This document shows positions 1-64,000 of a DNA stretch of 64,000 bases, one piece after another. Below the pieces are notes generated by a model. That model was not told where the DNA came from and ran no database searches. It saw nothing but the letters and a program-made list of their open reading frames with translations. Source of the DNA: Chaetoderma sp. LZ-2023a (lineage: Eukaryota > Mollusca > Caudofoveata > Chaetodermatida > Chaetodermatidae); the NCBI GenBank assembly GCA_034401795.1, contig CM067359.1, positions 143,164,233 through 143,228,232 of the forward strand, read 5' to 3'. Every line of letters begins with the position of its first letter. Position 1 is the stretch's first letter. The position numbers and the translations under genes are program-made.

Positions 1-609
1 TCATCTAAATAAATAAAGGGATACAGATCCTTATATTAAATACTACGTCATTAAGTCAAATTAGTTCTCAAATATACAACAATGATATTTTAACTCTACT
101 TTTGCTATTGTCTAACAGTCTTTGACAACGTCCAATAGCAGACTAAGAGAAGACTATTTTTGAAAATTTATCACAGGAGTGACTGGCTCTTTAACTAATC
201 CAGACATTCCAGTGGTAAATTATTAAAGATAGCCTTCTCTTGGTCTGCAAATGAACATTTTCTTGGATCAAAGGAGTGCTAATTGCTCAGTGCTATATCC
301 CTCATCCATATATGATATCTATGTGCTATTTTACCAGTTTACCCATAGTATGTGTGTGTGAGTGTCAGTGCTATATATGTGATATTTTACTAGTTTAATT
401 GTAAAATGTACTTATTCATTGTTTTCTCATGTTTAACTGTGATATGATGTACACAACAGAACCAATTAAAAGTCTCAAAAGTTAAAAATAATTAGTTTTT
501 ATTTTCCCCAAATGTCCACTATTAAAATGTCTTTAAATGGCTATGGAAATTTTTTAATTTGGTCTGGAAAAAGTATGGAAACGGTATGGAAAAATATTCT
601 CCCCAAGGT
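1..609. other. Non-coding flank left of DIRS copy D
   Basis: I see no gene here. It holds one diverged palindromic MITE core (listed separately) and, at about 535-600, a stretch of reiterated 'tatggaaa' words of the same loose type that recurs at 21,265-21,350, 27,030-27,320 and 57,700-57,990. The sequence becomes abruptly GC-richer near 610, which I take as the truncated left edge of DIRS copy D. Confidence 0.6.
131..267. repeat. Palindromic MITE core (copy 1)
   Basis: The left arm reads 'gcagactaagagaagactat' and the right arm reads 'agccttctcttggtctgcaa', giving an imperfect foldback of about 130 bp with 'tgactggctc' near the middle. It belongs to the family whose best-preserved member is at 61,664-61,899. 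This copy is diverged and lacks clear outer ends. Confidence 0.7.
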
Positions 610-635
610 GTGGGAACCCTGCCTATGGTACCTTT

Positions 636-1985
636 CCTGGCCAGTCCGGGTTAGCATTCTTCGCTGACCTGGAGTCTAATCTTTCTGGCCAGGAAGAAGA
701 GGATTATCTGCTGGGTTCTCCTGGCGCCGTGGCCATGGTCATTGACATACGTGCACCCCTCACGGGGAGCACGGGCGACATTGTCAATGGAACTACTCAC
801 ACAGGAGTAGCGTTGACGGTGCAGAAGGTAGCCCGGGCTGGATCTGATGGCTAGTATTACTGCATACCTTGGCTTGCCGATGGTGTAGAAGGTTCTGGCC
901 AGGGCCGTGGTGTGGTGAAATTTTCCCCATGCAATACCACGGCGCCTGCGCCTGGTCAAGCCAGCCAGGTTAGCATGCCTGTTCTTTCAGGCCCGCATGC
1001 TTTCTGTGGCTTGCCAGGAGTATCAGTTCTTCCAGCCACATACACGCCTGCGATTGCTCAGGAGGATGACGAAGGCCCATGCCTTGTCGATCATTCGCAG
1101 GTAGCCACAGAGGTAGACTGGTCTGATGCTTGTCATTGGCTAATAAACGTCAGGCCAGGTCTTGCTGTGGAACAGTCTGCCAGCCAATGGGACCAGCGCC
1201 CGTGGCTGGCAGGTAAGCCGGCTACTGCCGTTATGCCATCTCTGCCGCTGGCGGAACATATTGTAGATATGTTTACACCGGCAGAGACGTCCATCAAGGC
1301 GCATGGACGTCTCGCGATGGCCCTTCACGAGGTGGCGAAACGATGCCGCATCGTACCTGATGAGGATCAGAGGTACGGTGTGGTGCCTAAGCCAAGTGCG
1401 GATGACCGCGCTGTGCTAGGCAAAGATACTTGGCCAGACTCCCTGTCTGACACGGGAGCGCTGTGCTCAAATGTTTTGTATTCGGCAAATACCTCGTTGC
1501 GCGATGCGGAGGAGATTCGAGAGCCTCTATTGCAGCGCTTTCGCACATCTCCCAGCTGTTACAGGGGGGGTAGTAACAGCATCTGCATCGCGCCAGCCTA
1601 GTCCGGTAACAGTCCAGAGAGCCATCCAGGATGGAATTAACCTGGCTCTAGATTGTTTAACCCGGTGTGTGACCAGGAGTGTCCCGGCGCAGGACCTGTA
1701 TAATAGGCTGCTGCGTATGCCTATGACAGGTCCTGGTCTTTTTGGAGGTGAGGGATGTAAGCACCTCCAGGAGACGGTCACCTTGGTCAATAACCAGAGG
1801 GCGTTGCACGATCAATTTGAAGTGCTCCGCAGAGAGCACATTCGCGCAACTCCCGCTGCGTATCATCTCCTGCAGGCTCGAGGTGGCAGGCTGTGGCGCA
1901 CGAGTATCTGGTCGTGGTAATCGTAAGGGTAAGGGATACCACAGTAAGAACCACACCAGTGCTTCTGGACCAGGAGACAGTGGGA
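636..1985 (+). pseudogene. DIRS gag-like remnant (copy D)
   Basis: The frame opening at 912 contains 'EVDWSDACHWL' and later 'RCRIVPDEDQRYGVVPK', which match 'EVDWSDALAWL' and 'RCRIPRGENDRYGVVPS' in the intact gag of copy A. After a frame change near 1,590 the remainder continues to about 1,920 with 'LLRMPMTGPGLFGGEG', against 'LLGTPLTGPSIFGGQA' in A. At least one frameshift and several stops make it non-functional. It precedes the RT remnant of the same element. Gag proteins of DIRS elements are thought to package the RNA. The identification rests on alignment to copy A within this window. Confidence 0.75.
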
Positions 1986-1989
1986 ACGG

Positions 1990-3370
1990 TTGACTCAGGA
2001 CCATTTAGTCTTGCGATGGCTTTTAGTCGGGTATCATCCCGATTGGATAGCAGGCCCGCCATCGCGGCTATCTCTGGTGCCAGTCTGGACTCAAATTCCA
2101 AGTGATCCAGATCAATGGTTGTGTATAGAGGAGGAAATAAATTCTCTCATACTAAAAGGAGCAATTCAACCGGTACAAAAGTGCTCAGGCTTCTGTTCAA
2201 CCGTATTCCTAGTGACAAAGAGCACTGGAGGGTGGAGACCAATTCTCAACCTCAAGCCATTGAACAAGTTCATAGACACACCCAGTTTCAAAATGGAGAC
2301 AGTGAAAACAGTGTTGGCAGGGATGGAGAAGGGAGTGTGGACAACATCAATAGACCTGAAGGATGCTTATTTCCACATTCCAATAGCGAGGAGTTTTCGT
2401 CGGTTCCTGAGGTTCGCATTCCAGGGCAGACAGTGGGAATTCAGGGTTTTACCCTTTGGAATTTCAACGGCTCCTCTGTCTTCACCAGGGTGGTTCTTAC
2501 TATAACAGAATACCTCCGCAGGAGAAGCATAGCAGTCCACACGTACATAGACGACTGGCTGTTAAAAGCACACAATCAGGAAAGTTTATCAGCACATCTG
2601 TAGATAGTTTTGAAAACTCTCACAGACAGGCTGGAAAATCAACTTTCAAAAATCGGAGCTGACTCCATCCCAGAAGTTTGTTTACCTGGGAATGTTCTTC
2701 GATCTAGAGATAGGATATCTTTATCCTACTCAGGAGAGGGTACAAGTACTCATCTCATTAACACAGTCAGTGTGCAACAGTCATCATGTCCTGGCACAGG
2801 TTTACTTGAGAATGCTGGGGTTGATGGTTTCTCTTGAACCAGTCATTCCTCAGGCGGCCTTACGCAGGCGGCCTATCCAGTTATTTCTCACGACTCAATG
2901 GACCCAGAGTACAGGATCACTGGACTCGAACGTGCCAGTGTTGGAACCTCTTTTTCACCACCTTCAGTGGTGGATGAAGACAGAGAATCTCATGGCAGGG
3001 GTAATGCTAACCCCTCCCCACCCTCAGTTAACGATGTATACAGATGCATCGATGGAGGGGTGGGGCGCTTGCCTGGAAGAAGCCACAATATCAGGGCTTT
3101 GGAATCTGGACCAGTCACAAGAACATATCAATCTACTGGAATTGCGAGCAGTAGTCCTGGGCCTGGAACATTTCATAGAGAAAGTTCAGGGCAAGATTGT
3201 TCTAGTTCGATCAGACAACTCAACAGTAGTGACTTACATAAACCGCCATGGCGGAACCAACTCTCCCAGTCTCTGTATGATGACATGGAACCTGCTTTGC
3301 TGGTGCCTGGATCACAGGATTACCGTGAAAGCTGTTCATATTCCGGGAATCAGATGCATCAATCTTATAG
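1990..3370 (+). pseudogene. DIRS reverse transcriptase / RNase H remnant (copy D)
   Basis: Reverse-transcriptase motifs run in order. 'GGWRPILNLKPLN' and 'SIDLKDAYFHIP' lie in one frame up to about 2,480. 'YIDDWLLKA', the YxDD catalytic box, lies in a second frame up to about 2,603. After a return to the first frame come 'YTDASMEGWGACL', 'INLLELRAVVLGLE' and 'VRSDNSTVVTYINRHGG', the RNase H acidic motifs. There are two frameshifts and a stop before the connection domain, and the end is lost within RNase H. It cannot make an active enzyme. Compared with copy A the similarity is clear but diverged, so D is a separate lineage. Confidence 0.85.
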
Positions 3371-5369
3371 CACGTGATACGGTGTTCATCATCATCATAA
3401 TTTTATGAGGCATAAGCCCTTGGCTTGTTATTGCCTCTGGAGTTGTGTTAGTATTGTATTACTAGTGCTTGTACTTTGTGGGGTAGATGGGTTATCCCCG
3501 CATCAGCTGTGGTGTGCCACCTACGCTCATGGTTACACCCTTCTGCGCCTAGAATGTGGGTATATTTCTAGATTTTCTTATTATTATATATCTATTAGTT
3601 GGTTATGTCATGATCATATATTATGTCATTTAGGTGCATATCTAGTTTTGATTTAAACACGCGAAGTTGCCAATAACGGGTAATGAGCTTGGTACTCGTA
3701 TATTAGATACGGGTACAATTCTACAAATTCCTCTCATTCTCTCACGATCTTTCACGATAAACGATCTGCATCTGATTGGTCGGGAATACATGAATATTAG
3801 TTTTTCCGGCAAGATGGCGACACAATCAGCTGTTTTGCAAAATAATGTGTGTTCAAATGTCAATCTATGCATATTTCTTGTACGCCACAAACTAAAAAGT
3901 AGACAGATGACTAGATTAACGATATTGCCAATCGGGAAGTGGGATGCCGATATATTTGACAACTTTCGCATCTCAACTCGCCCTAATTACTGACGGTAAT
4001 TTGAATGAAGAGTACGTTTTCTCGGAAATTGTAAACAAAGACATTAACTAGTAGTCATAGGGGGTGGGGTGGGGGGGGGGGGGTGTGATGGAAGACTGTC
4101 AAAGTTAAAGGAATATAACCAAATCTGGTGATTTACCATATCATGGCCCTATGGTTGTAGAATGTGAGACAACCTAATACATTAGGCTGTGACACTGCTT
4201 GGGTTGGAAGGGGCTGATAGGGGAGGGGCAAAACGTCAACTGAATTTGTTATGTGAGTAGCGGCGACAGCAGAGTGAAATCTACACAATGTAACGTGCAC
4301 AAGATCAAGGTAAGAGATGAATTGCCCATATCTCATTTTTAATGTTACCATAAAGGAAAGCTGATGATTATTTTAGAATTAGTTTGCCTTTGCTTCCCTG
4401 GTAAGTTGGACAGCAACAGCTTTCAGTCAAATCAAAGTACTTGAAATTGGTTTCAAAGTATTCACCAGGTTAGCAGTATCTATGGTTACCATGAAATTTG
4501 GAATTCAGGATTCAAAGTATATAAACTGATCCCAACATGCGCAAATCATCGACAGAGCTTATGTAGAGATGAGCGGGGCATAGCTAAAAGTAGATCCATC
4601 CATTAGAAAATCAAAATTTCTGCTTTGTCCTTCCTTTTGTCAATTCCAGTTTTTACTATGTTTAACCCTTTCGTGACAAGTCCTGAAAACAATGTGGCAT
4701 GGCAAATGATGGTTGTAGCCTAATTTCTCAATCCGAAAGAAAATGACATTTTAGTATGGTGACTGAATTAATTATACCTACCTACCTTGTCTCTTTGAGT
4801 CCATTCATTATCCCCATACCTACCTTGTCTCCTTGAGTCCATTCATTATCTCCATGTTTTGAAAAAATGGGGATATAATTGCCTCCATCCACTTACCTGT
4901 ACGTCCATCATGCTATCTCCTCCCAAACAGTTGGGTCGATTTCAACCAAATTTGGTATGGCTGTTACCCATATGATTGCGCTTTGCAAGACATCATTTAG
5001 ATTTGGCTCCGCCCACTGGAGGTCAGGGGGTGTGGTCCAAAGTACAAATATCCAAAAGAAATGTCATACTTTACTCCCAAACTGTTGTGTGGAATTCAAA
5101 GAAATTTGGTGTGTGGGTTGCCCATGTATTTGTGGATTGCCTGACATTTATTTCTTTGGGTTGGAGAAGGGGTTAAAAGGTCAAGAAATTTATTGTAAGC
5201 AGAGATTGGAGTCTTCCAGATTTATCTAGATTTCTGGATTTTTCATAGACCACTCTCGCACACCAGTTGACACCCTCTCCATGAATTGAAATTAAGCCAA
5301 ATGAGCCACTACATTCAGATAGGACTAGTGATTACTAGATTCTACTTTAGCCCTTCAAATTTTCTTTAC

Positions 5370-5500
5370 ATACCAAGGGAAGACTATTTTTGAAATTTTA
5401 CAACTGAAATGACTGGCTCAATTACTGAGCATTCTAGTGGTAAAATTTCAAACAGTCTTGCTCTGCTAATCAACATTTCTTAAGATCACAGCAGAGGCAT
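5370..5500. repeat. Palindromic MITE core (copy 2)
   Basis: Arms 'ggaagactatttttgaaatt' and 'tggtaaaatttcaaacagtc' surround the 'aatgactggctc' centre. It is a diverged member of the family exemplified at 61,664-61,899, with the outer parts eroded. Confidence 0.65.
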
Positions 5501-7361
5501 TCTTTGGCCACCATGACCATTAAAAGGTTGACAAATGAAATTGTTACCATTGGGCTGGTCATTGTTTTAACCCTGGTCAATTTCTACTAGCCTCTGGCTC
5601 ATGTTAATTTTAACTCCTGCTCTCACAGATCACTTCCCCTGATGACATCCAGATTTTTCACAACAATCCACTCCAGTCTCTGTGTAATGCAACTAATTCA
5701 AACAAATTTGGTATGTGATTATGGAGTGCAGAGGATACGCCCCCAGGGATGGGTAAAGAGGTCAAAGTGGTGAACATCGGGATTTGCTATAATGCGTCAT
5801 CGACCAAGCAATCTAGTTATCACTTACTTACCAGCATTGTCGAAGACTTGATGCTTGATAAATAACATTATGAACAGGAGTAATCAGAGATTGTAAACCA
5901 CTGCCGAGATCACCCTACCGTTTTTGTCATATCCAAATTTGTTAAATCTTTATGTATGATCACACAGATCACAGCCAAAGTCTGGAAACCCTTGTTTAGG
6001 TTATGTTGGTTTGTTGTGTTAAAATTTTAAACGAATCGGATCAGTAGTTTTTTAGATGCAATACCGGACGCATGCACACACATAATACCTTCTTTCCCCT
6101 TAGGGCAAAGGTAATAAGCCAGGAATGAATAGCAATAAAGATCAAAAGTACCTGCAATCTAAAGAAACAATCTGTTGAGTAAATTTTGACAAATTTAATT
6201 GGAATCTATTGTTGTCCAAAACAGCACCAGTTTCCAATCAAATTGGACTCAATATATTCAACAAATCTACTATACATAGCCCAGTCTGATTACCTAAGAT
6301 GAGATTCTCTCTCTCTCCCTCTCATTTCGAGTAAACTTTTTAATATTTACACAAATAATACAGTATTCAACCCTTTAACACGCAAGCTTTACCACTGAAA
6401 CATGCTGTCACCTAATGCAGCAACATCTTCCAGTCCCATCGATCTCAAAATATTCAACAATTTAATCACCAGTCCTACTAAGTAATATGACACTCTTACA
6501 TAGAAGACACTGTATTTGACATATCCTTTGGTACCCACATATTGCGCATGCTTGGATTATCGCCTCCTATCAAATAGTCTGAGCAAAAATTGTAATTGTT
6601 GAATAAATATAAGAAACTAGTATGGCTTCTTATTCACCTGTATGAAACTTGCCGTTTTAATTGTCAGTCTGCTTAAAATACAGCATAAAAGGGAAGCTAC
6701 CGAATCCAATGGTGTACCCACTTTTTGCGCATGGGCAAAAGGTATGTGTTGTGCAACATATGCTACCACATCTTTAAATATGTTTCACATAAATACATTG
6801 TTGCTGAAGATTAACCAATGGTAACATATGTATCATATTTTAAAGATCAGTTTGACAAATGGTGACCCTGACTGCGTAAAAACGTTTGTGCTATTCATTA
6901 AGGAGTAGAAAATGTCATCTGGTGTTATTTAATCACCAAATATAGGTACACGCCTTCATATTTTATGTTTATAAGAACAATTTTTGCGATAGATATAACA
7001 ATTCTGAATTAATATTCCAGTGTCAGAAATCAACAGCACTGCTTTAAACCTATATTGACAAGTAGTTTCACAATTTCAAGCGGAGAAAGTCTTGTATGAG
7101 CAAAATGAATAACCGTAGATTGGCATGTGACTCAATATGTGTGCGTGCCAATCGTGAGGGACTCTCACAAGAGTTTGAATGCGTATGCACAAAGAGAGGG
7201 GATGCGCAAATACAGGGAACACAATGATACATGTAGTTTACAATGGCAGCTTATACAATAAGTGATTCGAAATAAAATGATACAGTAGATTTACATCAAG
7301 CGCATCAGATTTAACCCTTACCACTCTGATGTCAATATTCTATCTTTTAATATTCCAATAG

Positions 7362-7790
7362 CCTGGAAAACTGGTACTGTTCTACTTCTACTAATAGAAA
7401 CTGGTGTACATTTTTTAACAACTGGTTTGGTAGATGATGTTGCTATTTGCGACAGCAACATCTTCCACCAAATCTGTTGAGACAAGAACACCAGTTCTTT
7501 TAATTTAATTTGAAAATTTAAAATTTTGACATAGAATGGTAGGGGTTAATAAAATAATGCAGAAGATAGAATTACAGAATCATCATTTTCATGAAATCTC
7601 AACCAGATCACTGTCCTATAATAGCCTGGAAAACTGGTACTGTTCTACTAATAGAAACTGGTGTACATTTTTCAACAATTTTGGTTTGGTAGATGATGTA
7701 GCTATCTACGACAGCAACATCTTCCACCAAATCTGTTGAGAAAAGAACACCAGTTCTTTTAATTTAATTTAATTGGAAAATTTAAACCAG
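7362..7790. repeat. Direct duplication of a ~165-bp block
   Basis: The block beginning 'agcctggaaaactggtactg' near 7,362 recurs near 7,623 with few differences. Each copy contains 'gatgatgt(t/a)gctat..gacagcaacatcttcca', which folds on itself, and ends in 'aacaccagttcttttaattt'. The two copies are about 261 bp apart. No coding function is seen. Confidence 0.8.
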
Positions 7791-8391
7791 ATCACTGTCC
7801 TATTCGCCATATTATCCTGAAGAAAAAAAGAAGAGAAACATTTGTAAGATGAAAGAGCAATAGAAAACGGAAATATAACTGGAACAGTCAATAAAGGTGA
7901 TTTCAAAGGGCAATAACAAGCCAATATGTCTCATGACTGTCCTTACTTTAATAATGCATGTTATGGGCCGTATTGACCCAGTAGCGGCCCCGTAACATAC
8001 GTTAACAGGATAGATGATTGAGGAACAGAAATTATACCGTAGAAGCACGCCAATATCTCCCAGTGTAGATATTCAGCTGTATGTAATATTTTATCGAACG
8101 CAATTATAAATTAGGTTAGACATTCTCACTAAGCGATTCCGGCCATCAGGGAATCGAGTACTCGGTTAAATAAAGGAATCGACACGCTATCGTTGACGAT
8201 TTTACGCTAGGAATTTCATTCACAGAAAACTATTTATATTTTCCCGTAGAAATTTGTAAACAAACTGAATTGACCAATCAACAGTGGATTTATAAAATTC
8301 AATCATCTAACGTGATGTAACGCTAAGTTTGATTGGATAAAACGCCCGTAATATTTGCATATTTAGCGATTGAAAACTGGTGCTCTTAAAG

Positions 8392-8489
8392 CCGTCCAGA
8401 CGGTGCGTAGTACACCACGTCCAATTATTGAAAACCGTCCAGACGGCTCGTAGGTTTATTTGTACGCTTTTTGCGCGCCGTCTAGACGG
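8392..8489. repeat. Three CCGTCYAGACGG palindromes at exact 43-bp spacing
   Basis: CCGTC(C/T)AGACGG occurs at 8,392-8,403, 8,435-8,446 and 8,478-8,489. The third is a perfect 12-bp palindrome and the others differ at one central base. The starts are exactly 43 bp apart. The intervening sequence is only partly similar. Confidence 0.85.
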
Positions 8490-8739
8490 CTCATAGGTTC
8501 CTTAGGGTTAAATAAACTAAATAAATAACTGATTTGTTTGTATTGACTCATGATTAGTTTTAGATGAATAAAGATTGTTCACTTGGTCGCTATTTGTCAT
8601 TGTTGTAATCACACACGCTTATCCCGCGTTCCCCATTCTCTGAATAGCTATGTGCTAACGGTTTTCCCAAAAAAGTTCTAAAACTGATACCACAGAAATT
8701 AAACACATTTTCTCCCGTAAAAATTCTCACCGCCTGTGT

Positions 8740-8905
8740 TTAATGTATACCTCAAAACTTCACCGGGGAAGTGAAATTATTTGATTTGAGCACCTAAATA
8801 TTGCGTATCCTTTAATAAAGGTCGTTTATTACATCAAAATTAATCCACAATTTGATATAAAATGGCGTCATGAAAAAAATACAAATCACGTGATTCGCCT
8901 CCAAT
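8740..8905. repeat. Interspersed repeat shared with 45,115-45,280
   Basis: 'cctaaatattgcgtat' followed by 'tttaataa', 'catcaaaatt', 'gatataaaatgg' and 'aaatcacgtgat' occurs here and, with the same order and spacing, in intron 4 of the transporter gene near 45,180-45,275. Neither copy is coding. It ends just upstream of the left break of DIRS copy A. Confidence 0.6.
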
Positions 8906-9423
8906 TGAAGAGTTTATTTTAGAGCGAGTCGCTCGGATGTTTATGTGAAGAAAAATTTTTTCATTAATTCGCGCATCTTATTCTGGGTGCTGCGTACTAA
9001 AAATGGTACCGGAAACTTTAGAATGATCAAGTTTACGTGCGATCACGATCGGTTTGCAATGATCGGTGGTTTCAAAATTCTTGAGTACCGTGTGAGACAG
9101 CAGGTTGTTATACATTTTGTTGTTTTCTTCACATATCGTGCTGCTTTCGTTAGGAGTATAATTTATATTGATTAGTAAATATACCCTGAATGCTATGCGA
9201 TATGATTCCTGGAGCCGTTACACATCCTGGAGGATCTATTATGGGTGTGTTGTGCCCGCCGCGTACATGTCGTCATAATCAATGCGATCGTTGTTGTAAC
9301 GTGGCGGGGTGGGGTGCGGGGAGGTTACGGTTAATTTATGAGTCAAAATATTTGAAAATTAATTGTCTGCCTTCCATCCGGGTCTCGTTCCGCTTGTTTA
9401 TTGTAGGTTTGTGCTTATTTTAT

Positions 9424-9426
9424 AGG
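9424..9426 (+). promoter_or_regulatory. Candidate 3' splice site before gag of copy A
   Basis: The sequence 'gtgcttattttatag|g' precedes the gag frame. The frame is closed at 9,423-9,425 by this very TAG and is open from 9,426 onward. Copy B keeps the same acceptor-like 'gtgcttatttatag|g' at about 50,645. A spliced 5' leader exon would supply the start codon and include the upstream Cys-x2-Cys-His motif. This is inferred from sequence alone. Confidence 0.4.
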
Positions 9427-9476
9427 CCAAGCCAGCCCCGCCATCATGTGACGACTGCCATAAGTTTGTCCGTGTA

Positions 9477-11534
9477 ATGTTCAAGGACCATGTCTGTTTT
9501 AGGTGTGCCCTGTGTAATATAGATCATAGGTGTAATGTTTGTGCAGTGTGGTCCGTCGAAACGATGGTTAAGTTCCTTGCCCAGAAGGACTTGGCTGGGT
9601 CTGACGCGGGGTCAGGCGGTCCGAGAGGAAATCGTGGAGCGCCCGGTTCGGCCGGTGGGGGTGCTCCACGTCCCCAGCTGGAGGTGGCGGAGATGGCACC
9701 GCCGGCGTGGTTTGGTCCGGCTATGCAGGGTTTTCTGCATAGCGTTCTGCCCACGCTGGTGTCGTCCCTGCTACCAAAGGTTGGGGGGCAGTTTCTCCCC
9801 ATGCCTGGTACGGATCCTGTCCTCGGACAGGATTCTGGACTGGTTACCGAGGGGGCCGTCTCGTACGGCCCCCTGGCGGTCCCGTCTGGCTTCGGCCAGA
9901 CGGGTTCTGTCTCTCTGCGGCCACCTCCGGGTGGTCCAGTAGCGGTGGCCGGTCCGTCAGGTGTGGGAGCCGTCCGCCAGGACGGCTCCACGGTTGACTC
10001 GTCTAGTGACGGCTCTTCGGAGTCTGAAGACGAGGAGGAGAGGTTGCTGCGGCCCGTGAAGCCGCAGGTGGAGAATATGGAGGTTGATTCCGTCCTGGAC
10101 GGAACCGGCCTCCATTTGTCTGGTTTGGCGCAAGCCAGGTCAGCGGCTCCACCTGCGGCTGAGGCCAATCCGTTACCTTGCACCGGTTCCGCGCGGCTTG
10201 GTTTGTCACCAGCCGTCAGGGGAACGGGTGTGCCGGGCCAGGCGTGGTACTCACCTATCTCGCCTGGTCCGGCAGCCGGACGTGGGGTGCCGTTGGCGCC
10301 CGTGTCCGGCTATGGTTCCGCGATTGTTACGGGTCCGTACGGTTTTCCGTGCGGACCTACCCCATGGACCGGAGTGTTTCATGGGGTGGCGGCGGAACCG
10401 TGTGGTAGCGGAGTGCCTGGCATGTCAGCCGTGGCTCCTTGCCGGGAGGCCGTGGCTGGCAGACCCGTGAGCACGTCAACGGGTGACGTGTTTGCGGGGG
10501 TATCTTCTTCGGAGGTAGATTGGTCTGATGCTCTGGCGTGGCTAGCCAGAGTGGACCCGTCTGTGGTTTCGGCCACGGCCGATGAAGATGCGCCCCGTGC
10601 GTCGATTAGGACGGGGATTTTGCCCGCGGCCCGGATCCAGTCAGTGGGACTGGATCCACGGTTCATTGATTTGTTGGATGCTATTTATAGCAAACAACTA
10701 ATGACGAAGGGTCAGCTCCCTGCGGCCTCCAGGGAGGTGCGGGCAAGATGTCGTATTCCGCGGGGTGAAAACGACAGGTATGGTGTAGTCCCGTCGGTCA
10801 CGGAGGATGACCGATGGGTACTGGGCGTCCAGAGTGCCGGGTCGGGTGGTCCCGGTCCGGCACTAGTGGATAAGTCCCAGGTACACCAGGAAGAAGTCCT
10901 GGCCCTATGCGATGAGGGTGTGAGGGCAGCGATGAGCGCTGTCAATCACTCTTATCGTCTACTTCAGTCGGTGTGGGCTGAAGCGGGGGCAGGCCACCCT
11001 GTGCCACCTGTGGCGCTATCGTGTGTTAATGACGGCTTGGTGCTGTCAATGGACGCATTGGCAAGGGTGCAAGCGCGAGTGACGAAGTCCAGGAGGCAAA
11101 TGGTCATTGACCATATGCGTCCGGCTACGGCAGTCAGGGAACGTCTTCTTGGGACGCCCCTGACAGGGCCTAGCATCTTTGGTGGCCAAGCGCGGGCCAT
11201 CTTAGAGGACACCGCCAGTATTGCGCAGAATCGGTTAGCGGTAAATCTACAGCTAGAGCTAGTGCGGCAAGCGCACGCACTAGGGGCTGTGGGCAAACCG
11301 CTAACGGGACAGCCTTCAAAGAAACAGAAGAAGCATAAGAGCAAGGCGAAAGCCAGGCCTGTTGCGACTTCTGTTTCGGCTGGGTTCTCGGAGCCGCCGC
11401 CGGCGAAGAAACCCAGGAAGGTTGTAGAGGCGCCTACCCTCCCCAATGTTGCTCCTGACCGCCCTAGAGGTGGGAAGGGGAAGGGTAAGGGTAAGGCCTC
11501 AAAGGGCGGACAGAAGGGGCCGAAGCGTACCTGA
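9477..11534 (+). CDS. DIRS Gag-like protein (copy A)
   Basis: This is a 685-codon frame from ATG to TGA, the structural protein expected first in a DIRS element. The frame is open 5' to 9,426, and that extension adds 'CDDCHKFVRVMF'. The N-terminus of the extended product thus has a Cys-rich zinc-binding-like pattern, Cys-x2-Cys-His followed by 'CFRCALCN' and 'CNVC'. The middle is rich in Gly, Pro and Ser with an acidic patch ('ESEDEEERLL' near residue 180). Residues ~340-600 hold the block conserved in copies B and D ('EVDWSDALAWL', 'RCRIPRGENDRYGVVP', 'LTGPSIFGGQA'). The C-terminus is strongly basic ('KKQKKHKSKAKAR', 'GGKGKGKGKASKGG') and likely binds nucleic acid. The stop is a TGA in the same frame as the downstream RT. 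No enzymatic motif is visible. The function is inferred from position and composition. Confidence 0.8.
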   Translation: MFKDHVCFRCALCNIDHRCNVCAVWSVETMVKFLAQKDLAGSDAGSGGPRGNRGAPGSAGGGAPRPQLEVAEMAPPAWFGPAMQGFLHSVLPTLVSSLLPKVGGQFLPMPGTDPVLGQDSGLVTEGAVSYGPLAVPSGFGQTGSVSLRPPPGGPVAVAGPSGVGAVRQDGSTVDSSSDGSSESEDEEERLLRPVKPQVENMEVDSVLDGTGLHLSGLAQARSAAPPAAEANPLPCTGSARLGLSPAVRGTGVPGQAWYSPISPGPAAGRGVPLAPVSGYGSAIVTGPYGFPCGPTPWTGVFHGVAAEPCGSGVPGMSAVAPCREAVAGRPVSTSTGDVFAGVSSSEVDWSDALAWLARVDPSVVSATADEDAPRASIRTGILPAARIQSVGLDPRFIDLLDAIYSKQLMTKGQLPAASREVRARCRIPRGENDRYGVVPSVTEDDRWVLGVQSAGSGGPGPALVDKSQVHQEEVLALCDEGVRAAMSAVNHSYRLLQSVWAEAGAGHPVPPVALSCVNDGLVLSMDALARVQARVTKSRRQMVIDHMRPATAVRERLLGTPLTGPSIFGGQARAILEDTASIAQNRLAVNLQLELVRQAHALGAVGKPLTGQPSKKQKKHKSKAKARPVATSVSAGFSEPPPAKKPRKVVEAPTLPNVAPDRPRGGKGKGKGKASKGGQKGPKRT

Positions 11535-11591
11535 GGGTACGCAAGCTCCCTTCATATCCGCCTGGACCGCACCTGTGCGACAGGAACAGCG

Positions 11592-13748
11592 GTGCCAGTT
11601 ATACCCGTCGTGCCTAGAACGAAATGGTTCTCACTCTCTCTCTCGTTAAGAAAGAGGGGGGGGGGGCGGACTGCGAGCCGGACAACCCCGTTAGACGTCG
11701 AGGCGTCTATGGTGGGTGGAAGGCTCATGCGTTTCGTCGAGGCCTGGCGAGGTGTGACGTCAGACAGTCTGGTCCTGGGATGGTTATCCCAGGGTTACAT
11801 GCCGGAGTGGTGGGACTTTCCGCCACAAAATCTGTCTTTGGCACCTGTCTGGACACCCGTACCAAGGGAGCCAGACAAGTTAGAAGCCGTTCAAAAGGAA
11901 GTGTCGGGTTTGCTTCTGAAGGGAGCAATAAAACCAGCAAACCGGAACACTCCAGGCTTCTATTCAAACATGTTCCTTGTCCCCAAGAGCACGGGGGGAT
12001 GGAGACCCATACTCAATCTCAGGCCATTAAATTGGTTTATCCATACGCCTCGGTTCCAGATGGAAACGCCGAGGTCGGTAATGGCGGGATTGAGGAAAGG
12101 AATGTGGTGTGTATCGATCGATCTGAAAGATGCATATTTCCACATTCCGATGAATCGGAGTTGGCACATGTTTCTGAGATTTGCGTTTCAGAATCAAGTA
12201 TGGGAGTTTACAGTTCTCCCGTTTGGCCTGTCGACAGCTCCGAGGGTTTTCACAAGAGTGGTCCTTGCGGTGACAGCGTTTCTCAGAAAAGAGAACGTGG
12301 CGCTACACACCTACATAGACGACTGGCTGCTCAAGGCAGACTCGGCAGCCAGGTTGAACGTGGATACTGCTCTGACTCTGAAGTTACTTTCAGATCTAGG
12401 CTGGATAGTCAACGAGGAGAAATCCGAGTTGACGCCCACTCAACATTTCGTTTATTTGGGGATGCGATTCGACCTCGAGGAGGGCAGGGTTTACCCATCA
12501 GAGCCCAGAGTGGTGTCTCTGTTAGCCATCCTCAGGAGTTTTCGAGTGGGAAACCACATTCAGGCGAGGCGGTTCCTTCAGATGCTGGGCATGATGGTCT
12601 CCATGGAGCAGGTTATCCTGTACGCTGCTCTAATGCGAAGACCTATCCAGTTGTATCTGATGTCTCTGTGGAAACAGAGAACAGAACCCCTGTCAAAACT
12701 GGTGCCAGTTTTGGAGCCGATAATATCGCATCTTCTATGGTGGAAACAGAATCTCCTAATAGGGGTTTCGCTGCACCTACCCCACCCCCAGCTGTCCGTT
12801 TACACGGATGCATCACTGGAGGGGTGGGGTGCCTGCCTGGGAGAACACCAGGTCTCGGGCACATGGACTCTCCCGGAGAGTCAGCTGCATATCAATCTGT
12901 TGGAAATGATGGCAGTGGAACTGGCGTTGGAAGAGTTCCTTCCGATGATCAGGGGCAAGGTGATATTGATACGGTCGGACAATTCGACAGTAGTATCATA
13001 TATAAATCGCCAAGGCGGGACCAGGTCGCCCACCCTGTGCATCAGGGTGTGGCACTTGATTCAATGGTGCAGGAATTACTCGGTTGTTTTGAAAGCAGCT
13101 CATATTCCTGGCCGATTGAACATTCTGGCGGATGCTTTGTCTCGCAGACAGAGAATCTTGCCAACAGAATGGTCCCTCAACCCTCCAGTTCTACGACGGA
13201 TCTTCGAGCATTGGGGCAAACCCAACGTGGACTTGTTCGCCACAAAGGAAAATGCTCAAATCATGACATATGTCTCGCCGATTCCAGATCCAAATGCTGT
13301 CGATACAGACGCTCTGGCGATAAGCTGGAGAGGGATGCACGTGTACGCGTACCCACCCACCATTCTTCTTCCGAAGGTATTGGTGAAGGTCAGAGAGGAA
13401 TCGTGTCTGGTCCTGCTAATAGCGCCGTATTGGCCGAGCAGGGCGTGGTTCACGGATCTTCTAGATCTGCTGGTGGAAAATCCTGTGCAGTTGCCCGAGA
13501 TTCCGAACATAATCTCCCAGGCCAAGGGACGCTTCCTACACGAGCGTCCCGAAATGTTCAAATTGACTGCGTGGATGTTGTCAAACAACGTTCCACGTCG
13601 GAAGGCTTTTCTCGACAGGCTGCTGATTTCATCGCGGCTGCGAGAAGGAGGTCAACCTTCAAGTCATATAACAACAAGGTTAACAGATTTGCAGACTGGT
13701 GTGAAGAAAAGGGTATTGATACCTTTCAATCCACTATTCAGCAAATAG
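11592..13748 (+). CDS. DIRS reverse transcriptase / RNase H polyprotein (copy A)
   Basis: The product copies element RNA into DNA. The frame is the same as gag and is open from 11,535, immediately after the gag TGA. The first ATG is only at 11,709, so translation needs either readthrough of the TGA or late initiation; 11,592 is a GTG. Counting from 11,592, RT motifs are 'GGWRPILNLRPLN' (~135), 'SIDLKDAYFHIP' (~174), 'LPFGLSTAPRVFTR' (~210) and the catalytic 'YIDDWLL' (~240). RNase H follows with 'YTDASLEGWGACL' (~403), 'INLLEMMAVELALE' (~435), 'IRSDNSTVVSYIN' (~460) and 'ILADALSRR' (~512). The last ~190 residues ('NVDLFATKENAQ', 'IAPYWPSRAWF') are a C-terminal domain typical of DIRS pol. Some DIRS elements carry a Dam-like methyltransferase there, but I do not see its DPPY motif. 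It overlaps the recombinase frame. Confidence 0.92.
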   Translation: MPVIPVVPRTKWFSLSLSLRKRGGGRTASRTTPLDVEASMVGGRLMRFVEAWRGVTSDSLVLGWLSQGYMPEWWDFPPQNLSLAPVWTPVPREPDKLEAVQKEVSGLLLKGAIKPANRNTPGFYSNMFLVPKSTGGWRPILNLRPLNWFIHTPRFQMETPRSVMAGLRKGMWCVSIDLKDAYFHIPMNRSWHMFLRFAFQNQVWEFTVLPFGLSTAPRVFTRVVLAVTAFLRKENVALHTYIDDWLLKADSAARLNVDTALTLKLLSDLGWIVNEEKSELTPTQHFVYLGMRFDLEEGRVYPSEPRVVSLLAILRSFRVGNHIQARRFLQMLGMMVSMEQVILYAALMRRPIQLYLMSLWKQRTEPLSKLVPVLEPIISHLLWWKQNLLIGVSLHLPHPQLSVYTDASLEGWGACLGEHQVSGTWTLPESQLHINLLEMMAVELALEEFLPMIRGKVILIRSDNSTVVSYINRQGGTRSPTLCIRVWHLIQWCRNYSVVLKAAHIPGRLNILADALSRRQRILPTEWSLNPPVLRRIFEHWGKPNVDLFATKENAQIMTYVSPIPDPNAVDTDALAISWRGMHVYAYPPTILLPKVLVKVREESCLVLLIAPYWPSRAWFTDLLDLLVENPVQLPEIPNIISQAKGRFLHERPEMFKLTAWMLSNNVPRRKAFLDRLLISSRLREGGQPSSHITTRLTDLQTGVKKRVLIPFNPLFSK

Positions 13749-14590
13749 CAGACTTTCTCTGTGAGCTGTTCTTTGCAGGACTAGCTCCCGTCACAAGTGC
13801 TGGATACAAGTCAGCTTTGGCATCAGTTATCCCTTGTCTAGCCAACAGGGATAGTCCAGAGGTGGCCCAGTTAAACGTGATGTTGAAGGGAATGAGCAAT
13901 CTCCGCCCGAGACAACCGGTAGTCATTCCAGCCTGGAGTCTATCTTTAGTGCTTAATGTACTGGCCAAGCACCCTTTCGAACCGTTGCGTTCGGCTAGTC
14001 TAAAGCATTTGACTCTAAAGGCGGTCTTTCTATTGGCAGCTTCCTCAGCTAGAAGGCGCAGTGAGATCCATGCGCTTTCGGCAGAGAGGAACCGATTTAT
14101 TGTTTCTGGAGAAGGTCTGCGTCTTCTGCCAAGAGCAGAATTTATGTCAAAGAACCAATCTTTGAGATATCCCGGCAAACCGATCATTATACCGAAGTTA
14201 ACCAGGTTTGATCGTGATGCCAGTGTCTGGTGCCCGGTCCGTGCTTTGACTAAGTACAAGAAACGGACTGACTCGTTACGGTCGAACGATAGACATCTGT
14301 GGATCTGCCATAAAAAGCCTTATGGCGCCGCATCCATGGATACTATCTCTCGTTGGGTGGTCGAATGCATTCAGACTACTCACGAGATGGCGACTGGGCA
14401 CCAGGTGCAGGGCGTAAGGGCACACGATGTTAGAGGAATAGCCGCCTCGACCGCCCTTTACAATGGTGTTCCGTTAGAGGACATCATGGCCGTTGCACAA
14501 TGGCACTGTGAGTCCTCATTTACGGATTACTATATGAGGGATGTGTCAGACTCAGCCAATCCACTCGCTTTAGCTGTTTTGAAACGATAG
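11624..14590 (+). CDS. DIRS tyrosine recombinase, in a 988-codon frame overlapping RT (copy A)
   Basis: The C-terminal ~340 codons (about 13,570-14,590) are the tyrosine recombinase that integrates the circular DNA intermediate. An N-terminal SAM-like DNA-binding part ('TFKSYNNKVNRFADWCEEKGI') is followed by the catalytic domain, with Arg in 'SARRRSEIHAL' (~14,050), 'HDVRG' as the HxxR box (~14,423) and 'FTDYYMRD' with the nucleophile Tyr (~14,526). The frame is offset from RT. It stays open, starting with an ATG at 11,624, through almost the entire RT gene, so the first ~645 codons are a second reading of RT. Whether that long leader is translated is unknown. Overlap of RT and recombinase frames is known in DIRS elements. 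The recombinase more likely starts by internal initiation or frameshifting near the RT end. All catalytic residues are present. Confidence 0.88.
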   Translation: MVLTLSLVKKEGGGADCEPDNPVRRRGVYGGWKAHAFRRGLARCDVRQSGPGMVIPGLHAGVVGLSATKSVFGTCLDTRTKGARQVRSRSKGSVGFASEGSNKTSKPEHSRLLFKHVPCPQEHGGMETHTQSQAIKLVYPYASVPDGNAEVGNGGIEERNVVCIDRSERCIFPHSDESELAHVSEICVSESSMGVYSSPVWPVDSSEGFHKSGPCGDSVSQKRERGATHLHRRLAAQGRLGSQVERGYCSDSEVTFRSRLDSQRGEIRVDAHSTFRLFGDAIRPRGGQGLPIRAQSGVSVSHPQEFSSGKPHSGEAVPSDAGHDGLHGAGYPVRCSNAKTYPVVSDVSVETENRTPVKTGASFGADNIASSMVETESPNRGFAAPTPPPAVRLHGCITGGVGCLPGRTPGLGHMDSPGESAAYQSVGNDGSGTGVGRVPSDDQGQGDIDTVGQFDSSIIYKSPRRDQVAHPVHQGVALDSMVQELLGCFESSSYSWPIEHSGGCFVSQTENLANRMVPQPSSSTTDLRALGQTQRGLVRHKGKCSNHDICLADSRSKCCRYRRSGDKLERDARVRVPTHHSSSEGIGEGQRGIVSGPANSAVLAEQGVVHGSSRSAGGKSCAVARDSEHNLPGQGTLPTRASRNVQIDCVDVVKQRSTSEGFSRQAADFIAAARRRSTFKSYNNKVNRFADWCEEKGIDTFQSTIQQIADFLCELFFAGLAPVTSAGYKSALASVIPCLANRDSPEVAQLNVMLKGMSNLRPRQPVVIPAWSLSLVLNVLAKHPFEPLRSASLKHLTLKAVFLLAASSARRRSEIHALSAERNRFIVSGEGLRLLPRAEFMSKNQSLRYPGKPIIIPKLTRFDRDASVWCPVRALTKYKKRTDSLRSNDRHLWICHKKPYGAASMDTISRWVVECIQTTHEMATGHQVQGVRAHDVRGIAASTALYNGVPLEDIMAVAQWHCESSFTDYYMRDVSDSANPLALAVLKR

Positions 14591-15088
14591 TTAGTGACCA
14601 CACTGCTTTTCCCCTTTTTTCACTTTGGTAAGAAAAGAACCTAAAGCAGGCATGGTCAAGCGAGAGGATGTCAACCAGATTGTGTCACTGATGGCCGAAC
14701 CGGTGAATGGTTGTAGGCGGTACGTCTGAAGTCCTGTTATCATAAGGTAATTCAATAAGTGAGAGTTTTTTGTATTATGTATATGTATCATGTTCATTCA
14801 TCTTATATATTCATGCTCATTCCCAGGCTAATACAAGCAATATGCAGGGAGTAGTTAACCCTCTTGGCATATTGGTGTTTTCAGGCGAGATACATGTTCG
14901 TTAGTTCTCTCCCTTTTCTTAGGAGGAAAAAGGGGGGGGGCTGTGACGCGAATGTGATTCGGTTCCGTGAACTTGACGGTCCTTTTAGGTCTCCGTTAGT
15001 CAAGTTTGAAGTCTAAAATCTTTCTCCAAGGGGCAAAATTAGCATGTATGGCTTGCCCCTTCCCACCAGGTTACTGATCAAATCTGGT
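14591..15088 (+). other. 3' untranslated part of DIRS copy A
   Basis: This lies between the recombinase stop and the internal complementary region. It contains a G-run ('aaaaagggggggggctgtg' near 14,930). Copy B has the matching region at 55,434-55,944, also with a G-run. It ends with 'actgatcaaatctggtg', a box that also precedes the internal complementary region of the unrelated copy E. No open frame of interest. Confidence 0.7.
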
Positions 15089-15190
15089 GTATATCAGAAG
15101 TAACAGAATGGTGAGTATTGATCGAAGGAGAATGCAGGAAATGTCAATTTCCCTTTCTCCGAGATCTAACAATACTCACCATTCTGTTAC
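15089..15190. repeat. DIRS internal complementary region (copy A)
   Basis: The segment 'gtatatcagaagtaacagaa...gagtattgatcgaaggag' is the reverse complement of a left terminus of this family (seen intact at 49,567 in copy B). The following 'gagatctaacaatactcacc' is the reverse complement of the right terminus at 15,400-15,440. This is the joined-ends arrangement expected of the internal complementary region, which templates completion of the circular DNA in DIRS replication. Confidence 0.9.
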
Positions 15191-15229
15191 GGACCCAGCC
15201 TCCCAGCCCCACGGAGGCAAGCCATAGTT

Positions 15230-15440
15230 TTCTCTTGTTTGGTGGCTATGCAAACAATATGAGCTCTATGGTAAACGGGTACTCGGCAGTTGGGAGCCGA
15301 GTACCCGGTTCCCAGGAGTCGGTAAAGCTTTCTAAGTCTATAATCCTAGAGCCGCTGTCAAGGCCAGCTGTATATCAGAAGTAACAGAATGGTGAGTATT
15401 GTTAGATCTTGGAGAAAGGGAAATTGACATTTCCTGCATT
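15230..15440. repeat. Right terminal inverted repeat of DIRS copy A
   Basis: It matches, in inverted orientation, the left end of copy B at 49,567-49,750. It includes a strong hairpin, 'gggtactcggcagt' facing 'agccgagtaccc' (15,279-15,308), and ends in 'cagaatggtgagtattgtta'. The terminus near 15,440 is set by comparison with the internal complementary region. Confidence 0.85.
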
Positions 15441-15666
15441 CCAGGTGGATTGTAGAGTGCATTCAATTTTGTCATAAATCTGCCCCAGGTAAACAAGTTG
15501 ACTTAGCTAAGGCTCACAGTGGTCGCGGTGTAGTGGCTTCTACTGCCCTGTTTAATGGGGTTCCTGTGGATGACATTATGTCAGTGGCAGTGTGAGTCAA
15601 GTTTTACCGACCATTACCTCCGTGACACCTCGAATCCTCTCGCCTTATCGATTTTGAAAAGGTAAT
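15441..15666 (+). pseudogene. Tyrosine recombinase C-terminal fragment (copy C)
   Basis: Translation gives 'RWIVECIQFCHKSAPGKQVD', then 'KAHSGRGVVASTALFNGVPV' and 'DDIMSVAV' before a stop. It aligns with 'SRWVVECIQTTHEMATGHQV...RAHDVRGIAASTALYNGVPLEDIMAVAQ' of copy A. In place of His-Asp-x-Arg there is His-Ser-Gly-Arg, and a small deletion removes the stretch before the catalytic Tyr region ('FTDHYLRDT' in a shifted frame). It is the target gene into which copy A inserted. Confidence 0.85.
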
Positions 15667-16208
15667 AATGTAAGTGTACATATTTTGATGTTTTCTCATT
15701 TTTTACATATTTCACAATTAATCAATGGTAACAACCACTTATTTGGACTGCATCAGCCTTCACCAATGGGAAGATGATGACAGCAGCCAACTTTCACAAG
15801 GTCAGTCTTGTTTATGTGTTGTTCATTGTTGATTGTGTTGTTACGTGACCTTTCGTTATTAATATGGTGATGGTACATGTACATGTTTTATGTGGTTCAT
15901 TCTTGAGAGTGTACGAAAGTGAAGCCTTTCGTTTAATCTCCTATAGTACATGGCACGTGTACGTAGAGAACGTATGGGACATTGAGGTCATTCTGCCTTC
16001 CTCCCAAGGAAATTGGGGGATTGGGGGCGCATATGACATATGGTCTTATCTCAGCCATCGGTTGTGTTATCCAATGTTCATATCTATCCCTGGTTGTGTT
16101 TTCACACAATTTCAGAAGTTTAAATGCCTTAAATGCAGGAAGGCGCATAGGGAAGAGCTGGTCTTTTGACCTCGCCTCCCTCCCGCCGAATTCTCTGACT
16201 AATTCTGG

Positions 16209-16309
16209 CAATATCAAAGTGTTAGGAGGTAAGTATACTCTTGAAGTGAAATAAACGAAATCACGGATTTCTTTTTTCACGAGAGAGCTGATACTTACCT
16301 CCCTAACAC
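16209..16309. repeat. DIRS internal complementary region (copy C)
   Basis: 'caatatcaaagtgttagg' plus 'aggtaagtat' at the left, and 'gatacttacctccctaacac' at the right, are the two complementary halves. The right half is the complement of the terminus near 16,530-16,587. The region is preceded by 'ctgactaattctgg' and followed by 'acggacctggcctctccgcc', boxes also found around the same structure in copy A. Confidence 0.85.
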
Positions 16310-16908
16310 GGACCTGGCCTCTCCGCCCCACAGATGCTCGGTCTTCAGGCTTTCTTAAAGTTGCATGGTGTCAGCCAATAAATTAGTCAGAGGAAGTACT
16401 AGTCTGCGCATGGGCGAGGTTGGGGCTGGCATCCACCGGACTGTCATCTGACGACGTGCCCAGTAGGGGCACTACCTTTTGTAATCTGAGTTTATTGAGT
16501 GAATGTAGATATTTGGGAATATCAAAGAGTGTTAGGGAGGTAAGTATCAACTGTCATGAAAAAAAAAATCCGTGATTTCATTTATTTTGCCCCTATGACT
16601 GTTTGCATCGGTTGGTTCATATCAGATTATTCAAAACGCATAGTGGATCATTTCGAACCACCCATACAATTTTGGCTATTATAGGCCATGATCAGGCATG
16701 ATGGTGTAATGATGTGGCGGTGTGTACCTGCGTCACATCGATGCCATATCCAGTGGTTGTTGATGTAACTGGCCGTACTTCTAGTACAATCGAGCATGGG
16801 AGGTGGTATGGGAAAGTGGTAAAGGTACATGTACAAACTGTTATGTGAGGATTCATGCTATCGCAGTTACATGATGTCGCAAGGACAACAAGTTGATGCC
16901 AATTGTTA

Positions 16909-17068
16909 GACTTTTTAAAGTCATTCGACAAAGTGCCTCATAGTGTGATGGACAATGGTTCCCGCTTTACGGGTCCCATATTCGCGATATTCAATTGTTT
17001 CTGGATTGGTGTATCGCAATACGGCCATTGTGACGTGAGATCCCTGTCAATACACCCCCGTAGTAGTT
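16909..17068 (+). pseudogene. Possible retroelement scrap
   Basis: One open stretch reads 'DFLKSFDKVPHSVMDNGSRF' and continues 'TGPIFAIFNCFWIGVSQYG'. The words 'FDKVPH' recall a non-LTR reverse transcriptase and 'DNGSRFTG' recalls a retroelement integrase. The match is short and mixes two families, so I treat it as a weak candidate only. Confidence 0.2.
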
Positions 17069-17729
17069 AGTGCCTGTCAAAGAGTCGGACACTATTGAAA
17101 TGGTTATTTTCAGGCTTGGCTACATATATACATGTGCTCTTTGCAACGTCATCTGCATCAGTGCAAACCTGGCAAAGGTACATTTTCTAACATGTAGATT
17201 GTTATTACCTCTAGATGCAAGATTTATCTCCCTTGACATGGCTTGTAGCACAGGGCCCATTATGGTGCAAAAGGGTAAAAAATTCAAAGTTGTTCTAATT
17301 GATTTTCGCTGGTGTCAAATTGAATCTATAGAACTGGAGTTGAATATGACCAATTTCCGGACCTTAACGATAACTATTTTTTGTTTTTCACTTTATTCAT
17401 GTAATGATCTACAAAAATCATAAAATTCAGCAAGGAGCTAAGTTCTATAAGAATAGAAACTAAATATATATAACATATCTCAGTGAATTATTTATTTTCT
17501 ACTCAGTAAGTGGTCAATATTAACTCATTAATGATAGTAAATCATCTCATGTGGAAAAATATTTAAAATTATAACCCGATTTCATCAAATAATTTCAAAG
17601 CAACTACATAGATGAACAATATCAATTAATTCATGTGTCATCTATCTGCAGTATTTTACACTAAACAAACATGTAAGACAGTAATTTGATTAATGAAACC
17701 AATTTAATTTATATTGTTACATTTTTATC

Positions 17730-18625
17730 CCCCCGGCCTGGAAGACAGGGGAGGGATATAGCGATCAACATGTCCGTCCGTCCATCCATCTGTCCCCGTC
17801 TTGGCAACGCAACTCCTAGAGGTTTCAATGGATTAACTTAAAATTTTGTCCACATCATCGGTATCATGTGCAGGTGCTTCTTTTGCGACCAAAAAATTGT
17901 TCATTACAGAGTTATCCCCCTTTAAATATCTTAAAGCTGATACATAAACTGCATTGCCAATCATTTCTTGTCAACGCAACTCCTACAGTTTAGCTCCAAT
18001 TCTTTTGAAACTTGGTAAGTGTTATCATTATCACATGCAGGTGTGCATGTGCTACCTGTATACCTGTACGTCCATCTGTCTGTTCAAAATGTATGTTTTT
18101 CCGTCTGTCTGTCCATCCATCTCTGACAATCATTTCTTGTCAACACAACTCCTAGAGGTCTCAATGGATTATCTTAAAATTTCGTCCGCATTATCAGTAT
18201 CATGTGCAGATGTGCATGTGCTTTTTTCAGGGCCAAAAAATTATTCATTGCAGAGTTATTCCCCCTTTAAATATCTTAAAGCTGATACATAAACTGCATT
18301 GGCAATCATTTCTTGTCAACGCAACTCCTCCTACAGTTTTGCTCTGATTCTTTTGAAACTTGGTAAGTGTTATCATTATCACGTGAAGGTGTGCATGCAC
18401 TATCTGTTTTCCTGTAGATCCATCCGTCTGTCCAAAATGTATGTATGCCCCTCGGTCGGTCCGTCCATCTCTGACAATCATTTCATGTCAACGAACTCCT
18501 CATGGATTAACTTAAAATTTTGTCGACAATATCAGTTGCTGTGCATGCGCTTTTTTTGTGGCCCAGAAATTATTCATTACAGAGTTGTCACCCTTTAAAT
18601 ATCTTAAAGCTGATACATAAACTGC
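17730..18625. repeat. ~340-bp tandem repeat, about three copies
   Basis: 'atcttaaagctgatacataa' recurs near 17,929, 18,277 and 18,602. 'catttcttgtcaac(g/a)caactcct' recurs near 17,963, 18,130 and 18,307. The repeats carry GTCCGTCC/CATCTGTC-type words common in the dispersed repeats of this genome. Open frames of 99-112 codons in it are by-products. Confidence 0.8.
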
Positions 18626-19751
18626 ATTACACTTAATGACAAAGGAATTTAGGTTTTAGGAGTTGCATTTTTCATTGATTTGTTTTTCTAAAATATTGTC
18701 CTTTACAATTAACATTACATGTATGTCCACTCTTGATGTATGTTTAACTCAAATGTTTGGAAGGGGGGGGGGGGGTGTGATATGCCGTCTTCTGATGGCT
18801 CTTGTTACTAATGTAATTAACCATACATCAACTTGTATTACCAAATTTACAAAAACGTAACGTACAGCCAGAAAATCGCTTTGACACTAATTTTATAGGG
18901 TGTTGATTTCTTTCTAATAATTTTATGCCTAAAAGTAGATATCCTGAGCCGATACAAAAGACTTACTAATAACAATTTTTAAGTAGTATATTCTTAGAGT
19001 AATAATCACTAAAACAAAACGTGACGTGCAGCCAGAATTGGGTTGCACCATTTTTGTGCCATTTGACAGAACATGAACATCATATTACTTTCTCGAAGGT
19101 ATGGTCTTGAATTAACAACATTATATTAATTTACAAAATATTGCAATGAATACTTCATATATATTAACACACAGATGCATTTTATATAGACCATGCTTTC
19201 ATATCATAAAATCTTTAATTAGACCAATTTTCTGCTATTTGCTAACCTATATGCGCTTGGGAAGATAAAATACACAAATTAAAGCCCACAATTGTGGCTT
19301 GCAATTACATGTAGGTCACTTTATTTAAGGGAACTTCTATATGGGTTTTTTTAATCTGAAGACATACATGTATGCAAACACAATTTTTTGCTTTGCACCA
19401 TGAAAAATCACATATTTTTCTCTTTCTATTTCAAAGTAATATAACACAGTTTATTCTCAACAAAATATCAATAATGGTAAACCTATATATTTCAAGGTTC
19501 CTTGCATATTGTAGCTTCAGGAAACACAAACGGTTAGTTCATAAAATCACACAGAAATGCACTATACCTGTTAAGCTAACTCATACTATGAAAAAATAGG
19601 GTGGGTCCAACTTAGATTCTACAAGCCTCATATGATCATTAACCATCTGACTGCTGCAAGCCACCAGATAATAGTTTCAATGGGTAATAACTCTGTACCT
19701 ACTGAATTCTTTAAAAACAATTAAACTGAATGTTGTTGAATTTTTCCTAGA

Positions 19752-19890
19752 AAATGTCCATTTGCAGACGAAGAGAAGACTATTTTCGAAAATTTATGAC
19801 TGGAATGACTGGATCGGTTGTCAAGCCAGTCATTCCAGTGCTAAATTTTCAAAAATAGTCTTCTGTTCATCTGGAAATGGACCTTTCCCA
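19752..19890. repeat. Palindromic MITE core (copy 3)
   Basis: 'tgtccatttgcagacgaaga' and its near-complement 'tctggaaatggac' frame a long foldback with 'aatgactgga..tccagtcatt' arms. A 'tgagtgttaaagggttaa' end follows at about 19,922-19,939, which is the outer end seen in the best copy at 61,664-61,899. Confidence 0.8.
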
Positions 19891-19989
19891 TGACCACACC
19901 AGAAGCCGTTTTTGTCTGATATGAGTGTTAAAGGGTTAATGTTCAAAATCTGATTGGTTGAGAAAGTCTAAATTTCTGTTTAGTCGATT

Positions 19990-20145
19990 TTCAGTCGAAA
20001 ACAAATTTTATAAATTTACCACTGGAATGGCTGGCTCATTTATTTACTAAATTTGTTTTCTTGGTCTACAAATGAACAATTCTCAAGACCATTGCACAGG
20101 CCACTTTTCGGCTTGGTTGACTTTTAACAAGTTAGAGGTTTAATA
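19990..20145. repeat. Palindromic MITE core (copy 4, diverged)
   Basis: It carries 'tttaccactggaatggctggctc' in a shortened form followed by 'ttggtctacaaatgaacaat' and 'caagaccattgcacaggcca'. It is the same family as copy 3, partly deleted, immediately upstream of the first coding exon. Confidence 0.55.
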
Positions 20146-20196
20146 GCAGTGTTCTTACTCTCATTGCAGATTGTGACGTTGAACTGGTAGCAAGTT

Positions 20197-20786
20197 ATGC
20201 CATCAAGCGAGAGTAACAGTTCGTCTGCCACACGCAGGCGTCCACAACATACGGTAGAAGGAACTGATCTAGAGGTTGATAACATCTTCCCGCACATACC
20301 CCTGCTGACAAATGTTGACTTTCGTTTGAATGAGGCAGAATCTGAAAGCGATATGGATCTCAGTTTAAACTTAGGGTCAGACAAAAAACATGTCGCCCTG
20401 TTAATGTTCCTGTACATTCTTCAAGGCATCCCATTAGGTTTAGCCGGAGCTGTACCAATGATTCTTCAGGCTCGTAAAATCAGCTACAAAGAACAAGCAA
20501 TGTTTAGTTTCGTTTATTGGCCATACAGCGTTAAATTGCTATGGGCCCCACTTGTAGATTCATTATATTTTCGCTGCTTTGGACGCAGAAAGTCATGGTT
20601 GGTGCCATCACAATATCTAATTGGATTGTTTATGATTGTTTTATCTTCATATATTCCATATATGCTCGGTGAAACGGATGGTGATGCTAAAGTTGTCATG
20701 TTAACTGTCACATTCTTCATGTTGAACTTTCTGGCTGCCACCCAGGACATTGCAGTAGATGGATGGGCAATCACTATGCTCTCCAG
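20197..20786 (+). CDS. SLC33A1: SLC33A1 exon 1 (first coding exon)
   Basis: It encodes residues 1-196 and two bases of codon 197. The ATG is the first after an in-frame TAG at 20,188-20,190, and an acceptor-like 'ctctcattgcag' ends at 20,169, so a non-coding leader exon is likely spliced on. Residues 1-~66 are a polar, acidic cytosolic tail ('ESESDMDLSLN'). Hydrophobic segments follow at ~67-92 ('VALLMFLYILQGIPLGLAGA'), ~105-125, ~137-155 and ~165-185. The motifs 'LQGIPLGL', 'WAPLVDSLY', 'GRRKSWLVPSQY' and 'QDIAVDGWAITML' are hallmarks of the acetyl-CoA transporter family. The donor is 'ctccag|gtatat'. Confidence 0.95.
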
Positions 20787-21264
20787 GTATATACATCTAC
20801 CTGTACCTGGGTATTGAGTCATTGGCTGTATTCGACTGGGTGAAAGGTTAGAGTAAATTGGTTCCATAGAGTATATTTTTTATTCGACTGGTATTTCCCA
20901 GAAAAAAATAAGCCAAGGCCAAAACGTGTGCCATGTTTCATGAAGTATGTCACGTGATGCAAAATTTGAAAATGTGGGACTTAGGATCTGAATTCTACTA
21001 TTTTTCAGCATTCACTATGTCTGAAAACAACGCTGAAAGATGGATTTTATTTTCAAGATAGTAAAATTTAGGCAATTTACTCAGTTTCTGCACCTTCCAT
21101 AATGCTAGGGTTTTTATCATTCGACTGGTACGTTTGCGTAGAGCACATTTTGGCAACTCGCAAGTAAATTTACTTTGCGGAAAAGTCCCAGTCAAATACA
21201 GCCATTGACACTTCTAATGTTGACTCTCATTTCTCTTTTACATTTCTCATTTACATTAATACAT

Positions 21265-21352
21265 CAGGGTTCGTACAAACTTGAAAAGCCCTTGAATTTT
21301 GGCATCTGCCTTGAAAAGCCTTGAATTTGAAATTTGTCTTGAAAAGTACTTG
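21265..21352. repeat. Interspersed 'cttgaaaag' repeat, split by DIRS copy E
   Basis: Reiterated 'cttgaaaagccttgaa' words run up to the left terminus of copy E and resume at 27,030-27,320. They recur at 57,700-57,990. The repeat looks like the pre-insertion target of copy E. Confidence 0.65.
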
Positions 21353-21625
21353 TTGTTATTACACCACAAAAACATCCATTACCATTCAATCCCTACTTGC
21401 TAAATCAATTATCTGCATTTAGCTATCAGAATAAGATTTTTATGCCTGCATACACACCTACCTCCCCGTGCCTATTCCTATTAATACTGGTAAGTCCATC
21501 TCCAGCATACTGACAGCTATAGACTGGCACCAGTCTACTCACCCCATAGTGACGCTTGTCACTAAGCGCGCTTGCGCATGCGCACTGGAGCCCAAATAGG
21601 AAACAGATTCACTTTTCAATTATTC
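21353..21625. repeat. Left terminal inverted repeat of DIRS copy E
   Basis: It is complementary to 26,700-26,960 over most of its length, including 'tagactggcaccagtcta' and 'gtgacgcttgtcact', each of which is itself a small hairpin. The left terminus carries 'attaccattcaatccctact', against 'agtagtgattgaacggtaa' at the other end. Confidence 0.85.
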
Positions 21626-22231
21626 TGCTTGCAGAACAACTGCTTAAATATTCTTCAAGAGTTTTTTGTGCTTTGCGCTCTGTCAGTTACACTATTGTCT
21701 TCTATATTACAAGGAATATGCCTAATATGAAGTCAATCCTCCCTAAGTTACGTTTAAGAAGTGTCTTCGTGGTTATATTATATTTTATAACTATGTTCAT
21801 ATTGTTACCGGTTTTCGTGAAAGATCGTTCTCGTTTCGTGGTAACTTAATTACTATGCCTATATCATCATCATCATATTACTTCTCTAGCATTTAACCAA
21901 GAGCCCTTATCAATTTACCTCTAGTGCATTATAAGGATTATCATTTATCCCTATGCAAGTTTGTTTTCTTGTCGGTAGGGATTTTGATTTCTAATTTGAA
22001 CTTTCCCGCCTTTTTAGAAGTGCGTTTTATGTTTCTAGTCCTCATTTATGATTTTCTAAGCGGTATGCTTCATTTTTACCCTTTTTTCGTTTTGGGAGTC
22101 CGCTAAGGATATCTTCTGCTATTAAGGAAGCTAAAAAACGGGATGTTTCTTCAAGTTCTGACGATAGCCCGAAGGCTAGCGGGCGTTCCCGCAAATGGGG
22201 GAAACCGATCCCTCTAACCTCCATACAGGTT

Positions 22232-22590
22232 AAGAAATCTAAGCAGAAGTCTAGAGCGACTAAGCTCTCGAAGGTGAGCTCGTGTGGTGCGCCGGGTCAA
22301 ACCCACATAAGACTTGAGGGTGATGGGCATAACCCACAAGCTGTGGTGGCGGAGGCTGAGGCTGACGTCCATAAGGCCGTTACTTATGCTAATGCCAATT
22401 TTTCGATAGGAAAAAGAAATCTAAGCAGAAGTCTAGAGCGACAAAGCTCTCGAAGGTGGGCTCATGTAGTGCACCGGGTCAAACCCACATAAGACTTGAG
22501 GGTGACGGGCATAACCCACAAGCCGTGGTGGCGGAGTCTGAGGCTGACGTCCATAAGGCTGGTACTTATGCTAATGCCAATTTTTCGATT
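22232..22590. repeat. 182-bp tandem duplication inside DIRS copy E
   Basis: 'aagaaatctaagcagaagtc' starts at 22,232 and again at 22,414. The two units are near-identical through 'gctaatgccaatttttcgat'. The unit is not a multiple of three, so the frame changes between copies. Confidence 0.9.
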
Positions 22591-24250
22591 ATACCGGTCG
22601 TCAAGGTTCTTTGTAGATCGCCCATTACCAAGAATTCGATTCCTAGTCTTGCTAAGTCTTCCGGTTCCGTTGTGGTGGACTCAGGTCCTCTGGACTCGGG
22701 TTTACTTCCTTTTTCCGTTTTAACTTCCGGTTTAGCAAGACATCCGGGTCTTCAGGATCCGGTTCTTTCTTCTCTGGCGTCTGTTTCCGGTAGGACTTCC
22801 GGTTTGGCAGGAAATCCAGGTCGTCAAGATCTGGTTATTACTTCCGTTCCGGTATGTCTTCCGTTTTTGTAGGACATCCGGGTCTTCAAGATCCGGTTCC
22901 TAGTTCCGTTTCCGGTTTTAGCAGCGCTTCCGGTGATGCCGGATATCCGGGGTCTGTGAACTCCTATTATTTTTCGTCTTCCGGTAGAAGTGCTTCCGCT
23001 TCCGGTTTGGATTCCTGTCTGTACACACTAGAGGTGTACTTCCGGGTCGTTCGGACTCGGATAGACTTCCGTCCTCAGGACAGGGGTTACTTCCGTTTTC
23101 TGGATCTACCTCCGTTCTTTCCGTATCCGGTCTGACGTCCGGTTTTGCGTATTTCCGGTTCCTTTGTTTATTCTGGTTTTTTAATGTACATCCGGGTTCA
23201 GTTTCCGGTTGTCCTCTTCCGGTTTGCGCATTTTCGTTTCCTATTTTTTCACTTCCGCATTCGTACAGTCAGGGATAGGGTCATTACCGGTTTCATGGTG
23301 TTCTATGATTAACTTCCAGTTCTGTTTTCCTTTTTTGGATTTCCGGTGATAGCTCTTACTGAGATTCCAGATTAGTCTTATTTCAGTAAGTGATTTTAAA
23401 ATCGGAATGTTTAATCGCTGAAAATACTAATTCCGAGACATTACCAGTCTTGAAGTCTCTCTTGAAATTGTAGATATTCAGCATTTATTCTTTTATCAGT
23501 GAAACATTTCATCATAATTAAAGACTCCCGACTGGTTGCCGGATGGGTTTTTTGTTGCAGTCGATAAGTCGGTCTGTATTCTACGCATTATCACTAGATG
23601 TCGCAATTAGAATTAGTTTTTAATTTCATCCAACTTTAGATGGCCAGTTGTCTTCGGGCCATTCAGCCTTTTTTCACGCTCTTTTTTCCTCTTATGTCGG
23701 CAGGTTGACATATTTATTTTATCCAAAGGGAGTTATTTTCTTGAAGGAAATCCCCGTTTCTAGCGTAATTCTTAGTCTAATTCTGTCAGGCGCTGAAAGG
23801 AATAGTTTCAGTAGTGGATTCATAGGGAAGAGAATGACTCTAAGATTAATGATTACAAGAGCTAGAAAACGCTGAGAATAGAGAAATAAGATTATGGTGA
23901 AGGAAGAAGGAATAAAAGACGAGTTTTTTCTTCTGCGTTGTTACAGTCATGGTTTAGGTGAATCTTTTTGCTTAGATTTTATATCGCCTCTGTTTTTCAG
24001 CATTTTGTTTTGTGTTTTCATCCCGTAGTGTTTAATCATGATCAAGTATTAGTGTTTTGTGTATTTAACATCCAGATATCATTCTATCAATCATTCCTTT
24101 TATTAGCATATCAATCTCAATGACATCCGTCTTTACATGATGATAATATTGGTTCTAAGTCTTTAATAATAATGAGTAAGATAAGTATAGGTCTCTTCCT
24201 TCATCCTCTGCTCCTTCTCCTGCTAAAGTTTTCTTCTAGTCTTATTCTCC

Positions 24251-24254
<4 letters not shown>

Positions 24255-24314
<60 letters not shown>

Positions 24315-24315
24315 T
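24255..24315. repeat. (TC)n microsatellite
   Basis: An almost uninterrupted CT/TC dinucleotide run of about 60 bp lies in the degenerate part of DIRS copy E. Confidence 0.95.
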
Positions 24316-25189
24316 TCTGTCTCTTCTTTTTTCCCTCCTCTGGGGTTTTCCCGTATTTCATCATCTATCTATCCTATCCAGGGATCTTCTGGTCCTGTTC
24401 TTTCCTCTTCATCTTCCATTCTTCTTAATTCCTCTCTTCCTTCTTCTTCTTCTTCCTCTTTTGATCATCTTGATCTGATTTTTCTGTCATTCTCTCTTTT
24501 GAACGTGAGTTTCTAATTGTTGATTAAGGTGTGGTTTTTTCATTGTTTTCTGTTTTTTAGGGATTCGTCCCTTGTTCGTTCTTTCATGTCAGCTTTTTTC
24601 TCTTCTTTCCATGTCCTCTGGTCAGGATGTTGTATCTGTTCACATTCCTTCTGATCAATCTTTTTCCTTTTCTGATTCCAAGAAGCCTTGCTCTCCTCTT
24701 TCCATTTGAACTGTTGATTCTATGACCTCTGGTGACTCTTCTCATCTCTTTTCTTCTTCATCGCCTAATCCTTCTTATTCTTCTATTCCCTAGTCGGTCA
24801 GGGCTGAGAAGATTTTGTCCAGTCAGGGTCTCTTCGGATGACTGGTCCTTGTCTCTCTGGTGGATTGCTTAGACTCTCTCTTCTTTTTAAGGACGAGTTT
24901 TCTATAGACCTTCCTTCTTTTGTGTCGGGTCTTTCCTCTTTTAATTCCTTTTTCTTGTCTCCTCTGGTCCTTTCAATTGAGAATTTGGTCATTATCATGT
25001 TAGTTTTCTGTGTGAATTATGTTAATTCTAAGGAATTTATACATACATGAGAGCGTTCAGCCTAGGGTAGGTTTTCCTACCCTGTCATTAAATCTTAGTA
25101 AAATGATCTCTATTCACTCTGAAACATTCATATCTGCATTAATTTTAATTTAACAAGGGGGTATGTCATGATTAAATCTCATGATTCTT

Positions 25190-25480
25190 ACTCCCAAGTC
25201 AAGATGGAGACCATCTCCCAGATCTTTTCCAGTCTGGATCAGGGTATGTGGTCATTTCCATTGACCAAAATGACGCATGTTTTCATTTACCCTTCCTTCA
25301 GTAAATTCCTGAGTTTTGCTTACTAAGATCGAGTTTGGCAGTTTCGCGTCATGTCTTTTGGCCTGACCACGGCTCCTTTTCTTTTTACTCGCCTAGTCTC
25401 AGCCGTGGCAGGAATTTTACACTGTCGTTCTATCCATCTACACGTTTATATAGATGATTGGTTATTAAAGCAAGTCTTCC
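25190..25480 (+). pseudogene. Reverse transcriptase fragment of DIRS copy E
   Basis: It reads 'KMETISQIFSSLDQGMWSFP' in one frame. After a stop it reads 'VWQFRVMSFGLTTAPFLFTR' and 'LHVYIDDWLLKQ', the latter containing the YIDD catalytic box. It aligns with copy A from 'QMETPRSVMAGL' to 'HTYIDDWLLKA'. Just after the YIDD box the sequence jumps into the recombinase gene, so the rest of RT and all of RNase H are deleted. Confidence 0.85.
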
Positions 25481-25484
25481 TCAA

Positions 25485-26231
25485 TTCTCTCTGGCATCTT
25501 CTCTTCTTTGCCTTCTGTATGCCGATGTCAAGGACACTAAGATCTTTAATAGTTTTTATTAGAGGTCTAGGCAATATTCGTCCTCCGATAGCTACGCCTT
25601 TATCTTCATGGAACTTGGCTTTGGTTCTTCAAGTGCTGGCAGGCCGTCATTTTGAACCTCTTTCCTCTATTAGTATTAACAGCCTCTGCTAGAAGGCGTT
25701 CAGAAATTCATGCTTTTTCTGCTGAAAGGGAGAGATTTATAGTTTCGGGAGACGGTTTAGTTTTTTATCTCAGAAGGGATTTTTTTATCTAAAACTCAGT
25801 CTAACCGGTTTCCTGCTAGTCCGATCATTTTTAAATCATTATCGTCTTTTTTGCCTTCCGACAAACTCTGGTGTCCTGTTAGGGCATTAAGAATGTACAA
25901 ACAGCGAACTGATTTCAAAAGATTTGATCCCTCCCTTTTATGGTTTTCTTATGCGGAAGAGTTAGCTAAGCCGGTCTCAAAGTTTACGATATACTGATGG
26001 ATTTGGGAGACGATTAAGCTTTGTTACGAGACTGCTTCTCAAGAACAAATTAATCTCTTCCATGTTAAAGCTCACGATGTTAGAGGAATAGCTTCCTCTT
26101 TTGCGCTTTTTGCCGGTTCGTATTTAGATGAAGTCATGCAGGTTGCAGGAGAGAAATCTGATTCCTCTTTTAAAACCTTTTATCTGAAAGATCAGAGTGC
26201 AGCAGCCTCCTTTCGTTATATTATGTTTTAA
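25485..26231 (+). pseudogene. Tyrosine recombinase fragment of DIRS copy E
   Basis: 'SSWNLALVLQVLAGRHFEPL', 'SARRRSEIHAFSAERERFIV' (catalytic Arg), 'KAHDVRGIASSFALFAGSYL' (HxxR box) and 'SSFKTFYLKDQSA' (nucleophile Tyr) appear in order and match copy A. Frameshifts near 25,690 and 25,785 and an early stop inactivate it. The N-terminal DNA-binding part is missing because of the internal deletion. The frame ends at the TAA at about 26,229. Confidence 0.85.
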
Positions 26232-26508
26232 ACCAAAATAGCCGAAGACCATTTACCAAGCACATCTCGCCATTTTCGTTAAGACTGCATCTGTAAGAAA
26301 TAGTGAGAGTTTATTTTGGTTTTTATTTATCTCTAAGTTCAAGTTTTCCTTATTTGTTAATCACGGTGTGATTGAGTTAAATGCACTATTATATTATGTT
26401 ATTAACATTTGGATAAGATTGGTTTGATTTTTATCCTTGTTTGTTGATTCTCAAATCTCCCACCTAATGTTTAAATGGGGCACTGACCAAATCTACGGGT
26501 TTAGCAAG

Positions 26509-26630
26509 TAGTGATTGAACGGTAATGGATGTTTTTGTGGTGTAATAACAACCCCCCACAGACCCCCCCTTGTGGGTTGGTCTGTTGTTTTATTAACCAC
26601 TATAAAAACATACTTACCGTTCAATCACTA
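26509..26630. repeat. DIRS internal complementary region (copy E)
   Basis: 'tttagcaagtagtgattgaa...ggtgtaataacaa' is the complement of the left terminus at 21,353-21,410. 'ccccccacagacccccc...acttaccgttcaatcacta' is the complement of the right terminus at 26,940-27,018. It is preceded by 'cactgaccaaatct' and followed by 'caaccctgcctcagccaccc'. Confidence 0.9.
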
Positions 26631-26699
26631 CAACCCTGCCTCAGCCACCCCGCATGGTAAGATTTGAGAATTGGCCTTAAATATTTAGCACTTAAATTT

Positions 26700-27018
26700 A
26701 GAAAAGTGAATCTGTTTCCTATTTGGGCTCCAGTGCGCATGCGCAAGCGCGCTTAGTGACAAGCGTCACTATGGGGTGAGTATAGACTGGTGCCAGTCTA
26801 TAGCTGTCGGTATGCTGGAGATGGACCTAACCAGTAGCCTGTTTGAGGGTCCATATTAATAGGAATATGCATGGGGAGGTGTGTATGCAGGCATAAAAAT
26901 CTTATTCTGATGGCTAAATGCAGATAATTGAGTTAGCAAGTAGTGATTGAACGGTAAGTATGTTTTTATAGTGGTTAATAAAACAACAGACCAACCCACA
27001 AGGGGGGTCTGTGGGGGG
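26700..27018. repeat. Right terminal inverted repeat of DIRS copy E
   Basis: It is the inverted counterpart of 21,353-21,625, and includes 'aaatctta..ctgatggctaaatgcagataatt' and 'gtgattgaacggtaagtatg'. The last ~60 bp ('ttataacc..ggtctgtgggggg' side) match only the right half of the internal complementary region. Confidence 0.85.
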
Positions 27019-27582
27019 AATTTCACCCATCCGCCTTGAAAAATCCTTGAAAATCAACATTTCCTCCCGTGTCATTTTTACTGTCTGCAAAACGTTCACG
27101 TACTGATGTAAATGAAGATTTAAGAAAAGTTAATTTGGCAATTTGATTGGCAAAATCTATCTGGAACTGAGTAAGCTCCAAAATTCAAACTGTAATTTGA
27201 AAGGTTCAAAAGGTAAGCTGTATGAAATTTTTCACCAGTGTCATATTCTCACTTTGTCGGGGATGCTGGTTCTGAGCCCTTGGAAAATCAACATTTTTAG
27301 TCTTGAAAGTCCTTGAATAAGAAAACCTGCCAGCTGTATGAACCACCCTGTACATACATGTGCGTGTACTCTAGATAGTATAGATCTAGGTGTTAGGCTT
27401 GTGCGATTACGTGAATAAATCGAACAATGCTATTGTTTTTCAAATCCTCAATTTATATGATTAAAAATTAAATAATCGAATAATCGTGAATAATTTGTTC
27501 TAAATAAAATATTGCAAAATCTATCTCTTAGTTACTCTTTAATGTGATAGGTCATGAAAATTGGCATTTTGCTCAGTGAATG

Positions 27583-27712
27583 TGTGTCCATTTGCAGGCC
27601 AAGAGAAGACTATTTTTGAAAAAGTATCGCTGGCTCGAACATCGAGCCAAGCATTCCATTGATACATTTTCAATAATAGTATTCGCTTGGCCTGTAAATA
27701 GACATTTCTTAA
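27583..27712. repeat. Palindromic MITE core (copy 5)
   Basis: 'tgtccatttgcaggccaaga' pairs with 'cttggcctgtaaatagacat' across a centre of 'ctcgaacatcgag', giving a foldback of about 130 bp. Confidence 0.8.
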
Positions 27713-27961
27713 CACAATTGCATGTGTCGTGATTAATATGTTCTGTAGGAGTAATTTGTAACCAGGCTGATTAATCGCGTAATCACAATTATGTATTCTT
27801 AAATAATCGATCGTCATGTGATCGTGATCACTCAAATCAGTAATCGTATCGGCCTACTAGATGTACAGTACATGTACAGTGAAATGTTCCTAAACTGAAA
27901 CCGCTGTAAACCAAAAAGCTCTAACCCTATAACCCTCATATAGCCAAAAACTGCTATGGCA

Positions 27962-28133
27962 ATGGGCTTGAGAAATGTCTATTTGCAGACCAAGAGATAT
28001 TTTTTTCGATACCCGAGCGAGTCATTCTAGTGATAAATTTTCAAAAAAAGTCTTCTCTTGGTCTGCAAATACACAAATATTCTCTGAGAAAATTAAAAAT
28101 TTTAAAACCATTCAAGTGCTAAAGGGTTAAACA
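27962..28133. repeat. Palindromic MITE (copy 6, partly deleted)
   Basis: 'gagaaatgtctatttgcaga' and 'cttctcttggtctgcaaata' are the arms. The outer end 'aagtgctaaagggttaa' follows at 28,117-28,133. Part of the left arm is deleted. Confidence 0.75.
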
Positions 28134-28346
28134 TAATAAATTTCTACGTCCTCATTCTGTTCTTACAGGTACATAAGTTTTTAACCGCTATATGGCAGTA
28201 ACCTCATCAAACCGATCGCATTCACCATTCCTGTTTGCTTTGGACCTGTTGCAGAGGTTCCAGTGTACCTGCTGGTTACACAGCTCACTCGGATTGGCAA
28301 CCCTTTAATTGTCAAAGTTGTTCAAGAAAATCTGAATATTTAATTA

Positions 28347-28490
28347 GTGAATGAACATTTGCAGTTCAAGAGAAGGCTATTTTTTTTTTAATTCCCACTG
28401 GAATGACTTGCTCAGTTATCGAGCCAGGCATTACAGTGGTAAATTTTAAAAATTATTCTTCTCTTAGCTTGGAAATGGACATTGTTCAAA
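28347..28490. repeat. Palindromic MITE core (copy 7)
   Basis: 'gaacatttgcagttcaagag' and 'ttctcttagcttggaaatgg' are the arms, with 'gaatgacttgctcagttatc' and 'gagccaggcattacagtggt' inside. Confidence 0.75.
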
Positions 28491-28590
28491 GCCACTGCAG
28501 AGCCATGTCAGTCTAACCATTAGCGTTAAGTAAAGTACATATGTTATTTAAGTCACCTTGATCACCCCTTTATTACTCTTGTGTTCTCAG

Positions 28591-28745
28591 GAGGAATGTG
28601 GGATGGGCGTCGACGTGCAATGGTGTTGGACAAACTGCCGGTTACTTTCTGGGAAATGTTTTGTTTCTTGCGCTAGAATCACCAGATTTCTGCAATAGTT
28701 ATCTCAGAGAGGTGCCGCAGAAAGACGGCATAGTCACACTCTCAG
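28591..28745 (+). CDS. SLC33A1: SLC33A1 exon 2
   Basis: The acceptor 'gtgttctcag' precedes G, which completes the AG|G Arg codon of exon 1. The exon encodes 'RNVGWASTCNGVGQTAGYFL' and 'GNVLFLALESPDF', the most conserved stretch of the family, and ends 'VPQKDGIVTLS' plus one base. The donor is 'ctcag|gtgagta'. This exon end is the seed of the minisatellite that fills the following intron: its last ~36 bases recur in every unit. Confidence 0.95.
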
Positions 28746-31700
28746 GTGAGTACCAGCGTGACAGAAATAGGGAATGGTCACTCCCAAGTGAGCATCAGAA
28801 AGAGGGAATGGTCACTCCAAGGTGGGTAGCAGTGTCATAGAAAGAGGGAATGGTCACTCCAAGGTGGGTAGCAGTGTCATAGAAAGAGGGAATGGTCACT
28901 ATGAAGTGAGTAACAGATAGAGGAAATGGTCACTCTCCAAGGTGAGTAAAAGTGTCACAGAAAGAGGGAATGGTCACACCCAGGAGAGTGATATCAGTGT
29001 CACAGAAATAGGGAATGGTCACACTCAGGAGAGTGGTGACAGTAAGAGGAAATGGTCACTCTCCAAGGTGAGTAAAAGTGTCACAGAAAGAGGGAATGGT
29101 CACACCCAGGAGAGTGATATCAGTGTCACAGAAAGAGGGAATGGTCACACTCAGAAGAGTGATATCAGTGTGACAGTAAGAGGGAATGGTCACTCATGTG
29201 AGTGATATCAGTGTCATAGAAAGAGGGAATGGTCACTCAGGTGAGTGGTATCAGTGTCACAGAAAGCGGGAATGGTCACGCTCAGATGAGTAAAAGTGTT
29301 ACAAAAGAGGGAATTGTCACACTCAGGAGAGTGATATCAGTGTGACAGAAAGAGGGAATGGTCACTCAGGTGAGTGATATCAGTGGTACAGAAAGAGGGA
29401 ATGGTCACGCTCAGATGAGTAAAAGTGTCACAGAAAGAGGGAATGGTCACTCATGTGAGTGATATCAGTGTCACAGAAAGAGGGAATGGTCACACTCAGC
29501 TGAGTGATATCAGTGTGACAGAAAGAGGGAATGGTCATTCTCATGTGAGTGATATCAGTGTGACAGAAAGAGGGAATGGTCATTCTCAGGTGAGTGATAT
29601 CAGTGTCATAGAAAGAGGGAATGGTCACTCAGGTGCATGATATCAGTGCCACAGAAAGAGGGAATTGTCACTCACATGAGTGATATCAATGCCACAGAAA
29701 GAATGAATGGTCACTCAGGTGAGTGATATCAGTGTGACAGAAAGAGGGAATGGTCACTCAGGTGAGTGATATCAGTGTGACAGAGAGGGAATGGTCATTC
29801 TCAGGTGAGTGATATCAGTGTCATGGAAAGAGGGAATGGTCACTCAGGTGAGTGATATCAGTGTGACAGAAAGACGGAAAGGTCACTCTCATGTGAGTGA
29901 TATCAGTGTCACAGAAAGAGGGAATGGTCACACTCAGCTGAGTGATATCAGTGTCACAGAAAGAGGGAATGGTCACTCATGTGAGTGATATCAGTGTCAC
30001 AGAAAGAGGGAATGGTCACACTCAGCTGAGTGATATCAGTGTCACAGAAAGAGGGAATGGTCACTCAGGTGAGTGATATCAGTGTCACAGAAAGAGGGCA
30101 TGGTCACTCCGGTGAGTGATATCAGTGCCACTGAAAGAGGGAATGGTCACTCTCATGTGAGTGATATCAGTGTCACAGAAAGAGGGAATGGTCACACTCA
30201 GCTGAGTGATATCAGTGTCACAGAAAGAAGGAATGGTCATTCTCTCAGGTGAGTGATATCAGTGTCATAGAAAGAGGGAATGGTCACTCAGCTGAGTGAT
30301 ATCAGTGTCACAGAAAGAGGGAATGGTCACTCAGGTGAGTGATATCAGTGTCACAGAAAGAGGGCAAGGTCACTCCGGTGAGTGATATCAGTGCCACTGA
30401 AAGAGGGAATGGTCACTCTCATGTGAGTGATATCAGTGTCACAGAAAGAGGGAATGGTCACACTCAGCTGAGTGATATCAGTGTGACAGAAAGAGGGAAT
30501 GGTCACTCATGTGAGTGATATCAGTGTCACAGAAAGAGGGAATGGTCACTCAGGTGAGTGATATCAGTGTCACAGAAAGAGGGCATGGTCACTCCGGTGA
30601 GTGATATCAGTGCCACTGAAAGAGGGAATGGTCACTCTCATGTGAGTGATATCAGTGTCACAGAAAGAGGGAATGGTCACACTCAGCTGAGTGATATCAG
30701 TGTCACAGAAAGAAGGAATGGTCATTCTCTCAGGTGAGTGATATCAGTGTCATAGAAAGAGGGAATGGTCACTCAGGTGAGTGATATCAGTGTGACAGAA
30801 AGAGGGAATGGTCACTCAGGTGAGTGATATCAGTGTCATAGAAAGAGGGAATGGTCACTCAGGTGAGTGATATCAGTGTGACAGAAAGAGGGAATGGTCA
30901 TTCTCAGGTGAGTGATATCAGTGCCATAGAAAGAGGGAATGGTCACTCAGGTGAGTGATATCAGTGTGACAGAAAGAGGGAATGGTCACTCTCAGGTGAG
31001 TGATATCAGTGTCATTGAAAGAGGGAATGGTCACTCTCAGGTGAGTGATATCAGTGTGACAGAAAGAGGGAATGGTCATTCTCAGGTGAGTGATATCAGT
31101 GCCATAGAAAGAGGGAATGGTCACTCAGGTGAGTGATATCAGTGTGACAGAAAGAGGGAATGGTCACTCTCAGGTGAGTGATATCAGTGTCATAGAAAGA
31201 GGGAATGGTCACTCTCAGGTGCATGATATCAGTGCCACAGAAAGAGGGAATTGTCACTCACGTGAGTGATATCAATGCCACAGAAAGAAGGAATGGTCAC
31301 TCAGGTGAGTGATATCAGTGTCATGGAAAGAGGGAATGGTCACTCTCAGGTGAGTGATATCAGTGTGACAGAAAGAGGGAATTGTCACGCTCAGGTGAGT
31401 GATATCAGTGTGATAGAAAGTGGGAATGATCACTCTCAGGTGAGTGATATCAATGCCATAGGAAGAGGGAATGGTCACTCTCAGGTGAGTGATATCAGTG
31501 TCATAGAAAGAGGGAATGGTCACTCTCTCAGGTGAGTGATATCAGTGCCACTGAAAGAGGGAATGGTCACTCAAGTGAGTGATATCAGTGTCACAGAAAG
31601 AGGGAATGGTCACACTCAGGTGAGTGATATCAGTGCCACAGAAAGAGGGAATGGTCACTCATGTGAGTGATATCAGTGTCACAGAAAGAGGGAATGGTCA

Positions 31701-34021
31701 CTCAGCTGAGTGATATCAGTGTCACAGAAAGAGGGAATGGTCACTCAGGTGAGTGATATCAGTGTCACAGAAAGAGGGCAAGGTCACTCCGGTGAGTGAT
31801 ATCAGTGCCACTGAAAGAGGGAATGGTCACTCTCATGTGAGTGATATCAGTGTTACAGAAAGAGGGAATGGTCACACTCAGCTGAGTGATATCAGTGTCA
31901 CAGAAAGAAGGAATGGTCACTCAGGTGAGTGATATCAGTGTGACAGAAAGAGGGAATGGTCACTCAGGTGAGTGATATCAGTGTCATAGAAAGAGGGAAT
32001 GGTCACTCAGGTGGATGATATCAGTGGCACAGAAAGAGGGAATGGTCACTCAGGTGAGTGATATCAGTGTGACAGAAAGAGGGAATGGTCACTCAGGTGA
32101 GTGATATCAGTGTCATAGAAAGAGGGAATGGTCACTCAGGTGGATGATATCAGTGGCACAGAAAGAGGGAATGGTCACTCAGGTGAGTGATATCAGTGTG
32201 ACAGAAAGAGGGAATGGTCACTCAGGTGAGTGATATCAGTGTCATAGAAAGAGGGAATGGTCACTCAGGTGAGTGATATCAGTGTCATAGAAAGAGGGAA
32301 TGGTCACTCAGGTGGATGATATCAGTGGCACAGAAAGAGGGAATGGTCACTCAGGTGAGTGATATCAGTGTCACAGAAAGAGGGAATGGTCACTCAGGTG
32401 AGTGATATCAGTGTCACAGAAAGAGGGAATGGTCACTCAGGTGAGTGATATCAGTGTCATAGAAAGAGGGAATGGTCACTCAGGTGGATGATATCAGTGG
32501 CACAGAAAGAGGGAATGGTCACTCAGGTGAGTGATATCAGTGTGACAGAAAGAGGGAATGGTCACTCAGGTGAGTGATATCAGTGTGACAGAAAGAGGGA
32601 ATGGTCATTCTCAGGTGAGTGATATCAGTGCCATAGAAAGAGGGAATGGTCACTCAGGTGAGTGATATCAGTGTGACAGAAAGAGGGAATGGTCACTCTC
32701 AGGTGAGTGATATCAGTGTCATTGAAAGAGAGAATGGTCACTCTCAGGTGCATAATATCAGTGCCACAGAAAGAGGGAATTGTCACTCAAGTGAATGATA
32801 TCAGTGTCACAGAAAGAGGGCATGGTCACTCAGGTGAGTGATATCAGTGCCACTGAAAGAGGGAATGGTCACTCATGTGAGTGATATCAGTGTCACAGAA
32901 AGAGGGAATGGTCACACTCAGCTGAGTCATATCAGTGTCACAGAAAGAAGGAATGGTCATTCTCTCAGGTGAGTGATATCAGTGTCATAGAAAGAGGGAA
33001 TGGTCACTCAGGTGAGTGATATCAGTGTGACAGAAAGAGGGAATGGTCATTCTCAGGTGAGTGATATCAGTGTGACAGAAAGAGGGAATGGTCATTCTCA
33101 GGTGAGTGATATCAGTGTCATAGAAAGAGGGAATGGTCATTCTCTCAGGTGCATGATATCAGTGCCACAGAAAGAGGGAATTGTCACTCACGTGAGTGAT
33201 ATCAATGCCACAGAAAGAAGGAATGGTCACACTCAGCTGAGTCATATCAGTGTCACAGAAAGAAGGAATGGTCATTCTCTCAGGTGAGTGATATCAGTGT
33301 CATAGAAAGAGGGAATGGTCACTCAGGTGAGTGATATCAGTGTGACAGAAAGAGGGAATGGTCATTCTCAGGTGAGTGATATCAGTGTGACAGAAAGAGG
33401 GAATGGTCATTCTCAGGTGAGTCATATCAGTGTCACAGAAAGAAGGAATGGTCATTCTCTCAGGTGCATGATATCAGTGCCACAGAAAGAGGGAATTGTC
33501 ACTCACGTGAGTGATATCAATGCCACAGAAAGAAGGAATGGTCACTCTCAGGTGAGTGATATCAGTGTCATAGAAAGAGGGAATGGTCACGAATGGTCAC
33601 TCAGGTGAGTGATATCAGCGCCACAGAAAGAGGGAATGGTCACTCAGCTGGATGATATCAGTGCCACAGAAAGAGGGAATTGTCACTCAGGTGAGTGATA
33701 TCAGTGCCACAGAAAGAGGGAATGGTCACTCTCAGGTGAGTGATATCAATGCCCCAGAAAGAGGGAATGGTCACTCTCAGGTGAATGATATCAGTGCCAC
33801 AGAAAGAGTGAATGGTCACTCTCAGGTGAGTGATATCAGTGCCACAGAAAGAGGGAATGGTCACTCTCAGGTGATTGATATCAGCGCCACAGAAAGAGGG
33901 AATAGTCACGTCCATGTGAAGTAGATTAGTGTCCTACAGGTATAAGGAGGAATGGTCACTCCCAGGTGAAGGAGATTAGTGTCACAGAAAGAGGGAATGG
34001 TCATACTGTCAGCTGAGTGAT
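28746..34021. repeat. ~43-bp minisatellite (43/45/47-bp units), about 120 copies, derived from the exon 2 donor
   Basis: The consensus unit is 'gtgagtgatatcagtgtcac' + 'agaaagagggaatggtcact' + 'cag', 43 bp. Longer variants have 'cactctcag' (45), 'cactctctcag' (47) or 'cacactcagc'. The array starts at the exon 2 splice donor and fills about 90% of intron 2. The exon end, 'gtgccgcagaaag' + 'acggcatagtcacac' + 'tctcag|gtgagt', aligns with the unit, 'gtgccacagaaag' + 'agggaatggtcac' + 'tctcag|gtgagt'. The first and last few units are the most diverged, as usual at array edges. Frames of up to 97 codons inside it are repeats, not genes. Confidence 0.97.
31937..32560. repeat. Higher-order repeat block inside the minisatellite
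   Basis: A marker variant 'ggtggatgatatcagtggca' occurs at 32,013, 32,142, 32,314 and 32,486. The spacings of 129, 172 and 172 bp are exactly 3, 4 and 4 units of 43 bp. The variants between markers follow the same order, showing multi-unit amplification. Confidence 0.9.
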
Positions 34022-34549
34022 ATACATTTATACATACATACTACATCATTGTTGTTGTCTTCTAGCATATAGATATATTTGAATGGTAACAGGATGTGTG
34101 TACCCAGTTTGCTCATATACATGCAAGCTATTTAAGCATAGTGAGCCCTTCTAAATGGTAATCACACCAGGGGGAGATGGAATTTAAAATCAGCTCTCTT
34201 ATGATGTAAGTTGTTAGACTTGCTACCCCTCAAGTTGTATTGAGATCCATTCATCAATAACAAAGCAGTGATGAGTTTAACATCTTTTTGGGTGGGCCAA
34301 TCTAAAACCAGGCAGGGTGTGAATAGCAGATCATCCGTTATGGTCTTGACAGGTACGACTAGAATATTCGCCTAAAGTGTTATCAGGATATAATGTACTC
34401 ATCAATAACAGAGTAACAATTTTTTTGATAATTACCCTAGAATATCTTCAACTTTTATCACGATCCATCTATCGACAGCGGAAGCTAGTGGGGTTGTATT
34501 AGTACATTGACCTAGTATTGTATATAAATTAGTTAATTGTATTTTCCAG
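34022..34549. other. Intron 2 tail
   Basis: This is unique-looking AT-rich intron sequence between the minisatellite and exon 3, with no gene. It ends in the acceptor 'ttgtattttccag'. Confidence 0.7.
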
Positions 34550-34731
34550 GATTTCTGTACTTTTGGGGCATTGTGTTCTTCATCACTACAACTCTGGTTT
34601 GGTTTCTTAAACACGAGGCTGATGATACGACGGAAGATGATCATGGAATTATTACCACATACCTGCGTTTGTGGGACGTTATACGATTACCAAATGTTAA
34701 ACAACTAGCTGTGATTTTATTGACAGCAAAG
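34550..34731 (+). CDS. SLC33A1: SLC33A1 exon 3
   Basis: It encodes 'GFLYFWGIVFFITTTLVWFL', a membrane helix, then the cytosolic linker 'KHEADDTTEDDHGIITTYL', then 'RLWDVIRLPNVKQLAVILLT' leading into the next helix. The first codon is split G|GA across the intron, and the exon ends in phase 0 at AAG|gtcagt. It matches the family by order and sequence. Confidence 0.93.
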
Positions 34732-34984
34732 GTCAGTCTAATTACCACCAGACATGACGGACCCCTCTAGCTTAAATGCATTCCAAAAGCTGATTCTTAA
34801 CCTTTTCACCGACAAATCCCTGAAAAAGTAGATTCTTTATGATATAAAATTTCTGTTGCATATTTTGAAATTAATTTCAAAATATTCAACTGTTTTCTTA
34901 TACATGTACAAGATATGGGGAATTCATCAGGGAAAGTGTTAAACGCATTACTGGTCAAAAGTGGTCAAAGAAATTTGCCGAGTC

Positions 34985-35130
34985 AATGTCCATTTGCTGG
35001 CCATGAGAAATGAAATTTATTAAAGCTTTCACACTTGAATGGCTAGCTCGTTAGTGAGCCAATCATTCCAGTCGTAAAATTAAAAAAAGATGTGCTTTTG
35101 CCCTGGAAGTAGATGCATTTATTTCTCACG
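34985..35130. repeat. Palindromic MITE core (copy 8, diverged)
   Basis: 'atgtccatttgctggccatgag' and 'aatggctagctcgttagtgag' face 'ccaatcattccagtcgtaaa'. The right arm is degraded ('tgtgcttttgccctggaagt'). Confidence 0.6.
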
Positions 35131-35534
35131 TCCACTGCAAAGGCTTGTGTTGGCCGACGACATTAAATGGGTAATTATCAGAGAAGGCAATGGGAGAAAC
35201 GGTGCAGCAAAAAATATAACCATATTCTCAGAAAATACTAAATGGTCTTGTTATTTTATATAATATAATCAACGTGTCAAAAATTCATAATACGTTAGAA
35301 AGTAAATGCATATATGTTTTGTGTTTGTTATAATGTTGGGAATTGTTACTATTTTTGTGATCGATGATTGGTTTTATATTCTAAATGATGATCAATTAAT
35401 GATTGATCATAATAGGTTCTCATTTTTTATCCATTTTGAATGCAGTAATTATAGCAAGTTCAAGGATAATTATACCCCTTTCAATTCAAGTCGCAGGTAC
35501 ATGTATGACCGATTGTTAATAATTTTAAAAATCT

Positions 35535-35625
35535 GTTGACTATTTTGAAACTAATTTAACTGGAAGCTATTGCTGCCTAAGGCAGCAACAGCTTCAAGTC
35601 AAATAAGTTTCAAAATATTCCACAT
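35535..35625. repeat. Second palindromic family ('ggcagcaacagcttc')
   Basis: 'ttgaaactaatttaactgga' and its complement 'caagtcaaataagtttcaaa' flank 'agctattgctgcctaaggcagcaacagctt'. Related foldbacks lie near 6,185-6,275, 58,172-58,262, 63,660-63,755 and 63,885-63,965. Confidence 0.75.
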
Positions 35626-35710
35626 GTTATTGGTATGGTTGCTTTGAAATTAATATACTATTTCAGTGTTGGAAGAAGTAATGTCTTAGACTAAGAAGTA
35701 ATACTATATA

Positions 35711-37231
35711 TACTGAACCAAAAAAGTTTAGCAACACTGAGAATATTACTGTATAAATGTTATTTAACAAAAACAATAAATTGATTCAAATATATTATTT
35801 AATTGATAGGTCATTTTCCAATTTGAACAGCAGTTGTTACTGTAATGCTAGCATCGCGCCTTTAACATGGCATCATTCAATGGAAGGGTCCAATTTAAAT
35901 AATGACACTGAGCTGTCAATACTGGTTGTGACCTCCGCGCGCATTAACCACCGCCGTACATCGCTTTCTCATGCTTCGAATTAAGCACCTGATGTCACGA
36001 AGAGGAATCGCATCCCATTACTGGAGCAGTGCAGCTTCCAGCTCGCGCACGTTGTGAAGATGTGGATGGTTCTCACGCACCATACGGCCAAGAATGTACC
36101 ACACGTGTTCGATAGGAGACAGGTCCGCTGATCGCGCTGGCCAGTCCAACACCGGAACGTTGTTAGCCTCAAGGTAATCGCTGGTGACCCTAGCTGAATG
36201 AGGACAGGCGTTCTCTTGCTGGAACATAAAGTCTGCATGATGCTGCATAAAAGGGATGACAACAGGGGTGACAACTTCTTCACAGTAACGTTGAGCCGTT
36301 AAATTTCCGCGAATCACAATAAGATCTGTTTTGCCATTTTCATGGATTCCAGCCCACACCATGACACTGCTGCCACCGAATCTGTCGTGCTGAATGATGT
36401 TGGCTGCATCATACCGTTCTCCTAAATGTCGCCAAACCCGTTGCCTACCATCCGCCACATCTACACAAAACCTCGACTCATCACTGAACAAAACGTGGCT
36501 CCATTGTTGAGCACGCCATCGCTGATGAGTTCTTGCCCATGCAAACCGATTCTCGATGTGACGCTCTGTAAGCAGAACAGCAACAAATGGACGACGGGCA
36601 TGCAGTCCAGCATCATGGAGTCTGTTTCGCACAGTTTGTGGATGCACTGTAGTGCCGGTAGCGGTGTGCAAATTATGGGACAGCCGCGGCGCAGTCTCAA
36701 ACCTGTGACGTCACGATGACGTCACTAAGTAGCAGTCTTCTCGTGGTGCTGTTGCTCTCGGTCTGCCAGATCGTGGTCGATCATTAACATGTCCAGTTTC
36801 CTGCTCACGTTGGCGGAGACGGGAAATGGTTTGGGGCGTGAACATTAAAATGTCGAGCAACAGCGCGAACGCTCTGCCCAGCAGCGAGTCTTCCCATTGC
36901 TTCATGGCGCTGATTTTCGGGTAGCCCTGGGCTGCGGCCCATGTTCGGTAGGGTAAACCTTTAAGCATTTTCTGTTAACGTTCGTTATCTGCCTTTTGCA
37001 ATATGGTGAATTTTTGCCTTCGCTACCCGCCAATGTGGGCCAGTGCATGAAAAATGCATTTTCACATGCATTAAGCGTGCAGCTGAGAAATGCAAGAACT
37101 GATTTGGATTTCTTCATGATCAGCGAGACATTACATTAACGAAACATGCCTGAAAATTTGGTTATAAATGGACGCATAGTTTTAATACAACAAACCAAAC
37201 TTCACTGTTGCTAAACTTTTTTGGCTCAGTA
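35711..37231 (-). mobile_element. Tc1/mariner transposon in intron 3
   Basis: Terminal inverted repeats 'tactgaaccaaaaaagttta' (35,711) and its complement ending at 37,231 ('taaacttttttggctcagta') are flanked by TA dinucleotides, the normal Tc1 target duplication. The transposase gene is on the minus strand and carries inactivating changes. At about 1.52 kb the element has a typical Tc1 length, and it sits wholly inside intron 3. Confidence 0.93.
36018..36968 (-). pseudogene. Tc1-like transposase, interrupted
   Basis: The C-terminal part (36,018-36,671) is open and carries 'LFSDESRFCVD' (first catalytic Asp), 'MVWAGI' and 'SADLSPIEHVW' (the Glu of the DDE triad). The second catalytic Asp is replaced: the box reads 'FQQENACPHSAR', where Tc1 enzymes have Gln-Asp-Asn. 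The N-terminal part (36,711-36,968, same frame) contains the helix-turn-helix end 'TPQTISRLRQREQETGHVND' and the basic 'RPRSGRPRAT'. A TGA at about 36,711-36,713 separates the parts ('YLVTSS*RHRFETAPRL'), and the extreme N-terminus appears frameshifted. It would move the element by cut and paste if intact. Both the stop and the Asp-to-Glu change argue that it is dead. Confidence 0.88.
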
Positions 37232-37476
37232 TAGTTGAAACAATTAAATTTAAATTCTTTTCCAAAAAGTATTCGTTTTCTAGCTTGACCAGTTAAAATA
37301 TATTAATAAAGTCAATTTATAAACAACCAAAATCGATTTCTGAAATCATGATCGATCACTTGGTTGAACATGCAAACCAATCAGTCATCGATCAAATCGA
37401 TTAATCGGAACAACACTAGTTTGTTTTCAACAGAATATTCCTTGCATCATAAAGTCTCGTTTCTACTGTGCAAGCA

Positions 37477-37715
37477 TTAACCCTTTAACGCTTAAATTTA
37501 TTTACACAAGTTTCAATTTTCTCATAGAAAATATCCATTTGCAGACCAAGAGAAGAGTATTTTTGAAAATTTGCCATTGGATTGACTGGCTCTGTTATCG
37601 AGCCAGTCATTCCAGTGGTCAATTTTCAAAAATACTCTTCTCTTGGTCTGCAAATTGGCATTTACTAAGACCACTGCAGAGGCCATTTTGGCTGATATGA
37701 GTGTTACAGGATTAA
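37477..37715. repeat. Palindromic MITE, near-complete (copy 9)
   Basis: Outer ends 'ttaaccctttaacgctta' and 'tgagtgttacaggattaa' are inverted repeats. Inside, 'atttgcagaccaagagaaga' pairs with 'tcttctcttggtctgcaaat', and 'tggctctgttatcgagccag' sits in the centre. At 239 bp it is close in length to the copy at 61,664-61,899, but it lies in the opposite orientation. Confidence 0.88.
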
Positions 37716-37976
37716 AGGGATTTTACTCTTTAATCCTCAAATTTGTTCAAGAAAATTTAAATTTACTCATAGAAAATGTCAACTTTTACAGACCAAGCAC
37801 CAAGAAAAGATTGTTTTTGCAAATTTAACACTGGAATGACTAGCTGGCTCGGTTATTGACCCGAACATTCCAGTGGTAAATATTCAAAAATAGCTTCTTG
37901 ATGTCTGCAAATGGATATTTCTCAAAACCACTGCAGAGGCCGGTTTTGGCCAGATTGACTGTTAAAGAGTTTATAG
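37716..37976. repeat. Palindromic MITE (copy 10), adjacent to copy 9
   Basis: 'ctctttaatcctcaaatttg' and 'gactgttaaagagtttat' are the decayed ends. The core has 'cactggaatgactagctggc' and 'cattccagtggtaaatattc'. It sits end to end with copy 9. Confidence 0.75.
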
Positions 37977-38004
37977 CGTATTTCACCTATTACTCCTTTA
38001 GTGG

Positions 38005-38085
38005 TCAAGCGGCCAAAACCGGCCTCTGCAGTGGTTTTGAGAAATATCCATTTGCAGGTTAAGTGAAAACTATATTTATGTTACC
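38005..38085. repeat. Half MITE (copy 11)
   Basis: Only one arm is present: 'cggcctctgcagtggttttg' + 'agaaatatccatttgcaggt' + 'taagtgaaaactat'. It may be half of an element broken by the sequence leading to the (TA)n tract. Confidence 0.6.
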
Positions 38086-38130
38086 CAAATTTTTCAAATT
38101 TTAGCTCCTGATGTAGTGAAGAAACAGCCT

Positions 38131-38132
<2 letters not shown>

Positions 38133-38173
<41 letters not shown>
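38133..38173. repeat. (TA)n microsatellite before exon 4
   Basis: About 20 uninterrupted TA units end 17 bp before the acceptor AG of exon 4, leaving only 'tgtattttctcatttcag' for branch and polypyrimidine functions. Confidence 0.95.
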
Positions 38174-38177
<4 letters not shown>

Positions 38178-38190
38178 TTTCTCATTTCAG

Positions 38191-38375
38191 ATAGCATTTT
38201 CAGTAGTAGATTCATTAACTGGCCTAAAGCTCATAGAAGAGGGGATGCCAAAAGAACGGCTGGCCATCTTTGCTATTCCTTTGATACCACTGCAGATTAT
38301 CTTTCCGCTAATAATTAGTAAATACACTGCGGGACCAACCCCGATGAATATTTGGCTCACGGCTTTTCCATTGAG
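38191..38375 (+). CDS. SLC33A1: SLC33A1 exon 4
   Basis: It encodes 'IAFSVVDSLTGLKLIEEGMP', 'KERLAIFAIPLIPLQIIFPL' and 'IISKYTAGPTPMNIWLTAFP'. The 'PLQIIFPLIISKYTAGP' segment is a family hallmark. The exon starts in phase 0 after 'ctcatttcag' and ends TTG AG|gtaagc, splitting an Arg codon. Two membrane helices are predicted by eye. Confidence 0.94.
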
Positions 38376-39650
38376 GTAAGCAGAGACTGAAATTAACACT
38401 AACCTGCATAGGGATAGAGTACAGCTCAGAAATAAGCTGTGTGAATATCATGCTTCCAAAGCAAGTGAGTACAACTTTGAACACGATGTAAGAAATGCTC
38501 TGTTCAATCTTTTGAACATGATTGGATCGGAAGACATTGCCACCTTAAGCAACAACATTACTTCCTGTGGCAGCAATGTCTTCCAACCTAATTATTAGCT
38601 CACCTGGCCAGAATGGCCCGGTGAGCTGATGCAATGGCGACCGTCCGTCTGTCCAACATCCATCCGGCGTCCGTCCATCATCTTTTCCTTAAAAAATGCT
38701 ATTCCTCATTAACCACTTGGAAGATTTCAACCTAATTTGTCTGAAAGGACCCTTTGGGTGTAATCTTCAGAAATTGTATACCATATATATGGTGTTCTTA
38801 GATTCTTATGACAAATGTAATTGAAATTGTCAAAATACTACTACTACTCATTAACCTCTTGGCCGATTTCAAGAAAACTCGGCTGGAAGGACCCTCGAGT
38901 GGTATAAAACTTGTATACAGAATTTTGATTGGTAAATCCTTTGAGCGGCCATCTTGAATTTTCCGGAACATGCTGGGAAATCATTTAAAGGTACTCTGTC
39001 ACACCTAGTCTAAAATGTAATAGCAAACTTACAAGATTCCAGGCGTATTTAGCGTATTTTTATGCAAACTAATGGTATATGAAATGATTTTCCATGTTGA
39101 GCGCCATATCATTGAAATTGAATTGTGCATAAAAACTATGCAACGTTGATGAGTTGTATTTGAATTGTATAGGTTGTGCCTCGTGAAATGGTGGAACAGC
39201 CATTCAATAAGAAGGGCTTCCCCAGGCGCAAAGTATGTCGCGTAAACAAATCTCTCATGACAGCGATGAGTTTGTGAACGTTACGCTTCATATTTTTCTT
39301 CTCCTACTCGCATGTTTTAGCGTGTTCTCATGTATCAACTTCTTGGTGACAGCTTGATATTAAATCATCTGAAGATATTTGTGCGCTAGAATAAGAAGTT
39401 CAACAAGCGGAAAACAAACTGGAAGCGGAAAACAATCCCGTCAAGGGGCGTTCGCCCCAGTGCCAATTCGCCATATTGTGCAGTTGTTATTATGGTACAA
39501 TTCTAATACACTGGCAGCTTATTTTAAAGTCCAGGTACCTTCAGCAATTTTACATGATATTGTACACACCTACGCCAGTTCCATAGCCCTATTCTATGTA
39601 CTGGGCATAAGAAAATGTAGGATGTAGGTCGTCTATTCACATTTTTTTGC
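38376..39650. other. Intron 4, first part
   Basis: No gene. A dispersed repeat starts near 38,597 with 'agctcacctggccagaatgg' facing 'cccggtgagct', an inverted end, followed by CGTCCGTC words. This style of repeat is abundant in mollusc and brachiopod genomes (general knowledge). An open frame at 39,379-39,627 has no recognisable domain. Confidence 0.6.
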
Positions 39651-39659
39651 GCGTAGGAT

Positions 39660-42600
39660 CAGTCAGTCATCCACACAGTCAGCTGGTCGGTTGCTGAGTG
39701 GGTTGGTCAATTGGTGGGTGGGTGGTTTGGCCTCTCAGCCTGTCTGTCCATCCATCACTCACGCAGTCTGTCACTCATGCAGTCATCTGATCTGTCACTC
39801 ATGCAGTTATCTGATCTGTCACTCATGCAGTCATCTGATCTGTCACTCATGCAGTCACCCAATCTGTCATTCGCGCATTTATCTGATCTGTCACTCATGC
39901 GGCCAGCTGATCTGTTACTCATGCAGTCATCCGATCTGTCACTCGTGCAGTCATGCGATGTCACTCATGCAATCATCCGTTCTGTCACTCACGCAGTCAT
40001 CTGATCTATCGCTCAAGCAGTTGGTTGGTTGGTCACTCGGTCGGTCATTCGGTGGGTTGGTCAATCGGTGGGTGAGTGGTTTGGTCCATCAGTAAGTCAC
40101 TCATGCAGTCAGCTGATCTGTCAGTCATGCAGTCCATCAGTCTGTCACTCATGTAATCATCCTCTCTGTAACTCATGCAGTCCATCAGTCTGTCACTCAT
40201 GCATTTGTCATATCTGTCACTCATGCCGGCCATCAGGCTGTCACTCATGCAGTCATCCTATGTGTCACTCATACAGTCATCCGATATGGCACTCATGCAT
40301 TCTGTCAATCATGCAGTCATCCAATCTGTCACTCATGCAGTCATCTGATCTGTCATTTATGCTGGCTGTCACACATGCAGTCATCCTTATTGGCACTTAT
40401 GCAATCATCCGATATGTCACTGATGCAATCCATCTGATCTGTCACTCATGCAGTCACCCGATCTATCAGCCATGCAGATGGTCACCAATGCATTTGTTCT
40501 GGGGGTGGGGTGCCATCGGTAGCTTTGTCGTTTAGTCGGTCAAGCAGTGGGTTGATCAGTCGGTGGGTGGGTGGTTTGGTCTGTCAGCCTGTCAGTCAGT
40601 CCGTCACTCATGCAGTCATCCGATCTGTCACTCATGCAGTCATGCAGTCATCCGATCTGTTGCTCATGTGGTCGGCCAGTTGTTCAGTGGATTGGTCAGT
40701 CTGTGGGTGGGTGGTTTGGACTCTCAGGGTTGCTGTCACTCATGCAGTCTTCTGATCTGCCACTCATGCAGTCCATCAGTCCGCCATTCATGCAGTCATC
40801 GAATGTATCAGTCATGCAGTCGGTGACTCATATAGTCAGTCACTCATGTGGTAAGTCAGTCCTTCACTCATGCAATCATTTGGTCCATCCGGCTGAAGGG
40901 TAGTTTTGTCTGTCAGCCTGTCTATCACTTATGCAGTCATCTGATCCGTCCCTTGTGCAGACATCCGATCTGCCACTCATGTGGTCTGTCCGCCAGTCTG
41001 TCACTCAAACAGTCATCCGATCTGTCACTCATGTACTCATAAGATCTGTCACTCATGCAGCCTGTCACTCGTGCAGTCATTCTATCTGTCACTCATGCAG
41101 TCATCTGATATGTCACACAGGTAGGCCATCAGTCTGTCACTGACATGGTCCATCAGAATGTCACTCCTGAATTCATCCGATCTGTCACTCATGCAGTCCG
41201 TCAGTCTGTCACCCATGCAGTCATCCGATGTGTCATTCATGCAGTCATCCGATCTATCACTCATGCAGTCATCAGATCTGTCACTCATGCAGTTATCTGA
41301 TCTGTTACTCATTTGGTCATCTGATCTGTCACTCATGCAGTCATCCGATCTATCACTCATGCATTCAGCCAATCTGTCACTCATGCAGTCATCCGATCCG
41401 TCACTCATGAAGTCATCCGATGTCACTCATGCAGTTATCCTATCTGTCACTCATGCATTCATCCAATATGTCATGCATGCATTCCGTCAGTGTGTCACTC
41501 ATGCAATCATCTGATCTGTCCCTCGTGCAGTCATCTGGTCTGTCATTCATGCAGTCCATCAGTCTGTTACACATGCAGTCATCCTATTTGTCACTAATGC
41601 AGTCATCCGATGTCACTCATGCAGTCCATCTGATATGCCACTCATGCAGTCACTGATCTGTCACTCATGCAGTCGGTCGGGGGAGGGGGCGGGATCAGTC
41701 GGTCGGTTTGTCGTTTAATCGGTCGAGCAGTGGGTTGATCGGTAGGTGGGTGGGTGGTTTGTGCCGGCAGCCTGTCAGTCAGCCCATCACTCATGCAGTC
41801 ATCCGATCTGTCACTCATACTGTCATCCAATCTATCACTCATGCAGTCAACTGATCTGTCACTCATGCAGTCAAATGATCTGTCACTCATGCAGTCAAAT
41901 GATCTGTCACTCATGCAGTCATCTGATCTGTCACTCATGCAGTTGTCCAATCTGTCACTCATGCAGTCATCGATCTGTCACTCACGCAGTTACCTGATCT
42001 GTCACTTATGCGGTCATCTGATCTGTTACTCATGCATTCATCCGATCTGTCACTCATGCGGTCTGTCGGTTGCTAAGTGGGTTGGTCAGTCCGTGGATGG
42101 GTGGTTTGGTCTTTCAAGTTGTCCGGCACTCAGGCAGTTTTCCGGCACTCATTCAGTCTGTCACTCATGCAGTCATCGAATTTGTTAGTCATGCAGTCGG
42201 TGACTCATATAGTCGGTCGGTCGGTCAGTAGCTCATGTGATCAGTCAGTCCTTCACACATGCAGGCAGCCGATCTGTCACTCATGCAATCGGTTGGTCTG
42301 TCTGGCTGAACGGTAGTGTTCTGTCAGCCTATCCATCACTTATGCTGTCAACTGATCTGTCCCTTATGCAGGCATCCGATCCGTCATTCATGTGGTCGGT
42401 CGTTCCGCCAGTCTGTCACTCATACAGTCATCTAATATGTCACTCATGCACTCATAAGATTGTCACTCATGCAGTCTGTCACTCATGCAGTTATCCTCTC
42501 TGTCAGTCATCCGATATGTCATACATATGGTCGATCAGTCTGTTACTGATGTGGTCCGTCAGTCTGTCACTCTTGCAGTCATCCGATATGTCGCTCATGC

Positions 42601-44335
42601 AGTCTCAGTCATGCAGTCTTCCGATCTCTCACTCATGCATTCATCCGATGTGTCACTCATGCAGTCGCTTGGTCGATGGGTGGGAGTGGGGGTTTTGGTC
42701 TGTCACTATGTCTTTCAGTCTGTCACTTATGCAGTCATCCATTCCGTCACTTATGCAGTCCTCGTTTCAAGCGCTAACTCATACAGTTGGGCGGTGGGTA
42801 GGTTGGTCGCTCGTGTGGTCGGTTGGTTGTTCAGTCTTTCATGCATGCAGGCATCCGGTCTGTGACTGATGCAGTCATCCGATCTGTCACTCATGAAGTC
42901 ATCCGATCTGTCACTCATGCCATCCATCATCCTATCTGTCACTCATGCAGTCATCCGATATGTCACCTGCAGTCCAACACTCTGTCACTGATGCTGTCCT
43001 TTGATCTGTCACTCATGCAGTCTGTCAGTCTCTCACCCATGCGGTCATCCAATCTGTCACTCAAGCAGTTTAGACTCAACCTCTATTCCTCATGCAGTCA
43101 TCCAATGGCCCTCATGCAGTCTGTCAGTCTGTTACTCATGCAGTCATCCGATCAGTCACGCAATCATCTGATCTGTCACACATGCAGTCGGTCGGGTGGT
43201 CAGTTTGTCGCTTAGTTGGTCTGTCCGTGGTTTGGTCAGTCGATGGGTGGGTGGTTTGGTCCATCAGTCTGTCCGTCAGCCCATCAGTCATGCAGTAATC
43301 CGATGCGATCAGCCAATTGTTTGCTCAGTGGGTTGATCTATCTGTGGGTGGCTGGTTTGGTCTGTCAGCATCTCATGCAGTCTTCCGATCTGCCACTCAT
43401 ACATTACGCTAGTTCGTCACTCATGCAGTCATCCAACTTGTCACTCTTGCAGTCATCCAATATGTCACTCATGCAGTCATGCGATCTGTCACTCATGCAG
43501 TCGGTCGGTCAATTGGGCGGCCTGTCCGTCAGTCTGACACTAATACAGCTGTCCGAGTTGTCACTCATGCAGCCTGTCAGTCCGTCACTCATACAGCTGG
43601 TCATCCGATCTGTCACTCATGTAGTCAGTCGTTCGGTCTGTCAGCCTATATGTCAGTCAGTCACTCATGCTGCTGTCCGATCTGTCAATCATGCACCACG
43701 TCAATCCATCACTCATACAGTTGGACATCCGATCTGTCACTCATACAATCGGTCGGTACGCTAGTTTGTCACTCATGCAGTCATCCAATTTGTCACTCTT
43801 GCAGTCATCCAATATGTCACTCATGCAGTCATGCGATCTGTCACTCATGCAGTCGGTCGGTCAATTGGGCGGCCTGTCCGTCAGTCTGACACTAATACAG
43901 CTGTCCGAGTTGTCACTCATGCAGCCTGTCAGTCCGTCACTCATACAGCTGGTCATCCGATCTGTCACTCATGTAGTCAGTCGTTCGGTCCGTCAGCCTA
44001 TATGTCAGTCAGTCACTCATGCTGCTGTCCGATCTGTCAATCATGCACCGCGTCAATCCATCACTCATGCAGTAGGACATCCGATCTGTCACTCATACAA
44101 TCGGTTTGTCCTCCGATCTGTCACTAACTATACAATCGGTCGGTACGCTAGTTTGTCACTCATGCAGTCCTCCAATTTGTCACTCTTGCAGTCATCTGAT
44201 ATGTCACTCATGCAGTCAGTCGTTTGGTCTGTCAGCCTATCTGTCAGTCCGTCACTCATGCTGCCATCCGATCTGTCACTCATGCATCGCGTCAGTCATC
44301 TGATCTGTCACTCATGCGGTCAGTTGAAAATTGAC
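39660..44335. repeat. 24-bp minisatellite, ~4.7 kb
   Basis: The core unit is 'tctgtcactcatgcagtcat' + 'ccga', 24 bp, with many variants and interspersed GTCGGTCGGTTGGT-type words. Because 24 is a multiple of three, long open frames appear in all three + frames and on the minus strand (products rich in 'MQSSDLSL', 'HSCSHPIC', 'MSDRSDDC'). These are consequences of the period and I do not call them genes. Larger duplications are also present. Confidence 0.95.
43400..44110. repeat. 352-bp duplication within the 24-bp array
   Basis: 'tcaattgggcggcctgtccg' occurs at 43,509 and 43,861, exactly 352 bp apart. The flanking sequence is near-identical from 'ctagtt(c/t)gtcactcatgca' to 'cgcc/cgcgtcaatccatcac'. 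It is a recent segmental duplication inside the array. Confidence 0.88.
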
Positions 44336-45540
44336 AAATAGGCACCCTCTCTTTCCCCTCCCATATCCATACCGCATCTATTTGTAATTTCAAGGTAGTC
44401 TGAGATGAGTTCATGAAAAATCAGGATATGATTGCCTTTTCATCATGAAAGTCACAAGGAAAATACCACAATACTGGTAAGACACACGTATGAATGAACA
44501 TGGGTTGAGCTGCCCATTTTCGCAATAATGGCAATAGTTTGCAAACTATTGTGAACGCGTTGCGAAGACTGATAATGCAAGCCGCCTTCACTTACAGGCG
44601 GTGCGCGTTACCAGTATTGTTGGCCAGTTTAAAGCTAATTCGCCTATTTTAGTCTAGCCTATCATTTAATTTAGTTGTTTATACTATTTACTGATGATAC
44701 ATACATCCATCTAATAAAAAAAGCTGATTAACACCAGTTGAAACCGCAAGCCGAAACAAAAAAATGTGTCACGTGATAAGAGGGATTTCCCAGCATGAAT
44801 ATTTATGAGATGCACACTGAATGCAATATAAACTAGATGGATGCACTAATGACTGTAGAAATGTGCTATTTGATGATCGCGGTAACGGTGGAATCACATC
44901 GTTTTTATTGGCGGCATTGTGCAAATATGAACTTCTCCTGACACAATGAGATGATGTATATAGCCTAGAGACTGATTTGTAATAATGAAATACCGTGACA
45001 TAGCAGCTTTAAAATGCTACTCGTTATTAACTGCTTTTGGTGATTTCAACCAGACTTGGCTGGTAGGACACTAGAAAGTTGAAATAAATGATAAAAAAAA
45101 TAGCACGAAAGTAGACCGCAATTTCATGTGACAAATTTTTATATGCTTAATGTATACCTTATATCCATCATTGGAACCGCCTAAATATTGCGTATAGTTT
45201 AATAAGCATCGGTTTGTTTCATCAAAATTTGACATAAAATGTCGTTGAGAAAAAATATAAATCATGTGATGTATTAGCTTCTGCTTATACCCTCCCTTTG
45301 TAGGATGAGTTTAGGTCATTACACGAGTAGTGTGAAGATGCTAATATTAGTACCCCTTGAGATACTGCGCAATCCACATAGATAGGACGGTTGCTTCAAG
45401 TAGCTACTACGAGAGGGGCGGCATAAACTTGTCCTATAATGCAGTTTATAGTTGCTTTCAGAATGTATGATTTAGATTTAAGAGTAATCAACAGAACACA
45501 GAGTTCAAAATACAACAATCTGGAATGCTGTTGCTTTATT
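44336..45540. other. Intron 4, between the 24-bp array and the satellite-flanked Tc1
   Basis: No gene. It includes an inverted 'caatagtttgcaaactattg' at about 44,530-44,552 and a copy of the dispersed repeat shared with 8,740-8,905 (about 45,115-45,280). Confidence 0.6.
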
Positions 45541-45579
45541 AGTCCCCTACTGGTAAAACCGGGTGGGGTGGAGGGTGGG

Positions 45580-45888
45580 GGAACTAGATTTGCACTCCAT
45601 CCGTACATCTGTCTGTCCATCTGTTACAGTTGGTTTACCGCACTTTTTTCACAGTACTTCAAGGTTTTCAACCGAGAATTATGAGAAGTTACAGACCAAG
45701 TTCGAGTTTCTCGTGTATGTGTCAATTTTTTATGGAGCCCTTTAGACTTAAGAAATACAAAAAATATCAGCTTTCCGTACTTTATCGCACTCCTTCAACA
45801 TATTTAAGGGAAAATCAGCGCATCGCTTTACTATCAGGAGTTACAGAGCAAGTTCGAGTTTCAGACATTTTCGTCAATTTTTATACTA
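45580..45888. repeat. ~180-bp satellite units, left of Tc1
   Basis: 'gagaagttacagaccaagtt' followed by 'cgagttt' recurs in related form ('ggagttacagagcaagttcg'), and the same units reappear at 48,940-49,555. The Tc1 element and the 151-bp array appear to have been inserted into, or grown within, this satellite. Confidence 0.7.
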
Positions 45889-45890
45889 TA

Positions 45891-47547
45891 CACCTGTGCA
45901 AAAGTTAAGCACCAGCAAAAACAATAGAACGTAGAAACATGATAGTACAACTAGGCTGCCATACTTTTTGTCCCCGCGTTAGCTGACATAATTCCAAGTA
46001 CGAAATGCACATGCATGCATGACTTCACGCCGCTTGATGTCCGTGCGTGGCGGGAAACAGCACACGTGTTCAGTTATGTAAAAGTCCAGTTTGAGGTGTA
46101 GAACATTACATACAGATTTAGGCGACAAGATTAGGAATTTTGTGTTCATGACCGTGGTTTATTTGTACAGAGAGAATTAGCTCTTGATTGTGAACCGCTA
46201 TGGCAAGACGAAGGTTAAGTGATCGTGTGAAATGGCAAATCATAGGCATGCATACCACTGGTATGTCATGCAGAGAGATTGGCAGACAGCTGAACATTAA
46301 CCATACTGTAATCAGTCGTTTGATTGCAAAACATGGGCAAACTAACGAGGTGAAGGACAGGCCTAGATCTGGAAGACCGAAGAAGACTACTGCCCGTGAT
46401 GATCGAGCCCTAGTACGCCTTGTTAGGAGATCTCCATTCACCAACAGCAGAGTGCTCAGCCAGCAATGGGAAACGCGCAATAGAGTGTCAATGTCTACCG
46501 TCAAAAGGAGACTGTATGCTGCTGGCATGAAAGCTAGGAGACCTGTCAGACGTCCTCTCCTCACTGCACACCACAAAGAGGAGCGTCTGAGGTGGTGCAA
46601 CGAAAGAAGACACTGGAACATGAGATCCTGGAGACGGGTACACTGGTCCGATGAAAGTCGGTTCCTGCTTCATGCCACAGATGGTCGAACTCGTGTATGG
46701 AGGTCCAGACGCACGGCGTACGACCAACGTAACATCATGGAAGAAGTTCCATTTGGTGGAGGTTCCGTTATGATATGGGGGTGCATCTCATTTGATTGTA
46801 AGCTGGATCTGTTGACTGTACCTGGAACACTAAATGGACAAAGATATCAAGATTCCATACTGGATAGAGTTGTGGTCCCTCATTTTGTAAATCATGCACC
46901 TGGAACCCACCCTATATTCATGGATGACAACGCCCGACCACATCGTGCTAGAGCTGTGCATGAATACCTCCGCCAGAATGCCATCGAAACCCTACCATGG
47001 CCAGCAAGGAGCCCTGACATGAACCCTATTGAGCATATCTAGGACATTCTGGGAAACATGGTGAGAAGGAGGGATCCTCCTGTGCAGAACCTACAGGAAT
47101 TAACAGACGCACTCCATCTTGAATGGCAACGAATACCACAATGGCATATCAGTCGGTTGGTGACCAGCATGAGACGTCGTGTCCAGGCCGTCATCCAGGC
47201 AAAAGGTGGATATACGCAGTATTAATAATGACAGTCTCAAACTCGTGCACAGATGTTAAACTTCGTTTTCAGACACCATTAATGACAATCTAGCAACGTG
47301 TGTCAACTGTAGGGCAATAGTTGTCAGTTGTGTCAACGTAACCATATTCAGGCCTCGTTTTCAAGTTCAAACAAAAACATACAGTGTTTCCCCACCATCA
47401 TAATCAGCATTCCTCTAGTTGCATTATTACCTCTTGCACTAAGATGGATGGGTACATAAATGTTTATGCTATTGCTTTCTTCATAGCACATGAATATACC
47501 CTCGCATGTGCGTAAAAATAGGGTGGTGCTTAACTTTTGCACAGGTG
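45891..47547 (+). mobile_element. Tc1/mariner transposon in intron 4
   Basis: Terminal inverted repeats 'cacctgtgcaaaagttaagc' (45,891) and its complement ending at 47,547 ('gcttaacttttgcacaggtg') are flanked by TA on both sides. It encodes one nearly intact transposase. It is a different family from the intron 3 element, with different ends and protein. Confidence 0.95.
46200..47225 (+). pseudogene. Tc1-like transposase with one premature stop
   Basis: It would be a 341-residue cut-and-paste transposase. The N-terminus is a paired-type helix-turn-helix DNA-binding domain ('SDRVKWQIIGMHTTGMSCRE', 'HTVISRLIAKH'), then the basic linker 'DRPRSGRPKKT' and a second helix-turn-helix. The DDE domain has 'HWSDESRFLLH' (Asp), 'IFMDDNARPHRAR' (Asp) and 'SPDMNPIEHI' (Glu), so the triad is complete. 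The only visible lesion is TAG at 47,040-47,042, where family members have Trp ('IEHIW'). Downstream the frame continues intact ('DILGNMVRRRDPP', 'WQRIPQWHISRLVTSM') to TAA at 47,223-47,225. This suggests a recent loss. Confidence 0.92.
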
Positions 47548-47559
47548 TATATATGGAAT

Positions 47560-48860
47560 GGCTCCGTCCGTGCGGGCGGCAGAGTGGTTTCCAGATGATA
47601 ACTCCGTTACCATTTATTGGATCGCTTTGAAACTTCATAGAGTGGTTGGACTAGGTCTGGGGAAGAAACCTATTCGAAATCGATGATGATCCGAAATCCA
47701 AGATGGCCACCAGCCACCGGTAGCCATCTTGAAAATTGGTTTCCGGATGATAACTCCGTTACCATTTGTCGAATCGCATTGAAACTTCATAGTGTGGTTG
47801 GACTAGGTCTGGTGAAGAAACCTATCGAAATCGACGATGATCCGAAATCCAAGATGGCCGCCAGCCACCGGCGGTCATCTTGAAAATTGGTTTCCGGATG
47901 ATAACTCTGTTACCATTTATCAGATCGCTTTGAAACTTCATAGAGGGGTTGGACTAGGTCTGGGGAAGAAAGCTGTCGAAATCAACAATGATCCGAAATC
48001 CAAGATGGCCGCCAACCACCGGTGGCCATCTTGAAAATTGGTTTCCAGATGATAACTCCATTATCGTTTATCGGATCGCTATGAAACTTTATAGGGTGGT
48101 TCGACTACTGCTGGGGAAGAAACCTATCGAGACTGATAATGATCCGAAATCCAAGACGGCTGTCAGCCACCTGTGGCCATCTTGAAAATTGGTTTTCAGA
48201 TGATAACTCTGTTACCATTTATCGGATCGTTGGCCATCTTGAAAATTTGATTCCGGATGATATCGTTTATCGGATCACTATGAAACTTCATAGGGTGGTT
48301 CGACTACCTCTGGGGAAGAAACCTATCGAGAATGACAATGATACGAATTCCAAGAGTGCCGCCAGCCACAGGTGGCCATCTTGAAAATTGGTTTCCAGAT
48401 GTGTATCTGATCGCTTTGAAACTTCATAGGGTGGTTGGACTAGGTGTGGAGAAGAAACCTATCGAAATCGACAATGATCTAAAATTCAAGATGGCCGCCA
48501 GCCACCATCTTGAAAATTGGTTTCTGGATAATAACTTTGAAACTACATAGGGTGGTTAGACTAGGTCTGGGGAAAAAACCTATCAAAATTGACGATGATC
48601 CGAACTCCAAGATGGCTGCCAGTCATGGGCTGCCATCTTGAAAGATGGTTCCTGGATTATATCTCTGTTACCATTTATCGGATCACTTTCTAGGGTCATT
48701 GGAATATGTCTGCTGAAGAAACTTATCGAAATTTACGATAATCCGAAATCAAATATGGCTGGCAGTCAGCGGCAGCCATCTTGAAAATTGGTTTCTGAAC
48801 GATACCTCCTTAACCGTTTAATGAATCGCTTTGACACTTCATAAGGATTAGTTGTCTGAT
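47560..48860. repeat. ~151-bp tandem repeat, about 8 units
   Basis: 'gatccgaaatccaagatggc' starts units near 47,687, 47,839, 47,990 and 48,141, and 'ttgaaaattggtttccggat' follows in each. Spacing is 151-154 bp, with some deletions later in the array. Each unit carries a small inverted repeat 'caagatggc..gccatcttg'. Open frames ('IRNPRWPPATGGHLENWFPD') follow from the period. Confidence 0.92.
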
Positions 48861-49566
48861 GGGTCTGAGGAAGAAATAAATATTTTCTGATACATGTAGC
48901 TCTCATTCAGTGGTTTGTCATCATGGCGGGTTATTATGCGCCGTTTGTTGAGCTCTTGTTTATGGAGTTATTTCTCCCCCCCCCGTCGTATGAAATACAG
49001 AAAATATTCATTTTTCGCAGTCCTTCAAGGTATTCAACTGGGAATTGCTTTATTATGAGAAGTTACAGACCAAGTTCAAGCTTTCCACACTTTTTCGCAC
49101 TTCTTCAAGATATTTAAAGGAAAATCGGTACATCACTTTAATATAAAGAGTTACAGAGCAAGTTCAAGTTTCAGACATTTTCATAAATTTTCATGGAGTT
49201 ATGCCCCCACCCCCACCCCCACCCCAACCCCCCTTTCGTCTTATGAAATACGAAAAATATTAGTTTTCCGCACTTTTTTACAGTCGTTCAAGGTATTCAA
49301 CTGAGAATTGGTACATTGCTTTATTATGTGAAATTACAGAGCAGGTTCGAGTTTCACGCGTGTGCATAATTGTTTGATAGAGTTATGTCCCTTTTCAGCT
49401 TATGAAATACAAACATATCAGCTTTCAAGACTCGTTCTCCTTCACCATAGATAACTGAATCTTGGAATATTGCTTTGTTGTGAGAAGTTACAGATCAAGT
49501 TCGAGTTTCAGCTGCTTCTGTCGATTTTTAATGGCGTTTTTGACTGTCAATCTATAAAGATTTATT
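48861..49566. repeat. ~180-bp satellite units, right part
   Basis: These are continued copies of the 'gttacagaccaagttcaag' satellite seen left of the Tc1 element, with a C-rich tract at about 49,206-49,232. The array stops at the left terminus of DIRS copy B. Confidence 0.7.
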
Positions 49567-49750
49567 TCTCCTTCGATCAATACTCACCATTCTGTTACTT
49601 CTGATATACAGCTGGCCCTGACAGCTGGCTCTAGGACTATAGACTTAGAAAGCTTTACCGACTCGTTGGAACCGGGTACTCGGCTCCCAACTGCCGAGTA
49701 CCCGTCTACCATAGAGCTCATTCTTGTTTGCATAGCAACAAGAGGAATAC
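49567..49750. repeat. Left terminal inverted repeat of DIRS copy B
   Basis: It is the reverse complement of about 56,095-56,295. It contains the hairpin 'gggtactcggctcccaactg' / 'ccgagtaccc' and the terminal 'caatactcaccattctgtta'. This end is missing from copy A. Confidence 0.9.
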
Positions 49751-50649
49751 ATGCTTTTGTAGTTGGAAAGATCTTGAGAAATTAAATCTAAGTCTTTTTG
49801 TCTGTGGTTTATTGTGATAGCTAGTGCGTTTCTACAAGGATTTTTGGATTAATATGGATACCGCCGATGATAACCAGGTTGTATATTTCCTTATTATTCC
49901 ATAGTTAAAAGACTTAGGTCTCTAAAATTTCGTCTGTGTTGCATGTTCCAATTTCTAAACCCTGAGAAGACGGGACGTGTGTTAACAATGAAATGTGCCG
50001 GATGATCGCCTTTAAACCCCAACAGGCGATCAGCAGATATGAAAATAGGTGTTTGCTACAGTATCTTTAACATGAATATCGGCTGACGTCGTTCTCCGTA
50101 AGATCCGAGCGGGTGACGTCACACCCGTGTTGCTCGGATGTTTATGTGAAGAAAATTTTTCATTAATTCGCGCATCTTATTCTAGGTGCTGCGTACTAAA
50201 ATGGTACCAGAAAACTTTGGAATTTCAAGTTTTGTGTGTTATCACGATCTGTTTGCAATGATCGGTGGTTTCAAAACTCTTGATTAAGATGTGTGGTCTG
50301 CGGTTTTACCGTGTGCTACAGCAGTTTGTTTCATTTTGTTGTTTCTTCACATATCGTTTTGGCTTTCGTTAGGAGTATAATTTATATTTATTGGTAAATA
50401 TACCCCAAATGCTATGCGATATGATTCCTGGTTCCGTGATACATCCTTGAGGATCAGTTTATGTGTGTATTTATGCCCGCTTCGTTCTTATCGTCATAAT
50501 CAATGCGATCTTTGCTGTAACGCTGCGGGGTGGGGTGCGGGAGGGTTACAGTTAATTTGTGGTCAATATATTTGAAAATAAATTGTCTGCCTTCCATCTT
50601 TGTCTCGTTCCGCTTGCTTATTGTAGGTTTGTGCTTATTTATAGGACAA

Positions 50650-52726
50650 GCCAGCCCCGCCATCATGTGACGAGTGCCACAAGTTCGTCCGGGTCCTGTT
50701 TAAGGACCATGTCTGCTTTCGGTGTACGTTGTGTAACCCTGACAATAGGTGTAATATATGTGCAGTGTGGTCCGTTGATATGATGATGAAGTTCCTTGCC
50801 CAGAAGGACTTGGCTGGGTCTGACGCGGGGTCAGGCGGACCGAAATTAAATCGTGGAGCGTCCGTTTCGGCCCTTGGGGGCGCTCCACATCTTCAGCTGG
50901 AGGTGGCGGAGATGGCACCGCCGGCGTGGTTTGGTCCGGCTATGCAGGGCTTTCTGCCCACGCTGGTGTCGTCCCTGCTGCCGAAAGTTGTTGGCAGTCT
51001 CTCCCCATGCTTGGTTCGGACCCTGTCCTTGGATGGGGTTCTGGACTGGTCGCCGAGGGAGCCGTCTCGTACGGCCCCCTGGCAGTCCCGTCGGGCTCCG
51101 GCCTAACGGGTTATGTCTCTCTGCGGCCACCTCAGGGTGGTCCAGTAGCGGTGGCCAGTCCGTCAGGCATGGGAGCCGTCCGCCAGGATGGCTCCACAGT
51201 TTCCTCATCTAGTGACGACTCTTCGGGGTCTGAAGATGGTGCCGAGGAAGAGAGGCTGCTGCGGCCTGTGATGCCACGGGTGGATAATATGGAGGTCGAT
51301 TCTGTCCTTGACAGAACTGTCTTCCATCTGTCTGGCTTGGCGCAAGCTATGGCAGCGGCTCCGCCCGTGGTTGAGGCCAATCTGGTACCAGGCACCGGTC
51401 CCGTGATGGTTGGTTTGACGCCAACCGACACGGTGACGGGTGTGCCGGGCCAGGCGTGGTACTCACCTATCTCGCCTGGTCCGGCGGTCAGACATGGGGT
51501 GCCGTTGGCGCCCGTGGCTGGCCACGGTTCCGTGCGGGCCTACTCCATGGACTGGTGTGTTCCATGGGGTGGCGGTGGAACCGTATGGTACCGGATTTCC
51601 TGGCGTGTCAGCCGCGGCTCCTAGCCGGGAGGCCGTGGCTGGTAGGTCTGTGAACATGTCAACGGGTGACGTGTTCACGGGTGTGTCCTCCTCGGAAATA
51701 GATTGGTCTGAGGCTCTGGCTTGGCTAGCCAGGGTAGACCCGTCTGTGGTTTCGACCACGGCCGAGGAGGATGCGCCCCGTCCATCGGTGGCATCGATCA
51801 GGACGGGGATCTTGCCCGCAGCCCGGATCCAGTCCGTTGGACTGGATCCACGGTTTATTGAGTTGCTAGAGGCTATTTATAGTAAGCAACTCATGACCAA
51901 GGGCCAGCTCCCTGCGGCCTCCAGGGAGGTGCGGGCGAGGTGTCGTATTCCACGGGGGGAATACGACAGGTATGGTGTTGTACCGTCGGTTACCGAGGAT
52001 GACCGATGGGTTCTGGGTGTCCAGAGTGCTGGAGCGGGTGGCCCCGCCCCGGCACTGGTGGACAAATCCCAGGGACACCACGAGGAAGTCCTGTCCCTTT
52101 GCGATGAGGGTGTGAGGGCAGCCATGAGTGCTGTCAACCATTCTTATCGCCGCCTTCAGTTGGTGTGGGCTGAAGCGGGGGCAGGCCACCCTGTGCGACC
52201 TGTGGCGCTTTCGTGCGTCAATGACGGCCTGGTGCTGTCTATGGACGCACTGGCAAGGGTGCAGGCGCGTGTTACGAAGTCCAGGAGGCAAATGGTTCTT
52301 GACCATATGCGTCCGGCTACGGCCGTCAGGGAGCGTCTTCTTGGGACGCCCCTGACAGGTCCTAGTTTCTTCTGTGGCTAGGCGCGGGCGATCTTAGAGG
52401 ACACGGCTAGCATTGCGCAGAATCGGTTGGCGGTGAACCTACAGCTAGAGCTGGTGCGGCAAGCGCACGCACTAGGGGCTGTAGGGAAGCCGCTGACATT
52501 GCAACCTTCCAAGAAGCAGAAGAAGCATAAAGGCAAGGCGAAAGCTAAGCCTAGTGCGGCTGCTGCTTCGTCTGGCTTTTCTCAGCCGCCGCCGGCGAAG
52601 AAAGCCAGGAAGGTTGTGGAGGCCCCTACCCTCCCCAATGTTGCTCCTGATCGCCCTAGAGGCGGGAAGGCCAAGGGAAAGGGTAAGTCCTCAAAGGGCG
52701 GAAAGAAGGGAGCGGATCGTACCTGA
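50650..52726 (+). pseudogene. DIRS gag, broken (copy B)
   Basis: It is homologous along its length to the intact gag of copy A, including the Cys-rich start ('CDECHKFVRV', 'CFRCTLCNPDNRCNIC'), 'EIDWSEALAWLARVDPSVVS', 'RCRIPRGEYDRYGVVPSVTE' and the Lys/Gly-rich tail. Frameshifts occur between about 51,000 and 51,600. A TAG at 52,379-52,381 replaces the Gln/Ala codon context of copy A ('GGQARAI'). The terminal TGA at 52,724-52,726 corresponds exactly to the TGA that ends gag in A. Confidence 0.88.
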
Positions 52727-54593
52727 GGATACGAGAGCTCCGTTCGTATCCGCCTGGACCGCACCTGTGCGACAGGAACAGCGGTGCCAGTTAGACCAGC
52801 CGAGCCAAGACCGAAATGATTCGCTCTCTCTCGTTAAGAGAGGGGGGGGGGGGGAGCGGACCGCGAGCCGGACAACCCCGTTAGGCGTCTATAGTGGGTG
52901 GAAGGCTCATGCGTTTCGTCGAGGTGTGACGTCAGACAGTCTGGTCCTGGGATGGTTATCCCAGGGATACATGCCGGAGTGGTGGAACTTTCCACCACAG
53001 AATCTGTCTTTGGCACCTGTCTGGACACCCGTACCAAGGGAACCAGACAAGTTAGAAGCCATTCAAAACGAAATGTCAGGTTTGCTTCTGAAGGGAGCAA
53101 TAAAACCAGAACACTCCAGGCTTCTATTCAAATATGTTCCTTGTTCCCAAGAGCACAGGGGGATGGAGACCCGTACTCAATCTCAGGCCATTAAATTGGT
53201 TTATCCATGCGCCTCGGTTCCAGATGGAAACGACGAGGTCGGTAATGGCAGGATTGTGGAAGGGAATGTGGTGCGTGTCAATCGATCTGAAAGATGCATA
53301 TTTCCACATTCCAATGAACAGAATCAAGTATGGGAGTTTATTGTCCTCCCATTTGTCCTGTCGACAGCTCCAAGGGTTTTCACAAGAGTGGTCCTTGCAG
53401 TGACAGCGTTTCTCAGAAAAGAGAACGTGGTGCTACACACCTACATAGACGATTGGCTGATCAAGGCAGACACGGCAGTCAGGTTAGAGGTGGATACTGC
53501 TCTGACTCTGAAGTTACTTTCAGATCTAGGCTGGATAGTCAACAAGGAGAAATCCGAGTTGACACCCACTCAACATTTCGTTTATTTAGGGATGCGATTC
53601 GATCTCGAGGAGGGCAGGGTTTACCCATCAGAGCCCAGAGTGGTGTCTCTGTTAGCCATCCTCAAGAGTTTTCGATTGGGAAACCACATTCAGGCGAGGC
53701 GGTTTCTTCTGATGCTGGCCATGATGGTCTCCATGGAGCAAGTGATCCCGTACGCTGCTCTAATGCGAAGACCTATCCAGTTGTATCTGATGTTTCTTCC
53801 AATGATCAGGGGAAAGGTGATATTGATACGGTCGGACAATTCGACGGTAGTATCATACATAAATTGCCACGGCGGGACCAAGTCACCCACACTGTGTATC
53901 AGTGTGGCACTTGATTCAATGGTGCAGGAATTACTCGGTTGTTTTGAAAGCAGCTCACATTCCTGGCCGATTGAACATTCTGGCGGATGCTTTGTCTCGC
54001 AGACAGAGAATTCTGCCAACAGAATGGTCCCTCAACCCTCCAGTTCTACGAAAGATCTTCGCGCATTGGGGCAAACCCAACGTGGACTTGTTCGCCACAA
54101 GGGAAAATGCTCAAATCATGACCGATTCCAGATCCAAATGCCGTCGATACAGACGCTCTGGCGATAAGCTGGAGGGGGGATGCACACTTACGCGTACCCA
54201 CCCACCATTCTTCTGCCGACGGTATTGGTGAAGATCAGAGAGGAACCGTGCCTGGTCCTGCTAGTAGCGCCGTATTGGCCCAGCAGGGCGGGGTTCACGG
54301 ATAATCTAGATCTGCTGGTGGAAAACCCAGTGCAGTTACCCGAGATTCCAAACATAATCTCCCAGGCCAAGGGACGCTTCCTACACGAACGTCCCGAAAT
54401 GTTCAAATTGACTGCGTGGATGTTATCAAACAACGTTCCACGTCGGAAGGCTTTTCTCGACAAGCTGCTGATTTCATCGCGGCTGCGAGAAGGAGGCCAA
54501 CCTTCAAGTCATATAACAACAAGGTTAACAGATTTGCAGACTGGTGTGAAGAAAAGGGTATTGATACCTTTCAATCCACTATTCAGCAAATAG
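52727..54593 (+). pseudogene. DIRS reverse transcriptase / RNase H, broken (copy B)
   Basis: Most of the protein of copy A is recognisable: 'LGWLSQGYMPEWW', 'STAPRVFTRVVLAVTAF', 'HTYIDDWLIKAD', 'IRSDNSTVVSYINCHGG', 'ILADALSRRQ', 'GRFLHERPEMFKLTAWML'. Damage includes an 8-bp deletion near 53,108 and a ~32-bp deletion near 53,320 that shift the frame out and back. A deletion of about 280 bp near 53,793 removes the first RNase H Asp motif ('YTDAS'). There is also a ~12-bp deletion near 54,120. A G-run of 13 at 52,842 compares with 11 in A. Confidence 0.9.
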
Positions 54594-55433
54594 CAGACTC
54601 CCTGTGAGCTGTTCTTTTCAGGACTAGCCCCCGTCACAATTGCTGGATACAAGTCAGCTTTGGCATCAGTTATCCCTTGTCTAGCCAACAGGGATAGTCC
54701 AGAGATGGCCCAGTTAAATGTGATGGTGAAGGGAATGAGCAATCTCCGACCGAGACAACCGGTAGTCATTCCAGCCTGGAGTCTATCTTTAGTGCTTAAT
54801 GTACTGGCCAAGCACCCTTTCGAACCGTTGCGTTCGGCTAGTCTAAAGCATTTGACTCTAAAGGCGGTCTTTCTATTGGCAACTTCCTCAGCTAGAAGGT
54901 GCAGTGAGATCCATGCACTTTCAGCAGAGAGGGACCGATTTATTGTCTCCGGAGAGGGTCTGCGTCTTCTGCCAAGAGCAGAGTTTATGTCAAAGAATCA
55001 ATCTTTGAGATATCCCGGCAAACCGATCATTATACCGAAACTAACAAGGTTTAATCGTGATGCCAGTGTCTGGTGCCCGGTCCGTGCTTTGACTAAGTAC
55101 AGAAAACGGACAGACTCGTTACGGTCGAACGATAGACATCTATGGATCTGCCATAAGAATCCTTATGGCGCCGCATCCATGGATACTATCTCTCGTTGGA
55201 TAGTCGAATGCATTCAGACTACTCATGAGATGGCGACTGGGCACCAGGTGCAATGCGCAAGGGCACACGATGTTAGAGGAATAGGTGCCTCGACCGCCCT
55301 TTACAGTGGTGTTCCGTTAGAGGACATCATGGCCGTTGCACAATGGCACAGTGAGTCCTCATTCACGGATTACTATATGAGGGATGTGTCAGACTCAGCC
55401 AATCCACTCGCTTTAGCTGTTTTGAAACGATAG
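54400..55433 (+). pseudogene. DIRS tyrosine recombinase, frameshifted (copy B)
   Basis: It matches copy A closely. The N-terminal part ('FKSYNNKVNRFADWCEEKGI') is separated from the catalytic part by a frame change near 54,600, where small differences create the TGA in 'tccctgtgagc'. The catalytic part (54,660-55,433) is open and keeps 'SARRCSEIHAL', 'RAHDVRGIGAS' and 'SSFTDYYMRDV', so the Arg, HxxR and Tyr positions are conserved. It ends in TAG at 55,431-55,433, as in copy A. Confidence 0.9.
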
Positions 55434-55944
55434 TTAAGCGACCACACTGCTCTTCTCCCTTTTTTGACTTTGGTAAGAAAGAATTAAGAAGCAGACATGG
55501 TCGAGCGAGAGGATGACAACCAGATTGTGTCACTGATGGCCGGACAAGTGAATGGTTGGAGGCGGTACGTCTGGACTCCATTTATCATGAGGTAATTCAA
55601 GATTGAGAGTTTTTTGTATTATGTCTATATATCATGTTCATTCATCTTATATATTCATGCTCATTCCCAGGCTAATACATGTGTATATGCAAAGAGCAGT
55701 TAACCCTCTTGGCATATTTGTGTTTTCAGGGGAGATGCATGTTCGTGAATTCTCTCCCTTTTCTTAGGAGAAAAAGGGGTGGGGGGGTGGTGGGGCAGTG
55801 GTGCGAATGTGATTCAGTTCCGTTAACTTGATGGTCCTTTTAGATCTCCATTAGTCACGTTTTTAAGTCTAGCTCTTTCTCCAAGGGGCAAAAGTAGCAA
55901 TTGATGGCTTGCCCCTTCCCACCAGGTTACTGACCAAATCTGGT

Positions 55945-56045
55945 GTATATCAGAAGTAACAGAATGGTGAGTATTGATCGAAGGAGAATGAAGGAAATTT
56001 AAATTTCCCTTTCTCTGAGATCTAACAATACTCACCATTCTGTTA
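55945..56045. repeat. DIRS internal complementary region (copy B)
   Basis: 'gtatatcagaagtaacagaa' through 'gattgatcgaaggagaatg' complements the left end at 49,567. 'ctctgagatctaacaatact' + 'caccattctgtta' complements the right end near 56,250-56,280. It is preceded by 'actgaccaaatctggtg' and followed by 'ggacccagcctcccagcccc', as in copy A. Confidence 0.92.
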
Positions 56046-56094
56046 TGGACCCAGCCTCCCAGCCCCACGGAGGCAAGCCATGGGTTTCTCTTGT

Positions 56095-56295
56095 TTGGTG
56101 GCTATGCAAACAATATGAGCTCTATGGTAGACGGGTACTCGGCAGTTGGGAGCCGAGTACCCGGTTCCAAGGAGTCGGTAAAGCTTTCTAAGTCTATAGT
56201 CCTAGAGCCAGCTGTCAGGGCCAGCTGTATATCAGAAGTAACAGAATGGTGAGTATTGTTAGATCTCGGAGAAAGGGAAATTTAAATTTCCTTCA
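56095..56295. repeat. Right terminal inverted repeat of DIRS copy B
   Basis: It is inverted relative to 49,567-49,750 and nearly identical to the right end of copy A at 15,240-15,440. The final ~40 bp ('tgttagatctcggagaaagg') match only the right half of the internal complementary region. Confidence 0.9.
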
Positions 56296-57177
56296 ATCAC
56301 CAGGTAGGGGACATGTATTGCAAAGACAGAATGCTTGTTTTCTTTAATTAGACATGACAACAGAATCGAAAAGGAAAAATTATTACACCGCCTGACCTTG
56401 TTATTAATTGAAATTGCTAACTCTAGTAGAATTCAAAAGAATTACATGTATGTTCACTGATTTTTGCCTAACACTGCAACTAAGTATATACTTGGTATTT
56501 CACAACAGACTCGGGGTCTGCAGCGGAAGAAAGAAAATTATATGGCGATTTGACGGAGTAACTAGCTGATTTTCTCAATGACAAGGGTGTTACTTCGCTA
56601 TTGTTAGCTTGTTTATCGTAGCGTTTTGTGTTGTGATTAGTAATTATTCGACTCGTGCCATGCACGGCGGGATATAAACACAGTGAACACAGGCGTGAAT
56701 CGATTATAATTGTACTCGTGTACTGCTAAAATCAGATTTTAAACAAACATTAAATTTTTGACGATTTTCCAATTTTTCCTCAATTAGATCGTAAAAATCA
56801 TGATTTTAAAAATAAATCGAACTTCACGATTAGATCAAAAAATCGTGCAAGCATAGTTAAGTTATTTCTAATCTGTACTGTATTACTATATGTATATGTG
56901 TATCTTTTCCCTTGAACCTTTTAACACTGGTCGAGTTTACGTCCTAAGTAGAGTAGCTACTCGAGTTACTAGAGTAGTGCCCAAAAGCCTAGAGTAGCTA
57001 CTTGGATACGTACTCGAGGCTACCCACCTATTAGCAAGGTTAAGTCGAGTAGGTCACGTGTTTGCATTGAAATCAATGTAAATTAAATACGTGGTTATTT
57101 ACCCGATGGTAACTGATCACATGCTAATCTACCCTAGAGTATGTACGCGAGTTTTCGCCTAAACTCGCTAACTCATA

Positions 57178-57418
57178 TCAGCCAAAAATGGCTTCTGCCG
57201 TGGTCTTGAGAAATGTCCATTTGCAGACCAAAACAAGAGTATTTTTTAAAATTTACCACGAATGACTGGCTCGATGACCGAGCCATGACTGGCTCGGTTA
57301 TTGAGCCAGTCATTCCAGTGGTCAATTTTCAAAAATAGTCTTCTCTTGGTCTGCAAAAAGACATTTTCTATAAGAAAATTGAAATTTTCTTGACTATTCG
57401 ATTGTTAAAAGGGTTAAT
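57178..57418. repeat. Palindromic MITE (copy 12)
   Basis: 'tcatatcagccaaaaatggc' and 'attgttaaaagggttaa' are the outer parts. 'tgtccatttgcagaccaaaa' pairs with 'cttggtctgcaaaaagacat'. The central 'tggctcg..ccgagcca' is duplicated. Confidence 0.85.
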
Positions 57419-57454
57419 CATGTTAATGGTGAGATTGGTTAAGAACATAAATTT

Positions 57455-57640
57455 CTCCTTGCCTATTTGCAGGGCAAGAGAATATTTTTAAAATTCACCA
57501 TTGGAATGACTAGCTCGTAACCGAGGCATCCGGTCTAGTAGTAAATTATCAAAAACAATTCTTACACTAGAGAATGAAATTTTGAAAGACCACTGTAGAG
57601 ACTGGTGTTGACTGACTTTGCCGTTAAAAGGTTTAACATT
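57455..57640. repeat. Palindromic MITE (copy 13, decayed)
   Basis: 'cctatttgcagggcaagaga', 'ccattggaatgactagctcg' and 'ctgactttgccgttaaaagg' are recognisable in order, but the foldback is weak. Confidence 0.6.
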
Positions 57641-58171
57641 ACATAAATAATATGAATATATAACATATGTTCAGAGAATTTTGAGTTTCAGAAAAGTACT
57701 GGAATTTTTGCATCAGTCCCTGAAAGTGCTTGAAGATTTTTGAAGATTGATTTGAAAGGTTCTCAAAAATGGCACTACGGCCTTGAAAAGTACTTGAAAA
57801 CTTGTGGGGTTTTCCCAATATAGGTAAAAGTTGCGTAAAATATAAAGGCTGCTGATTATCACTCAGCACTGTAGAAGATAATAGCATTTCAGAACATTTA
57901 ATTTGCAAAATTTCCTTCACCCCCTAAAGCTTGCCCAGTTTTAGTCCTTGAAAATGAGAGATATAGTCCTTAAAGTCACTGAAAGGGCTTGAATGAATCG
58001 GTCAGATTTCTGTTTGAACCATGAATAGGCTGAGTGTGTAGCTAGAAGTATACCGTTAGTCCTAAGCAGGCAATGGACCTTTATAGTTTTATCTATGCCC
58101 ACACCATGCTCGTTTTGGGATTGATCAATCTCTGACATCCCTGACTATCAATTTCCAGCAAACTATACAGG

Positions 58172-58262
58172 TAAGCTGTTGAATATTTTGAAACTAATTT
58201 GATGGGGCCATAGGCAGCAGCAGCGGCTAGTCAAATTAGTTTCAAAATATTCAACAGAATGT
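58172..58262. repeat. Second palindromic family, well-preserved copy
   Basis: 'gttgaatattttgaaactaa' and 'ttagtttcaaaatattcaac' are perfect complements flanking 'tttgatggggccataggcag' and 'cagcagcggctagtcaaa'. Confidence 0.88.
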
Positions 58263-58434
58263 TTATTAAATGGTAAACACATACAATTCGTACAGTGTGT
58301 CGGACTAGCGTTAAAGACGGACTATATCGATTCAATCATAACATCATCCTACACGGCATGTAGTTATCCCCCTGCTTTAATGAAAAGCGGGGGTATTATG
58401 TTTTAGCTTCCGTCTGTGCATCCGTCACACACAC

Positions 58435-59450
58435 ACAAGTTTTCTTTCAATAACTACTTTTGCTTGGAATATTGTGACAACAGTTCATGGGAAGATTGGC
58501 TATGGTAGTAGGCAAATGCACCTTAGTTTGAGGGTCAGTCAGCCCGTCTCTCCGTCTGTCAATCCCTTTGTCTCTGAATTTGTGTCCGTCCGTGCAAATT
58601 TTGGGTTTTCCTACAATAACTTTATCTTTGCTTGGAGTATTGTGAGGAAACTTCATTGGAACATTGGCTATGGTACTAGGGAATTGTACATTATTTTGTG
58701 GGTCAGTCAGCCTATCCCTCCGTCCATCCATCCCTTTGTCTCTGAATTTGTGTCAGTCCCTCAGTGCAAATTTTGGGTTTTCGTTCAATAACTTTATCTT
58801 TGCTTGGAGTATTGTGAGGAAACTTCATGGGAACATTGCCTATGGTATTAGGGAAATATACATTATTTTGTGGGTCAGTCAGCCCATCCCTCCATACGTC
58901 CATCCCTTTGTCTCTGAATTTGTGTGTGTCCGTCCGTGCAAATTTGGGGTTTTCGTTCAGTAACTTTCTTTGCTTGGAGTATTGTGACGAAACTTCATGG
59001 GAACATTGGCTATAGTACTAGGGAAATGTACATTATTTTGTGGGCCTGTCAGCCCATGCCTATGTCCATCCATCCCTTTGTCTCTGAATTTGTGTCCGTC
59101 CGTCCGTGCAAATTTTGGGCTTTCGTTAATAGCTTTATTTTTTCTTGGAGTATTGTGACGAAACTTCATGGGAACATTGGCTATGTTTCTAGGGAAATGT
59201 CCATTATTTTGTGTGTCAGTCAGCTCGTCCCTCCGTCCATCCATAAACTCCATACCTTTGTCTCTGAATTTGTGTCTGTCCGTCCGTGCAAATTTTGGGT
59301 TTTCGTTCAATAACTTTATTTTTGCTTGGAGTATTGTGAGGAAACTTCATGGGAATGTTGGCTATGGTACTAGGGAAATGCACATTATTTTGTGGGTCAG
59401 TTAGCCTGTCCATCTATACATTTGTCTCTGAATTTCTGTCCATCCGTGTA
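58435..59450. repeat. ~171-bp tandem repeat, about 6 units
   Basis: 'tgcttggagtattgtga' recurs near 58,461, 58,629, 58,800, 58,971, 59,142 and 59,313, about 171 bp apart. Each unit continues 'cttcatgggaacattggcta', 'acattattttgtgggtcagt', 'tttgtctctgaatttgtgt' and 'ccgtccgtgcaaattttggg'. As 171 is a multiple of three, frames of 60-129 codons run through it on both strands and are not genes. Confidence 0.93.
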
Positions 59451-59652
59451 AGTTTTGGATTTTAGCTCCCACTTGTCTGTGTATCCATCCATATGTCTAT
59501 CCAAATCAGTGGGATTATGTCCCCACGAGCATGGCTGCCGTTGCGGGGCAATTATTTGATTTATATCATCTAGTTGATTATGACGTCATACAATGGGTGG
59601 ATAAACTTTGAAAGGTCCATTCATGAGCGTAGTTTATGTGACTTGCTTTCAG

Positions 59653-59773
59653 ATTGTTCATGGGAATACCGTATGCTGTGATCGTGTGGTGGACATTCGG
59701 TGCTCAGACTACACCTGGACACTTCCCGTGGTATTATTATGGAACACTGTTATTCACTTATGGTTTACATCAG
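59653..59773 (+). CDS. SLC33A1: SLC33A1 exon 5
   Basis: The acceptor is 'acttgctttcag'. The first base completes AG|A (Arg). It encodes 'LFMGIPYAVIVWWTFGAQTT' and 'PGHFPWYYYGTLLFTYGLHQ', two helix halves with the conserved Trp-Trp and a Tyr-Tyr-Tyr run. It ends in phase 0 before gtatgt. Confidence 0.93.
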
Positions 59774-60853
59774 GTATGTTTATGTAGCCAAATTATATTC
59801 TGATTTCGTCTGAAGCAGGTGTTCGTATTAAGTCTAGTCATATGCTAATGGAAGTTTGCCAGTGATGGTATATTCTGAATTAAACAATCTAGTGTGCTAA
59901 TAATAATAATCTGTATAATTTAGAAACGTCACATGATTGGAGATGATAAGCCTTGTGCATCAACCAGGGCTGGGGTCAATTCCTAATGAAAGGAATTGAT
60001 CCAATTCCTTTGATTTTCATCAATTCCAATTCCTAAATACAAAAGGAATTACCAATTACTTGAGCAAAGTAATTAATTCCAATTACAATTCCTCAAAACT
60101 TAGCCAGTTACCAATTCCTGACTAAAGAAATTAAATAACCATCAGTTCCAATTCCCAATTCCAATTACCCCAGCCCAGCTGTTCAAGAGAGGTTGGGTTC
60201 ATTAAAAATACATGGCTGTCATTGCCCAATCAAAATTTAGCTTTTGTACTTGATATTATTTTGACTGCGAGAAGGTTTTACACCCTATTAAACATGAACA
60301 AAATTTGTGCACCAAATCTTTGTTTCATGTCAAAAACTGTTGGGCCTAAACATAATTTATATCTTTCAAACCCAAATTTTTGCATTTCATTCTTAAATTT
60401 CCATGTTTTACTTCTAGCACAGATTTTACAGTTCCGATTCAAATTTTCATGCTTCTTGTCAAGAATTTTTAGCACAGATTTTCATATTTCCTGTTCAAAG
60501 TTACATGTATACATTGATGAATAAGAACATATCTTTTTCCTAAAACTGTAAAGCTCATAAATAAGTTCACGTATTTCCAAAACAAAGCATTCATGTTGCT
60601 TGCTACAATCTTGAATACAATGTAAGAAATGTACCAGAATATTCAACAAAGGTTTTACCAGCTTCATGCCCATGTTTTATAACAAACCCACCTAATAAAA
60701 TACCCTGTGTCTTCTCTGAATGAGTTAAGATATTTTCAAAATATTAAGAATGTCCCATCAACATCTCAATTCAAGCCAGCTTTATGAAAATTAAACTTCT
60801 AATCACAATTAAATACCTGAATATAATATTCCAATTTTGTTATATGTTTACAG
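59774..60853. other. Intron 5
   Basis: It includes a simple repeat of 'aattcc' words (about 59,975-60,180) and AT-rich DNA. A 100-codon frame at 60,222-60,524 has no recognisable domain. It ends in the acceptor 'atatgtttacag'. Confidence 0.7.
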
Positions 60854-60962
60854 ATGTTTCTCTACAGTATGTTTGTGGCAATAATGGCGTTGAACGCTAA
60901 AGTCAGTGATCCTGCTATCGGTGGTACATACATGACATTGCTGAACACCATGTCTAATCTAG
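60854..60962 (+). CDS. SLC33A1: SLC33A1 exon 6
   Basis: It encodes 'MFLYSMFVAIMALNAKVSDP' and 'AIGGTYMTLLNTMSNL' plus one base. 'FNAKVSDPxIGGTYMTLLNT' is the strongest signature of the Acatn family, and this exon matches it except for one Phe-to-Leu change. The donor is 'ctag|gtaggg'. Confidence 0.96.
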
Positions 60963-61184
60963 GTAGGGTTATTGTGACATGGTTGCGAGATAGTACTTAC
61001 AAGACTTGACCTAAAGACTAGCCCATGAGCCTGAGGCTAGTAGAAATTCACCAGGGCTGAGACTATTTGTTTATCAGCCAGTCTAGTGGTTTAATAATAA
61101 TTTCTATGTCAAAGGTTACATCATAGATATTAGAAGATAGTCAATTTAATTACAGTATTCCTTTATTGGTCAAAACTGGCCTAC

Positions 61185-61310
61185 ATATAGTGGGCTTGAG
61201 GAGTGTACATTTATAGGCTAAGTGATTGATAATTTTTTTAATTTACCAGTGGTACATTCCAGTGGGAAATTTTAAATAAAATATTCTATTCGCATGCAAC
61301 CAATAATTTC
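61185..61310. repeat. Palindromic MITE core (copy 14, decayed)
   Basis: 'gggcttgaggagtgtacatt' and 'aatttaccagtggtacattc' survive from the standard order, with the arms shortened. Confidence 0.5.
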
Positions 61311-61663
61311 ACTAAGCGCAAATTTTTAATTCTCTTAACAAACAATGACAAATAGAATCAAATTAGTTGAAAATATCCAGCAGAAAATTCCCTACATCAT
61401 AATCAATTTGTCATTTCTGACCTGTAACCGGTAATGTGCATATTTCAATTTTATTAGCTGCAGGTAGCATCTCAATAGACCACCACAGGGCTCGAAAATT
61501 ATACAAATATTGTTTGCCCCCAGGGGCAAGTACACCATTTAAATTATACTGCCCAACAGTAGTTCCAGGTTGCCTCATTTCTGTAAATTCTGTTGAAAAT
61601 ATGTACATTGTTGTAAGCTATACAGGCTACAGAATCCTTGTAAATACCAACTCAATCATTATA

Positions 61664-61899
61664 TTAACCCTTTAACATTCATATCAGCCAAAAATGGCTT
61701 CTGAAGTGGTCTTGAGAAATGTCCATTTGCAGACCAAGAGAAGACTTTTGAAAATTTACCACTGGAATGACTGGCTCGATAACCGAGCCAGTCATTCCAG
61801 TGGTAAATCTTCACAAACAGTCTTATTGGTTTGCAAATGGACATTTTATATGAAAAAAACTGAAATTTTCTTGAAACAATTTGAGTGTTAAAGGATTAA
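61664..61899. repeat. Palindromic MITE, best-preserved copy (236 bp)
   Basis: Terminal inverted repeats are 'ttaaccctttaacattcat' and 'tgagtgttaaaggattaa'. Inside, 'tgtccatttgcagaccaaga' is followed by 'aaatttaccactggaatgac' and 'tggctcgataaccgagccag', then by the complements 'tcattccagtggtaaatctt' and 'tttgcaaatggacat'. The whole centre can fold into one long hairpin. There is no coding capacity. The mobilising transposase is unknown. Confidence 0.92.
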
Positions 61900-62283
61900 G
61901 ACTACATAAAATATTTAGTCACCATGACTACATATACATGTAGGCACTGAAAATAAATTATCTATGTTGTCCCCCAGGGCAACTCAGTCAGTGTGTTAAA
62001 ATTTGCTTGCCCTGCGGTAAAAAGTGGTTGCCCCGGACCGCAGGAACGTGGAATTTTCGTGGCCTGCGCCATGTCCCTTAGTCTGGCAGGCAGGCAGTCT
62101 GTCAGTCAGTCAGTCACAAAAGCTTATTCCAGGCTGTCATGTAAAGAGTTTTGTATACATTAATCAAATTGTAGGTTTAAGGTACATTGTATGTATAGCA
62201 TAGCAAAAGTAGGTTGGTGTAACCTACTTTTCCCACTTCACCTGCAGCTACCAAGATTCTATCTATCTTGTTTTTCACTGTAG

Positions 62284-62390
62284 GTGGTAATTGGCCAGCC
62301 ACTATAGCGCTGTGGTGCGTTGACTATGTCACCTGGAAAAGCTGTTTCAGTGGCAGCATCTCTGACTGTGATAGTCCAGCTGATCTTCTT
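62284..62390 (+). CDS. SLC33A1: SLC33A1 exon 7 (last exon in window)
   Basis: The acceptor is 'gtttttcactgtag'. The split codon is G|GT. It encodes 'GGNWPATIALWCVDYVTWKS' and 'CFSGSISDCDSPADLL', with the conserved 'GGNWP' and Cys pair. It ends in phase 0 at CTT|gtaagt. The remaining C-terminal part of the family (a final Cys-containing lumenal segment, the 'GYY' motif and the last helix) was not found before 64,000. Confidence 0.93.
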
Positions 62391-63417
62391 GTAAGTACAC
62401 CAACGTGTTTTAAAGACCAGCTGACTTTTACATGTTTTAGAACTAAACGTGGTGGTTATTTATGGCAGGCAGGGAATATTTTGAGCGGTATCGCATCGCA
62501 AAATGCGATGCAAATGAGTACCTGTTGCTACACATTCACAACTTTGCTTAGCTATTGTCTGCGATACATAATTTTGATGTGAAATTCAGTCAATTCACTT
62601 AATTTTGAAATATTTTTGATTAAAAGTCGCAAAACGCTTGTCAAATTTAGTAAGGAAGCGAGATGCGCATGCGTTGGAGACTGATTTCCGATATAGCCCA
62701 TAGACATATATATAGCTATAGAGCGCATATCTTCATACCTTTCTTCACTATGGGACAAATAACCGCAGGTGACGCGAGTTCAGTAAGCGCTCTATAGATC
62801 AAAATTCTAAAAGCTAGCGATGCGCGCATGCGTTAGCGGCTTCCGTCTGGTATAATAATAAACTGTTACAGACTTCAGTTTTGAGTTTGGACACCAGTTG
62901 GAAACTCGCAATATGTATCACGGGGTATTCACGGTCGTCGACAGATTGCTCGTAGCAGACTCTTGTAAATCTAAATTCTCCTATAGGGGGGGGTTTGGCT
63001 ATTGATCATGGCCTCGTCATTAGATAGCGTTATGATAAATTTTAAAAATACAAGTATCTAGGCTGATTCTGGTCGATTTAGACAATGTTTGTCTCGGAAA
63101 CAGTTGTATCATCGCAGATTCTAAACTCCTGTTAGCGCATCCCCAAATCAAGGCCGACAGTATCGTTAGCTATGCTACGGCGGCGTATCACGCTTGGTTC
63201 GCGAAAGCGACGGATTTCGAATGGCATGTCGCCAAGATCGGCGCATGCGTGAGAGTGTTCTCGAGTACTCTTCTCCAAAGTCGGAAACATACTTTCTCGC
63301 AAGATTATTGCTTAGTAAATATAACTATATAGAAAGCAACCAATGAATCGCAAGGAAACTACCGACAGTAAAGAAAATAAACAATGTTTTATCAGTGATT
63401 TTAAGAATGACGTAGTA

Positions 63418-63469
<52 letters not shown>
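63418..63469. repeat. (TA)n microsatellite
   Basis: About 25 TA units in intron 7. Confidence 0.95.
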
Positions 63470-63471
<2 letters not shown>

Positions 63472-63659
63472 TTTGTAGTATTCGTAGTAAAACTAGTAAC
63501 ACGTGGGCCGATTGATACACGCTGACCACAGTAAAACTTTTTATCATTCACTATTTAAGCCAGAGAAAGCAACCATTAGTAATTTTAAAATAAAAATTGT
63601 TAACTCTTTCAACTGAAGTCATAGTATCGCAAAAACTCAATTTCATCTTAATAAGCTAT

Positions 63660-63965
63660 TGAATATGTTGCAAGTTTTTAAGCGGGACCTGTTTCACACA
63701 GCTGCCATAGCCTGCAACAGCTTCCAGTTAAGCACCAACACTATTCAGCCTTCTTACATTGTATTGAATGATGTGTACTTTGTTTAGCCTACCAGTTGAA
63801 AGGGATATGTGATGTAGGTTGGTAAGTTACAAAATATGTTAACCCTAGTCAATGAAATCACAGTATTCATGGGAGGTACATTATTGATTTTTTTGAAAAT
63901 AATTTGACAGATGTGTTGCTGCCTTAAGCAGCAACAGCTTCCAATCAATGTAATTTCCAAATCTG
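63660..63965. repeat. Two copies of the second palindromic family
   Basis: 'cacagctgccatagcctgca' + 'acagcttcc' (63,695-63,728) and 'tgttgctgccttaagcagca' + 'acagcttcc' (63,911-63,940) are foldback centres like those at 35,535 and 58,172. Confidence 0.65.
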
Positions 63966-64000
63966 CCAATACATATTATTTTATGTTTCCTATACTCCCT

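Follow-up and report, generated by a model that had tools for sequence, protein, structure and literature searches.

A minisatellite in intron 2 of SLC33A1

In a mollusc genome of 2.44 Gb, intron 2 of the SLC33A1 gene harbours a long minisatellite that begins directly at the end of exon 2, which raises the question of whether the repeat was born from the exon that it adjoins. We analysed a stretch of 64 kb around this locus (the window), in which the following features are relevant:

28591..28745, forward strand: SLC33A1 exon 2 (155 nt; ttctcag/GAGG...CTCAG/gtgagt; intron phase 1 at its end), whose translation aligns with solved acetyl-CoA transporter 1 and with 38 homologues
28697..28706, forward strand: exon stretch AGTTATCTCA, resembling the intron part of the repeat unit, AGTGATATCA, by affine alignment
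28712..28745, forward strand: putative founder segment, the exon tail, coding VPQKDGIVTLS(G) and counted as unit 0 of the array, from profile and alignment
28743..28751, forward strand: authentic 5' splice site CAG/GTGAGT, +1 at 28746, predicted from homology of exons 2 and 3
28746..34012, forward strand: probable mirage array (see below), 120 units mostly of 43, 45 or 47 nt, consensus GTGAGTGATATCAGTGTCACAGAAAGAGGGAATGGTCACTCTCAG, with 59 later CAG/GTGAGT copies
28746..29197, forward strand: diverged 5' edge of the array (units 1-11), without a CAG/GTGAGT decoy
33605..34012, forward strand: 3' edge of the array (units 112-120), the most exon-like units on average
34013..34549, forward strand: remainder of intron 2, in which a partial unit extends to about 34023 and is followed by unique sequence ending in tattttccag
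34550..34731, forward strand: SLC33A1 exon 3 (GFLYFWG...LLTAK)

Intron 2 is 5804 nt long, and the array takes up 5267 nt of it. Wraparound alignment delimited 120 units with 67 distinct sequences, most of them 43 nt (54 units), 45 nt (44) or 47 nt (8) in length. The original prediction held that the end of exon 2 and its 5' splice site had been repeated some 120 times, in an array opening exactly at the donor. The unit count and the exon-tail alignment agree with this, as does the start of the array at 28746, which is position +1 of the donor predicted, from the homology of exons 2 and 3, to be in use.

The repeat unit resembles the tail of exon 2

Between the exon tail (28712-28745) and the unit there are five mismatches and one 2-nt insertion; the aligned stretch extends across the donor and on into unit 1. 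The repeat unit thus spans the exon-intron boundary of its host, as in the repeats known as mirages. We searched both strands of the window with a profile of the 120 units, masking 28746-34021, and recovered the exon 2 tail (28712-28741) with E=3.4e-4, the next-best match having E=0.88. The exon was also shuffled 2000 times by dinucleotides, and no shuffle reached its profile score, confirming that the predicted likeness exceeds that of shuffled sequence. Linear-gap Smith-Waterman alignment, a cruder measure, gave a weaker result: 5 of 2000 whole-exon shuffles scored as high, as did 10 of the 1554 tiles of the window, among them 8 in another minisatellite at 40-44 kb. When the last 50 nt of the exon were aligned without the CAG, no shuffle in 2000 did so. 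Some synonymous recodings of the exon-tail peptide scored as well (58 of 2000 by profile, 139 of 2000 by Smith-Waterman), so that the peptide itself accounts for part of the likeness. On its own, the SLC33A1 case has modest statistical support.

Another way to view the array is as an unrelated intronic minisatellite that resembles the exon by chance and through a shared donor consensus. The tiles and shuffles that reach the cruder scores, and the richness of this genome in minisatellites, would fit such a view. However, the profile match is the sole significant one in the window, leaves out the donor bases and adjoins the array in register, and the pattern is seen again at other exons, where 34 of 35 bases are alike at L079 and 39 of 42 at L078. 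We therefore consider a chance likeness very improbable.

The exon tail is also conserved. In all 38 homologues compared, picked from 120 listed, GIVTLS retains its G and L, and P and T are present in 37 of 38; at this position the solved sequences of acetyl-CoA transporter 1, which are human, read PQPRGIVTLS. Because these residues are conserved across animals, the tail of exon 2 is, on this evidence, ancestral coding sequence, and the exon is older than the array. This age is what makes it extremely unlikely that the array came first and passed its unit to the exon end by intron-to-exon gene conversion, even though array and exon are contiguous, so that exchange could run either way, and units 112-118 have in common one exon base absent from most units.

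The original prediction had named occurrence of the unit at unrelated loci as a finding that would refute it, and the outcome leaves it standing. The 20-base unit core has 43 exact matches in the genome, all inside the SLC33A1 array, and this search, confined to exact copies, found none at other loci. Assignment of the array to dispersed satellite DNA was rejected on the same finding.

Inner units are homogenised and edge units diverged

Blocks of units have been duplicated within the array, whose inner units are homogenised and whose edge units are diverged: mean distance to the consensus is 0.041-0.045 in units 21-100, compared with 0.097 in units 1-5 and 0.075 in units 112-120. Concerted evolution inside the array, from which the edges are excluded, is a second feature of mirages. 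The first units had been predicted to be intermediate between exon and consensus, and this proved incorrect, since at the five columns where the two differ the exon base occurs in none of the first 20 units. The description of units reading VPQKEGIVT as 'many' was overstated: translation in the three forward frames gives this peptide exactly six times. The most frequent reading, VSQKEGMVT, is found in 19 of 120 units.

By mean distance, units 1-5 are the least exon-like (0.252) and units 112-120 the most (0.159). Likeness to the exon is thus not greatest in the units that adjoin it, which counts against an exon founder.

Upstream of the exon tail, AGTTATCTCA and AGTGATATCA are alike at 8 of 10 bases, followed by a 5-nt gap in the affine alignment, and 28697..28706 is possibly the left arm of a founder direct repeat.

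Decoy donors within the array

The AG/GT signal is kept in many, not all, units, as in mirages. Among 116 unit starts scored, 59 read CAGGTGAGT, with a donor that repeats the real one exactly, 12 read CATGTGAGT and 11 read CAGCTGAGT; 90 GT sites score at least 7 bits with the matrix used. The first CAG/GTGAGT decoy has its +1 at 29241, 495 nt downstream of the real donor. We attribute this gap to edge decay, because the 5' edge is diverged in its donor and other columns alike. The notion that decoys near the exon are weaker was rejected, as AAG/GTGAGT at 28942 and 29068 scores almost as well as the real donor. Variability is slightly higher in the donor columns than in the others, both in units 12-111 (0.055 vs 0.039) and at the array edges (0.095 vs 0.075 and 0.099 vs 0.072).

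Units of 43 and 45 nt fold into TCACTC-loop-GAGTGA around the donor (-9.1 and -9.9 kcal/mol), compared with -4.7 kcal/mol for the real donor (-3.7 in a shorter stretch), and at 97 of 119 decoys the local hairpin is more stable than at the real donor. The hairpin arms showed no covariation (177 of 500 permutations were as low), and 22 of 81 GTGAGT decoys are more accessible than the real donor. With accessibility overlapping and the arms free of covariation, there is no case for selection, and we rejected sequestration of decoy donors by hairpins.

These results bear on the proposal that the array is a functional splicing or expression element, its donors and purine-rich tracts acting as a U1 reservoir or as a tuner of SLC33A1 output. 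The abundance of donors that match the real one exactly, and of high-scoring GT sites, would suit such a role, as would the tendency of decoys to form stronger hairpins. Given the absence of covariation in the arms, the slightly greater variability of the donor columns and the confinement of exact matches of the unit core to the SLC33A1 gene, however, we regard the proposal as improbable.

Relation to known boundary repeats

Mirages are known from lancelets, where they are described in Branchiostoma Adh3, the globins BflGb6/9, PGBD5 and TnC, and splicing is reported to be regular (PMC3087553, PMC3902484). Unit sizes given there are 150-160 bp in BflGb6 (haplotypes of 3 and 6 units), 157 bp for the BflGb9 duplicate and 10-72 bp in Adh3. 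Both the lancelet mirages and the SLC33A1 array are tandem repeats across an exon-intron boundary, with AG/GT in many units, inner units homogenised and boundary units excluded. The SLC33A1 array differs in belonging to another phylum and in having 120 units mostly of 43-47 bp.

A tandemly copied AG/GT segment that then lies within an intron is also seen in intron gain by AGGT tandem duplication, with examples from potato RdRp, ATP2A1 and fission yeast (PMC4974935). Unlike in those cases, the SLC33A1 3' splice site lies 537 nt past the last full unit. Since this acceptor, at 34549, falls outside the array in unique sequence, intron 2 was not created by duplication, and we rejected an intron gain of this kind. 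In human segmental duplications, internal tandem repeats located at exon-intron boundaries likewise involve minisatellite units that alter exon or intron ends, but these average four units of 30 bp and occur in young paralogues (PMC2812944).

Recurrence at other genes

We examined 29 stretches (L061-L069, L072-L091) from two listings that cover part of the genome, taking all listed arrays bar SLC33A1 from the first and 20 of 23 from the second. As the same array is copied in L065, L068 and L069, these amount to 27 arrays, all donor-bearing, whose edges were judged by eye and then in part tested; for L066, with two arrays, the upstream one alone was read. Among the arrays listed, 8 of 27 have an edge that matches their own unit (L061, L062, L063, L073, L076, L078, L079, L083), and five of these edges code peptides matching VPS45, ARIH1, lysyl-tRNA synthetase (L079), a natriuretic-receptor-like protein and an Ig-domain protein. 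The array profile matches the exon tail with E=2.8e-16 for VPS45 (PDB match of the exon, E=2e-8) and E=3.2e-8 for ARIH1 (2.4e-4); the peptide after each of these two arrays is presumably the next exon of the respective gene. The exons at L061 (no convincing PDB match), L073 (no Pfam family) and L078 (sole Pfam match TPR_DOCK, E=0.076) are putative.

An exon-derived edge was not found at the other 19 of 27 arrays, 14 of which were judged by eye alone. Left out of the count after shuffling were L081 (DnaJ exon, Pfam E=1.4e-10; 7-nt match, 57/300 shuffles as good), L082 (162/300), L085 (Cation_efflux exon, E=4.4e-4; 264/300), L075 (147/300) and L088 (10-nt match, 1/300, no protein). No exon was seen by eye at L064, the L065 group, L066, L067, L072, L074, L084, L086, L087, L089 and L090, or at L077, L080 and L091, where the 0.8-kb stretch ends short of the array edge. 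Genome-wide, CAGGTGAGT triples number 568 against 176 for the reversed pattern, and CAGGTAAGT triples 146 against 865. One donor type thus lies above its control and the other below, and because the signs are opposite we do not claim a consistent enrichment of donors in minisatellites.

Origin and significance of the array

The conserved exon tail, the confinement of exact core matches to the array and the recurrence of the same architecture elsewhere all support the predicted role of the exon as founder. We are confident that the array is a mirage, a minisatellite founded by a tandem duplication across an exon-intron boundary; the duplication probably arose by chance and the array probably expanded neutrally thereafter, with selection keeping the exon copy. 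About 47 bp, comprising the final 34 nt of exon 2 with the donor CAG/GTGAGT and some 13 nt of intron, would have been duplicated head to tail, perhaps by slippage between short direct repeats in the exon and the donor-proximal intron. The extra copies would have come to lie inside intron 2 because the exon-attached donor stayed in use, and could then have drifted and grown to 120 by block duplication, whose traces are visible, and probably by unequal exchange. Purifying selection on the GIVTLS codons and the donor would hold copy 0, while the inner units homogenised one another. Most probably the array itself serves no function, and its decoys may be tolerated because the exon-attached site is recognised together with its exon. 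Other genes of this genome have undergone the same process.

Judged by these sequences, mirages occur in molluscs too, beyond the lancelets in which this kind of repeat was already named; what is new is their recurrence at several genes of one genome. We are evenly poised on the wider view that mirage formation is recurrent and probably ongoing in this mollusc, with many coding genes carrying expanding arrays founded by their own 5' splice sites, such that donors give rise to minisatellites and, genome-wide, remodel the length of introns and the competition between splice sites. SLC33A1 provides a case with 120 copies in which the origin of a minisatellite, rarely known, is shown by ancestry, and in younger arrays (39/42 and 34/35 exon-tail bases) the founder event is legible almost directly. 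With dozens of donor-identical sites downstream of the real donor, the gene also constitutes a natural test of how the spliceosome chooses a 5' splice site.

The intron 2 array and the end of exon 2

The window (G000:C1:143164233-143228232, in an assembly of 2.44 Gb and 2753 contigs) carries SLC33A1, and the best named matches of the peptide from exons 1-4 are molluscan acetyl-CoA transporters, with identities of 64% (Liolophura), 66% (Solemya) and 65% (Ostrea); on these matches the organism is taken to be a mollusc.

28591-28745, SLC33A1 exon 2
28746-34549, SLC33A1 intron 2
34550-34731, SLC33A1 exon 3

Aligned by wraparound to a consensus of 45 nt, the intron 2 minisatellite (28746-34012) splits into 120 units, which comprise 67 distinct sequences and mostly measure 43, 45 or 47 nt, with the exon tail (28712-28745) aligning as unit 0. 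Where the exon has CACACTCTCAG, common units have CACTCTCAG, CACACTCAG or CACTCAG, each being the exon form minus two or four bases, a pattern that an ancestral exon form would predict.

The original prediction was that the end of exon 2, together with its donor, founded the array. The 120 units were made into a profile; run over the window with 28746-34021 masked, it matched the exon tail at E=3.4e-4 (next-best match, E=0.88), donor bases not being part of the match. As predicted, this likeness exceeded that of shuffled sequence, none of 2000 dinucleotide-shuffled exons reaching its score. Synonymous recodings of the exon peptide attained it in 58 of 2000 cases, and therefore the encoded peptide explains part of the likeness, a share that would be expected if the array inherited the peptide from the exon. 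By a cruder and less discriminating local alignment the likeness stood out less sharply, with 5/2000 shuffles, 139/2000 recodings and 10/1554 tiles scoring as high. The adjacency and register of exon tail and array are further evidence, which these E-values and counts do not include.

The 20-base unit core CAGAAAGAGGGAATGGTCAC has 43 exact genome matches, all within the array, which itself contains 43 copies; the unit was thus not found at unrelated loci, in a search to which diverged copies are invisible and in which genome counts of repeats are lower bounds. Occurrence of the unit elsewhere had been named beforehand as grounds for rejecting an exonic founder; within the limit of exact searching, the outcome gives no reason to reject it.

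Other elements in the window are as follows.

9426-14590 and 50645-55433, a related pair of retroelement copies in which reverse transcriptase and RNase H accompany a C-terminal reading frame resembling a recombinase
36018-36974 (-) and 46194-47042 (+), two reading frames judged by eye to be those of Tc1/mariner-like transposases
39767-44315, another large minisatellite, located in a later SLC33A1 intron, with a 24-bp unit TCTGTCACTCATGCAGTCATCCGA plus longer blocks
near 27560, 27980 and 28350, a short dispersed repeat 'tttgcagaccaagagaagactattttt...gactggctcg', present also at loci L068, L069, L089 and L090

By eye, we take the retroelements to be DIRS/Ngaro-like. The dispersed repeat, also by eye, has several intronic occurrences in the window and others elsewhere. 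The second minisatellite begins about 1.4 kb beyond the exon ending near 38379, and therefore does not start at that donor.

Direction of the relationship

In 38 homologues, chosen by the analyst out of 120 listed, the G and L of the exon tail are invariant, P and T are kept in 37/38, V in 29/38 and Q in 27/38, and the solved acetyl-CoA transporter 1 has PQPRGIVTLS at this position. The exon is therefore old and the array derived. The suggestion that the first units are intermediate in sequence was not borne out: at all five diverged columns the exon base is absent from units 1-20, and resemblance to the exon is greatest in units nearer the 3' end. The divergence seen at both edges would be expected where homogenisation affects inner units only.

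Similar arrays elsewhere in the genome

A genome search for three CAGGTGAGT at minisatellite spacing gave 568 matches (24 of them the SLC33A1 array) against 176 for the reversed pattern used as control, while three CAGGTAAGT gave 146 against 865. These counts are opposite in sign and therefore prove no donor enrichment; they served only for finding arrays. Among the matches listed, we read 5' array edges in 29 stretches; as three of these hold copies of one array, the independent arrays number 27, and in 8/27 the edge sequence matches the array's own unit. The shuffle-tested loci were ten picked by eye out of 20 read, and five of the ten failed. A recognisable protein is encoded at 5/8 of the matching edges.

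Table. Arrays whose 5' edge matches their own unit (E-values: edge-unit profile match within own 7.5-kb locus; base counts: none of 300 base shuffles as good), and protein recognised at the edge
L061; E=1.4e-7
L062; E=3.2e-8; ARIH1 (2.4e-4)
L063; E=2.8e-16; VPS45 (2e-8)
L073; 40/51 bases
L076; 28/35 bases; natriuretic-peptide-receptor-like (PDB 5.2e-5; Pfam ANF_receptor 5.1e-6)
L078; 39/42 bases
L079; 34/35 bases; lysyl-tRNA synthetase (8.4e-5)
L083; 21/26 bases; immunoglobulin I-set (Pfam 1e-4, just under Pfam's own cut-off)

At the VPS45 and ARIH1 loci, the peptide 3' of the array is presumably the gene's next exon. Three further arrays start at the donor of an exon that looks coding and have little or no exon sequence within the unit.

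L085, C5:48130880-48131670 (-), cation efflux
L082, C2:6241700-6242490 (-), protein without assignment
L081, C1:3947750-3948540 (-), DnaJ

Judged by their sequence, these are possibly a donor-only variant of the process behind mirages, minisatellites whose unit spans an exon-intron boundary. Separately, a donor-bearing 52-bp array occurs in three copies (G000 C1:176353831, 176427100 and 176513054, minus strand) at intervals of about 73 and 86 kb, which places it within a larger duplication.

Decoy donors and the founder step

Beyond the real donor of exon 2, CAG/GTGAGT (slash, splice boundary), the array holds 59 identical sites, and 90 later GT sites score at least 7 bits on a donor matrix. 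Ten sites up to 29241 score at least 5 bits; the frame is open to the new junction only in the first two (28788 and 28822), and only at 28788 would the exon also be lengthened by a multiple of three. Local hairpins are more stable around the decoys than around the real donor in 97/119 cases, and no covariation was found in the decoy hairpin arms (177/500 permutations as low). At the ARIH1 locus the donor inferred to be real is GAG/GTAAAT, while 14/25 later units carry CAG/GTGAGT, so that, as donors, the decoys look superior to the site apparently in use.

In VPS45 the exon-unit match begins at GAGTC, which is also present in the donor GT/GAGTC, and in SLC33A1 the exon has AGTTATCTCA against AGTGATATCA in the intron part of the unit. 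Short direct repeats in exon and donor-proximal intron could have given rise to the founder through slippage or end-joining, which would fit both cases.

Relation to known repeats

Boundary-spanning tandem repeats are known from lancelets, where they are named mirages (PMC3087553, PMC3902484). Related are intron gain via AGGT duplication (PMC4974935) and human repeats at exon-intron boundaries (PMC2812944); other intronic minisatellites are treated in PMC4039745 and PMC12783039. No mollusc mirage was found in the literature searched, whose reach excluded most subscription journals. As far as these searches go, mirages thus extend to a new phylum, with the SLC33A1 array as a long case and the arrays elsewhere in the genome as evidence that such repeats recur.
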